Program-made: the position numbers and the translations under genes | Source: Nymphaea colorata | Lineage: Eukaryota; Streptophyta; Magnoliopsida; Nymphaeales; Nymphaeaceae | Direction: 5' to 3' | Length of the DNA: 64,000 nucleotides | NCBI RefSeq assembly: GCF_008831285.2 | Contig: NC_045144.1 | Coordinates: 22,893,716 to 22,957,715 of the forward strand | Notes under the pieces: model-generated | Databases searched by the model: none | What the model was told of the DNA's origin: nothing | Seen by the model: only the letters and a program-made list of their open reading frames with translations | Shown here: one piece after another, positions 1-64,000 of the stretch | Layout: each line of letters opens with the position of its first letter | Position numbering within the stretch: the first letter of the stretch is position 1

Positions 1-779
1 TGGGTTTTAATTATAACAAGCAGAAATGAATGGCTCTCATACCATCAACATTTTTAGAATAGGAAACTAAAAATAACTTCATTCAAAGCATGTTTATATC
101 AAAATAGTTTACAAAAATATATTAGGATGTTTATATTTTATTTAAAGTAATTTTTCAGAAAAACATTAAAAGATCTGGCTTTTTACCAATTTATTTATAT
201 ATATATATATATATATTAATATATATATATATAATATATATATATTATATATATATATATATATATTCACATATATTGTGTACGGGTATTATACAACAAG
301 GAATTCATTGGTTAATACGACAAAGTTGTATATCTTAAGAATATCTCGAAAAAATCTCGGTAAATTTTTAAAAAAATTTAAAACATTTAATAAATCCTAA
401 AAATTATGAAAAAGTCATAAAAAATACTAAAAAACATGTATTATATGTGGTTTTCACGTTTTTTTATTTGCTGCCCTTTTTAAAAAAGACACATTTTTTC
501 ACGTTTTATATAGCTAACTTATTTTTGCATATTATACGCATTTTTTTTAATAAGACGCGTTTTTTGTTACAATGTGGGGGAAGGTTAATTTCAATCAATT
601 TTGGGTGAAAAATCAGCAATCTTAGTGAAGCAATTGTTGTCCAACATGGCTGTTCAAACATGGAATATAGTTGCCTTTAGAATGATTTACTTACTAGTAC
701 CAGCTGAGCCAAGAAAGAAGGGAGCGAGATGAAACCAGCTGGCTAGTGACCGTCCCCTTCAAATTGCACATACTGGCCT
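1..779. other. AT-rich non-coding stretch with (AT)n microsatellite
   Basis: No open frame of interest was recognised. Positions 195-266 are an interrupted (AT)n microsatellite. The rest is low-complexity AT-rich sequence with runs of A and T. It lies downstream of the minus-strand TNL gene and could contain its missing LRR exons in decayed form, but I could not recognise any leucine-rich repeat here. Confidence 0.6.
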
Positions 780-918
780 TTGGACTCTTTTGATTGCTTC
801 TGCTCAACCCAAATTGCTGAAGTGTATCCATGTTACTTGGGGACTTCTACTGATCCATTTATAATAATGCAAGTTAGAGTTTCTGATTTAGTGATACAAC
901 ATTTGGAAGAAGTGCAGT

Positions 919-1018
919 NNNNNNNNNNNNNNNNNNNNNNNNNNNNNNNNNNNNNNNNNNNNNNNNNNNNNNNNNNNNNNNNNNNNNNNNNNNNNNNNNN
1001 NNNNNNNNNNNNNNNNNN
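919..1018. other. Assembly gap (100 N)
   Basis: A run of exactly 100 unknown bases, the usual placeholder for a scaffold join of unknown size. It truncates the third recognisable exon of the TNL gene. The real distance between the two flanks is unknown, and the left flank may not be the native continuation. Confidence 0.99.
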
Positions 1019-1150
1019 TTTACCCTGTATGTGAGTGTCATTGACATGAAGCAATCTGAGATTTAACATTTTTTTAAAGGCCTTGGTGCTGACATGCGTG
1101 TTGCTTCCCTCTTTAGAGTTGAAAACAATGCCTTCAATCTTCCTTGATCC
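1019..1150 (-). pseudogene. TNL exon 3: start of LRR linker, cut by the gap
   Basis: An acceptor (TTTCAG) ends at 1151. The reading frame then gives 'GSRKIEGIVFNSKEG' followed by 'VSTKAFKKMLNLRLLHV', which is the standard TNL segment linking NB-ARC to the first leucine-rich repeats. The phase matches the end of exon 2 exactly. The frame stays open up to the N run at 1018. I could not find a convincing continuation left of the gap (positions 780-918), where the minus frames hit stops. Confidence 0.8.
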
Positions 1151-2138
1151 CTGAAATTAGATGAAGGAAAGATCTCATTATGACACTTGGCTAGGAAGCT
1201 TGTTTAACACATAACCTGGAAGAGCAGAACTTGTCCTAATGGGATTCAGTTAACTTTAACTGAGCCTGCATCCTTCTAGTAAAGTTTTGAAGTTCAATGC
1301 CTGAAAACAGAGTATAGACAATCCCAACCAGGACAAAATGAACTCAACTACTTTATTACTAATTGTCATGAATATCACCAAGATTTCGAAAAATATCATA
1401 ATGTTACGCACAACTTTTAAAAACCATGATAATCTCAACATCATTCAAGAACTTCAAATATGACCTATTGAAGACACCACAAAGCTACGGTAAAATTGCA
1501 ACTTGCAACATATAATACCAAAACATCTGAATATCATATCATAAAATTTTACATTCTATTAACCAGGCAACAAGGATAGGTTACCTAAAATAATTGAACA
1601 AACTCATAAGGAAAACCAGGCAACAAAGATAGGTTACCTAAAATAATTGAACAAACTCATAAGGAATTCTGGGTACCTTTGAATTCAGACCATTAAGAAC
1701 AAAAGGTCAGAAGTGAATGCAAGCAACAGCTTTTGACTGAATGTATTGCCATGTATTCTCCTTACCATCCGACAAATCACATGGCACCAATCTCAGGTAT
1801 GTTTAATCGAAATTTTCTATAATGAGTTGAAGATCAATTTCAAGAGTACTTAAAAAGTACAAGAAAGAAATAAAGTTTCATAGGTGTTTCAGAGGATCTT
1901 TTTCATCTTCTTTTAGAACAGAGTTTCAATAGGAGTTTAAGAAGATCTTTTTCATCTTCGTTTAGGAAATTCGAGAAGTGCATGCACTGAAGATACAACT
2001 AAATATGTGGTCATTTTGCGGCCTTTTCCTTAGGACTTTTACAGTCAACTTATCTCTTGCATTGGGAGGTAAATCGTACTTCAACTATTTGATACAATAT
2101 TTAAGATCAAAGAAAGGAAAAAATGGAGGAGAACTGAC
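1151..2138 (-). other. TNL intron 2
   Basis: GT-AG intron of 988 bp between the NB-ARC and LRR-linker exons, in phase 0. It contains a 53-bp tandem duplication at 1561-1667. Short open frames inside it look like chance. Confidence 0.75.
1561..1667. repeat. 53-bp direct tandem duplication (2 copies)
   Basis: The segment beginning 'aaccaggcaacaa' at 1561 recurs at 1614, differing by one base over about 53 bp. It lies within TNL intron 2. Confidence 0.9.
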
Positions 2139-3236
2139 CTCGGCATTCTTTAACACATCCAGTATCTCATCAGGATCCCACAACCTGCTACGCTTTCCAG
2201 GATCTGAACGTCCTTCTTGTAACACAATCTCTCTGGCCATATCTCGAATTTGGTCATGCATTTCAAACTCATCTGTTAAACTGCTGATCTTAATAAGAGA
2301 CTTGTGTATAAGAGTTCTAATTGTTGCAACAGGGTAAAGTCTGCTGTCCTTCCACATATGAAAGGCATTTTCTCTGCCCTTTCCCACGAAAAAGCAAGCA
2401 ATATCTAGCAGTATACTCTTTTCTGCATCATCCAGCTTATCATAACTTATTTTCAATCTGCCGAATATATCTTTGTCTTGAAACTCGTGCAGCTTTCCAA
2501 GCATCTCTGCCCAGTCTTCATGATCTCTAATATCAAAAAAGTGGGACCCAAAAATTTGAAGGGTTAAAGGTAGTCATTGTTAACACAACTTTCTTAGATA
2601 GTTTTTCATATTCCTTTGCTCGTTTGTCTCCCATAAAGGCGTGATAATTGAACAACTGAAGTGATTGTACTGCACTTAATGTTTTTGGTTTGTAAATTTC
2701 ACTGTTCGTCACTTGGTGCTGAAGTAGCACTTCTTCCTCTCTGGTTGTGACAATTATCCTGCTTCCTGGACCAAACCAGTCTCCCTAGCTGCTAATACAT
2801 TGAGTTGATTTAAATGATTGTCAAGAATGAGCAGAACTTTCTTACGAGAAATTCTCCTGCTGATCATGTTAATTCCATGTGCAGTGCTGCTTATAGCGAT
2901 ATCATCGGTTTTCAAAAGGTCTCTAATGAGCTGGGTCTGCAACGTAACAAGCCCACTGGGACTTGGGGAAATTTCTGCAATGTCTGAAACGAAACTGCTT
3001 CCATCAAAATAAGAAATATCTCATTGTACACGGCCTTGGCAATTGTTGTCTTTCCTATCCCTCCTTCTCCGCAGATACCAATAATGCGAACATCATCTGC
3101 TTCAATATCCAACAGCTTCATCACGGCCTTTACACGAGGCTGCATTCCCACAGGATGTGCTGCGACATCAAGTGGGATCTTGTTTACTTCACTAAGAACC
3201 CTCTTGACAACAACTTGAATAAGCTTTGCCTCATGC
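2139..3236 (-). pseudogene. TNL exon 2: NB-ARC domain with three frameshifts
   Basis: The exon opens after an AG at 3238-3237 with the TIR-NBS linker and then the P-loop 'GICGEGGIGKTTIAKAVY' (kinase 1). Next come 'KKVLLILDN' (kinase 2/Walker B, last Asp replaced by Asn), 'GSRIIVTTRE' (RNBS-B), 'LPLTLQIFGSHFF' (GLPL region), 'LLDIACFFVGKG' (RNBS-D) and 'EFEMHDQIRDMAREIV' (MHD motif). To read these in order, three frame changes are needed. The first is just after the P-loop near 3012, the second before RNBS-B near 2770, and the third in the GLPL region near 2570, where the normal preceding glycines are also lost. The exon ends 'KNAE' with donor GTCAGT at 2138. Confidence 0.85.
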
Positions 3237-4633
3237 CTGCCATGTTTGGGGTTGCAAAGCAATTATGAAATATGACAAGTACCACAGGGTGGTGAGTGCT
3301 AGAAATACTTTAATGGACTTCATTTCTGCTATATTAGCAGGAAAAGTTGCGGTATCTTTTCCCTTTAAACTTAAGCATATTGCAGAGTGCAATTATGAGT
3401 AAGCCTTTCTCTAAAGGAAGCATAATGGAACACTCGGTTCGATCGTCCAACCACAAGAGAGAGGTCACACTACTGTTTGTTAGTGATAATTGAAGGCCCA
3501 TCTTTCAATTTCATGAGCCAGTGACCAGTGTCACATTTACTTGAAAAAAGACATTTTGCGGTTGGCCCAATTAATGGACTGCCTGTTCCTTGAGCTAAGC
3601 TGAGGTGAGTTCGAGTTCCTTGATTCGTTTCATCTGAGCTCATGCTAGTTGCTAATGGTGGACTTTGCGCTTGACTTGAGTTTGAGACCAAGCCGTATAA
3701 AGGCTGAGCAGTCTCAGTTAGACCCTGCGTACCCATGTTTGGCATTTATACATTCAACACTAAAACCGCCCTTCAGAAAATCACCTTTACAGGAACGGCT
3801 GCTTTGCCAAAAGGTCTTTTTTTTTTTCTATTAGGAGGCAACATACCTCCATCTGAATCGTGCTTAAATTAATCCGGCTTTGATGTTTTGTTCACACTCG
3901 GCAAAATGGAGAAAAGGGGACCCCGGAACCAGTAAATTTGCTTTAAAAGATGTTCTTTCTTCATGATTTTGCATATTTCAGATGTGAAAAGAAAATAAAA
4001 AATACGATTTTCAAAACTTATTTTTTTACAAGAACGATCTTTTTGTCTAAAAGAAAATCAATTTGATGCAATACCCTAAATATTTTCATTTATAAAACAT
4101 GCATGTTTGAAGTACATTATAAATTCAAGCAGTTATTTGAAAATCTGAAATGTCAAATAGTAATCTAAAAATAGGTAATTTTTTTTTTACAAGAACGATG
4201 CAATACCCTAAATATTTTCATTTGTAAAACCTTTTTTGGCGAAGTACATTATAAATTCAAGCAGTTATTTGAAAATCTGAAATGTCAAATGGTAATCTAA
4301 AAATAGGTAAAAAAAATTTCTACAAGAACGATGCAATACCCTAAATGTTTTCATTTATAAAACCTTTTTTGGTGAAGTACATTATAAATTCAAGCAGTTA
4401 TTAGAAAATCTGAAATGTCAAATGGTAATCTAAAAATAGGTAGCCGCTATTTATAAGTTTCCATTCCTATTTATTCAGGATGCATTTGGTAAGTTACAAT
4501 TGTGATTGGAGAAGTTAGAATGTTGATGTAAACCCTAGTTTGATCATGAAAACATAACTTTCCTTCGAGGAGACACGATTTTGTGTGGATGTTATATATA
4601 CATATATATATATATAGAGAGAGAGAGAGGTAC
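3237..4633 (-). other. TNL intron 1
   Basis: GT-AG intron of 1397 bp between the TIR and NB-ARC exons, with a split Gly codon. It carries a 132-bp tandem repeat (4067-4442) and a short GA/TA microsatellite just inside the donor (about 4596-4629). Confidence 0.8.
4067..4442. repeat. Tandem repeat, about 132 bp x 3
   Basis: The block starting 'tgcaataccctaaat' begins at 4067, 4199 and 4332, and each copy ends with 'ctaaaaataggta'. The second and third copies share 'aacctttttt', where the first has a different filler. The repeat lies wholly in TNL intron 1. Confidence 0.93.
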
Positions 4634-5202
4634 CCCTGGGTCTCTGTCTTCAGATCGTATCCAGAAACCTCCCCTGCTCTCCTCAGGGCTTGCCTCCATT
4701 CCTTCGTCTTCGCCTTCAACTCTTCATCCTCATCGTGCTTCCTGAACGCAGCTTCGAATGGACCCTTGACATTCCTCACCTCCCGAGGCTCCACGTCGTA
4801 GAAGATGGGGAGCACCAACCTCCCGCACTCCACGATCTTGGCGATCTCCATCAGACACCATTTTGATTCAGCGTTGCCCTTGGAGAAGATGGGTATGAAG
4901 ATCTCAGAGCCTTGAATGAATCTGAACAGCTCCTCCACCTTTTTGCCCTTCTCCAAGCCCTGACTGTCTATGAAGACATTTACGCCTCGCTGCTTCAGTG
5001 CTTCGTAGAGGTGGCCGGAGAAGCCCTTCCGAGTGTCCTCCCCCCTGAAGCTCATGAACACGTCGAAATCGAACCGGGGACGCTTTGAAGACGACGGATT
5101 CAGAGGCTGTGGTTCGTCGGCAGTCTTCCTCTTCGTCATTCTCTCCCCTCGACCGAATTGCTTCTTTTCAGAAGATTGGTTTTCCTGATATCCAGTGACC
5201 AA
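4634..5202 (-). pseudogene. TNL exon 1: TIR domain
   Basis: This exon itself is open. After a basic, Ser/Pro-rich N-terminal leader the TIR domain begins at 'DVFMSFRGEDTRKGF', the canonical first TIR box. It continues through 'VNVFIDSQGLEKG' and 'SKWCLMEIAKI', which carries the conserved glutamate expected at the NADase active site, and 'VLPIFYDVEPREV'. Two Met starts are possible, at 5202 and at 5139 (beginning MTKRKTADEP). The second resembles the usual TNL leader, so the start is undecided. The exon ends in a GT donor at 4633-4632, leaving two bases of a Gly codon that exon 2 completes. Frame beyond the donor runs into a GA/TA microsatellite and is intronic. Confidence 0.88.
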
Positions 5203-6825
5203 GCAATTGCCGTCGACTTTCGACTTTCTTGCTCGTCAACACCTTGAAAGATGAAAAACCATTAGTTTCTCTTCTCTTCTCCAAATTTATTAGCGGTATC
5301 AAAATTCACTGCGGGCTTCGGGCCCTTGATTTTTTGTTATAATTGCACTGACGAATGAGCAGGCACGATCTAATTGGGAGATGTGAAGCTGTAAGGTAGT
5401 TGGTGAGAGATTATTTAAATGAAGAACAATCTTGTTGACCTTTTCACATGCATGAACAGGCAACACATCTGAATTTGATTACCTATTGCATTTAGGAAAC
5501 TATTCTTTACGCTGTCGGAAAAGTTTTAATAATGCTCTTTGACCTGATCACCTTGATCCAAAGTCCACTGTTCTGTCTTTGTAGAACTTGAAAATGATGC
5601 CTACATTAAGATTTTCTTTTACATGTTAGCTTTATCAGTTCTATAAGTGAATCATTTTGTTTAATTGTGCAAAGGTATCAGGTTACTATAACCATATATT
5701 TGTAAATTTGAAATTCTTTAATTAATCTGCAAATAATTAAATAATTCAGAACTCATTAAGAATATGGGTTGGTACTGTTAAAATGCAAATATATTCTACC
5801 ACTAGTAAAAAAATAACATTCTGCCAATTGATATCACTAACTGAAATTTGGGTTAATGCTCATCATAAGAGGACTAAGAACACCTAACCTTAGGCAAGTT
5901 TGAAGTTTATTAGTCGAACCTCTTCAATTTCTGCATATATATGAATATTTGTCCATAATAGTTAGTTTTTCTGAGATCTAAATTACCTAGGCGAACTATT
6001 TCTGTTTGTTAGTGCGAGAAAAGTTATCCAACTGGAGTCCAGAAGCATCGTCGTAGTTGGTTATGGTTTTGTTCATTTATTAGGGGCAAAACTATCATTT
6101 TTCTGATTCAATAATTAATTCAACAAAAATAGTCTTATGGATGTTTTGGATTAACTCTGAAAACTGCAGTAGGTTGCTACGATATTGGAAAATTCATGCA
6201 TGTTTAATGTCTATCACCAAATCTTTCGGCCCAATTTAAAAATTCCCTTGAAAACAAAAGCTTGTATAGATTTGCCCAAGCTTGACCAGCCTATGTCACA
6301 ACACATATCCGTACTGGAGCAAACACAATAGGTGTTGGCAGATTCAATTAGAAGTTATGCAAATTAATTTTAACGCCCAATTCAAACAAAAATTCTACCC
6401 ACTGCACTAGTTACGTTATGACTTATGAGAAATAAGCTTAAATAACGCTACTGCATTTCATCCACTGATCTGGATTGAAGCTGACAAAGGTGATCTCATG
6501 ATCAATAAGTAGATGATAAATTGACAATTAAATGGATTTAGATTATCTTTCAAATATTTGAAACCAAAAGATCATTTTACTTTTAATTTAAAGGGGCGTT
6601 CAGATGGCACCTTTTCAGTACTTGGTTATGAGGAAATCAGGTAATGTGAGACCCTAGTTTAATTTTTGACCAGTTTTTAGAAGCCAGTTTGTGCGTATGG
6701 ACGAAAAGAAATGGGTTTTTGAAGTGCCTCTAGGAATCAGTGTCAGCTCAATATTGCATGGTTGCAATCACATTGACAAATTACACTACATCATAAATCC
6801 GTAATTGGTAACGGAAAAGGTTGCA
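5203..6825. other. Non-coding; 5' flank of the TNL gene with a possible uORF
   Basis: Upstream of the TNL TIR exon on the minus strand there is a TATA-like 'TATAAC' around 5336-5341 and a purine-rich leader. A 9-codon upstream ORF lies at 5262-5236, ahead of both candidate starts. The remaining sequence up to 6825 is AT-rich and shows no open frame or repeat that I recognise. Confidence 0.5.
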
Positions 6826-6875
6826 CTACAAAAAAAGCGGATTCATGGACGCGTGGAAAGCCTCCACTTCAGATA
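6826..6875 (+). mobile_element. Possible CACTA-type transposon terminus
   Basis: The sequence 'cactacaaaaaaagcgg' at about 6826 resembles the 5' terminus of plant CACTA (En/Spm) elements and their MITEs. No matching inverted end or 3-bp duplication was found nearby, so this is an orphan end at best. Confidence 0.3.
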
Positions 6876-7862
6876 ACTTGTTTCTTCTTGCTCTTTCTTA
6901 GGGAAACCTGAGTCTTAAACTATAGGAAAATAGAACAAATGAGTAAATTTGAATAAAAGATTTATGATAATGAAAGAAAGTCCCACTCCCCAACAATGTA
7001 TAAAACTTTATTGGAGATAAACACATTCCAGAATCGATATAAATCAAAACAAGGTTAACCTTGCCAGCAAATTACAATAAACAATCACATAGGCACAAAG
7101 AAACTGGATATATATGCTCTTATCAGCCATCAAGACAAACATTGTCATTTATTTGCTATGGTTTGCTCCGCTAACTGGCTAAAATGGTTGGCAACAACCA
7201 GTGCTATATGTGAATGGCATGGTGTATGAACCATAGAAACCTTAATAGGGCAATGACTTGATCGATCACAGTTTGTGAGTTGAAATTGCAGACAGTTGAC
7301 CCAGTACTGCCCGATGAATTCATATCCAACATCCATTCATGCCATGCATATCGAGATCAGCGCCTACCCAGTAGCCACAGGAGAAGAGGTAACAAAAGCA
7401 TAGGTTCGATTGAAAGGAGACCGTAATCAGTTCCACAGTGTGTGGCAACAAACTCTTTCAATTCCACGAGCAGACACTTCTCGAAAGAGTCTTCCTTTCT
7501 ATCGGCGTGCTTGCTCTTTTGAAAGTGTTGTGAAACATTGGATGGGAAACGAAACAGGATGTATCAGACTTTTTGCACGTACAACCATCAAACCTACGCT
7601 AAGCATGCATCTAGGAGCTTGGGGATTTCTAGGTCGATGTTGTAGTACCAAAAATTCTTTATAATTTTTAAAATTTGTGAAATTTTAGGTTAATACTCAT
7701 ATTTTAGTTCATTCAGGTTCTCTTTTTAGCGTGCCTATGGATCGCACAACTATTTTACTATTTATTCTGTTCCTTTAGCATGTAGGTGGGAATTTTCTTT
7801 TATTATAATTTGATTTTGTGGACAAAATAAGTGATTTTGTTGTTAAATGAAATTGAGATTCC

Positions 7863-7940
<78 letters not shown>

Positions 7941-8300
7941 CTCCTTCCATTATGATGTCGTCAAATGTCACTCGTTAAAACGATCCAAATCCATCCGTGA
8001 TAAGATGCTGTGGAAACGGTGGAACCTATGTCACCTAGGTGTGGGTACAGGTGCTGGTACGGGCATGGGAAAACGGGTATGGGTACGGCTTTTTTGCAAA
8101 TCTTGATATGGCGGTACGGTGATAATATTATTTTTTAATGAAAAAACTGAAAATTTTGAGAAAAACAACTGATATGATTACATCATTAAGATAATGTTCC
8201 TTTCATAGTTTCTACTATAATCTCATAAAGAAAACATAAAATGTTCCTCTCATAGTTCCTACATATAATCTCATGAAAAAAAAACATGAATAAACTGAGA
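6876..8300. other. Non-coding with a long (AT)n microsatellite
   Basis: Positions 7866-7938 are an almost pure (AT)n tract of about 36 units. Open frames on either side are short, unlike any family I know, and one is simply the translation of the microsatellite. Around 8025-8110 is a G/T-rich stretch with repeated 'gggta(c/t)gg' words, possibly the 3' subterminal part of the neighbouring hAT element. Confidence 0.6.
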
Positions 8301-10501
8301 TCATTCTTTCGATTCTTCTTCCTCTTCCATGTCCACCTCCGCAACGTCCTCCTTATCCACCTCTACCTCTTGTAGTGTACATGGTTCATTTAACCCCAAA
8401 TTAAGATGGTCTACATCCTTGTCTCCTTTGAAGTTAAATTCCTCACCATTCACATCCCAATTTTTACTGCTTCCTTCCTTATAAAAAGATAAGAATTAAG
8501 AATATAATTATCAAGTAATCAACAACATAGATACAAAAAATTTACAAGACAATAACTGTTGATTTACTCTTATTCGTTACTGTTTCGTAAAAGTAACCAA
8601 AGGTTAGAATGCACATAAACTAAATTTTTTGCATGCTTGCTTGTAAGTTTGTTTCTCTTAATGTTGTGAATATGTGAATAGGTGCTCTAATTCCTTTCAA
8701 AGCATGAAGATGTAGCCGGCTGAACTAACAACCTCAAAGGAAGGTATTGAAGTGTGGGATAAGCATGTCCATGTTTGACCACCAAGGAATAGGTAGATAT
8801 GTGTCTCTATCTACCATTGCAGCCATAATTTCATTTCCTATAGAAAAGCTTGTAAACTCATTATGAGCTCGTTCATTTTGATATGAATCTATAAAAATTT
8901 TATTAAGACATGTCAACCTATATATTTATAATTTAGGATCCATATGTTGTTCACATGATAAAAAAAAATCTGAATCTTCAAGTGCAAAGTCCTCCTTCTC
9001 ATGATTGAAAATGACACCCGTAATTTGCAAATCATATTGTCCCATATCTCATAAACTCAATGAAGCATTGGCTTATCACAATCAAGAGTCCTTAACATCT
9101 CCCAAATAGGCTCTGTGAATGCAAGAAAATAAGAGATTTTATCTCAAAATGCATCACCAACAAGCAATCGTTTGATGGTTTGAGCTTTGTCATCATCAAG
9201 AGCACGATAGAAGTTCCAATCATCATCTGCCACCATATTGATTAATGCACTTTTAACCTTCTTGATTCTCTTCATCATAACAATGATATAAGCAAAACGT
9301 GTGTCTGCAACTCTTAACAACTTCAAATCAGTATATCTATTATAAATGGAAAGTGCATGCTGATGATTAATTATGAAGTTTCTAATGTTTTTAACGTCTC
9401 TCTCGAAGTCTTCAGTCCACAAACACAATTTATAAGCATGAAGATCTTGTTCTTTACTTGGTGGATTGCATATACTTTTCAATGCCAAATTTAAACTACG
9501 GACTGCACAAGGTGTCCAAAAAATGTGAGGATATTCATGTTCCACTAGAAGACGACAGCTCTACATGCAGGTGCATTATAATTATCTGGACAACCTTATT
9601 ATTTCCAACTTCTTCAATCAACTCTACAAATAACCCTTTCAAACACTCAGCATTTTTAAATTCACCGAATGCATCTATTGCTTTTAGAAAGATTGGCCAT
9701 TACCTGAAGTTGTAATAAAGTTAATAAGTGGGTGTCTTTTAATATCTGTCCAGCCATCAGATACAATTGAAACTCCATGTCGTTCCCATGTCAACTTTTG
9801 ATATTATAGCAATTTATCTATTCAACTCTTCTTTTGTTGTAGGATGATTCTTTGAAGCTTTTCAGAGCCTGGTGTAACATATCCAGACAAGTTGCTATTT
9901 GCCAAAGATGAAACTAGATCCTTCCAATATAAATTTGTAGCTGCATTAAATGGCATGCAACTAGAAAAGAAGAATGTTCCAACTTTTCTATTTAATTCCT
10001 ACCTTTTTTGTAAAGCAAATGTTGTTTAATTTTTTTTTGAGATGTGCCCACCTTTCTTTTTTTCTACCCTTTGGACACATCATTGTATAATAGTATTGAT
10101 GGAATGTTAATAAAACCAGATGATTTAGCAGTTTTCTTCATAACATAGTGTTCTTGCTCCTTATTAAACTCATTCACAGTATCAAGTTTGATCTTTTTAC
10201 ACAATTGAATACCATTTGTGTTGATGTGTAGTAGATGTGCTTTAACTCTTGTATATGTCCCATAGAACTCCTTTCTACAAAAGGAACATTCAAAGATAAC
10301 TCTTGTATATGTCCCACAGAACTCCTTTCTACAAAAGGAACATTCAAAGATTACATTCCCACCACCTCCAAGAGTTGTTCCTTTCTTTTCCACATAACCC
10401 CATAATGGTTGGTCCTCTTGTGACTGTGATGAAGCTCCCAATGCACAACTTGAACTTGTAGGCATAGAAGTAGTTCCCTTCCCTTTTCTTGAGGCAGCCA
10501 T
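8301..10501 (-). pseudogene. hAT (Ac-like) transposase, BED finger plus DUF659, decayed
   Basis: Transposases of this group cut and paste hAT DNA transposons. Minus-strand order: start MAASRKGKG at 10501; a BED zinc finger whose first half is tandemly duplicated ('FECSFCRKEF' twice, then 'RVKAHLLHI'); a DUF659 region with 'GVSIVSDGWTDI' and 'HIFWTPCAVRSLNLALK'; 'VADTRFAYIIVMMKR'; 'YLPIPWWSNMDM'; and the C-terminal dimerisation box 'PATSSCFERN-stop-STYSH' followed by 'NKLTSKHAKNLVYVHSNL'. An acidic tail ('EVDMEEEEESKE') ends in TGA at 8301. Frames shift several times, and the conserved Trp after FERN has become a stop. The gene is clearly dead. Length and domain order fit a complete family member of roughly 650-700 residues. 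Confidence 0.85.
10240..10355 (-). repeat. 54-bp tandem duplication inside the BED finger
   Basis: Eighteen codons are repeated in frame, so the N-terminal CxxC half of the zinc finger occurs twice in succession before a single His half. The two copies differ at a couple of bases. This is seen directly in the sequence. Confidence 0.9.
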
Positions 10502-13079
10502 ACTATAATAACAAAGATAATGAAACAAGCAAGTAACTTGAATATACTCGAAAAACATAAAATAACATATAACAAGTTAACTACAATTGTAAGCTGCATT
10601 GTGCATAACTTATATCCCACAGCATGGACTGACATAGGAAATCGGTCTTGGCGTTGGTGCTTTCTAATCAGTGCCAAGCTATAATTATATATCAAAAAGA
10701 AACCGCAAGAAGATACCCACTACATTGTTAATCCAAGGAAAAACAACAACACTTGACGCAATATAACCAATTTCAATGTAATGAGAAATCACAAATCAGA
10801 AATGTATAAAGACATGACTTCAAATCATCTTTATATTCACTTTATGATGGATAAATGAGATGGAAAGGAAGACTGAACACTAATAACAGATATTCCCTTG
10901 TTCACCGTGGAGAAATGTAACACAAGTTTCTCTGTGTGAATATAATAGAGAGGAAAGAAACTAACATTAAAATAGTATCATAAACCTTTGATGAGAAGCA
11001 TGAAGAGCGAGCAGGAATAGAAAATCAGACCCCATTACACATGCACAAGCCATCAAACCCCAAAAAAATTGGGGCAACCCTAAAAACAGCCAAAATAGTA
11101 CAGAAATTTTGCATATTAGGCAGCCATTAGATGTACCAAACCTATCGTCGATGACTCACCAGCCGTCGCCAATCACTAGCCGCTGCCCAAGCTCCCGCCG
11201 GACGTCTGTCGGCAGCTGCCCAAACTGTCAAACCCCCAACAGTAGTAGCAACCTTAAAAACTACCTAATAAAGAAACCATCCGTCACTAGTCACCGCCCA
11301 TCGCTGGTCACCATCCATCGCCAGCCGCCATCTGCCACCACTGCCCAACTTTGCTACAAACACTCGTTGCTGAAGGAACAAACAAAATTGAGATGGAGAA
11401 GGAAGGCGTCGGGTTTTTTTTAGGTTGTGATATGGTTTGGATCTGGTTCCGACCCGAAACCAAAACCAAACATACTGGCGTACTGACGTGTACCAGTATG
11501 GGTATGCTGGCCAATTGGGTGTACCATGGTGGCATAGGGTGGAACCTGCTTAGCTTCCACATTTAGACACAAGGTGGAGCATAAGATCTATGCTGCGAAG
11601 GTTATGATCACTACTCCTTATTGGATGTCAACATGGTAGCTAGCCAGAAATTCATAGTAAAAGTGGATCAATCGAAGGGATGATAAATGTGGAGAAAATA
11701 GCTAGTCACTTCTTTGATCAACATCTGAGTGGCTGCATGCATGCATGCGTGTTTAGATAAGGTTTGCAGTTTGAGAGGCCTGGGGGGAGTGGGAGTTATG
11801 CTAGACATAGATCCTAGATGTAGGGAGAAGGTGCTCGTGCCATTGAATTTGATGGCTATTATCTCTCCTTTTTGAACTTCCATTTGATGGAAGGACATTT
11901 ACACATTAGTGGCTCCCTTAGGAGTAACTTTTAGAATTCTCTGTTGTAAATGTGGTCATGATCAGGTTTTATGGTTATAAAGTTGTCATATGTTCTAATT
12001 TCATGTCCTTTTTTTTTCCTTTTCCTTCATAGTCTGTTTTGCTTTTCAGATTTTGAAGTTCATATTGAAATTCTTCCTGCAGTTAGTATGATGCATCAAG
12101 AGGTGTTATCGTATAGAAGGTACTAATATAGATAGATGACCTTATTTTTCAGATTTCTGTCTTACAAACTGATTTAGACACAGATGAGGTATACTTACAT
12201 CTGCCACTGATCCTAAAGCTAAGGTAAGAATATCCTTTTCTGAAAGTTAGATGAGAAATAACTAAGTTCACTGGGTGCTTCTATTTTATTTACTACTATT
12301 TCTTGGTCCTCTATTTTCTTATTTGTAGAATAACTCAACTATCTCAAAGTGGTGCTTACTATATGTTTCTTGGCTTTGATGCATCACAAAACCTGTCATA
12401 GTTTTATTTCCTCATTGTCATGAAGAACTGTTGTTGATATCGAATGCCCGATGAACTATTCTGGACATCTAATGTCAGTTTTTAGCTCTCAAATAGAGGA
12501 ATCCTTCTATCGGTCTGAGGTCTGACTGTTCCTACCACCTTTAATAGGGTAATCGGTTAAGATTTCTCAAGTTTGACTAGTCATTTCTACTATATACTTG
12601 TGCATGGAATGGATTTAATTTTGAAGTTTGTTTTGAACTTGGTTTGAAAATTGAAAATTGGAGTTTGTTTGGTCTTCATCAGAAATTCTCTTTGAATTTC
12701 ATTAATTTTGGAAATTTAACATTTGCTTTTGAATTGGGACCATTAATTCCGAGATTTGAGATGGGATTATGGCTGAAATTGGAGATAGAATTTTGAAAGT
12801 TGATCCCAAGATTGGAACTTTAAAATTGGAAATATACCTTGGAGATTGAGAATTTGGGCTAGGAATGGCTGAAGTTTAGGAGTTGAAATTTAGTCAATTT
12901 TAGAATTTACTTGATTCTGGAAATTTGAAAATAGCTTGGGATTTGAGACTTGACATGATTTTGAAAATCTTGGCAACTTGAAAATTCAAGGAAGTTGATT
13001 TTGCTCGATTCGGTTTTGAGAGTTTGGATTTGAAAATAGTCAAAATTCAGTTTTGGGCATAGGTGCTTTTTTCATTTTG
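10502..13079. other. Non-coding spacer
   Basis: No gene was recognised. 11109-11566 is more GC-rich, with overlapping open frames on both strands that match nothing I know. 11420-11545 has 'tggtttggatc' and 'ggtggaacc' words also seen near 8020 and 30540, so it may be the distal end of the hAT element. 12600-13080 is monotonous 'gaaattttgg'-type sequence resembling decayed LTR or spacer sequence. Confidence 0.5.
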
Positions 13080-14995
13080 AGGACATAGTTAATCTTGGAA
13101 AATTGAAATGTGCTCTAACGCATCGTGAATCTTTTCAAGCCATTCTTGGTCAGATTCTTGGAGAAGCTAAAATTCGTTAAACTGTTTGACCAATGCTTTT
13201 GTCATCTCTTGATATGACATGGGTTTGGATTTTTTATTTTCCATTCTTCATTGACTTGATTTACTGTACAAGGGAGTCTTCGTACATGTGAACTCTTTTG
13301 ACATTAAATTTTAGTAGTTTCTTGAGGCCTTCAATAAGGACTTCATATTCTGTCATGTTATTTGTGTAGACAAAATTCAGCTTGAGAAAATATGGTATCA
13401 TTTCCTTTTCGGGCAAGAGTAGGAGAATTCTTATTCCTATTCCTGCCATATTCTTGGACCCATCGAAAAACATGGTGCATGCTGGTGTGGACTCTACATG
13501 CAAGATAAGTTCATCCGAAAAATTTTCCTTTGCCTTGAGTTCTTCTGTCAGTGAAAAATCTGTTAGATTGTAGACTATTGCATGCCCTTTTGTAGACTTT
13601 TGAGCAATTTATTCTAGATCATATTGCATGATGAGTATTGGCTATTTAGCGATTCGACCACTAAGAAATGGTTGTTCCAAAATATATTTGAGTGGATTTA
13701 ATCAACAGATTACTTTGATTTGCATGAAATAAGCTAGTGGGTGAGTTCCTGACACATCCAAACCAATGCTAGACAAGTTTTCTTGACTGACGAATATCGT
13801 CGTTTCATATTGTATGAAGGTCATGCTTAGATAATATTTTGCATGTTCAATTTTACACCCTTCTTCATATTAGGCTAAAAATCTACCACAAATTGACTCA
13901 TTCATAGAAAAATATAATAGAAGTGGTTTCCCAAATATTGGGAGTTGAAGGACCAACAAATTCAACATGTACTATTTTATGTGCTTCAAAGTTTATTGGA
14001 AAGTGTGCCCCACACCTGTGAGCCAAGTTTGAAATGAATCTTTGAATTGCTTTAATTCTGTTTTGTAAGCTTCTTAGTTCTTTGAGAATCATTTGGGTGG
14101 GCACGTCAACTATTGCTTTAGGTTTTGTCCGATCTGTTTCAATCCTTTTTTTACTAACAATATATCTAAGAAGCTTTCGTGATTCAACATCAAATATACA
14201 TTTTTGCAGGTTTAATTTAAATTGGTATTGAATCAATTTGTCAAATACTTGCTTGAGAACATCAAGATGGTTTGTTCAAGTCTTGGATTTAACTAGGATG
14301 TCATCAATATATACATCCATGAATTTATGCATTTGATCATGAAAGATTGTTGCCATTCCTTGCTGAAATATAGCCCATGCATTTTTGAGTTCGAATGGCA
14401 TCATTGTGTAACAGAAGGTTCCTCAGGGAGTTGTGAATGATGTTTTTGGTTGATTTTGTTGGCCAGCTTGATCTAGTTATAGCCTCAATAACCATCCATG
14501 AAGAAGAACATCTCGTGCCCCACAGTATTGTCCATCAACAGATCGATATTTGGCAATGGATAGTCATCTTTTAGAGCAGCTTTGTTGAGATCATGGAAGT
14601 CGATGCATGTTTTGACTTTTCCATTTTTCTTTGGTGCTACCACAATCTTTGCCAACCATTATGGATAGTCAATGGTTCTGATGAATCTTGCTTTCAATAG
14701 ATCTAACCATGGCTTTGATCTTGCCAATCTTCTAATCCTTCTTTGACCTTGTCATTGAATCTAGGGTCTAGCTTTCTGAGTTTTTGTTTCGTGGGCCTAC
14801 TTCCAGGTTTCTAAGTTAGCTTATGTTCCGCCAACCTTGGATCTAACCATGGCATTTCTATGTAGGTCCAAGAAGTGGCAACTTATAATTCCTTAAGTAA
14901 TTTGACTCTTCAAAACGAGGATAGCTCCTATTTGAATCACCTTATGATCTACCTTCATCCCAATGTTTATTTTTTTGGTGGGCTCATTGAGCATA
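13080..14995 (-). pseudogene. Ty3/gypsy Tat-type pol relic: reverse transcriptase and two RNase H domains
   Basis: On the minus strand the pol of a Tat-lineage gypsy element can be followed through many stops and frame changes. A linker 'EMPWLDPRLAEHKL' comes first. The RT follows: 'VVAPKKNGKVKTCIDFHDLN', 'DDYPLPNIDLLMDN', and the catalytic 'YIDDILVKSK' near 14310, then 'FKLNLQKCIFDV'. The ordinary RNase H remnant contains 'LKYILEQPFLSGRIAK'. A second, archaeal-type RNase H follows ('MFFDGSKNMAGIGI', 'FVYTNNMTEYEVLIEGLKK'), ending near 13080. Two RNase H domains in this order are the hallmark of the Tat/Ogre group. No integrase follows, so the element is truncated. Confidence 0.85.
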
Positions 14996-17060
14996 GTCGG
15001 TGGCTAATCTTCTTTTTGTAGTTGTACCAATTCAGCTGGTTCTAATTTTGGTTTTACTGCCTCTATTGATTCATAAATTTTATGTTCTTGAATCTCATGA
15101 GCTTTTGCTGGTTTTTGTTGCTTTTGCAATTTTGTGGGATTCATTATCAACTGGCGAGATTTGCATGCCACATTGGCCCTACAAAAACACTACCTGTTTA
15201 GAAAAACAGTAGTAATGTGGCGATTCAAGTGAATGCATAAGTGAAAGAGCACAACTTTCATAGCAAAACAATCTCTATTGATTTCTAAAAAAAGACCAAG
15301 GACCTCGAGTGTCCCAACAATGCTATAGGAAAAACAATGACAACATTAAATGAATTATACTAGATAGAGCCTTTTCCATAGTCATTTCTTCTTTTCAACA
15401 GATAGAAGTATCAACTCATGGCATATATCATAGCCTCTGAGACATGGAGCCTTCATCATTATTTCTTTAATTTTGGTTTTATAGGAGCTTTCATCACCAA
15501 CGATGACAAAGAACCTCATCAAGAGTGGTAATTGTTTCAATAGAAAAGAATTTTCCATGATGGATGGGAAAAAACTTGTATAAAATGAAGAAAATCTCAA
15601 AGTTAAGTCTTGAGAAGTGTTGAACAGATTTAGTAGCCTTTTGAAAACATTGTTATTCCAATAAAGCTTGTTGATCATTATAGTCACCTGAGGCGATGTT
15701 GAGGGCCTCGCACTTCGATGCTCACTACTTTCCTATGAATTTGAACTCTTGCAAGTTCTTGATCTAAAGTTGGTGCTTTTGCAAGATTAACCTTCCATAG
15801 TTTATGATCATTAGCTTTTTCACGTTTGGATTCTCGACGAGAACTATTTTTGACTTGGCTGAAGTGTTTTATATTGTATACAATTTCTTTAGCTTTAGAG
15901 ACTCATGATATTGCAGTGACACTTTTATGGCCTCAATAAAGACTTCATCAACATCATTGATAACCACCTTCTTCATAATGACAAAATTGTTGAAGTTAAT
16001 GACCTGATGCTTGAGTGTTCTGCCTCACAAGATGAGATTGTGTAGGGAAAACATATAATTGAAGAATGTCACCTCTCAGCTACAAAGATGTGGCGGTCCA
16101 TACCATCTGGGGGCTCTGAGATCCAACTCCAACTCTTTCATATTTCTTCTTAGTCAAAATTATAACTATCTGTTGATGTAAGATTTGAAATCCTTGTCAA
16201 TGATGACCTGAAGTCAAAACCTCTATATGTCATCTTCATGGAAAACCATGTACCATCTATTCAATTATCCTTTGTTTTCTAAGACATATGAGTCTTTATT
16301 TTCCTTCACAAAATAGGATAGCATCATGCAGATAGTTTGAGTAATAGCATTGCTATCTTGCTGATCCAGCTACACCCGAGTAGAAGTCTGCTCGAGATTC
16401 ACAATTGATGACAAGGTCCACAAAGATGTTCGATTCCTCAACCAATGTGACTCTGTGACTTGTTTAGTAGGAATTGATAAGACAATCTTCACAACAACAT
16501 CTCTTGGCAAATCAAATGAGTGGGCTTGGTGAACTTGGGCTATTACTGGTATTGTTAGTATTATCTCCTTTTTATTCAACATTCTGAATTTGAATATGAC
16601 CGCAGTTCTGTGAACAGATATGAGGCCATAGTGATTCATGTTTTATTAGAGAATGATGAACGAAGGCATGCATATACAAAGGATGAAGGTCAAAATGAAG
16701 GGATGCGACAAATGCGTAGATTATTGATGTTTGAAAAGAAAGACAGGACAATGGCAAAAGAAGCACACGACACATAATAAATAAGAACAAAAGAATATAA
16801 TTTTGTTGATTCAAAATGTTTGGAGTACAAAAACAAATGTTTGGAGTACAAGAACAGACTCAACAACAATAAGGAATACGAGTGACACTCCTCCACCATG
16901 ATATATACAATCCAAACCTACTAAGTCGATCATGGACAAGATTTCTCATTTGAATGATAGACCAATTTGCTACTCCCAAGGTGCTAACGTGGTTCCAACC
17001 TTCAAACCCCAAATGTTGATTGATGACAGTAAGATCTCCTTTTGGGATATCAAAAGAAGT
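14996..17060 (-). other. Presumed decayed gag/protease part of the Tat-type element
   Basis: This lies between the recognisable ORF1/PMD and pol regions of the same minus-strand element. By position it should hold gag and protease. Open frames exist (for example 15382-15687 and 16370-16639) but none shows a gag, zinc-knuckle or protease motif I can point to. The assignment is positional inference only. Confidence 0.35.
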
Positions 17061-17099
17061 GAAACTGTATTCTGGAGTACTGAGCTATGCACCTCTTTG

Positions 17100-18010
17100 G
17101 GTGACAGGACACGACAAAGAATGGTCCCAGTAGCAAAATGTCTATATACTGCTCATGGAAAGTATACCAAGCAAGCCATGTACTCCATGATAGAAGTCTC
17201 ACACGAGTTGCTTCTCAGTCATGTCATCCAACAACTAATGATATGCATGCAAAGAGAGAGTGTTATCACTATATGGCCCGAAATGTCACCCATCCTGGAC
17301 TATGTGCCAATAGAACCATTCCTGTAAGAACCAAGTGCACCCTTCTATTGTTGACGACTGTGTCACTGCATATCTGGTGAGTCCCATGTATAAAAAGGCA
17401 AGTCTTGCCATGGCTACTGAAGTCCTGGACCGGTAGGCCCCCCACATTCTGAATAATTGAAGTGTTTGAAGGTCTATTATGCCCTGCCCATTGGTGAAAA
17501 TGAGTAATCTGATAGTTCAGAAAAGGCCTTCTAGGTCCTCTTCTGAGTGGTTTTCAGCCAAGTCAACATCTACTCCGTGGTGCCTCCTAGGTGAGCATGG
17601 ATGTCCATGAGTTGGATATGAAGACTTCGGTTCTCTTACTTCAAATTCCAGGTCCTGAATCTAGTCAGCCTTTGGAGTAGTTCTTTGTAGTTGACCACCC
17701 TTTTGTAGATTAAGATCTAAATTTCCACTATGTCTCTAGTGTCACTGTCGGATTGAGGAGGCCAAAGATGTTATTGAATTCATCTATGAGTGGTGTCATC
17801 TCTTCTTACAGAAACCAGAATGTGTATGTGTAGGGGTTTCATCTCTCTACTAGTGCATGAATCAATGGTCCATTCTCCTCCTTCTTATGAGGAAGGGTGA
17901 CCAGTTCTAATCCACAAATATCAAGTTATCTAGGATAAGCTGTCAGAAAATGCTCCAATCACTTTGAATACCATAATGTGGGAGGGACATTTATGGGGAT
18001 GATCATTGTG
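17100..18010 (-). pseudogene. Plant mobile domain (PMD) protein relic
   Basis: Minus-strand translation with several stops gives a recognisable plant mobile domain (the 'aminotransferase-like, PMD' family). It reads 'IPINVPPTLWYSK' and 'LEHFLTAYPR', then 'PLIHALVER-stop-NPYTYTFWF' (normally a Trp where the stop is), then 'EEMTPLIDEFNNIFGLLNP'. About 100 codons later comes 'VAMARLAFLYMGLTRYA', which fits the helical C-terminal part. PMD proteins exist as host genes and inside gypsy and MULE elements. Here the domain sits between a primer binding site and pol of a Tat-type element on the same strand. It is therefore probably that element's extra ORF upstream of gag. Confidence 0.6.
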
Positions 18011-19038
18011 TCTGGGTCTCCTCGTAGGATGGAGTGTACGATATAACAGTGGAGATGTGTCTGAAAAATGCTGACTGGAAGACGAAAGACAATTTTGTTG
18101 GGGGGGAGGGGGGGCTCAAGTTAGACAATTGATTAGGATCTTGAGATGGCCAGACTGGACTGAAAGTCACCATGTCTACCTCAGCTGACCCAATAGAGAG
18201 ATTCATAACAAATGATGGGCATGTTTGGCTCGTAATAGGTCAAGATAAATCCTAAGTGGTAAAATAATTGAATTTTAAAAATCTAGACATTTTTGACATA
18301 GTAAACTATAGGGTGTTTTGTTAACTACATCTAGTTTTTAATAAATTCCATGAAGTATGCATTCATTAAACAAACATGAAACATGGTTAAACACATATAT
18401 GAATACAACACTCTCGAGAGACACAGTTCTAACATGATCGTTTTCAAAATGGGCTTGGATATCTACACTGGATTTCCTAAAATTTTTCATAATCATCAAA
18501 AACTTTATAACATAGTATGCCAACATACTTGGATAAAATCCAACCTATGTGGCATAAATTTCTCCTTGAGTTCTAAAAGTTGGGGTTTCTCATTCAGCTT
18601 GGGTCGTTACTATACACAACGCTACTTGCCGCAAGTACACAGTAAGGAAATTGTCAATACCTACCTCTAGTTGGCTAGTCTGGCCGTGGAACCCTCCCAA
18701 AGCTGTTGCTTAACAAGAAAGTAGTACGGCATGTAGACCGGGACTTTGTATAGGCCAAGGGATGTTTGAAATATGCATGCATGCTAAAAACAAAGGGCTC
18801 TAATACAATGGGGATAAGATGGAGGTTAAAATCATGATAGGGCAAACATTGTTTTCAATCAACTCTTGCATTGAGAAAAGGTATTTGATCTGAATTTATG
18901 TGAACATGAAAAATCCTTCTCAATTCTAAGTTCTAAACATGTAAAATGTACAAGCAACATGTGGACTCATAAATGGCTCTAAGGTAAGACAGCAATCACA
19001 TTTGGACCATTAACACTTAATCAAGTAAAAAATGAGGA
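18011..19038 (-). other. Leader region between primer binding site and PMD relic
   Basis: No gene was recognised. It fits the untranslated leader of the Tat-type element. Short open frames on both strands have no recognisable domain. Confidence 0.4.
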
Positions 19039-19059
19039 CGAGTTCCATCATGGTCGCCA
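19039..19059 (-). other. Primer binding site of the Tat-type element
   Basis: The plus strand reads like the last 21 bases of a tRNA. It has the end of a T-loop (cGAGT), a 5-base T-stem half (TCCAT), a 7-base acceptor half (CATGGTC), a discriminator G and CCA. On the minus strand it starts TGGCGACC, as the tRNA-primed binding sites of Tat/Ogre elements do (commonly tRNA-Arg). It lies 4 bp from the LTR edge. Confidence 0.65.
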
Positions 19060-20597
19060 CTTCTGTTGACCATGCAAAATTTTGCAATCTTGCACGTCAT
19101 GATAGTTTATATGGGATGAACATAAAATGATCAAAATATTTACTCACCTTCGTATTCTCATTGCGAGAATGTACGAGAGATAGGACTCACCTTGTCGATA
19201 TGATATCTTACTGTTCCTGTTGCCTTTATCCGGGGTAATTAGACTAAGGACTATATTAAGTGTTTAATGTCCCAAAGTGTGATTGTTGTCAAACATAAAT
19301 GCAAAAGAGGTCCTGAATTTTAAAATAGAAAGATTTTAGAAATCTAAGTGGATAATCAGATATTGGAGAACATGAACTGAAAATTCTTGAATCAAGTAAC
19401 ATAGTTCATGGTTCGTATCATCATAGACCCATGCAAGAGTTAAATCTTAGGTAGGTCTAATATGAATGCATGAAAAACTAGATTTGTTACATAATTGAGA
19501 TCTGATTTATTAAGTTTGGGATGTGAACCTAACAATATTTTGATTCAAAATTCAAATCTGAATATTTTACTAAGAATGATCCAAACATTTACTATTTGAT
19601 GCAGACATAGGGGTTAGATTTAGGGTTATTCTAATAGGATATGAAGTTCAGATCCTAACTGAGGGTTGATCCAATTCATAAATGGGTCTTTAATCCAAAA
19701 TTCATGATCTAAATCCAAAATGTGTTATAATGATCCAATTTTCAAGGTTTAGATTCTAAAATCTAGAATAAGGATTTCAACTTGATCTAAATAGTCATGA
19801 GATCCAAATCCAAAAGTTTGATATGGAATCCAAATCTAGAATCTAATTATTATAACATTTAAGTTCAATAATATAATTCATTTGATCCAAGTTATATCCA
19901 ATTTGAATCTCCTGCCTGATCTCAGATTCGATATTGAAATCCAATTCATTAAGATCTAGATCCAATTCATCCAATATTCACAAGTCTAGCCTTATTAGCT
20001 TTTGGGTCAAATTTGGCTAGGTTTTGAGTCTACCCTGACTATGGTTTGGCTTTAACCTAACTAGTCTATAGATTCATCTTGACTAAGGTTCAAGGTTAGG
20101 TACATCATTGTGGACTCAATATTAGGTCTTGGTTAATATATTGAGAGAAGAATATGGTTTTATATTGGTTTAATACTAAGGATTAGATCTAACTGTTCCT
20201 ATAAAATTGCTATTTATTCCTTGTAGCTAATTTGGTTGGTCCTTAAAGATAGGCAAATGGAATCCAATCATCATGAAATTTTGAATGAAAGATCTCCACA
20301 TAATAGATAATTCTGTCCAGGTGATATATCAGAAAATTTTATTTTATACAAAAAGTTTGGTCAAGAAATCTGGTGCAAAAAACAGATTTTCTATAGAAAA
20401 CGGAGCAGAAAACAATTTTACTGCTATAACTTTTGCATGACTCAAAACATACCTAAACTAAGATTGACTTGAAATTTGGTCTGTAGCATCTCAATATAAT
20501 AATAAATCAGTAGAACTTTGTAATTTCAAAAAGTAATCAGAGATCAAAAAATTATTGATTTGCCAATTTGCGACAGAAATATAATTTGCTCATGGTG

Positions 20598-20705
20598 TTT
20601 AACAATTCATGTTGCACGATTATAGTAATACAATTTGCTGAAGGAGTCAGCAATTTGTCTAATTACCTGAAAATATCAAAACAGTTTAACAATTCATGTT
20701 GCACG
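20598..20705. repeat. Short direct repeat within the candidate LTR
   Basis: 'tttaacaattcatgttgcac' occurs at about 20598 and again at about 20684. Confidence 0.7.
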
Positions 20706-22020
20706 AATGCAAAAGTTAATGTAATGATGTCTAATGATCATGAAACTTGATATAATTACTCTCTATATACTAATCTTCCAACCACATTTGAAATTGCCAA
20801 AAGAGATTATGAGGACAAAAAGATAAAGGCTTAAAAAATGGGCTATTAGACAGTTCTCCACAGAAAATCGGAAAACAAGAAAATAGTTTGAATCACAAAT
20901 TTAAAAGATATGTAAAGTAGGGTTAAAAAATTCATCTGGATGTGAAAATTGTTCTGTAGATTTTCTACATACCAGAGAATCTACAACAACTTACAGATCT
21001 GAAAAAAACTTCAAACATTAAAGTGAGGAAGTGGCTAAATTACTAAAAATCATCTTTTCTATAATGTACTGATCAAGCACACGACTTTGTGATCCTATTT
21101 GGAATAGACAGAAAAGTTTATTTTGGCTGAAAATTTGAAGATGGACTCATGATATGACAGAGAAACTAAAGAATTTTGAACCACTTACACAAAAAGTAAT
21201 CCATGTGCAAAGTTGAGCAAAAATAATGTTTTCCGCAAAGTTTCTGCAAAATGTTGTATAAAACAAATCTGACCAAAACATTGAATTAAAAGAAACATAA
21301 ATATGAAAGCATATAAAATTTTAGGTGGAATACTATGAACTCTTGGCTCTTATAGAATTTAATTGGATCTCTGGTTTGAGAGAACTAAGTTGATTAATCT
21401 AAGAAAAGTTCAAGACTTAGTTTGTCAGAAATTTGAGACAGAAAAACTAGTTTGCAAAATCGACATGATTGAGAAGACAAATCTTAATAAAAATGTATAA
21501 AAGATGGTAAGCACTCACTGGACTCATACATAAACCAGGTATTTTTATGGATTGCAAAAATGATTTTTGGTTTTTGAGATATAGTTGGTTGAAGATAGGC
21601 AAAAATTAGGCTCACGACAACAAGTTTGATTTTCACCAAACTCAAAATTTAACATCTCTTAAATTATAATTTTATTGGAAATCCCTAAATGTGATGAAAT
21701 TATCCATATGAATCAATAAACTAATCATATTAGAAGTAATAGCAAAGAAATAAAATAACATCTAAACACATAAATCTTATTAAACACAAATTCAATCAAG
21801 CAAAACAAGTACATATGCATGGAAATCAAGAACTACCTGCATGTGTACGTGCATTGTGATTTATGTATAAAGAAAAAATCTAATGAAGAACAAAGGGATG
21901 TGGAAGAGAGGGATGATGTCCACTTGAGATCCATAGACGAAAATAGAATGAAGAGAGAGAGGAAGAGAGAGAGAAAGAGAACAAGAGAGAAAAAAGAAGG
22001 AAGGAGAGAGAAATCGTGCC

Positions 22021-22059
22021 TTCTTCTTCTTCTTCTTCTTCTTCTTCTTCTTCTTCTTC
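22021..22059. repeat. (TTC)n microsatellite with a purine-rich flank
   Basis: Thirteen TTC units, preceded at 21950-22010 by an imperfect GA-rich tract. The flanking open frames on both strands are artefacts of this repeat. Confidence 0.97.
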
Positions 22060-22639
22060 CTTTTCTATTGCTGGTACATGTCCAAACCTTTGGAAAGCTC
22101 TTATAAAACTTAAGAAAATATGCCAAAAGAGAGGAATCTTATATTAGCAAAAGAAGGAAAAGAAACTAAATATAATGAGAGAGAAAAGGGAGAACTCACC
22201 TTGGAAAATATGCAAAAAGAGGGGAATGAAGGCTTGGACAACTCTCACCCCTATTTATAATGCTCTTGGCTTATTTTCATCCAATTCTAACCAATTAAAA
22301 TTTTAGAAAATGGAAACAAGGATTGTTGAGATCCATTTAGAATCTAATCAAAGGCCCACATTTTATGAGATAATATTGATTTTTGAAATAATTAGCAAGA
22401 AAATAGGAGTGGGGGTGGCGCTCTTAGGGTTCTTTAAAGATGATGAATAACCCTAGCCATCCCTAACATTGATGGCCATGATCGATCTGGATCAAGGTGG
22501 ATCACTTCAGAGCTCTAGATTGAAGATCTGATGTTTGATCTGGATTTTGATCGAAATTCTAAGAATTGATTTGGATTTTGGATTTAGATTAGAGGTTTAG
22601 ATCTAGCTTTGGATCAAAAAAATTGATTTTGGATATCAG

Positions 22640-22790
22640 ATATGAGATTTAGATCTGAAACCATGCATATTATAGATCTAGATTGCAGATTGGGAGTTTA
22701 AATTCAGGATCTAATATGAGATTTAGATGTGAAACCATTCATATTATAGATCTAGATTGCAGATTTGGAGTTTAAATTCAGGATCTCAGA
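22640..22790. repeat. 74-bp tandem duplication (2 copies)
   Basis: The block starting 'tatgagatttagat' at 22641 recurs at 22715 with few changes, each copy ending with 'taaattcaggatct'. It is inside the candidate LTR. Confidence 0.9.
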
Positions 22791-24480
22791 TTCATGTGGA
22801 GGACCTGGGCTCAGCTTGGGCTCAAATGGGTCAAGTTCAATGTTAGGAGGTTGACCTAGGCCTGTTTAGGTCCAGGATAAGTTGGACCCAGTCCAACAAG
22901 CTTAGGTCAACTGGGTTTAGTTTTTGGTCAAACTATGTTGATTTACTCTAGGTTGGGCTCAAAGGTGGGTTTAGGTTTTGCATAAACCTTATTGAGCTCA
23001 GTCTTGAAGCATGAATTATTTAAGTTAGGTTTATGTGGTTCCTAACTTACAAAAACGTGAAAATAATGCACATTTTGCCAAATGATGATTTTACACCTGG
23101 CGCAGAAACCAGACTTTGCAAGTTAGGTTGGGCATTAAACTATGTAGGATCATAGACAATGTGAAAATATGTGTTCACGTAAAATTTTATGGAATAATGA
23201 CTTGATTCTCATTTGAAATTTTCAAAATTTACCAAGCTATAAATCTAAAATACGGAGGGTAAAATGGAAAAAAGTGATTTTAGCCTTGTTTGTGGGATAT
23301 AGACACACTAATACTCTCTTTAAATGATGTTGAATCTGCTGGAGTGCTCATAATGAAAGTCAGAATCCTGGATTAATCATAATTAGTTCTGAAGCCACAA
23401 ATGATGACGTTTGAGTTTGGACAAGATGGTGTGCTCGATGGCAGTGATGAATTGTATAATCCAACACTGCTCTATTCGAGCCAAAGCTGATAATACTTTA
23501 TTGAGATGTTTCTGATCACATTGATGCGAAGAAATCAGCAATTCGAATTGTGGATTGTGAGAATTTCAGCTCAGAAGTTTGACCTGTCACTAAGATCTCT
23601 AGATATGTTGGAGAAAAGAGTGGAAGTGAATAATAAACTAGATTGTTGATGAATTAACCTGAATTGAGCTAAAGATAGATTCTGACATGGATGAATATGT
23701 CATTTGCTCAGCATAAGTTAACTAACCTCAAATTGAGAAAATTTCAGCTGAGACACTCAAAATGCTGGAGAGAGATTAACTTTGGTGTTAGGACAACTCT
23801 TTAGAGCTCAAATTAAAAAAAATTAATGGAAAAAAGCATTGAAAATACTCTCCTGACCCTAAGAAAACTTTAACATGAGCTTCATGGGTACAGACAATGT
23901 GTCAGTAGTGAGAATTATGTGAATCACTCATCTGCTAAGCTCCTTTCAGTTGAAATATATGGAAATGAGAAGTTTACAATATAAATTTGGCAATAGAATT
24001 GCGGGTTTCACTGAAAATAGTTTTTTGACATTGAAAAAGGGTTTGAATGTAAAGTTTTTGAGATCAACAAATGATCTAGTGTGAAGAAATTGCTAAAAAG
24101 CAATAGAAATCGGCCATTTTGAGCGAATTTCAACTAAGTATGAATTGAAAACTGGGTTGGGGAAGATCTTCGTGGTTCGCAAAAGTGAAAATTTTCATAA
24201 TTGAAATGGTAAAAGATAATTCTTGGAGATTCTAGTGCCTTTCATGGAAATTTGATCAAATTTGATTAAAATGAGGGCAATTATGGGTAAAATGGTCATT
24301 TCTCGACCATTGGCCGGCTGGGTGATCTGGTTGCAACTGCTTAACATTTGGGTGATGAAATTTGTGTCTGTATGATCCTTCGCCTATGCAATTAAAATAT
24401 TTTTAGAAAATCAACAAAAATTCCTCCATCAAGAGCGGTAAAATGGTTATTTTAACAATAAATAATTTGGGGTGCCTACA

Positions 24481-26126
24481 ATTGTAAATGTCGGGTACAT
24501 CTATCCCTGGGTCACATTTGCAACTCTGTTCTTCAAGTCACTCCACCATGCTATCCACCGACTGCATAGCTTCCAAAGGAGTCAGATCGTCACCGCTACC
24601 GACAACAAGAAAGTCATTCCTTAGGATTGACAAGGTCACTAAAATTTAAATTAATTAAATGTTGACAAAATTAACACACATCCCATCATGCAATCATGTA
24701 TTAGCAGATCTAGAATATGAAATAAATATGTGATAAGATCATCACAACAAGATAGACATATAATACATGTATTGGTCAAATCTAGATGTTCGGACCGAAA
24801 TAAATGAATAGATCCTCCAAGTGTTGCAGTCAATGAGAACTCAAGTTTCCAAATAGTAAGCATAAAAAAAAAATTCACTCTCACACAACCATACACCTAT
24901 TGCTCAAATAAGATTATTAATATATAACCCGTAAACCCACAGTTAATATTACCCATGGATATAAATATACAATGCACTAAATCAATCTGATTAAAAAAAT
25001 GATCAACATTAATCATCATATATGAATGTATGGACTAAATGAAATAAAAGAGCACGGGGTACAAGGCAGGCCCATGCATGCAGCTGCTCAGGAAACTGGT
25101 TTTTTTTTTTCGTTTCTTTTATTTTATGTATATAATGATGGAGAACGTGGTACAAGGCAGTCTCATGCTGCGGTTACTCACAAAAGGGCTCATTCCCTTT
25201 TCTTTTATTTAAATGTCATCTCACAAAAGAAATTTTAAACAAACACATGGCAATGCAAGGATAGAAGGTCATCATATTATATGAGAATAAAATAAACTTA
25301 TTAATATGTTTGATTCACCCTTCACCCAACATGTCGCAGACTGGGACCTACGACCTGCCTTGCTATGATGATAGAAGTAGAGAAAGCAAGCATAGCATTA
25401 TGATAATCTAAGCAGAGAAAGCAAGCATAGCATTAGGCGAGTAGTGTAACATGCCATGCCATTCTCTGCTCCCTCACGCGAGTGGTGCAAGTGGGCATAG
25501 TGGTAAAGTTTGATTTTCTTTTGATGAACAGTGTAAGGCCAGGGCAGAGACAGGCAAAATGGTCCAACTAACACTAATATATTACATATATAATATATTA
25601 ATATAATATGTATTATATACAATATATATATGTATATATAGACTCACACATTATATAGTATTTGCAAACTACAGTGTAGCAGAAGTGAACATATGTCATA
25701 TACAATTGCCCATGTCATGAACTTGAAGCGCGACCTGTCCTACGACACATTTTAGTAGTTACTTGTATCATTAGCACAAAATGTGATCTGTCCTAAACAG
25801 ATAAAGTACTCTATTTTTATTATAGTGACGTAAGTGTGAGCATAAGCTGGACATACAAAAGTCACAACCCAAAATTTAGCATACAATACATCTATAAACT
25901 CCAAAACCAAAAAGATAAATGTTACTTACCTAAAACAAATCATTTTGTATTCTTTCTATGTATAGCACAATCAGTTTTTGCCTATGTTTTTATTGAAAAT
26001 AGTTACATATAATCATTCATTCACCTGTATAATAAAATGTAAATAAAAACTACATCATTTATTATTAAAACTAAATAATGACTCAAATAAACATTAACAT
26101 AAAAAGGATGCAACAAAATACGTTAC
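24481..26126. other. Non-coding, AT-rich
   Basis: No gene was recognised. Two imperfect copies of 'gtacaaggcag' (about 25060 and 25150) and of 'agagaaagcaagcatagcat' (about 25380 and 25413) are small local duplications. 25575-25640 is TA-rich. Confidence 0.55.
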
Positions 26127-28548
26127 TTATTGTAGTTGTATTCTACGACTTTTTATCTTGTAAAAGGCATCAATAATATCATTTGGATCAAACAGTTAAA
26201 CAATTTTTTTCTCAATATACAAAAACAGATAATCTGCAAAAAATTCATCATTCATTTTGTTACTCAACCTTTTTTTAATAAATTTTATAGCAGAGAATGT
26301 CCTTTCTATGGTTGTATTGGAGACAGAAAGTGTTAGAATGAGATTAAGCAACTTTTATACATAAGAAGATCATTCACTTTTTCTACTATATATCAATGTT
26401 TGACATACTGATATTGTACTTAAATTTTGAAAACTTGGATGATAACAAAAATCATTATTATAATGTCTCAACTGATATTTTAAACATATAAAATCTGAGT
26501 CCATAAAATCTTCAAGATAAAACTTCTGTGCAAGAGTATATGCATCTCATGTATTAAACAACTCATATTGATTTCTAAGATTGAATGTCGACATCAAACG
26601 AAGTATTTTCTTAAAATTTTCATTAAATTTATTATTCAATTCTACCATCTAAGAAACAATGGTAGCAATAAAAATATCGACTTGATAATGATGTCTCTCT
26701 GTACTAAAATTATGTTACGACGAGAACGTGATCCTTTGACAAAATATTGAGCATTCATATATGGAATAGTGATATCATGTGTCATACAAAATGCTCCCAC
26801 AACATCTACAAATGAATCTCAACAGTCATTCTAAGTTATTGTATGAACTCTTTTGAATTATGAACTATAGTCATTGCATTCAAAATGTCATGTCTTTGCC
26901 TTTGCAATGCCTAACAAAGAGTATCTCTCTGTCCTAAAATTCTTGTATCAAGTGCAAAATAAATACAAAGTCAAATGATGTGATTATATTGTAAACTTAA
27001 TACTTTCACCATGTATTTAATATGTTGGTCTATTGTCTATTAAATTTTCTAATATATAACATGATGCATCAAACATTTTTATCAATATCTATAAGGAGAC
27101 AAGAAATGTGATCCCCATCTAGTATGGGCAGACCGCTGTAGTGATCCAATTTGATTAAGTCATCTTTTTGTTTCAAGTTCATGTATATTAATTCTAAATG
27201 CAATTTCATATGTTGAGCTTCGTGTAATCTATCATTACATTTACTGCTTGCACTAACAATATTAATTATGTATGTTAATTGTTTAAAAAAGTTATGAACC
27301 CAACAACTTCTTTTTGGAGCTGAAACAAATGCAAGTTACAATCTATGACCAAAACAATAAACATATATGTATAAAGACATTCATTTAAAATTAATGTTTA
27401 CAATCCATTTCATTCACCTCCCATATTACCAGCACCATCATATCTTTGTCCTTGTATATTTAAAATACTAAGATTATATTGACACAACAAAGTAAAAATT
27501 ACATTCTTCAAATTAATTGTTGTAGTATCATTTACATGCACAATATCTAAAAATCGCTCTTAAACTTGATCTTGTTTATTAACAAATCTAAGAACAACAA
27601 CTATTTACTCTCTCTTGGACTCATCTCAAGCTTCATAAATAATAAAACAATATTTAGCATCATCAATTTCTTCTATAATTTTAGTTCACACTTTACTTGC
27701 AAAAATATGTAAAATTTCATTCTGAACTATTGGTGATATATATTTAGCATTTGTTGGGGCATTATCTAAAACAAGTTATGCAACTTTGTCATTATAACTA
27801 GCTAAAGTTTTAATAAACTCAATAAAGTTACATTGATTCAATAAACTTGAACTTTCATCTTGGTCTTTAAAAGCACAAGCTTGAAATGCTAACCAACGAA
27901 CTGCGTCGACAGATGTCTTCAATCTCAAGCAGTTGTTGTGAATAAAATCTGAACTTTGTTTTTCAATCATTTTATCTATGGGTTTCTTTGATGAATTCAG
28001 TCATTAAATGCTCATACATTCACATTATGGGGGGAATTTTGTCTTCACTCTTCATGATTATGAAATGCACATATTTTCTCCCTACCACCTACCATGTTCC
28101 TAGCTTTGAATCCCTTAGCAATAAATGGACTGTCATTTGAAGCTACAATACTGAAAAGATAACATAACAAACAATATGAACTATTTGTCTTGCGAGAATA
28201 TTCTAACCATGAAAATCTTTGAAACCATGAAACTTGAAATTTAAAATGATGATTTGAAGGACCTAACACTGGTTATCTATAAAGCTTGTGCTTATATGAC
28301 CCATGATTAAAATATGTTCACCTAACTTCATCTCTCTCATTTGTTGATATCTCTCATATAGGACGTTGCAACCGTGAATCACTCAAGATGTTTTCTGTAG
28401 TTTGAATTTTTGAATACTTAAAAGGTGGAGGATCTGAGTCAAAAGACCAACATAAAGAGCTTTCAAACTAGAACAACCAGCATTTTGGTTTTCTTCCTCT
28501 TGATCAATAACTTTTTTTTTTCAAATAATCTTGAATATTTTTCATCAT
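26127..28548 (-). pseudogene. hAT transposase of the TTF-finger/DUF4371 (ZMYM1-like) type, decayed
   Basis: A minus-strand relic of the common plant family often annotated as zinc finger MYM-type protein 1-like. Start 'MKNIQDYLKKK' near 28545, then a TTF-type finger ('VSWFQRFSWLEYSRKTNSS' with a 'YCLLCYLF' cysteine pair). DUF4371 follows: 'RLKTSVDAVRWLAFQACAF' and 'ESSSLLNQCNFIEFIKTLA', then 'RFLDIVHVNDTTTINLKNV' and 'QRYDGAGNMGG'. The hAT C-terminal dimerisation block is 'LNLILTLSVSNTTIERTFSA' then 'LSNKMNDEFFADYLFLYIE', ending in TAA at 26127. Many stops and frame changes are present, including a slip in an A-run near the start. It is a full-length but long-dead transposase. Confidence 0.85.
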
Positions 28549-30200
28549 CTTCTCAATAAGCTAATACGAAAAATCTGAAATTTAAAATAAAAAATAAGAT
28601 TTAAACATATTGAACTCAAATCATTTCAGCCGATTATATGTTTAATTCAAAACAAAAAATAGAAATTTGTGAGCGTAATCAGGTTTGGCAACATCTTAGG
28701 CAGTAGTACTCTGTGCTCCCTAAATGGCCTAAACAGTAAACGGTAGTGGTTTGTGCTGCCTTAAATGAGTCACTATGGCTCCTTGACATCATTGACTCCT
28801 TCCTAACAAAAAAAAACATGGTGAAAAATTGTTAGATAAATGAAAAGGAATGAAGGCAGCAACAAGTTCTGTCAAAGAAACAGGTCCAACAAAGATGGTT
28901 TAAATTTTTCACTTGTTGGATCGCATTCAGCCTATGTGAATGAGTCATGAGTCTCTATACCAATCAAAGAACATAAAAGGCACATAAATAGCATAGAGAC
29001 TAACATGGATTCCATTTCAAAAGCAAACAACAATCAAAGAAAGAAGAAATTGAATCCATTTGACACTTACGATATTGCTGAACTCTTCAGCTGATTCCTT
29101 CTGGACTTCATATGGATGAAAAGAAAACACAGTTAGAACATAGAAGATACGAATGTGCTATAGGTAAGAAATCTGGCTGCTTTCTCCCCTTATTTTCAGA
29201 AAACAGAAATTGGCACCTCGAAGGCTCAAAAGGCCATTCAAAATCATGCAAAATAAGTAAGCAAACAAAGGAGTTTGCAAATTTACGTGACAAATTCGAG
29301 AAATAGTTGATTCTATGAGAAATCAGACAAGAACAATATAAGAGTCAAAACAGAGATGGTTAGCAATGATAGGATGATCACCCTCAACCGATGAACAGTG
29401 AACACTGAAGCCAGGCGATAAACAGCAAACACTGAAGCCAAGCGGTGCAGCGGCAGTGACGGACCAACGGTGTCTAGGGTGGCAGCAGCCGGTAGCGCTC
29501 CAGCAGCAGTCCAAACACCAGGGAGAGTCAGACAAGAGACATCAGGGGTCGCAGACACAATGGGAACAGAGACAAAAGGGGGTTGCGGGCTGCGTTTTGT
29601 TGGTTGAATCTGTGTTCATATCTACAGGGGCCAAATTAAGTCCGGTTAGCAAAGCTATAGAGATAAAATAAAAAATTTCAGTTATTTGAATTTAATTTTT
29701 TTATTTCCCCGACGTGGGGCCACGGCCCCTGCAGCCCCTTTGACTCTGCGCAAGGTATGTCCGGAAGACGAAAAATATCTTTTTCTTATTATCGATCCTT
29801 TCCCCAGAGAGTGACCAGGCCTCTGCGCTGCTTGCTGAGAAGGGGAAAGGCCCAACGGCCCTTCCTTGTCTCTCCGAGTCTGCTCCCTAAAAAAAAAAAA
29901 GAAAAAAGAAAAAACCAACCGAGGGACTTGACGGTCCCTCCCTCTCTTCTTTGCCTCAAGAGGCAGAGGTTGCCTGAGGGGGGCACAGCCAGGTACCTCT
30001 CCCTCCGTCTACTACCCAATGGCGACGGCGGCCGCCTCATGACATCGACTGCCACAAGGAGGGTGCTTTCGTCCTTGTTAATCTAGTGGCAGCGTGCTAC
30101 CGTTGCATCTGTCGCAGGCACCAAAAAAACACAACATACTGGCAATATGATGACAGTTTGTCAATTATAAAGTAAAATTTTTCCAAGAGACAATGAGTTG
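28549..30200. other. Non-coding; probable 5' terminal part of the hAT element
   Basis: No gene was recognised. On the minus strand 29765-29690 reads 'gggg-ccgtggcccc' followed by an A/T-rich tail. This organisation is seen at the ends of plant DUF4371-type hAT elements, so the element may extend to about 29765. The overlapping open frames between 29310 and 30090 on both strands have no recognisable domain. Confidence 0.4.
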
Positions 30201-30212
30201 ATATGTAGCCTT

Positions 30213-30226
30213 CTGCTCTGATACCA
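30213..30226 (-). other. Orphan primer-binding-site-like motif (initiator tRNA-Met)
   Basis: 'tgctctgatacca' is complementary in orientation to the TGGTATCAGAGC site used by many LTR elements, including the copia element at 43357. No LTR edge is recognisable beside it, so it may be a remnant or chance. Confidence 0.3.
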
Positions 30227-32963
30227 ATCAAGGATAACAGTAAGATACTGTCTCTATTAAACCACAGGTTAGTTTGGTTACCTCAGAAACTCAGCGGATG
30301 AAGAACAATTTCGTAGCCTTGAGTATTCACAGTCTGGGGAACGCCAAAATCCACAATCAGCCAGCCATCAACAACTCCACCCTTTCGTTCTTATCATGGA
30401 TATATTTCCATATGTATCCATTGTCATTCTGCCGGCACGTTCTTCTGTTTTCTTTTTAAGATTTACGTTTTCAGTCATAATGAAAACGAAAACCGCCAAT
30501 CTTGCGGGTGAGGTGCATTACCGCACATGGCGCATGGTTTGGATCCTGCCTATCCCAGGCGGACCCAAAACCAAAATCCAACATTTGTAAATTGCATCTT
30601 TGTTTTCAAAGCAAGTAATTTTCCAAAGCGACAGATATTTCAACACAAGTTTTTCTAAAAACAACCTCAAGGATCAAAAGGATTGGAACATCTAAATCTT
30701 AAGAAACCCAAATCTTAAATCGAATCAAATCTTCAACCTTGACCAAAACTCTTAAGTCCTTCAAAGTCCTTGAACTAGGAGAAACCAATATCAAATTCCC
30801 AATCCCTAGACTTAAAACTTAAACAAACTTTCGGTAATTAAAATATACCGAAGGTCTAACTCAAAACTTTTATAAAAATACCATCAATCGTAGATAGCTT
30901 AATAAAATCACAAGACCAGACCATAGTATTAAAAACATCAACACCCTAGGACCTAAGACATTAACAAAGAACCAGCACTATTATCCAAAATATAAAACCC
31001 AAAACCTAAGTCAACATCTAAAGCTAGATCAAATTTTAATGGAAGCTTATTAAAAATCAGCAATTTTTAAAAGTCCAAAGCCAGGTTAAGGTTTTAGTTT
31101 AAACCAGGTTGGTTTGGTAGAGCCCAGCTCAGCTTCTTCAAGGGTGATCACATGAGTGAAGCTTGAGTCAAGGCCTAAACCAAACTAGGTTCAACAAGCG
31201 GGGTGCAAGCATCCAAACCAAGTTTGGTCTGGTTCATTTAGGAACAATCCTTGAGTATTATAACCCTTATGTTGCAAGTCTAATTTAGATTACTCCCTAA
31301 TTCTATATTTAGCATAATTAGGTCCAACTCTTTTGGGATTACAACCCTAAGAGTTCTCAACGTAATCAGTTTGGTCAGAACCTAGGCAGAATAAATCTAT
31401 CCTTAGTCGTTTCTAGATTTACTTGCTTGAAGTTATAACTTATGGAATTACAAGCTTGATTTGGCTAAGACATTCAGGTCAAACCCTTAATTAGCATCCA
31501 AACTAAGCTTTGAACACATCACATTAACCTCTCTAAGATATCGACCTAACTCACTCAAGTCCTAAACCAAGTACATTAATTGGTCAAGTTAGGAATAAAT
31601 CAACTTAGTATTAAAATATGAACAATAAACCCCTTTTCTCTAGCTAAACTCATCAATTAGAAACCAAATCCTAAGAAATACTCACAAAATGCATGTTAAT
31701 CTCAACTTTAGAAATAGTGGCAAGTTAAATGATATAAACAATAATCTTAAACATCCACTCTAGGATTTCAAACATCAAGGACCATAATAAGTTTAAATTG
31801 AACCTAAACCTTACCCCTTTAGGGCTAGTTTAGAACTTAAGCACTATTAGGGAACCCCCTCTAATAAGATAAATCAGTGAAAATCATGCAAAATATAGAA
31901 TTAGGGACATCATTGCCTGACCTATGATGATTAGTGATTAACAGTGATCTTTCTTATTATCCAAGTTCCCTTAATTTTGAGGTCACTTTAGGTTTTCAAT
32001 AGAAAAAATGATTTTAACAAGTATCTGCATATTGATTTTGAAGTCTTAGTGTTGTCATAGATTCATAGGGAAAAGTCACAAAGGGAGAGAGAGAAAATAT
32101 GACACATATACTGCAAAAGCCAATTGAAACAAGATCAATATCTGCATTAACCCAACCGGAAAGACGTATCATGATGCAAAGAAAAACATCAGTCATCTCA
32201 AAAGAAAGGAAATATATGATCTTGTCCGGCAGCAATAAATGAATGAGATTCTAGATACATTACATCTATCAAGTAAGCTTGATATATATCATACAACCAT
32301 AATAAGCTCGAACAGTGGAAAATACTTGAAATTGTCAACCATAACAATCAATCAAATATTAGAAAATAAGGAAACTTATTCTTCAAGTTAGCTGCAGGAA
32401 AGCCTTGTCCAGCAAGTAAAGCATACAAAGCAAACAAATAAAAAAAATAATCTATTTACCACTACAGTGTTTGGATAATTTTTTTTTTGGGAAGGTTCAA
32501 ACCCAAAGACTAACCGGATTCTTTATACTCTTAAGATTTTGGTGCAACGACAATGAAAAGATAAAAATAATAATAAGAACAATAATAATTCACAAGATCA
32601 TTGACAATTGCATGTCATATGTGCAATAACAAGCAATTACATGCTATGTACATAACATGTATCTGATTTGCTGTCAAGGAAAACGCACAGCATCTGCTCA
32701 TATGCACAGAATGTAGAGTAGCAACCATAGCATGCGCCCAATGAAAAAAGGAAAATAGAACAAGAAAAAGCCATAAGTTTCACATTATGCATGAAATAAC
32801 AATAAGAGATTGTAAATAAATTGTACATTCAGGCAATCATCCATATTGAACACAAGTCAAGACATATTTCAAAGAATAACAGTAACAAGCCAATCATATG
32901 ATAGAACCCAACCTCTATGTAAAACTTATCATAGAACAATCGGAATGACAAATAAAATGGCGA

Positions 32964-32996
<33 letters not shown>

Positions 32997-34720
32997 CGTG
33001 TAGGGTGCTCACCTCATGTCGCTTTATTGAGAACATTAAAGTTGAAGAGATCCAGATGGATGTGGCTCCATATAGTCATGCATAGTGTTGTAAGAGGCAT
33101 ACCCTTCACGCCTTCAAGCGTACACCTCAAAGCATTTTTGCATAAAAACACAGGCGCCCCTTACCCTGAAGCGTGTGCTTTACTCAGGAGAGGCATGCGG
33201 TTCATTCACTGAAACGTGACAGCGGCTACCGGATTCTAACCTAGAAAGTGTTAAAAGGTAAAAGCATTCCTGAGACCATGCGGATAATTGCCATAATAAT
33301 ATATTATGGAAAAATCTGTTGGAATTAATTTCGTTCCCCGCGTAACCCAGTTACTACCTTTCTCAAATTTTACAGCAACAAAACAATAATGAAATTACCA
33401 CCCAAAAGTTACGTCAACCATTTTCCAGCTTTTTTTGTGTAAATCTTATTCCATTGGATTTAAGATAGTTGTTCCGTTATTTAGTGAAATCGACCTTAGT
33501 TATGGGCGTGAATTAGAAACGTGGATCGCCCGCAGAGAAGTTCTATTCAGACCGGGACTCTTTTCAGAAGATTTATGATTCCAAATTTAGTCGCACTCGC
33601 GGGGACATAAATACTCCATCCTTACACTCTGAATATTCAACAGAACCATAATTAATTTCAAAGTTTTGGTATGAAACGTGAAAGGCAGCCAACCTAATCA
33701 GGTCAGCCACTATGTTATAGATCCATACGGTACTTCATATTTTGGAGAAATTGAAAAAGTATAAGGGTCGACACCTTCTTCCCCCTCTTGAACCATCTAA
33801 TGTTAAAACTTTTCCATTACTCCCACATGCTTTTTTAATTTTTTTTTATCGAAAATATTTATTTGAAGCATAACAAATAAATGTGAAAGGAGTACCCGTG
33901 GTCCATGGTGTATTCCAAATTAAATTGGTGGATGTCTTCGCCCAACGGTCTAATTAATTGTCATTTTCTTTTAAAAAGAAGAAAAAGGTCGAACGAGAAG
34001 TACATTGGTAAAGGAATTGGGTCATGGCAAATCATACACCACGGGTCAAGTCGTTGCCTTGGAAAGCTGGCAATTGCAAACAGCCATTAGTTGTTGTCTT
34101 ATCTGGCTCGTCACCATTTAATGACAGCTGATGCTTTTTTTCTCCTCACCTACAGGACCAAGTCCGTCAGTTCTAATTATGCCGTGAAATGTAGGCAAAT
34201 TGTTTTCATGAAATGGTTTCTTTATTTTGACGTATGATAGGTTTCTTATAAACATTGTAATTTTTTCCGCATTTTATACAATTATTGATGTACTTATTTG
34301 CATATCTTAATGATAAAGGTTCCTTTTAAGAACACACACATATATATAAAGTTGGTAAAACCCAGACCACTTGGGTAAGAGACAAAAAAAACAGACCTAG
34401 TGAAATTAGTTATTTTTTTTTTTATATCTAAGCTTATAGATATGATCTAAAGAGTGACTTGATGAGAAATATATATTAAGTTAGTAGTTTTCTTACTTAA
34501 ATAATGTTTCTTAATAGTCCAAAAATGAGCGGCTCTTATAACATCAAAATTCTGGTAGTATAAAGATCAATTTATTTTTACATAAATGGCTTGAACTAAG
34601 GCATCATTTATATTAAATTAGTGTTTATAAACATATTAGAAGGTTTATATTTTGTTTAAAATACTTTTTAACATGAATTTAAGAGGTCTGGTTTTAATCC
34701 CTCACCAAAGCCTTTTGGTA

Positions 34721-34761
<41 letters not shown>

Positions 34762-35535
34762 ATTAATAGATAGCAGACCACTAAGAGACAAAAAACCAGA
34801 CCACTTAATCAAACAAAATATGAACATCTTATTGTGTTGATAAACATCAATTTAAGTTATTTTTTAAAAAAATATTTGAGTTTTCTACTATCATAGTTTT
34901 GATATTATTACAGACGTCCAATTTTTGGATTATTGGAAAAGTGTTATTAAAATAATTGATTAACTTAAAACATGTTTGTTATCAAACCATTCTTAAGATC
35001 AATCTAAAGTCAGATTGTCTCTTGTCAAAATGTGAGAGCCACCGTGGACCGTGGACCCAGGGCACTAAGAAGGGGGTGTTTAGGTTTAACATGACGTGCC
35101 ATCAGAACACGCCTACGACGCCAAAAAAAAAAAAAGAGCAAGAATGAGGGGGATAAATGGTAAACTTTTTCAATTGGATATCCAATAGGTCCAGATCCAT
35201 CTGTTACTGGCAGTTGTATCAGTTAAACACAATAGCATTTGGATCTGGGTCGGGATTATATTGAAACCCCATGAGATCGTTTAAATTCAGTTTCACAATA
35301 TGTATTTATACATATACATGATTTCCCATCTAAAATATATTACTAAAGACATCAACTCTTTTCCTCTTCCATGTTTGCATTTTAAAATTGAAGAAGCTCA
35401 ATGTATTATTTCAATATTAGAAAGGTATGCAGGTGTTGGTGCATTTTTCTAATTAAATAAGTATTTCTTTTGTGTACTGACTACCGATTGTGGCAAATCA
35501 TGTGAACACTCCATGTAATTTTTAAATCATGGTAA
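30227..35535. other. Long non-coding stretch
   Basis: No gene was recognised in about 5.3 kb. 30540-32000 has the monotonous 'aaaccta/caaatc' composition of decayed LTR sequence like that in 19-23 kb, but I cannot show a match. Microsatellites lie at 32964-33000 ((TA)n then (TG)n) and 34724-34759 ((TA)n). 33085-33200 has 'gaggc/gcgcc' words typical of short degenerate DNA-transposon remnants. Confidence 0.5.
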
Positions 35536-35665
35536 TGTTATTTTTTTATTTTTTTAACAAAACTTTTGATGAACTAGGGCGGGCGATGGCGGGGATGACC
35601 TTAATCTTATTTTTTATTTTTTTAACAAAATTTTTGATGAACTAGTGCGGGCGATGGCGGACCGC
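35536..35665. repeat. 68-bp tandem duplication (2 copies)
   Basis: 'gatgaactag(g/t)gcgggcgatggcgg' preceded by a T-rich tract occurs at 35568 and 35636. The GC-rich continuation to about 35710 resembles a transposon end. Confidence 0.8.
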
Positions 35666-37923
35666 CTTTTTCCTCTTTTAAGAGGCCGAGCCTCCCCATC
35701 GCCCAGAGGCCTCCCTGCTCTATTCCGCCTCACCACTTTTTTCCTCTGAAAACCACTCCTTCATGTCGTGTGTATATTTTCAAAACCAAAAGAAGCAAAC
35801 ACAAACAGGAACTTTATATGAAAAGTCGTTTTTGCCTTACAAAAAATGAATTTAGCTAAGACCGGAAAATAGACATCATCTTAAAAAACAATCACAATAA
35901 ATTTCAATTTGATCATGGCATGCCTTCTGTGTAATTAAAAGAACTGTAGTGGCACTTTCAATATTCCATGCACCGTGAACAAAGCAATATTATAAAATGC
36001 GTGTTACATGCCACTCGCTGGACTTTCTGCTGAGTTTTCTGTGCCGCAGCATCCTGCCCACTAAATGGTTTTAAATTTTCAGTGACACTTGATACGTGCT
36101 GTTTAAGATAAGCATTCTTGTCGTATCTTCTTTTGTAAAAAATTGGCATTTGGTTTGCGCTTGCGTTTCTTAACACGCAATTTTTTGTTCTAGGAATCCT
36201 TAGCCGAAAACACATGTTAAAACTAGTATCATAGGAAGTATCAATAAATTTTAAAACTAACATGAAAATGAGTAAAAATAAGATAGTGGTAAATAAAAAA
36301 TTGAACTTGTATTCATAACGATACAATTTCACAAATATTATTCAGAACATTTAAAAGTGAGCTGAGAAAAAGTTAAAACAAAAGAGAAAAAGAGAGAACT
36401 ATAAAACCTGGAACATTTTATTCATACTGAACTCCTCATGACCCAAAAGAAGTAAAACAAAAAGCGAGAAAAGGGTCGAACTTAGGTAAATAGTACAAAT
36501 CATAGAAACATTTTGGTAGTTGAAGCATATACGGCTTGGAGTAGAGAAAAGGCACAGGGAACAGCAAGGTGACTCGGACTTGGACCTAAGAATAACAGAG
36601 GTGAGAGATCTTGTAGCCAATCACCAGTAAAGAAGAATCAAGCAAAGTATCATATTCTGGTAGCTTAACTACTTGCAATAGGATTTACAGAACGACGACT
36701 TCTAACTGATGCTTCTGCAAAGGCATGCTGGAATTGTCTTCATATGTTATGAAGTGTCCTGAAAGTTGTTGATACTTTATCTGAGGAAGGATACTGCAAA
36801 ATTAATTGGTCCATGCCTATATCGTCTTGAATTGCTGAATCCTTGTAATTTAGATATTCTTGTACCGAGGCATCACCAATAAGAAACTGAGTCAATTGCC
36901 GCATGCTTGGCCTTGATTCGGGCGCAGTCTGTGACCAGAGAACGCCAAGCTTCAGCACAAGCTCTGCTTCCTCCACCACACAGCAAATTCTCGAGCTTCT
37001 TGTCCATAGCGTCCAGTATTCGTCCACCCTTCCACAGAGAGTCGACTAACTCCACCAGAATAATCTCCTCAGAGGGCCTCCCGGGCTCAAAAGGCCTCCT
37101 GCCACAGGCCACCTCTAGGACTAAGGCACCGTAAGAATACACATCCGAACTCGTCGTGGACTTGTAGGTGCGGGAGAGCTCCGGCGCCATGTACCCAAAA
37201 CTCCCAACGATGTGGGTTGTCTTTGGATTGGTCCCATGCTCATAGAGTCTGGCAAGCCCAAAATCACTCAGACTGCCATTTAGATCACCATCCAACAACA
37301 CATTACTTGCTTTAACATCTCTGTGCACAACCACTTGCTCCCATTCTTCATGAAGATACAGCAGGCCGGAAGCAATTCCCTTCAGAATATTGAACCTCTG
37401 TTCCCAACTGAGGCATCCCGCTTTCACATCAAAAAGGAAACCGTCTAGGCTCCCATTGGGCATCAATTCATAAACCAGGAGCAGGTCGTCTCCTCGTCTA
37501 CACCAACCATGCAATTGGACCAGGTTTCTGTGTCTAATCCTCCCCAAGCTCGATACTTCTGCAACAAACTCCCTCATTCCCTGTCTTGATTCATGTGATA
37601 CTTTCTTGACCGCAACCTCCATTCCGGTGCCTGGCAGAACACCTTTGTAGACACTGCCGAAACCTCCTTTCCCCAATTCATCCTTAAACCCTTGGTTGCC
37701 ATGTAGAGTTCCTTGTACGAGAACCTATGTGAGTAGTCTATCTCCCATCCTTCTATCTTTTCGGATGTGAGCTTTCGCTTCCTATAGGCCAAATAAGAAA
37801 TGCCAACTGTGATCATGAGAAACGATAGAGCCACCGACGCTACAGAAATGTTCAAGAACATGTTAGAAGACTTCCACAGAGGAGCTTCATCACTAATAGA
37901 GGGAAGGCGTGAAAGGTCCAGTT

Positions 37924-37928
37924 CTTGT
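37924..37928. repeat. Target-site duplication of the copia element, left
   Basis: 'cttgt', identical to 44052-44056. The corresponding site occurs once in the intact LecRK paralogue, in slightly diverged form. Confidence 0.95.
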
Positions 37929-38609
37929 TGTTATAGTCGTGTCCCCCAACAAGAATGCTTCAACAACAATAAAATAGGGCAAACCACCACAAAACTGCTG
38001 AAAAACGGAATTACAGGGCAGCGTGCATAAGATCGAGATTCCAACACCAATGTTGCAGCAATATATATCAAAATATATGCTAGAGATGCAAGAAAAAGGA
38101 GACACCAATTTACGTGGAAAAACCCCCAATAATGGGGTAAAAAACCACGGGCAAGAGAGACTTTCTATATATCAAGAAAGGGAGCCAAATACACGAGCAA
38201 CAATATCCCTACTGTTTTAAGAAAAACAGTGAACTCAAGAGAGCAATAATAATCTCTTATACGAATGAAAGAAAGAGCCCCAAAGATTCAAGAAAGAAAT
38301 CACCCAATGAAGACTCCCTTCATTTTCTCTTTCTTCTTTGTCTTTCCTCTTTCTTCTTGGCGTGCCAATCGACCCACGCACCTTGCTGCGATTTCTCCTT
38401 CTTCTCCTCCTTGCCTTTCTCCTCTCCTTCTCCTCTATGAGCAGCCACAAGGTCCCTTCTCTTTTTCCCCCAAAGAGAGTCAACGAGAGAGAGAAGTGTG
38501 AGGCGTCGTAAGAGGGAAGGGCACCATCGGGTGCCCTCTCCTTCACCCGCCCGTCACTTAAGTGACGGGCCGGGTCGGGTCTTCTTTTGAGGCTGGACCC
38601 GACCCAACA
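37929..38609 (-). repeat. 3' LTR of the copia element
   Basis: 681 bp, starting TGTTATAG and ending CCCAACA on the plus strand. It matches 43372-44051 almost perfectly. Confidence 0.96.
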
Positions 38610-38624
38610 AACTCCCCCTCCAGC
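38610..38624 (-). other. Polypurine tract (functional, adjacent to the 3' LTR)
   Basis: On the minus strand, GGAGGGGGAGT directly abuts the LTR start. The same tract recurs at about 39230 beside the partial LTR. Confidence 0.85.
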
Positions 38625-39229
38625 CTCAAGAGAGGGATCATACCTGCAAAATGAACAAAAATTAATACACTGCCTTAAAGGCAGTCATCCCAACTAAGTC
38701 TCTACACATGTCATGCTTCTCTCTAGGTAGAGACTTCGTCATCATATCTGCAGGATTCTTCTTTGTCTGTATCTTCTCTAACTGAATCAATTTCTGCTCA
38801 AGCACATCACGAATCCAATGATATCTGACATCAATGTGCTTGGTCCTTGAGTGGAACGCTGAATTCTTTGCCAAATGTATAGCGCTTTGACTATCACAAT
38901 GCAACACATAGGTCTTCTGACTAAGGCCTATGTCATGAAGAAAACTCTTCATCCACAACAACTCTTTACAAGCTTCAGTTGCTGCAATATATTCTGCCTC
39001 TGCAGTGGAAAGAGCAACACACTTCTTCTCCTTGCCTTTCTCCTCTCCTTCTCCTCTATGAGCAGCCACAAGGTCCCTTCTCTTTTTCCCCCAAAGAGAG
39101 TCAACGAGAGAGAGAAGTGTGAGGCGTCGTAAGAGGGAAGGGCACCATCGGGTGCCCTCTCCTTCACCCGCCCGTCACTTAAGTGACGGGCCGGGTCGGG
39201 TCCTCTTTTGAGGCTGGGCCCGACCCAAC
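38610..39229 (-). repeat. Duplicated 3' block of the copia element (RNase H end plus partial LTR)
   Basis: 38610-39023 repeats 39230-39643 with about three substitutions. This block covers the polypurine tract, the pol stop and the last 110 or so RNase H codons. 39025-39229 is a 205-bp piece from the outer part of the LTR, joined directly to the RNase H sequence at 39024. The junction lies in the shared pyrimidine-rich word 'cttcttctcc'. The resulting 135-codon ORF (39069-38662) has an RNase H C-terminus under a foreign LTR-derived start, so it is a by-product. Confidence 0.93.
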
Positions 39230-39282
39230 AAACTCCCCCTCCAGCCTCAAGAGAGGGATCATACCTGCAAAATGAACAAAAA

Positions 39283-42200
39283 TTAATACACTGCCTTAAA
39301 GGCAGTCATCCCAACTAAGTCTCTACACATGTCATGCTTCTCTCTAGGTAGAGACTTCGTCATCATATCTGCAGGATTCTTCTTTGTCTGTATCTTCTCT
39401 AACTGAATCAATTTCTGCTCAAGCACATCACGAATCCAATGATATCTGACATCAATGTGCTTGGTCCTTGAATGGAACGCTGAATTCTTCGCCAAATGTA
39501 TAGCGCTTTGACTATCACAATGCAACACATAGGTCTTCTGACTAAGGCCTATGTCATGAAGAAAACTCTTCATCCACAACAACTCTTTACAAGCTTCAGT
39601 TGCTGCAATATATTCTGCCTCTGTAGTGGAAAGAGCAACACACTTTTGCAACCTGGACTGCCATGATACAGCTCCCCCTGCAAAAGTAAAAACATAACCA
39701 GAAAGAGACTTCCTAGAGTTCAAGTCACCTGCCATGTCTGCATCAACAAATCCTTGTATCTCTGGATTAGATTCACCAAAACATAAACAGTAAGTACAAG
39801 TACTTTTCAGATACCTTAGGATCCACTTCACTGCTGCCCAATGCTCTTTGCCTGGATTTGACAAGAACCTGCTAACTACACCAACTGCATAAGCCAAGTC
39901 TGGGCGTGTGCAAACCATAGCATACATGAGACTCCCTACTGCAGAGGCATATGGAACATTCTCCATTCTTTCTTTCTCATCTGCTGAAAAAGGACATTGT
40001 TCATTTCCCAATTTAAAATGTGCTGCTAAAGGTGTACTTACAGTTTTGACATCTTTCATGTTGAACTTGCTAAGCACCTTCTCAATGTATTTCTCTTGTG
40101 ATAACCACAACCTCTTGGTCTTCCTATCACGAGCAATCCTCATGCCTAACAATTGTTGTGATGGCCCCAAGTCTTTCATATCAAAGAACTTGCCCATATC
40201 GATCTTCAATTGGCTAATCAATTGACAATCCTGTCCAACAATAAGCATGTCATCTACATATAACAATAAGATAATGAAGCTACCTGATGAGAACTCTCTG
40301 ATGTAGACACAATGATCTACAGCTGACCTGCGATACTTTTGATTTATCATAAATGCATCAAATTTCTTGTACCACTGTCTAGGTGCTTGTTTAAGTCCAT
40401 ACAAGTTTTTCTTCAACTTACAAACCATGTGTTTCTTCCTGGCAATCACAAAACCTTCTGGTTGTGTCATGTAGATTTCTTCCTCTAGATCTCCATGAAG
40501 AAAAGCAGTTTTTACATCTAACTGCTCCAACTCCAAGTCTAGACAAGCCACCAAACCAAGTATTACCCTAATAGATGACATTTTAACAAAAGGAGAAAAA
40601 ATTTCATCAAAATCAATACCTCTTTCCTGCTTAAAACCTTTCACCACTAACCGAGCTTTGTATCTCAACTTGCCTTGACCTTCATTTTTAAGCTTGTAAA
40701 CCCACTTGTTCTGCAACACTTTCTTACCTTTTGGTAACTCTACCAAATCAAAAGTGTGATTCTTGTATAAAGAATTCATCTCATCCTTCATAGCTTTAAT
40801 CCATTCATCTTTATGCACATCATCTAGCACCTCTGCATAGCATTGTGGCTCTCCACTATCTGTAAACATAATATATTCATCAGTAGAATATCTAGTAGAT
40901 GATATACGTGTTCTTTTACCTCTACCCAATTGCTCCTCAATTGGCTCTGAATGCGAAGGAAGCTCCCCCTCCAACTCATGCTCATAATCAGTTTGAGTCT
41001 CCATAGGGCTGCCATCTGTATACTGCTCATCTGTCTCTCTTTCTTCTTCCTCTACATCTTCATCAGTCTCACCATGCTCAGATGAAAGTTCTTCAGGTTC
41101 TGCATAGGTTGGCTCATGAACACCACTAGCATTCACACCTGACTTCGTGTCTCCCATGACATCTTCAATAGTCTGATCCTCTCTGAAGACAACATCACGA
41201 CTCCTGTAGATTTTGTCATTCTTTGGATCCCATGACCTGTAACCAAATTCATCATCTGCATAACCAAGAAATATCAGAGGAATAGCTTTATCATCTAGTT
41301 TGGTCCTATGTTCTTTAGGTACATGCATAAAAGCTTTGCAACCAAAAACTCTGAGGTGATCGTACTTAACCTCTTCATCTGACCAAACTCTCTGTGGAAT
41401 GTCTCCATCTAGAGGCACTGAAGGAGACCTGTTTATTAAATAAACTGCAGTACGCATTGCCTCTGCCCAAAAATACTTAGACAACTTAGAGCTAGATAAC
41501 AAACTTCTAACTCTCTCGATTATTGTTCTATTCATCCTTTCTGCAACTCCATTATGCTGTGGAGTATAAGGAACTGTCTTTTCATGTCTAATACCATGCT
41601 TTAAACAATAATCTCGTAAAGAAGATGCTATATACTCACCACCATTGTCTGTACGCAGTCTCTTCATCTTCTTACCAGTCTCGCGCTCAACCGCTGCATG
41701 AAAAGTCATGAAGATGCTACTTACTTCACTTTTGCTTTTCATTGTAAAGGCCCACACCTTCCTAGATGCATCATCAATAAATGTAACAAAATAGGATGCT
41801 CCACCTTTAGATGTCACATTTATAGGTCCACATACATCTGAATAAACTAAATCTAAAACATGTTTAGTTTTTGAAGAGCGCTTTTTCTGAAAAGAAACTC
41901 GATGCAACTTACCAACCAAACAATGATCACATGGAGATATCTGTGCACCATCTGCCTTTGGTAACAAATTCTTCTTGGTGAGCAAGTCGATTCCTCTTTG
42001 ACTCATGTGACCTAACCTCTTATGCCACAAATCTGACGAAGTACCACCAGTAACTGCATTGACATCCACACTACTGATTCGAGACTTCATCCCATACAAA
42101 GAGCCAAATCTGTCACCTCTAGCCAACACTAGTGCCCCCTTGGTAAGTTTCCAACCTGTCTGACTAAACGAAGTACAATATCCATCTTCACTTAGTCTTC

Positions 42201-43293
42201 CTGCAGAAATCAAATTCATTCTCAAGTCTGGAACATGTCTCACATCTCTCAAAGTCAACTTGCATCCTGTGCTCGTCTGAATGCAAACATCTCCTATCCC
42301 AACAATCTTCGAAGTGTCACTGTTGCCCATGTGAACTACTCCAAAATCACCTGCTCTGTAGGATAAGAATAACTCCCTACATGGTGTGGCATGATATGAT
42401 GCCCCTGTATCTAAAATCCATGTAGAATCACCATTCTGAACTGTAAGACAATCATTTTCCTCAGATAAAAATAACACTACCTCATCATCTGAAGCAACTG
42501 CAGTGTACTCTTTTGGCTTCACATTCTCTTGAATCTTCTTTTTCTGCTCTTTTTCTTCTTTCCATTTTCTGCAATCAATCTTCTTGTGCCCTGGAATACC
42601 ACAGTGAAAGCATTTACCTGTCATCTTTGGTCTTGATTTGGACCTGGATTTTGATCTGTCTTGCCATTTGTTACGGTTCTTCTGTCTGCCCCTGTCTCCC
42701 ATCACTAACACTTGCGAGCTACCAGTACCAAGAGACTTTCTCCTTGTTTCTTCATTTAAAATGCTGCTGGTTACATGCTTCATCGTAAGCACACCATCTG
42801 GAGCGGAGTTGCTCAAAGAAACAACTAAAGTCTCCCAACTGTCGGGAAGAGAACTGAGCAACAAGAGTGCCTGTAACTCATCATCTAATATCATTTTCAT
42901 GGCTGACAACTGATTGATTATGCTCTGCACTTCATTCAAATGCTCTGACACTGGTTTTCCCTCTCTAAGTTTCAGATTTACCAATTGCCTAATCAAGAAA
43001 GCCTTGTTCCCAGCTGTTTTCCTCTCGTAAAGATCATGCAACTTCTGCCATAACGACTTCGCGCTCGTCTCTGCGGATACCAAATGAAAAACACAGTCAT
43101 CTAACCATTGTTTGATGGTGCCAATGGTTTTCCTGTCCAATAACTTTCATTTTTCATCTGTTATATTCGCTGGCTTTTGGTTCTCAATTGGTGCATACAG
43201 GTCTTTACAATACAGCAAATCTTCCATTTTCGCTTTCCATATAGTCCAATTGTTTCCATTTAAAGAGACCATTCTAGTAGGGGTCGACTCCAT
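39283..43293 (-). pseudogene. Copia gag-pol polyprotein, one premature stop in gag
   Basis: The start is ATG at 43293 ('MESTPTRMVSLNGNNWTIW'), typical of Tnt1-type gag. Codon 49 (43149-43147) is TGA where the family has Trp. After it the frame is open for 1285 codons. Domains by position in that open part: gag UBN2 (1-140), CCHC knuckle 'CFHCGIPGHKKIDC' (177-190), aspartic protease 'ILDTGAS' (about 242-248), pre-integrase 'LWHKRLGHM' (371-379), and integrase D-D-E ('YSDVCGP', 'RTDNGGEY', 'NGVAERMN'). RT with 'LDVKTAFLHG' and 'YVDDMLIV' follows, then RNase H 'ALSTTEAEYIAATEA' to the end. The polyprotein makes the capsid and replication enzymes for retrotransposition. This copy could supply pol only by readthrough or internal initiation. 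Confidence 0.93.
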
Positions 43294-43356
43294 CCTTTAA
43301 TAAGAATGCTCACAACCACGCTGGCGCTAACCTGGTGTTAACTTGGTGCTAATCTG

Positions 43357-43368
43357 GCTCTGATACCA
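43357..43368 (-). other. Primer binding site (initiator tRNA-Met) of the copia element
   Basis: TGGTATCAGAGC on the minus strand, three bases from the 5' LTR edge at 43372. Confidence 0.95.
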
Positions 43369-43371
43369 CTT

Positions 43372-44051
43372 TGTTATAGTCGTGTCCCCCAACAAGAATG
43401 CTTCAACAACAATAAAATAGGGCAAACCACCACAAAACTGCTGAAAAACGAAATTACAGGGCAGCGTGCATAAGATCGAGATTCCAACACCAATGTTGCA
43501 GCAATATATATCAAAATATATGCTAGAGATGCAAGAAAAAGGAGACACCAATTTACGTGGAAAAACCCCAATAATGGGGTAAAAAACCACGGGCAAGAGA
43601 GACTTTCTATATATCAAGAAAGGGAGCCAAATACACGAGCAACAATATCCCTACTGTTTTAAGAAAGACAGTGAACTCAAGAGAGCAATAACAATCTCTT
43701 ATACGAATGAAAGAAAGAGCCCCAAAGATTCAAGAAAGAAATCACCCAATGAAGACTCCCTTCATTTTCTCTTTCTTCTTTGTCTTTCCTCTTTCTTCTT
43801 GGCGTGCCAATCGACCCACGCACCTTGCTGCGATTTCTCCTTCTTCTCCTCCTTGCCTTTCTCCTCTCCTTCTCCTCTATGAGCAGCCACAAGGTCCCTT
43901 CTCTTTTTCCCCCAAAGAGAGTCAACGAGAGAGAGAAGTGTGAGGCGTCGTAAGAGGGAAGGGCACCATCGGGTGCCCTCTCCTTCACCCGCCCGTCACT
44001 TAAGTGACGGGCCGGGTCGGGTCCTCTTTTGAGGCTGGACCCGACCCAACA
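43372..44051 (-). repeat. 5' LTR of the copia element
   Basis: 680 bp, nearly identical to 37929-38609. On the element's own strand it begins TGTTGGGTCGGGTCC, with a palindromic 'cgtcacttaagtgacg' nearby that may be part of its promoter. Confidence 0.96.
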
Positions 44052-44056
44052 CTTGT
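44052..44056. repeat. Target-site duplication of the copia element, right
   Basis: 'cttgt', identical to 37924-37928. Confidence 0.95.
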
Positions 44057-44929
44057 TCGCCGATCGTGAAGCTCCAAGCCAAGATATAGTGCTTGCTGAA
44101 TAGCTTTTGCTTACCAGAAGAGAAGCCAACATACATGTGTTCGAGCAGAATAGAGGACAGGTCAATGGAATATGATATTAGCGAGCGGGTAGGCTTGAGT
44201 GGGTGGGGCACTGGAGCTATGGTGACATTCTGCTTCCCCATCCCGTCATATTCAATCCATGCTTGGATGGGCGTCTGGCTGTCCAGAAGCACCCTTTCTT
44301 TCTTATCAAGCTCTGTATAATAAGCAGCAGATTCGGAGGTATTGGAGATCACACCATCGACGTCGATGCCCACATGGTTTCCATCTCTGTCATTCAAATC
44401 TACTTGTTCAACTGTGTCGAATTCAACTGCAAATATATGATTGTTTGGGTTTCCGTTGTTCGACTGGTTGGCGAAGCCGAGGAAGGGGCCTCCAGAAGCA
44501 GAGGAGAAGTTGATGGAGGGTGCCAAGACGAAGGCGAAAACGTGTGCTGAACGATTGAGTTGTCGTAGCTGAAGGACCCTTTTTGAATTGGAGAATGGCC
44601 GGGTAGAACGCCTGTCCTATGATGCCTGGAAGATTCGTGGTGTGTTGACCGTTAGTCAGTTGAAGAGCCCCCGTGCTGGTAACAGTTGCAAAGCCATATA
44701 AGCTCAAGTCCGATCGCTGGAAGCGTTTGAAGACAAAGATGCTATGAGTGCAGCCTCAGGTGATTTGCAGATATGAGCAAGAATATGAAGAAGGAAGATA
44801 AGGAGAAACCCTGACAGCTGAAGCGCCATGATAAAGATAAAGAAGAGGGCTGAGAAACATGCACAAGAACTGCCAGCACTTCCACCGTTTTGCTTTCATA
44901 TGTATCGATAGAGGAGGGAGAAGTCACGG

Positions 44930-47216
44930 ATGTTTTGGGGAAAAATAATCGGGATTTGACATGTAAGACATTTAAACTTTTTGAAAAAGATTATATTTCA
45001 TTTTCACTTATTAAGCAAAATTCTTAATTTCATCTGGATTTAATTTTTGGACCTTAGGCTCAAAACAAACTTTTGGATTCGTAGTCCAATTCACCACTAT
45101 TCAATCCAAAATGAATCTTCTCATGTCAAGTTCGAACGCAAGATTAAAATTCAAAATCTAACTTTAGATGCAAGATTCAAATCCTAATCCAATTCTTGGA
45201 TTCAAATTAAATCCAAAACCAAATTCTAAATCCAAATCAATAATTTTAAACTTGAAATTCAAAGCTGAGATCAAAACAATAAAATTTGATATTATAAGCA
45301 CCACACGCAAGTACCTTCCATTTGCGCAAAGATGTGCTTTTGAACTTAAACTACTCACTTGAACACTTCGGTGACTAATCGAACCAAATCCGGATCTAAA
45401 ATGAGCCTGGAATCTCTAAAATAGAGTCAGCCCTATTTGTAACAAAAACCATTTTCTATACACATAAAAAAATGATTTTTATACTTGTTTTATGAGCAGA
45501 CCCTTTGGAGGCTAATGAAGCAAAATCCACCCTTTATTGGTTCAAATGAGACAATAAGGATGGCATTCCCCCCCGCCCCCCCCACCTCCCAAAAAAAAAA
45601 AATGAACGCAGCATGGCAGGGCCGCTTGTGCTGGCACGCATCACGCACAAATGCGGCGAGCTAGAGCGTGGCAGGGCCGCTTGTGCTGGCACGCATCACG
45701 CACAAATGCGGCGAGCTAGGGCCTGCACGCTACACAGGCGCTCTTCTTAACTAAAAGTTGCTCCTTAGGGTGGCGGTTTTGGGCCTGTTGGTTAGCCATT
45801 AGCTTTGCCCACACCCCAAATAGGTATTTGGAGGGCTAAGGGTCAATCCCACCTAGTCAAAACCTATTTAAAAAAATTAAAAATCATCCAAAAATACTTG
45901 AAATTTGCATAAAAATATTATTAAATTAAAAAAATCAAATTTTGAGTTTTGACTCTAAAACTCTCTAAAAGTATCTCACAATCTTCTCTCTTAAGCATAA
46001 ACTAACCACTCAAGAACCTCTAGTGCTTTCTCTTTTAAAAATTAGAGTTTTTCTCTAGCTCTTTCTCATTTAAAAATTTGAATTTTTCTCTAACTTTTTC
46101 TTTCTATTTCTCTCTTCTTCTCTTTTTCTTTTTCTTTTTCTCTAACATAGGAGCAAGTTTCTCCAAGTTTCAACTCCTCAACTGTGCACCAGAAGATTTT
46201 TTGGAGGAATACCTTCGTCATCTTCAAGCTTCACCCAAGGTAACCTAGGATCAGCCGAAGAAGAAAACTCATTTCTTTTGTCTTATTTTTTTTTTGTCTC
46301 CCCTTGCCCCCTCCCAACAACCGTGCAAGAGAGCTTTCAAAATTTTTTATCCAGAGTCGAGAGCTACTCTTGAGTGCACCGAGAGTATGAGTAAGACGAA
46401 ATAAATTCAAATTTTTCTTTTATTTTTAAAATAGACTTGCTTTATTCATCGTTTATGTTTGAGATGATGTTCATGCATGATCAATTAATTTTTTAATTAA
46501 TAGACAAATAAACGGTAAGAATGAGTGTTTGGGTTGTGATTTCTTCATTATTATGTGGATTTTGAGGTTAAGATTTGTCGAAGCCCAAAACCCTTTCACG
46601 AATGTGTACATGTTAAAATGCATATTCATGACATTCTCACGTTCAGTTTCTCTCTTAATCACCCGATTATAACCTCAATGAGTGTTTTCTTACGTTGCTC
46701 TCCAATTCATGTGTGTTTAATTTTCTTTCACACCGAATTGTGGGAGAAACAGATTTTCTTGTAATAAATAAAATAATTATGTTTTATGCTCACGTATAAA
46801 AATATTTAGAACCATGTTTTCTAAAAAAAATTTGAAAGCAAAACCCTCTTCGTGAGGCCTTGTATGAGCCCAATTTTTATCGGGCTTACATAGAAAAATT
46901 GAAGTCAGACATTTTCGAAATTATTTCTTGACCCACAAAAACATATGCGTATATACATATTTTGTACATATACATGCACATAATTGTTTCTCTCTTTGTA
47001 CTTTAACATATTCCTTTACAAAATTTTTGTTTACGTATACATATAAATGAATATGTCTCTTTCTAAAAGCTTATTTTTCTCTTTCTCTTTAAAGTCTCCC
47101 TTTCTCTCTCCAAAATTTCTCTGTCTCTAAAATATATATCTCTCTCCAAAACCTCTCTCTTTTTCTCAAATTTTCTTCTCCCTTTTCATTAGAGTTAATA
47201 TTTTTCTTTCACCAGC

Positions 47217-47260
<44 letters not shown>

Positions 47261-48920
47261 TTTTTCTCTTCAAAACATTTTACTTTATGATGTTCAAAAT
47301 CTCTTTCTCTTTCTCGTTCCCTCTATTCCTCTTGGATTAAAGTCTTTTCTCTTTTCTATTATTTCGAATATTTTTCTCCCAAGATCTAAGGTTTTAATTT
47401 CTCATTTGTCGACTTCATCAAGATTAAAATTCAAGTAATGACCTAATATTAAAATCGTGCTTGATGGTCTACAACTTCATTCATCTCCTTTCATAAAAAT
47501 ATGTGTCAATTATATAAATAAAAATAGAAAAGCTAAATGTATATGATAGAATGATTGTTTTAGATAAATGTTATGGTAGGAATAAGTGATTTGTTTCTAA
47601 TTATCTAAACAAATGCATTCATACATTCACATTCACACATGAAAATCACGAATGATCATACGCACCTCTCTAAAAAAATTTAAGAAAGATGACATGGAGC
47701 TTTACCTAGGTAATAACCAAATTATAGCATTAAATCGACTTAAAAATAGTGATAATCAAAGGTTTTTAAATGATATTTATGAAGATTCCTCAAATCAAAG
47801 TGTTTTATACTCTTAAATGATTCTTCAAAACTTTTTCAAAAATTTGAAACATTAAATCTTCAATAATTTTTCAAACACTACGCCACATGAAAATATGTTT
47901 AAGCGAAACGAATTACATCAAGAATAAACATAGCTCTTAGATTGTTTACCCATAGTAAAAGCATCGAAAACGGTCAATCACCACACCGACGTACGAGTCC
48001 ATTTCTCTTAAAAAAAAATAAAAATTTTCTGAAGCACTCCAAAAACCAAAATAGATTTTGGAGATGCGAACAACAATGTAAGATTTAATATACAAGACAA
48101 TCCAAGGATATAACATACAAGGTAATGAGGTTGATTGATAATTATTTTATGATTTTATAAATTTAATTTGCTCAACATTTAAAGCTACTGTATAACCATT
48201 TTGTTAGATCTAGCCCAACAATTAAACTTCATTCTACGTAGAACTGAAACAAAAGAGGAAGAAGGGACCAAGTCTTGAGGGAAGAGGCAGCAACTTAAGA
48301 CTTAATTTACACAAGCGCCACCTACATATTTTTCAAACTGTATATCTTACCAAAAAAAGGAAAACCAAAAAAAGAAAAAATGTAACGTACGTAGGTAAGT
48401 AGCTTTAGGCATTATAAGGAAATAACTTTCTAATTAAGCCTAGCATCAGACCGCATATCGTAACTACATGTCTATTTCTAAAAACTATTGTACTTAACCT
48501 GATTTTTTATTAATAAAAAAAAACAAAGTAAATACTCCATGGTACCTAGCTAGAAAATTCATTGGTTCTTTCCTATACTTAATTCTTTTAAATTTGGGAA
48601 AAAATGAATTTTTAAGATTGATAGCATTAAATAATGAAAAAAAATATTCATGTTTTCGATTTTCTTATCATTGTGAAGAACCTAATTTTACTGTAATCCT
48701 TAAACTTAATTTATATTTAAAATTGCAATAACGTTATAGTTATATTTAATTTTCTTCAGGACATGTTTTTCATTTTTTTTTTTTCGTAATTTCATGTTCC
48801 TCCATTTGCTTTTTTAAAACCACATAAAAACTAACGAAAAATATGGATTATAAATTGCAAAATGATGTTTTATTGTATTGTGATACTTGTTAATTATGAG
48901 CAACAGACATGAGGTAACTA
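44930..48920. other. Non-coding, retroelement-like sequence
   Basis: No gene was recognised. 45060-45260 is 'aatccaaatc' monotony as in the candidate LTR at 19-23 kb. 45960-46300 and 47040-47210 are pyrimidine-rich (CTCT, TTTCTC) stretches with a possible donor 'caaggtaacc' near 46237, reminiscent of a gypsy LTR R/U5 region. This is inference only. An (AT)n tract lies at 47219-47251. Confidence 0.5.
45612..45722. repeat. 55-bp tandem duplication (2 copies), GC-rich
   Basis: 'tggcagggccgcttgtgctgg' starts at 45614 and 45669, and each copy runs to 'gcggcgagctag'. It stands out by base composition from its AT-rich surroundings. Confidence 0.93.
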
Positions 48921-48973
48921 TAAGGGTGCGTTTGATGCATCGGGTGAATTCCGATTTTTCGGAAAAAACCGTA

Positions 48974-49084
48974 CGGGCGAGTGAAATTTCACTAATTTCA
49001 CTCGCCCGACCTAAAGATGCATCAAACGGGGTGAATTTCACCCCGTTTAATGCGTAACGTGAGCGGGTGAAATTCCACCCGCTC
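48974..49084. repeat. Three consecutive hairpin-forming inverted repeats
   Basis: 48974-49008 has a perfect 15-base stem with a 5-base loop. 49024-49048 has a perfect 12-base stem with a 1-base loop. 49061-49084 is a near-perfect palindrome. All centre on variants of 'ggtgaaatttcacc' and lie just inside the left TIR of the element at 48924. Confidence 0.93.
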
Positions 49085-50150
49085 AAAAGTCCGCGCTCCG
49101 AGCTCAGACTTTCGAGGAGGTGGAATTTCACCTGCTCAACGCCCTTCCCCCACGCTCGACACCCTTCCCCCCCGCTCAACCTGTAAACGCCCCCTTTCTC
49201 CTCCTCCTCGCATTCTAGCATATCTCCGTCCTCACTGGCAGAGAAAATGGACGCAGTGGAGAGGAAGGGCCAGAGCTCCCACCATCGCCGCTCCGCTAGT
49301 TTGCCAATGCCATAGTCGCTGCTCCTCCACTGGTCCATCGTTCGTCATCGCCACATGTAAGGGTTTCCTGTAAACGCCCAAAGTTTTTTTTTGTGTTTCG
49401 CTATTGCTCTTGCTGATGTCTTTCTCTTGCTCTCGATTTTTTCCTCTCTCATCCATTTTCTCCTCACGGGCTCCTCCTCCCTCGCAGTCGAGCACTCCTC
49501 CTCCCTTGCAGTGGAGCCTTTGTCCATTTCTCACCAGCAGGGAAGAGGGTTGCAGTAGGCGTGCAGGCCAGAGCTCCCACCATCGTCACATTAAACAGCC
49601 GGTTCACCATTGCCACAGGTATCTCTCGTGTTGTCGTTGTGTTCCTTTCAAAAACGCCCAAAAATCTCCCACTCACGCCACAAGTTTCTCTCTTGCTCTG
49701 CCTGTCAACTATCCTTTCGCTTGTTTCTGTTATGAGGAAAATCTCTGTGTTCTGTCCTCATTTTGCTTCAATCTCATAGGACTTGGCTGATTTGAGATCA
49801 TTTGTATATTCTGTTCTCCTCGACCACAGATATTTGTCTTTGATTATCTGAACTGGAAGCATATAAGGACAGAGATCTTCTTCCATGCTTGAGCCTTTGT
49901 CTGGTTGTCGCCAGTTGCATTTCTCGTGGAACATTTTCATGATCATTTTCAAAAACAGCAGACAACTCAGATACATAGTTAATACATTTAGTGTTGCACT
50001 TAGTTTGAGTATCCTTCTACAAGTTTTACAAGCTTCTCAAAAGGAAAAATTGCTATTTTTTTGTTTTGTTTCAATTGAATAGAGGATTAAAATTTGAGCA
50101 AACCTTCTGTTGATTTTGTGACTCATCCACTGCTATTGGAACTATGGCAG

Positions 50151-50343
50151 GGTTTTTTGAAACAAGAAAGGGATGCTGTGGAACAGGAGTTGTGGAGACT
50201 GAATCTTGTGCAATCCAAAGTCTATTGGAACATGCTCCAATGCCAGTGAGTATGTATTCTGAGATTCAGTTCACCCAACACAAGCAGCAAACCAGAAGCT
50301 AGCTGATGCCCTCTTGCTCCAAGACATTCCCCTCATTGGATGA
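50151..50343 (+). pseudogene. Captured GDSL esterase/lipase C-terminal exon
   Basis: After an acceptor-like 'tatggcag' (50143-50150) the plus strand reads 'FFETRKGCCGTGVVETES'. Following a one-step frame change it reads 'LCNPKSIGTCSNASEYVF', then a stop (TGA, 50260-50262), 'DSVHPTQAANQKLADALL' and TGA at 50341. This is the final exon of a plant GDSL-type serine esterase/lipase. It has the CCGTG-x-x-E segment, the 'C..AS.YVFWD..HPT' block with the catalytic Asp and His, and a natural C-terminus. Trp before the catalytic Asp is replaced by the stop. The nucleophile Ser exon is not visible. It lies inside a TIR element, so it looks like a transduplicated host fragment that has since decayed. Confidence 0.75.
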
Positions 50344-50825
50344 GAAATCTGCGCAGTCCTGTTTCTCTTCAAACAAAATGAGAAAGAAGAGACCTCCTTG
50401 TTGCACCAATAGATTCTGCTATAAGAACCCTCCTTGCAGCTGTTGCTGTTTCATTTTATGAGTGTTATATATGTTTGAGTGCTGAAGAAATAAAACTTTT
50501 GGCATATTGGTGTAGAGTTTATAGAGTGTTTCAGTTACCAAATGAAAAATGCAATATTATTTTGGTTTAGATATTCTGGTTTTATATAAATGTAAAGTCT
50601 CCTAAATTTTCTATCCTGTGCATCAAACATGGTTAAATTTACTAGGTTAAATTCTTCATTGTGCATCAAACATAGTTAAAATTACCAGGTTAAATTCTTT
50701 CTGTGCATCAAACATGACTTCAAATCGGAAGAGGGTTAAATTTCATCTTGAAATTTTTTTTAGAAAAATTTACCATGGTAAATTTACCACGTTAAATTCT
50801 TCCTTGTGCATCAAACACACCCTAA

Positions 50826-52489
50826 GGAACAACTATTGGTCAGGCAGAGACGGTGGTGAAAAAGAAATGAGGGCTTGGGCTGCAAATCAGTGGAGGCTGT
50901 GAAGGTTGAAAGGCTGTAGGACTATCTAGAGGCAGCCGTAGTTTACAACACATAGTTGGGTCAGAAGATGCTGATTTTGACCCAGAAGTTTGTCTTGATC
51001 AAATTCAAGTGTTTTTTCCTTTTGGCGAAAATAAAGTTTAGGCAATGCACGGCATTGTTTGCCAATTATGTATTGTCGTCCATGCCGCGGTCTACAAAGT
51101 CGATTTTTTTCTTTTCATTTTTCATTTTTAATGATGTCTCAACATTAATTATTTTCTCACTTTAAATCATTAAAAAATCAAATGCCAATATTTTAAAATA
51201 CAGTGTTATAAGAGAAACTGAATATATATATATATATATATATATATAAGTTGTATGATGATACACATATGCAGATCGGCGTTCCAGCTTCATTGGAAAT
51301 GCATTCAAGACGAAGCCCACCTTCTCTTCCAACAAAGCCCCATTAGAATAGATATACCTGTTTCTGCAAATGCATCTATTACCATGTATACAATTTGGTT
51401 TCCACCCGATCTTCACCAACTCGTGTTAGAAGCCACAAGTCTTCTTTCGCACCGTGTCCTATAAAGAAACGCCCCAAATGTCACTAGAAGTTCGAAAACC
51501 CAAATAATTCCCTTGAAGCTTCCTGCCTCCACCAAATCCCAAGGAAAACGTAACACATACGGCCTACTGGACCATTCAATCGGGCAAGGAGAGACTGGGG
51601 AGAGGAATGCTGACCGTCGGATTCAGAGAAGGGGGAAAGTTTTAGACAGAAGGGGTGGAGAAGAATTTAGTTGCAGCCAATGGCGTCGCCTGATCTTCCT
51701 TCTTGTCCCTTGCAAGGAAAATGGAGGCGCTCGTGGCGGACTCATTAGTTTCTCGTTCCCACTCTCAACTTCAACAACCATTGAAAGGTTTGCCCATTTT
51801 TCTTTCGACTTGTTTTATCTCTACTTTTCCTAAAGTCTTATTTTCCATTAATAAGCATGTAAATATAATATATTAAATATGACATTGGAACAATTCCATT
51901 ACGGGGTTTTGACGAGATCAGGAATCTAGAATTCTAGAACTAAAATTCTCATTTTCTATTAAATGAGAATTCTATTATCAAATAAAGAATTTTGATTTTG
52001 ATATTATAAACTCATTCTTAAAAAATCAAAATTCTAGTAAGAAGCGGATTATCATTTCAGAATTTTAGATTTTTTTTTTTTCACCTCTCCTTGGGGCACA
52101 TGTCCTGATGATGAATTTAGTTCATCAGTTACAAAATTTCATTTCATGTTTATCAAACACAAAAAACACTAGAAGTGAAATTTTTATTCCAATTCCAGTC
52201 TAAGGCGGTATTTTGTTGTAGAATCAAACTTGAAGGCCATCAAATACACACACCCTAATGCAATAAACACTTGTTTGGAAAGCCTTAGCCTGTGTTTGAA
52301 AACCCTGGTATTCCAAGGTAAAGGTGGAACTTTGATTCAAATTTCATAAAAATCTCCAGCCAATAAACAAATATGGGACAATTCATGTGCGGGGGAGTCT
52401 TTCCGCAGCTCTGGAAATCCAGTATCGTCATTAATGCCAGGAATATTCATGGAAGGCGCATGTATACATTTTTGCTGTTTCATTTTGAC
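50826..52489. other. Non-coding; possible isolated first exon near 51.7 kb
   Basis: (AT)n lies at 51221-51249. At 51720 an ATG opens a short frame ('MEALVADSLVSRSHS') in locally GC-richer sequence and runs toward a GT near 51789. No downstream exon could be linked, so I do not call a gene. The rest is AT-rich with no recognised feature. Confidence 0.45.
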
Positions 52490-53295
52490 GGGGAGTAATA
52501 TTATTCACGTCCACCGAAGACTTGAGATTGAGAGAGACCCCACACCCACTGAGCCACCCTTCCCCATTTGACCTCATCAACATCCGCGTCTACCAAAATT
52601 AGATCCTTTGTCACGGGCCGAGTTTCTCCAGCCCGCGCGGCGCCAAAGGCGTTCCCAAAGCCTTCGGCCAGCCGTCTCTCTCTTAAGATAGCGGAAGCAT
52701 TCATCTTTTCTTCGAAACTGTGGACTAGACGAGGAGTGCTAAGCACTCGGCACACCATCACTCAGGTTTATCCCATTGTCGATCATCGGCAAGCCGTGGC
52801 CATGAGGTCCTGTCAGAACTTCGCCATTCCTCCAAGTGCCTATCTACATCCAAACGAAATCTGGGTGGAGGTAGACTTCCCTTAGGAGGAAGTCCCCCGC
52901 CGAAGCCAGTTGACGACTATATGTCATTAAGTAAGGCGGCCATCGCCCTACTCGACGATGAGCATTCACTTGCTCACCCCCACGTGACTCTACGCGGTTG
53001 TGGAACGCAGCATATGCGCCCACTGGGGGAATTGCCCTTAACCTATGCGCACCCCTCTTGTGTATCCAAACACTACGCGTGGGGAACCCATTGGATTCCC
53101 CAACGACGGACTTGCACTTCCAAAGGGACTGCTGCTCTTGATGCATTTAAACGCCTTGTCACTGCAACACCGCGCTGCACATTCCACGTGCATTGCTTTC
53201 TGCTTGACTCGGCGACCGATTGATCCCACATGCCTTCCAACTATGCCTAAGCTGGCCAAGCAGCATCACCTTTTACTGGCTTGGCCGGGCTAGAC
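52490..53295. other. GC-rich unidentified island
   Basis: About 800 bp of markedly higher GC than its surroundings, with overlapping open frames of 60-105 codons on both strands (for example + 52568-52885, + 52921-53223, - 52501-52761). No frame shows a domain I recognise, and the simultaneous openness on both strands is what GC-rich sequence gives by chance. It could be a gene fragment or part of a transposon. Confidence 0.4.
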
Positions 53296-53339
53296 ACAGT
53301 CGACCGGCAACATCGTTGAAAGAGGGTATAAATTAATTA

Positions 53340-53700
53340 CTTGCTGCTAAATAAATCTGGTGGTAAGATCCCCAACCCAAGCCTTCCACATCTCTTAAGA
53401 GTTCCCCACTTCAGCTTCATAAGATTTGTTGATCTTTGTTTCTCTGATTTTATCATGTATTCATAATGATATTTGGACTGGGTTGCAAAAGTACATATTA
53501 AATCCAATAACCAGGTCCACCACTGCAATTGGAATTAGTGGAGAGTACATAACCAGCCCATGTGCTCTACAAGTCCATGATTGTTGCTAAATAAATCCGG
53601 AAAAATTCCCCAACCACAAACTCCTACATCACATACACGTCCTCTTTCTCAAATTTGTCGGATTTCTCATTGAATTGTGTAAAAAGTTTGGATGCATGTT
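53340..53700. repeat. Dispersed repeat family, copies 1 and 2 (partial)
   Basis: 'tgctaaataaatc(t/c)gg' begins near 53344 and again near 53584. The first copy matches 55428-55545 (same 'gagttcccc' and 'tctctgattt' blocks) and continues with the 'ttggactgggttgcaaaa' block seen at about 54735. Confidence 0.75.
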
Positions 53701-53763
53701 TTTTTTTTTTCAAAATCCAAAATTTCATTTAGACAACCCAAGTTTCATTAGTTTTTTTTTTCA

Positions 53764-53771
53764 TTTAGGAA
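53764..53771. repeat. 8-bp target-site duplication, left (hAT MITE)
   Basis: 'tttaggaa', identical to 54364-54371. Confidence 0.9.
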
Positions 53772-54363
53772 TAAGGCTGGGCATCGGGCCGGGCCGGGCC
53801 GACCCGTTAAAAATGTAAAAAACAAGGCCTGACATTATAAACGGGCCAGCCCGAGGCCCGGCCCGTTTAGAAACGAGCCGGGCCGGGCCTACCTAATATC
53901 GGGCCTCGAGCTTCAACTTATGCCCGAGGCCCGGCCCGGCCGGGCCCGATTATTAACGGGCCGGGCCGGGCTTTTTCGGGTTAAAGGAGTTGAAGAACAT
54001 GGGGATAGAAACAAGTGAGCTTGGCACTGGCGACCCATATAAACGGAGGCTTAAGTTGTAGCGGTTTTCAGATGACAGGGGTGGAGAGATATAGGGGAAT
54101 GGTCTTGTTCTGGCAGACCTCGGGCAATGCGCGTCGCTTGGCTACCTCAACATTCAGTTTTTTGAAAAAAAAAAATAATGATGTCGGGCTTCTCGGGCCG
54201 CCGACGATCACAACGGCAGGCCCGAGCCCGACCCGTTAAATACCGGGCCGGGCTGAGCCCGTTAACCTCAGCCCGAAAATCATTATTTCAAGGCCCGGGC
54301 TCAGGCCCGTAACGGGCTGGGTACCGGATACCCGTCGGTGGCCCAGCCCGTTGCCCAGACTTA
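53772..54363. mobile_element. hAT-type non-autonomous element (MITE), 592 bp
   Basis: Terminal inverted repeats of about 24 bp start TAAGGCTGGGCATCGG on the left and, as reverse complement, TAAGTCTGGGCAACGG on the right, with three mismatches. Both ends are GC-rich, with multiple inverted 'cgggccgggc' words that can form a long foldback. It is flanked by a perfect 8-bp duplication, the hAT hallmark. The interior has no transposase, and the 74-codon frame at 54015 is not recognisable. Confidence 0.88.
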
Positions 54364-54371
54364 TTTAGGAA
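54364..54371. repeat. 8-bp target-site duplication, right (hAT MITE)
   Basis: 'tttaggaa', identical to 53764-53771. Confidence 0.9.
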
Positions 54372-54649
54372 GGGGCTTGAGCCTCTTCAAGGTATTTGAA
54401 TAAACTAAAGCCAAAAGCACAGTTGTGGAACTAATTTAATCCAAACCAACCAAAAGAACACATAGGCCAAGATCATTGATAGACCAAGAGTATTTATATA
54501 AACTAAGTAAAAAAGAGGCAGTTGTGAAGGACTTAGTCTATAGTATCCACCAGTAAAAAAAAAAAAGAGACTAGAACGTCATTTTCTTTACGATACATAC
54601 AAACTAAAGCAAAAAAAGATAGTTACGGAATGAATTTAATCCTTAGTAT

Positions 54650-55045
54650 ATTTGATTTCATTACCTAAAAACAAGTCAGATATATGACATTGAGTCCAAA
54701 TTTATTTCAATCTTAGGTGGACTTTAGAGTCCACTTTAGACTCGGTTGCAAAAATACATATTGAATCCAATGGCGAGATCCAAACCTTGTCATAATATAA
54801 AGATTGGCATAATAAACTCACTCATTTGTGTGTGTGTCTGTGTGTGTATGTGTGCATATATATATATATATACATATATATGTTAGAGACAGGCATAGAT
54901 GAGTATGCAAATTGATCAAATCAATTTATGAACGATAGGTCCCAAAAAGGTGCAGAAATTTTCAGGTGGAAGGAAGAAAAGAAAAAAAAAAAGAACTAAA
55001 AACAAAGATTAGATTTCCGACAATTACAATTGACTTGTAGACTTC
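54650..55045. repeat. Dispersed repeat family, copy 3
   Basis: From 'gacattgag' (about 54685) through 'aagattggcataa', a TG/TA microsatellite (54827-54885), 'tatgcaaattgatcaaatc' and 'acaattacaattgactt' (to about 55045), this matches 55555-55820 in the same order. A shared internal (TG)n tract is variable between copies. Confidence 0.85.
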
Positions 55046-55424
55046 ATCCCTGCCCTCATAAAAATCAAGTTGAGAGAATGGGTCCCTCTTCACGCGCACT
55101 TGTTGGGGGAAGTAATGCAGCCTTCAATTCGGTTACTCATTCTTCACTGGCCCCAGCCGTTGGCTTTCACGCTATTCTTTGGATTCCATGCACCATTCTT
55201 CCTCTCAGCTGTACTAGTTAAATTCAGATTCTGCTTCTTTAACTAAATTCCAGATGTTTCTGTCGTTCACATGAATGTTTCCATCAGTAGCAGTGTGATT
55301 TATTTTCTCTTCAATCTGGTGAAACATATTTATAATACTGGAGCAGATGATGAACATACTGAATCATACGTTTTTTATCAAGTTGTGCCAAAGAAGAAAT
55401 TAAATTAGTGAATTTACACACTGC
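55046..55424. other. Non-coding spacer
   Basis: No gene was recognised. It separates two copies of the dispersed repeat. Confidence 0.5.
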
Positions 55425-55825
55425 TAAATAAATATGGTGGAAAGATCCCCCAACACAATCCTTCTACATCGCTTAGAGTTCCCCGTTTCAGGTTCATTAG
55501 AATTTGTGCTAATCTTTAGTGTATCTGATTTCATGCTGTAAATTCAAGTTCCACATGACATTGAATTTAAATTATTATTGAAACCAATAGCCAGATGCAA
55601 ATCTTGGTCATAATCTTAAGATTGGCATAAAGTCATGCATGTGTGTGTGTCTATGTATATGGAAGAGAGGGGGAGATGCATATGCAAATTGATCAAATCG
55701 ATTTATGGATAACATGCCCCAAGAGAGAGAAGTAATTTTCAGGTGGACGGGAAGAAAGGCAAAGCAAGAACTAAAGATAATGACCAGATTGCCCACAATT
55801 ACAATTGACTTGCAGACTTTGGGCC
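55425..55825. repeat. Dispersed repeat family, copy 4 (longest)
   Basis: This copy contains both the 'tgctaaataaat' head seen in copies 1 and 2 and the body seen in copy 3, so it is probably the fullest version of the unit. It ends where the 50-bp tandem array begins. Confidence 0.85.
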
Positions 55826-55827
55826 TA

Positions 55828-56330
55828 AACAAATCCTTAGATCTAAATCTGGATCCAAATATTGGCTCCATATCCAAAACAGAACCCTAGATAAAAATCA
55901 GGATCCAGATCCCTGCTCCATATCTAAAACAGATCCCTAGATCCACATTCAGATCCAAATTCCAGTTCTACATTCAAAACAGATCCTTATATCAATATCC
56001 AGATCCAGATCTCAGATTCGAATACAAAACAGATCCCAAAATCTAGATTCAGATCCAAATTGTAGCTCAAGATCAAAAAAATTCTTAGAACCATATTCAG
56101 ATCTAAATTACAGATCTAGATCCAAAACAGATGCTTAGATCCATATCTAAATATAAATTACATCTCTAGATCCAAGACAGATCCATAAATGCATATCCAG
56201 ATATAAAATCTCAGCTCCATATCAAAAAATACGTCCCAAATCTAAATCCATATCCAAATTACAGCTCTGTATCCAAAATATATCCTTAGATACATATCCA
56301 AATCCAATTTACTATTCTGAAAAAAAAAAC
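55828..56330. repeat. Degenerate tandem array, period about 50 bp, about 10 units
   Basis: The anchor 'aacagatcc' or close variants recurs at 55928, 55978, 56028, 56078, 56126, 56176, 56226 and 56276. Within units the words 'cagatccaaatt', 'agctctagatcc' and 'ttagatccatat' repeat in order. No coding sense. Confidence 0.9.
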
Positions 56331-56780
56331 GGGTCAATATCCAATTCCTTATTCTAAAAAAGCAGATCCAAAACATAATTTTAGATCCAGACCTATTTTT
56401 TGAAACCCAAGCTCGGGCTGGACTGGTTAAAATTAAAACATATATATTTTTAATGTAAACTAATATATAAATATAATTAAACATAGTACAATATTATGAT
56501 TCTATATTAAAATTAATAAACATAATATTAAAAACATATTATCGAGCTGCTTAGTGGTGCCCACTCGGGCCAGCCCAATGCATTTTTTTCTAGCATGAGA
56601 CCGAGCCCACGTCAGGCTGGTATTGGGTACCAATCGCGCACCCCCGGCGAGATGCCAGGCGTTTTCTCAATTTAACGACAGCCACCTTCTTCTCACTAGC
56701 CAACCAACCAGAAATTTTTTTCTCGTGAGGACCACTCATTCAATAACACTCATATAACAATTAAATATGTCAAAACATTA

Positions 56781-56811
<31 letters not shown>

Positions 56812-57480
56812 GTTTTGTTATGTGGATATGCCACTCACTTGCGAGTAGGACTGTGCAATGAACAAGGGACAAGATCTTCCACGTCTTCCACGTTTGGGGA
56901 TGATGCGAACAGCGAACAAGATTGTGAGCAGGTTCACGAACTTGAGTAATTTTTGGAGTCGATCGGACAACCGACAATTCATAATGAGCATGTTGACGAA
57001 GTTGGTAGCCTACAAGGATATCCTAAAACCAGGTATTTTTAAGGTGATTGAGAAAGAAGATATTTTTTCACCATCGAAGTTGCGAAATTCACCTTCAAAC
57101 ACTGTCAACGTTCAAAAAGCATGAGCTACCCACACTTTTTGGAACGGCAAATTGTAGTTAGAGATTCCACCAGGGCCAGATGTATTTGGCTGAGAAACAT
57201 TCACCCTATATTTAAGGGGCATTTTATATGTAAATATATAAAAAATTGGAGTCAACCAATAAGTAAATAAAAAGATTTTATAAGGCTGTGTGGGCAATCG
57301 CCCACATGTCTCTGCCTCCGACTAGGTTTCAAATGGGCTGGATTTAGTTTTGAGGGTTTTGTGATTTTCTATTATGCCGGAATTGATTATTACATTTAGC
57401 TGTTTTGAATAATGCACTTGCGAACTGAATTTATGCGAAGATAAACGTGCCAATTTTTTCCTGTCTTTAGCAAGTCACTG
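56331..57480. other. Non-coding with DNA-transposon remnants
   Basis: 56400-56640 starts and ends with 'cgggctgg'/'cgggccagccc' words like those of the hAT MITE at 53.8 kb. (AT)n lies at 56781-56806. At 57265-57325 'tgtgggcaatcgcccaca...cctccgac' resembles the terminus of plant hAT-derived elements. The open frame at 56858-57124 has no recognisable domain. Confidence 0.45.
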
Positions 57481-60164
57481 GCTTGCGTTTCTTAACACGC
57501 AGTTTTTTGTTCTAGGAATCATTAGCCGAAAACACATGTTAAAACTAGTATCAAAGGAAGTATCAATAAATTTAAAAACTAACATGAAAATGAGTAGAAG
57601 AAAGATAGTGGTTAATGAAAATTTGAACTTATATTCATAACAACACAGTTTCACAAATGTGATTGATAACATCTAAAACGAGCTGAGAAAAAGATAAAAC
57701 AATGTAAAAGAAAAAGAGAGAATCAACTATGAAACCTTGAACAATTTATTCATACTGAACTCCTCATGACCCAAAAGAAGTAAAACAAAAAGCGAGAAAA
57801 CGATCGAACTTAGTTAAGTAGTACAAATCATATAAACATTTTGGTAGGCGAAGCCTGTACGGCTTGGAGTAAGAGAAACGGCACAGGGAACAGCAACGTG
57901 ACTGGGACTGGGACACAAGAATGACAGACGTGAGAGATCTTGTAGCCAATTACCAGTCAAGAAGAATCAAGCGAAGTATCATATTCTGCTAGCTTAACAA
58001 CTCGCAATAGGATTTACAGAACGATGACTTCTAACTGATGCTTCTGCAAAGGCATGCTGGAGTTGTCTTCATATGTTATGATCAGCCTGAGTGTCTGAAG
58101 TTGTTGATGACCTTATCTGAGGAAGGATTTTGGTCCATGCCTATATCGTCTTGAATTACTGAATCCTTGTAATTTAGATATTCTTGTACGGAGGCATCGC
58201 CATTAAGAAACTGAGTCAATTGCCGCATGCTTGGCCTTGATTCTGGCGCATTCTGTGAGCAGAGAACGCCAAGCTTCAGCACAAGCTCTGCTTCCTCCAC
58301 CACATAGCAATTCTCGAGCTTCTTGTCCATAGCGTCCAGTATTCGTCCACCCTTCCACAGAGAGTCGACTAACTCAACCAGAATAATCTCCTCAGAGGGC
58401 CTCCCGGGCTCAAAAGGCCTCCTGCCACAGGCCACCTCTAGGAGTAAGGCACCATAAGAATACACATCCGAACTCGTCGTGGACTTGTAGGTGCGGGAGA
58501 GCTCCGGCGCCATGTACCCAAAACTCCCAACGATGTGGGTTGTCTTTGGATTTGTCTCATGCTCATAGAGTCTGGCAAGCCCAAAATCACTCAGCCTGCC
58601 ATTTAGATCACCATCCAACAACACGTTACTTGCTTTAACATCTCTGTGCACAACCACTTGCTCCCATTCTTCATGAAGATACAGCAGGCCGGAAGCAATT
58701 CCCTTCAGAATATTGAACCTCTGTTCCCAACTGAGGCATCCCGCTTTCACATCAAAAAGGAAACCGTCTAGGCTCCCATTGGGCATCAATTCATAAACCA
58801 GGAGCAGGTCGTCTCCTCGTCTACACCAACCATGCAATTGGACCAGGTTTCTGTGTCTCATCCTCCCCAAGCTCGACACTTCTGCAACAAACTCCCTCAT
58901 TCCCTGTCTTGATTCATGTGATACTTTCTTGACCGCAACCTCTATTCCGGTGCCTGGCAGAACACCTTTGTAGACACTGCCGAAACCTCCTTTGCCCAAT
59001 TCATCCTTGAAACCCTTGGTTGCCCTGTAGAGTTCCTTGTACGAGAACCTATGTGGGTAGTCTATCTCCCATCCTTCTATCTTTTCGGATGTGAGCTTTC
59101 GCTTCCTATAGGCCAAAAAAAAAATGCCAGCTGTGATAATGAGAAACGATAGAGCCACCGATGCTACGGAAATGTTCAAGAACAACTTAGAAGACTTCCA
59201 CACAGGAGCTTCATCACTAATAGAGGGAAGGCTTGAAAGGTCCAGTTCTGGTTCGTCCATCTTGAAGCTCCATCCCAAAATATAGTGCTTGCTAACCAGC
59301 CTTTGTGTACCAGAAGAGAAGCCAACATACATGTGTTCGAGCAGAATAGAAGACAGGTCAATGGAATATGATATTAGCGAGCGGGTAGGCTTGAGTGGGT
59401 GGGACACTGGAGCTATGGTGACATTCAGCTGCTTCATCTGTCCATCATATTCTATCCATGCCTGAATGGGCGTCAGGCTGTCTAGAACCACCACTTCCAT
59501 CTTGCCATAGTCTGTATAGTACGCAGCCGATTCGGAGACACTGGAGTTCACACCATTGACATCGATGCCCACATGGTTTCCATCTATGTCATCCAAATGT
59601 GCTTGTTGAACTGTGTCGAATTCAACAGCAAATATATGATTGGTTGGATTTCCGTTGTTCGACTCGTTGAAGAGGCCAAGGTAAGGCCCTCCAGTGGCAT
59701 CGGAGAAGTTGGTGGAGGGCGAAACTACGAAGGCGAAGCCATGGCCACCTTGCTCCTGGAACTCCGATTCGATTTCAAACACGAAATGAGTACTGAACGA
59801 TTGGGTTGTCCTAGCAACGGGAGATTTTTTGAATTGAAGAATTGAAGGGTAGAACGCATGGCCTTTGATGGCTGGATTTGTGCTATGATGACAGTTAGTC
59901 AGGCAAAGGGCCCCCGTCTGAGTTATGGTTGCGGAGTCTGATAAGCTCAAGTCCGACTGCTGGAAGCGGTTTAAGACAAAGATGCTACTGAGTGCAGCCA
60001 CAGGTGATCGGCAGATATGAGCAACAATATGAAGGAAGATCAGGAGAAACCTTGACAGCCGAAGCGCCATGATAAGGAAGAGGGCTGAGAAACATGCACA
60101 AAAATTAGCAGCGCATTCGTTTCCACCGTTTTGCTCTTTCATGTATCGATAGAGGAGGGAGAAG
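57481..60164. repeat. Segmental duplication, copy B (contains the intact LecRK)
   Basis: Collinear with 36159-44923 apart from the copia insertion and small indels. Outside these limits the two loci do not match by eye. Confidence 0.85.
58082..60070 (-). CDS. L-type lectin receptor kinase (LecRK), intact
   Basis: A 662-residue single-exon plasma-membrane receptor kinase that couples an extracellular lectin-like domain to a cytoplasmic Ser/Thr kinase. Plant LecRKs act in immunity and stress or developmental sensing; the ligand here is unknown. Signal peptide 1-26 (MALRLSRFLLIFLHIV); legume-lectin domain about 28-272, with 'FAVEFDT' (148-153) and 'NHVGIDVNG' (165-173) supplying metal-site residues; juxtamembrane 273-296; membrane helix about 297-320 then YRKRK; kinase about 354-625. 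The kinase has '[12 protein letters not shown]', Lys381, Glu397, HRD 475-477 and DFG 495-497, so all catalytic residues are present. '[14 protein letters not shown]' resembles the clade IV type. The start at 60070 was chosen because it opens the signal peptide and is conserved in the duplicate. An in-frame extension to 60310 lies in unrelated transposon-like sequence. Confidence 0.95.
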   Translation of the reverse strand: MALRLSRFLLIFLHIVAHICRSPVAALSSIFVLNRFQQSDLSLSDSATITQTGALCLTNCHHSTNPAIKGHAFYPSILQFKKSPVARTTQSFSTHFVFEIESEFQEQGGHGFAFVVSPSTNFSDATGGPYLGLFNESNNGNPTNHIFAVEFDTVQQAHLDDIDGNHVGIDVNGVNSSVSESAAYYTDYGKMEVVVLDSLTPIQAWIEYDGQMKQLNVTIAPVSHPLKPTRSLISYSIDLSSILLEHMYVGFSSGTQRLVSKHYILGWSFKMDEPELDLSSLPSISDEAPVWKSSKLFLNISVASVALSFLIITAGIFFLAYRKRKLTSEKIEGWEIDYPHRFSYKELYRATKGFKDELGKGGFGSVYKGVLPGTGIEVAVKKVSHESRQGMREFVAEVSSLGRMRHRNLVQLHGWCRRGDDLLLVYELMPNGSLDGFLFDVKAGCLSWEQRFNILKGIASGLLYLHEEWEQVVVHRDVKASNVLLDGDLNGRLSDFGLARLYEHETNPKTTHIVGSFGYMAPELSRTYKSTTSSDVYSYGALLLEVACGRRPFEPGRPSEEIILVELVDSLWKGGRILDAMDKKLENCYVVEEAELVLKLGVLCSQNAPESRPSMRQLTQFLNGDASVQEYLNYKDSVIQDDIGMDQNPSSDKVINNFRHSG

Positions 60165-60368
60165 ACGCCAGGCCTGGGCATGGGGTCAGCCGTGGCCCTT
60201 TTACTGAACGCCATTAATGTCCAAAATTTGGACCACATCAGAACACTACCTGGCCCAGCTATTAAGAGGACGGGCCCTGCCAGATATCGGGCATAGTCAA
60301 CCACGTCCAAGGCCCGAACCGCCCCATTTTTTAACTGCTAAACAGAATGGGCTGGGCCGAGCCGAGCT
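60165..60368. mobile_element. hAT-like remnant in the LecRK upstream region
   Basis: Starts 'gcctgggcatggggtca' and ends near 'gggctgggccgagccg', GC-rich words like those of the hAT MITE at 53772. Similarity to the 5' flank of LecRK copy A stops at exactly 60164, about 95 bp above the start codon. The upstream sequence of this gene has therefore been replaced or interrupted here. No clear target duplication was found. Confidence 0.4.
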
Positions 60369-60965
60369 TGTCACAACCCAATTTTTGACACCAATTTTTT
60401 TTTTTTTCATTTCTATAATAGCAGAAACAATATTGGGTCATGACCAAAACATAAAGAAATCAGACACTGTTTTATTTCAATAAGAAAATACTTGGACCCA
60501 AACAACTAGAATAAACACAAGTTTCAAAACTGACACAGTGTCGAGATTGCCAATGCCCGTCCATCCCAAAGCCTGAGGTCGTCACTCTAAGAGCTAAAAT
60601 CTATCATGAACTACCTGTAGAGTAGAAAGAATGGTCAGAATTTCTTTGAGTATGGAAAAATCTAGCCATGAATGAAACATAACCCAAAATAATATTTAAT
60701 TTTTGTAAAACAAATGTCTTCAAATCTTAACACATATTACAGTTACGATTCATTAACAGAAACAAGGTATTCAAAACCTCCAAAAATTATTCCTAGACTT
60801 CCAACCGTGGTTCTCTGACAACGTCATGGTCATCGTGCCGAGCAACAACAGAAATCCCCGTAGGCACTCACGGGCAGAACAGAACATCTCTTCATCACAT
60901 GATCCAACAGATAGAAGGTACCTACAGTGAAGCCTCCTGATATATCCCAGATCGCCACTGCAGCC
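60369..60965 (+). mobile_element. Possible solo LTR or LTR fragment
   Basis: Begins 'tgtcacaacccaatttt', a start common among plant gypsy LTRs, and contains 'gaggtcgtcactctaagagctaaaa', also LTR-like. The right boundary is uncertain and no target duplication was seen. Confidence 0.3.
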
Positions 60966-63010
60966 AGTGGTAGAGGGAGGGGGGCCACCATGGCCCTACC
61001 CCAGGCGGATGAAAAAAAAAAATTAATTATAAAAATTTAAAAATTTTATTACTTATATGTAGTATTTGGATCCGGGTTCAATTTGGCCCTACCCAGATCC
61101 AACTCCAACCCCGAGTGTGACAGAGAAAATGAGTGAGAAAGAAAGGGAGCATCGAGCACTGGAGCAGGTCTGCTGCTTCTGCAGGAGTGACCAAGAGCCA
61201 ACAGGCGCACTGAGCACGAGCACGCTTCAGGAAGAGGTGGGGCCATTTCCTGACTTTCTTCCATTCTTTATTATAATGGTCTTCTTGTTGCTTAGTGAAA
61301 TATGGTGGGGCGGTTTTTTTCATTCTTTAGTTTTTGTGTTTCTTTTTTCTTAACCTTTTCTGTCATTTTCCTTTTGTCTATGGTGGATGAAATATTGGAC
61401 CATCTGAATTTGCCTAAAAGATTTTGTAATTTGTATATTTTATAAAATACATTCTACATTTAAGATTTGCATATCAACAGCACCAAACACCTGGAACTAA
61501 CTGATCTAGTAAATCCCGATTAAGGCCTGCAATTAGTTTTCAATTTCGGCCATGCCATGTGAGATTAATAGATCATTAAAGCCATAAGCTACAGAAGATA
61601 CAGAGCTAGAGCTGCTGCTATGCTATTTTGTGTGATGATACTTTTACCCCAATTGCTCAAATGACCTCTGTGAGAACCCTTGTTGCCATAGCTTCTATTA
61701 AGGGATGACCCATATCAAATGGAGCCCTTGATCCAATTACCCCTGTTAAAGGCAACAAGAACAGTTGGACATCGTACTGGTGGGTGGATCCCTTTCTCTT
61801 AAGATCTTCTCAAAACCCAATTTGAAATTTTGCTGCTTTGGGTAACTCCCCACACTCAATCAACACATTAAGGACAGGAGAGGTGCTAACTTACAAGCAT
61901 TCAACCACAGGTTTGTTGGAGTAATTGTAGCTTAAAGCATTGTCATTTGCAAAACCAGATGCAAGGACTACCAATCTTGGTGTATAAGCATATGAAACAA
62001 GATATGTATGAGGAAGTAGATATCGATCTGCACTAGTGGGTAGTCTTAGTAGCGTGATTGGAAAAAAGAAAACCACCATTCTATAGAGCGAGAATCAACA
62101 TGAATAACATCAAAATTACCTATCTAAATTTAAAAAGCATTCTTTTCAAAGGCCTCAAGATAGTTCAACATGTAGCATGGACAACTATTAGCCAGTGAAA
62201 CATTGTAGCACATGGAGAATTGTTAAGACAACCCAAAAGGAAAATTGTAACCAGCTATAAATAAACCTGATCATATGCAGACAAAACAGATTGAAACTTT
62301 CATATCATGCTAATTGATTTCATATGCTGCTTTATGATTGATAAATTGTCCACAATGCTCTGAGATTCTGAGTCGATGGAAAGGGGAAGAGCATGAGTTC
62401 AGGTATGTTTTCTTGAGCAATTAAGATTGTAATCATCTAATTCTACGTTGGGTCATGTTTTAAATTTCAACTATGAAATATGAAATCTACCAAATTTTAT
62501 GTGGTCTCTACATATTTTCTTAATGAAAAATTTTCGTGCAGCCTTCACTTCTTTTTTTACAGGCTGAATTAGTAAATTTGTTACAAAATCATCAATTTGG
62601 AGAGAAGAAAGTTAGCTATTGGTGATGAAGGTTCAAAAAAATTGTTTAGGAAATTGTTATGTACTTTACACATTGCTGATCACTTCTGCTATTGAGGTAG
62701 TATAGAAATACATTTATGTTTGCTTTTCACATGCTATTTTTATGGATATCAACTTTGATTCCTTCCGGTTTTTACAGCCTTATGACGTTTGCATTCAAAT
62801 GGCATGTTGTAGAATTTGAATTGCAGCAACACTATATGTAGGTACTTCACTGTACGGAACAAGGACAAAAATAGGAATTGGTGTGGCCTGCTACAAATAT
62901 TGATGTAGCGCTATTTTCATTAGATGTATGCAAGATTTAAATCCTTTATAGAATTTTACTATTGAATCAGGTTTTTATTTTTTCATTCATAATGGACATA
63001 CTAGTGATAA
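60950..63010. other. Non-coding, with a transposon-end-like motif at its left side
   Basis: 60965-61015 'gtagagggagggggccaccatggcccta' followed by an A/T-rich tail is the same type of end as at 29690-29765. The rest to 63010 shows no recognisable gene. 61060-61250 has slightly higher GC and short frames only. Confidence 0.45.
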
Positions 63011-63014
63011 AGTG

Positions 63015-63257
63015 CACCAAAAAAGGCAAAGAATGGCGGGGTCACCTCGAAACAGTGAAATAAATCACCGCTAAACCCAGAGTCTTGGCAACCTAAGATT
63101 TTAGGGTGACTTTTTCACCGGTGGAGCTAACTGTAGCGATGAAATATCGACAACTCTACCGATGACACACATTCACCGCTATAGGCTACCCGAACACGAC
63201 AAACAACAGTGACAGTACCGACATTACTTTCACCGGTATAGGCTTGTTTTTGTAGTG
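63015..63257. mobile_element. Possible CACTA-type MITE
   Basis: The right end '...ggcttgtttttgtagtg' is a good CACTA terminus (CACTACAAAAACAAGCC when inverted). The interior has repeated 'caccggt', 'caccgct' and 'accgatg' words typical of CACTA subterminal repeats. The proposed left end 'caccaaaaaaggc' is a weak match and no 3-bp duplication is evident. Confidence 0.35.
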
Positions 63258-64000
63258 AATTCTAAGGAAGGAGATCTTTATGCAGATATAGTTATATAGA
63301 TGAGAAGATTGATACTAGTTAATTGGTATAGCTGCCTTTTCTCATCAGTGTGTTTCGCTTAGTGCCTGATGCGTGAAACATTCTATGGTTTCCTGATCCT
63401 TTTTTTTTTTGAGTAAAAATAGGTAAACTAGCTACCACCTGGCATATCCTTAGTTGGAAAATTTTCTTTGTTAAATTGAGCATTAACTCATAATATATGC
63501 ATCAATTGTTATAGCATAATTGGTTGCATGGGCAGATGTGTAGAAGACATGTTGCTTGTTTGATTCCCAAGGGTTTTACATTCCTGGGCTGTGAGAAGTG
63601 TGATCGTGACACTCAAGTTCAAGGGTGTACCACACTCCAGCCCACCCAGATATGATGCAGCCAAAACCACAGAAGAAAGGAGAATTTGGGGTCTTTTCAA
63701 TCTTTTTAGGTCAATTCATCTTGGCAGAAGTTAAATGGCAAACATACCTATGCTAATTACAAGACACAACATCAATAGAAAGAACTGATCTCAACAAATT
63801 GATAGCCTCAAAATTAAGAATTATTGTTTTAAATTAAAGATATTATGAATAATTCAAAGGCACTCTTCCCTTGCGCTGGCCACTTGGATTCCTGGCTCCT
63901 TCGGGACCTGGGTAAGACTTTGTCTACTTTACTGCTTATGATCTTTTTTCTTTCGTTTAAATTTATGTCTTTTCAAAAAACAAATAACGAACTAAGGAAC
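63258..64000. other. Non-coding
   Basis: No gene, repeat or structured element was recognised. Confidence 0.5.

Follow-up and report, generated by a model that had tools for sequence, protein, structure and literature searches.

A non-autonomous PIF/Harbinger-type element of Nymphaea colorata carrying the last exon of a GDSL esterase/lipase gene

Within the window analysed here (a stretch of 64,000 nucleotides of the Nymphaea colorata genome, C7:22893716-22957715), a 1,899-bp element at 48924-50822 is best explained as being of the Pack-PIF type, i.e. as a non-autonomous PIF/Harbinger element which inserted at TAA, whose interior is a mosaic containing a fragment matching a locus on C9 and a fragment of a GDSL gene, and which does not encode the end of the GDSL protein. 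We assign this reading a probability of roughly 0.93. The first-pass annotation of the window, made from the sequence alone, had described an element with terminal inverted repeats (TIRs) in this position; the observation is confirmed, and its core interpretation, a TIR element of PIF/Harbinger type with a captured last exon of a GDSL gene, is supported by the results below. The features of the element are collected in Table 1.

Table 1. Features of the element and its insertion site, in window coordinates
Feature	Position	Strand	Remarks
Target-site duplication TAA, left	48921..48923	.	Single TAA in three related empty sites
Left terminal inverted repeat, GGGTGCGTTTGATGCA, 16 bp	48924..48939	+	15/16 against the right one
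Left end region, element 1-248 (248 bp)	48924..49171	+	79% identical to A1 left end
GC-rich body, element 249-1023	49172..49946	+	Shared in parts with other elements
Second captured fragment (putative), 95 bp, element 1024-1118	49947..50041	+	94/95 identical to C9:21375745-21375839
27-bp joint	50042..50068	+	Rightward of about 50051, seemingly alignable with the GDSL intron (by eye)
Captured GDSL fragment, element 1146-1670	50069..50593	+	93.5% identical to C6:4863792-4864325
Last GDSL exon	50151..50343	+	CAG splice acceptor; Lipase_GDSL in donor exon
Right end region, element 1671-1899 (229 bp)	50594..50822	+	91% identical to A1 right end
Right terminal inverted repeat, TGCATCAAACACACCC	50807..50822	-	15/16 complementary to the left one
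Target-site duplication TAA, right	50823..50825	.	Single TAA in empty sites

Ends, insertion site and family of the element

The inverted ends and the TAA duplications are as the first-pass annotation had stated, with 15 of the 16 terminal positions complementary and TAA on both sides. When the 64-kb window was scanned with the terminal 16-mer, allowing up to two substitutions, two sites were found, and both are ends of the element. The statement that the element has no transposase was likewise borne out, as no such frame was seen within 48924-50822; the element, without a transposase of its own, is a non-autonomous member only.

Three related loci show the insertion site in its empty state. 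The locus at C1:4374915-4375420 matches the joined flanks at 95% identity straight across the insertion point, with one TAA, while C4:10212204-10212669 and C4:8055441-8055911 match them at 76-77%, with one TAA each; no element sequence was detected by alignment in any of the three. The same flank search returned three further rows that apparently span the joint (one on C8 and two on C4; 72-73%). Because related loci read through the insertion point with a single TAA, a chance origin of the ends is excluded, and the window element displays the 3-bp TAA/TTA duplication characteristic of PIF/Harbinger insertions. Identical TAA or TTA triplets were found at both sides in 11 of the 17 elements examined, and with one extra G in two more (L015 and L021); among the other four, L010 and L018 have the left end only, L012 has no recognised left end, and L024 shows no match. 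For one of the other copies bearing the GDSL fragment, L013 (C6:21271963-21274485), the joined flanks are spanned, from base 8 or lower to base 434 or higher, by at least 33 of 42 rows, which were not aligned by hand. This copy sits inside a dispersed repeat, presumably the 3' end of a LINE.

Since the copy at C7:13314115-13315884 (L009) shares its flanks with the window element (95-98% identity over 7.7 kb, in pieces), it arose by segmental duplication rather than by a second insertion; it lacks element positions 41-168. The duplication, which includes the element, relates positions 46007-55135 of the window to C7:13311155-13318884, with 95-98% identity in the main pieces. Elsewhere in the window, the minus strand at 38662-43140 contains a polyprotein frame of 1,285 aa (39283-43140), which we take to be that of a Copia-type retrotransposon, and a shorter second copy of its C-terminal part (38662-39069). 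The frame is flanked by a kinase piece (36873-37676) and by a lectin-domain piece (43996-44526) resembling the long frame of a lectin receptor kinase at 58082-60310, and it looks as if it had been inserted into a paralogue of the latter. Pieces of what is presumably a resistance gene of the TIR-NBS-LRR type are located at 2085-5202, also on the minus strand; a gene of this type would point to a dicot.

The family of the element could be identified from its end regions. The element A1 (L022 and L049), which they match, is 4,406 bp long, lies on C1 with TAA on both sides, and contains a Myb_DNA-bind_3 frame (7.6e-14) and a DDE_Tnp_4 piece (3.3e-7), in addition to a second DDE_Tnp_4 piece that scored below the cut-off (0.001). 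A further relative, A2 (L050 and L023), of which the left tip could not be recognised, contains a DDE_Tnp_4 frame (1.8e-15). The right end region contains four copies of TGTGCATCAAACA, the last of them within the terminal repeat. In a search of the 408-Mb genome, in which the 40 best of 808 candidates were scored, so that the family size is a lower bound, 34 right-end matches were listed apart from the window copy and its segmental duplicate. Of these 34, 9 have a DDE_Tnp_4 match on their own strand at a distance of 1.1-1.5 kb, while about 0.004 would be expected per site. The ends are thus shared with elements coding for a DDE_Tnp_4 transposase and a Myb/SANT ORF1, as is typical of PIF/Harbinger, and because the end regions match an element with both Myb_DNA-bind_3 and DDE_Tnp_4, the window element is a non-autonomous PIF/Harbinger element. 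As to the proposed test of whether its TIRs match an autonomous element, the ends match those of the transposase-bearing A1, but no intact transposase of this family was seen; that of A1 lies in separate frames, between which introns are possible.

The mosaic interior and its coding state

The body of the element is GC-rich initially, and is common to elements L010, L011, L012, L019 and L020. Weak, repetitive relatives (68-82% identity, order not kept) of element positions 275-739 are present in L060, and of positions 275-662 in L059, in both cases with the left end region on one side and the transposase on the other, which suggests that positions 275-739 are probably native transposon sequence. 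Positions 740-1023 are common to L009-L012, L020 and L054, and in part to L052, a locus on C2 in which no ends were recognised. With 150 of 307 DDE_Tnp_4 candidates scored, no DDE_Tnp_4 match was listed within 6 kb of 15 of the 17 body matches. In the first-pass annotation, the GC-rich part at 49.1-49.7 kb had been regarded as possible further captured sequence. The relatives upstream of transposases in two elements argue weakly, and for the most part only, against a capture from the host, and this part looks mainly native. Judging from the match to C9, further capture is to be found elsewhere in the element, namely at 49947-50041, a fragment that had been missed. L011 contains a longer part of this C9 locus (1946-2242 and 2468-2742 of L051). 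The 4 kb examined around the C9 stretch showed no element ends, and the locus is therefore taken as a donor.

The GDSL fragment is a 525-bp piece that runs from the end of the last intron through the last exon into the 3' flank. The donor gene, which the first-pass annotation had proposed to look for, has a counterpart in a donor-like locus on C6, 93.5% identical over the fragment, which has an FGDS exon (in L061), predicted middle and last exons (in L016) with Lipase_GDSL matches at 1.6e-8 and 6.1e-6, respectively, and one further exon-like frame (2494-2850) without a Pfam match. A fragment of a host gene with a donor-like locus elsewhere is therefore enclosed between the ends, as in Pack-TYPE elements. 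An origin as a processed pseudogene or retrogene was rejected, as the intron end and the 3' flank are retained. It should be noted that the downstream flank differs from the C6 gene by about 10% (27-30 of 286-296 positions) in four copies of the 2.5-kb group described below, against an exon divergence of 1.5-3.6% in seven copies; the true donor may therefore have been a relative of the C6 gene that is now lost. A comparison of exon and non-coding divergence from the C6 gene, relevant to selection on the fragment, was not used as evidence, because p reached 0.01 in L013 alone and was at least 0.089 in the other six copies.

The predicted splice acceptor and last exon were both recovered, and the acceptor is intact in the window copy. 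The natural stop reported for this exon is indeed present (TGA at 50341-50343), but it is out of reach, being located beyond a 1-bp deletion near 50201 and a premature stop at 50260-50262, where TGG has become TGA. The change of the donor TGG to TGA is found in all of the seven copies that span the site (L010 ends before it), and one G is missing in the window copy (W), L009 and L010. Given the shared premature TGA and the deletion in the window copy, the end of the GDSL protein is not encoded, and, as read from their sequences, none of the seven TGA-bearing copies could code for the C-terminal part of the GDSL protein in the frame of the donor.

Copies of the GDSL fragment and exchange between elements

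Other copies sharing the fragment had also been called for, and eight element-borne copies are now known (W, L009, L010, L013, L014, L015, L017 and L018); the only other genomic match found is one gene (all 15 candidates scored in one search). Because flanks are shared not only by W and L009, but also by L017 and L018 (99.5% identity over 1,823 bp), the eight copies represent six insertion events. Both ends are present in six of the eight, the right end not being found in L010 and L018. The copies lie on several chromosomes (C7, C6, C4, C1, C11 and C14), so that the fragment has spread with the element to several sites, as Pack-TYPE fragments do.

Two groups of copies can be distinguished: the window group, composed of W, L009 and L010, and a 2.5-kb group, composed of L013, L014, L015, L017 and the truncated L018. 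The latter contains a longer GDSL stretch (donor positions 3330-3885 and 4013 to 4304-4314; in L018 only 3330-3806) and an antisense piece matching C2:559951-560305 at 90-93%. This stretch of C2 (L055, 1552-1906) is a source-like locus for the antisense piece of five elements, and its short open frame has no significant Pfam or PDB match; among the frames tried in the C2 and C9 loci, none had a Pfam match over the cut-off.

One may ask whether the two groups go back to separate captures, in which each of two element lineages took up its own, overlapping GDSL stretch from one unseen relative of the C6 gene that was perhaps already broken. Their breakpoints differ on the left (donor position 3293 in the window group, 3330 in the other) as well as on the right (3826 and 4313, respectively), their left halves are different, and a gene other than that on C6 may have been the donor, all of which would be in line with two captures. 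We nevertheless consider this unlikely, in view of the nonsense codon common to all seven copies that span it, of the lack of any other genomic copy in the search, and of 16 alignment columns in which W and L009 agree with the majority of the other group and differ from the known gene (L010, being too short, was left out of this alignment). Five of the 16 fall within one 7-column cluster, and therefore perhaps reflect one event; in four columns the other group agrees with the gene, and in one column W and L009 agree with the gene against that group. The 16 shared columns and the common nonsense codon favour a single capture, after which the two groups were trimmed differently: 37 bp more were kept on the left in the window group, and the other group reaches about 490 donor bases further to the right.

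The least expected feature is the presence of one GDSL module on two unlike left halves, one bearing the C9 piece (window group) and the other A1-like and with the C2 piece (2.5-kb group). W and L013 are 23% different over element positions 1-151, and no alignment of the left halves of the two groups is possible beyond about position 257, which points to recombination between elements. Tentatively, and with slightly less confidence than an even chance would warrant, we suggest that captured modules pass between PIF lineages by recombination, the family acting as a shuffling pool in which fragments from unlinked loci on C6, C9 and C2 are brought together in new combinations. Two further observations were considered in this context. 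When W is compared with four copies of the 2.5-kb group, the right ends differ by 12-16% but the GDSL pieces by no more than 2.5-3.7% (Fisher p of 5e-6 or less over all sites, and of 2e-4 or less outside CpG-like sites); a like contrast is obtained when L013 of that group is compared with L014 or L017 (1.0-1.6% versus 5.6-6.0%), so that it is explained by regional rate differences and was rejected as support for exchange. The C9 piece is identical in W and L011, the bodies of which differ by 7% (p 0.004; 0.055 outside CpG-like sites), and this identity was not counted as support either.

Possible role and comparison with known systems

The sequence of events that we favour is the following. 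The GDSL piece would have been acquired as DNA by an ancestor of the eight copies, because intron and 3' flank are kept, and would have lost its frame early; later, it may have been joined to a different left half via recombination between elements. The element itself inserted at TAA, with duplication of these 3 bp, presumably after being moved in trans by the transposase of its family. The GDSL piece appears to be a passenger with no protein function.

There is little probability that the fragment has instead been retained because it is active, for instance by giving rise to small RNAs directed at the GDSL gene or by supplying genes into which it inserts with an alternative last exon. Its splice acceptor is kept and it is present in eight genomic copies; moreover, a report on maize (PMC11390486) describes an unrelated RNAi drive system, not a gene capture, in which a GDSL lipase is silenced by hairpin siRNAs. 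Nevertheless, the frame has decayed, the copies examined carry the fragment in the sense of the element, and no locus examined has both orientations, so that no hairpin was seen. Finally, an ordinary GDSL pseudogene with fortuitous inverted repeats, which the frameshift and premature stop of the exon might suggest, is refuted for practical purposes by the empty sites and by the ends common to copies at other places, and the similarity to the gene stops inside both element ends, on the right at 50593, 229 bp short of the terminus; an extension past the TIRs was the outcome that the first-pass annotation had named as fatal to its reading.

Annotators should be aware that the GDSL 'exons' of these elements are transposon cargo.

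Pack-MULEs carry gene fragments with introns between their TIRs, with several donors per element, and MULEs have longer TIRs and duplications of about 9 bp. The window element differs from them in its 16-bp TIRs and 3-bp TAA, where a Pack-MULE would have a duplication of about 9 bp. According to the 2008 grapevine study (PMC2528002), capture is reported less often for the PIF/Harbinger superfamily than for MULEs. It has, however, already been published for PIF elements (grapevine, 2008; maize and rice, 2022); the window element is a new example, and the existing understanding of gene capture is unchanged by it. Its value lies in the fact that a donor-like gene and empty sites can be studied in the same genome as relatives with transposase sequences and several stages of the mosaic. 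The fusion of neighbouring insertions is discussed as a capture mechanism in a 2026 review (PMC13317346), and the present system could be used to test this route of capture by TIR elements against template switching and recombination.

According to the same grapevine study, which concerns PIF elements that had acquired exons and introns of their host, members of Pifvine-3 carry host exon and intron sequence that is sometimes common to several copies, as is the case here (PMC2528002). There, the captured sequence apparently sits in a long 5' region of elements also carrying PIF coding regions, whereas the carriers of the captured GDSL sequence described here have no transposase. The Pack-PIF elements of maize and rice (Gisby and Catoni 2022; PMC8903248) are likewise non-autonomous and of PIF/Harbinger type, with 15-nt TIRs and mostly TTA/TAA duplications, and contain, in nested subgroups, small internal pieces from more than one gene. 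The example given there, maize cluster 18, has average lengths of 402 and 535 bp, with pieces of 163 and 58 bp; the present elements, in contrast, are 1.8-2.5 kb long, carry an intron-exon-flank piece of 0.5-1 kb, and have transposase-bearing relatives in the same genome.
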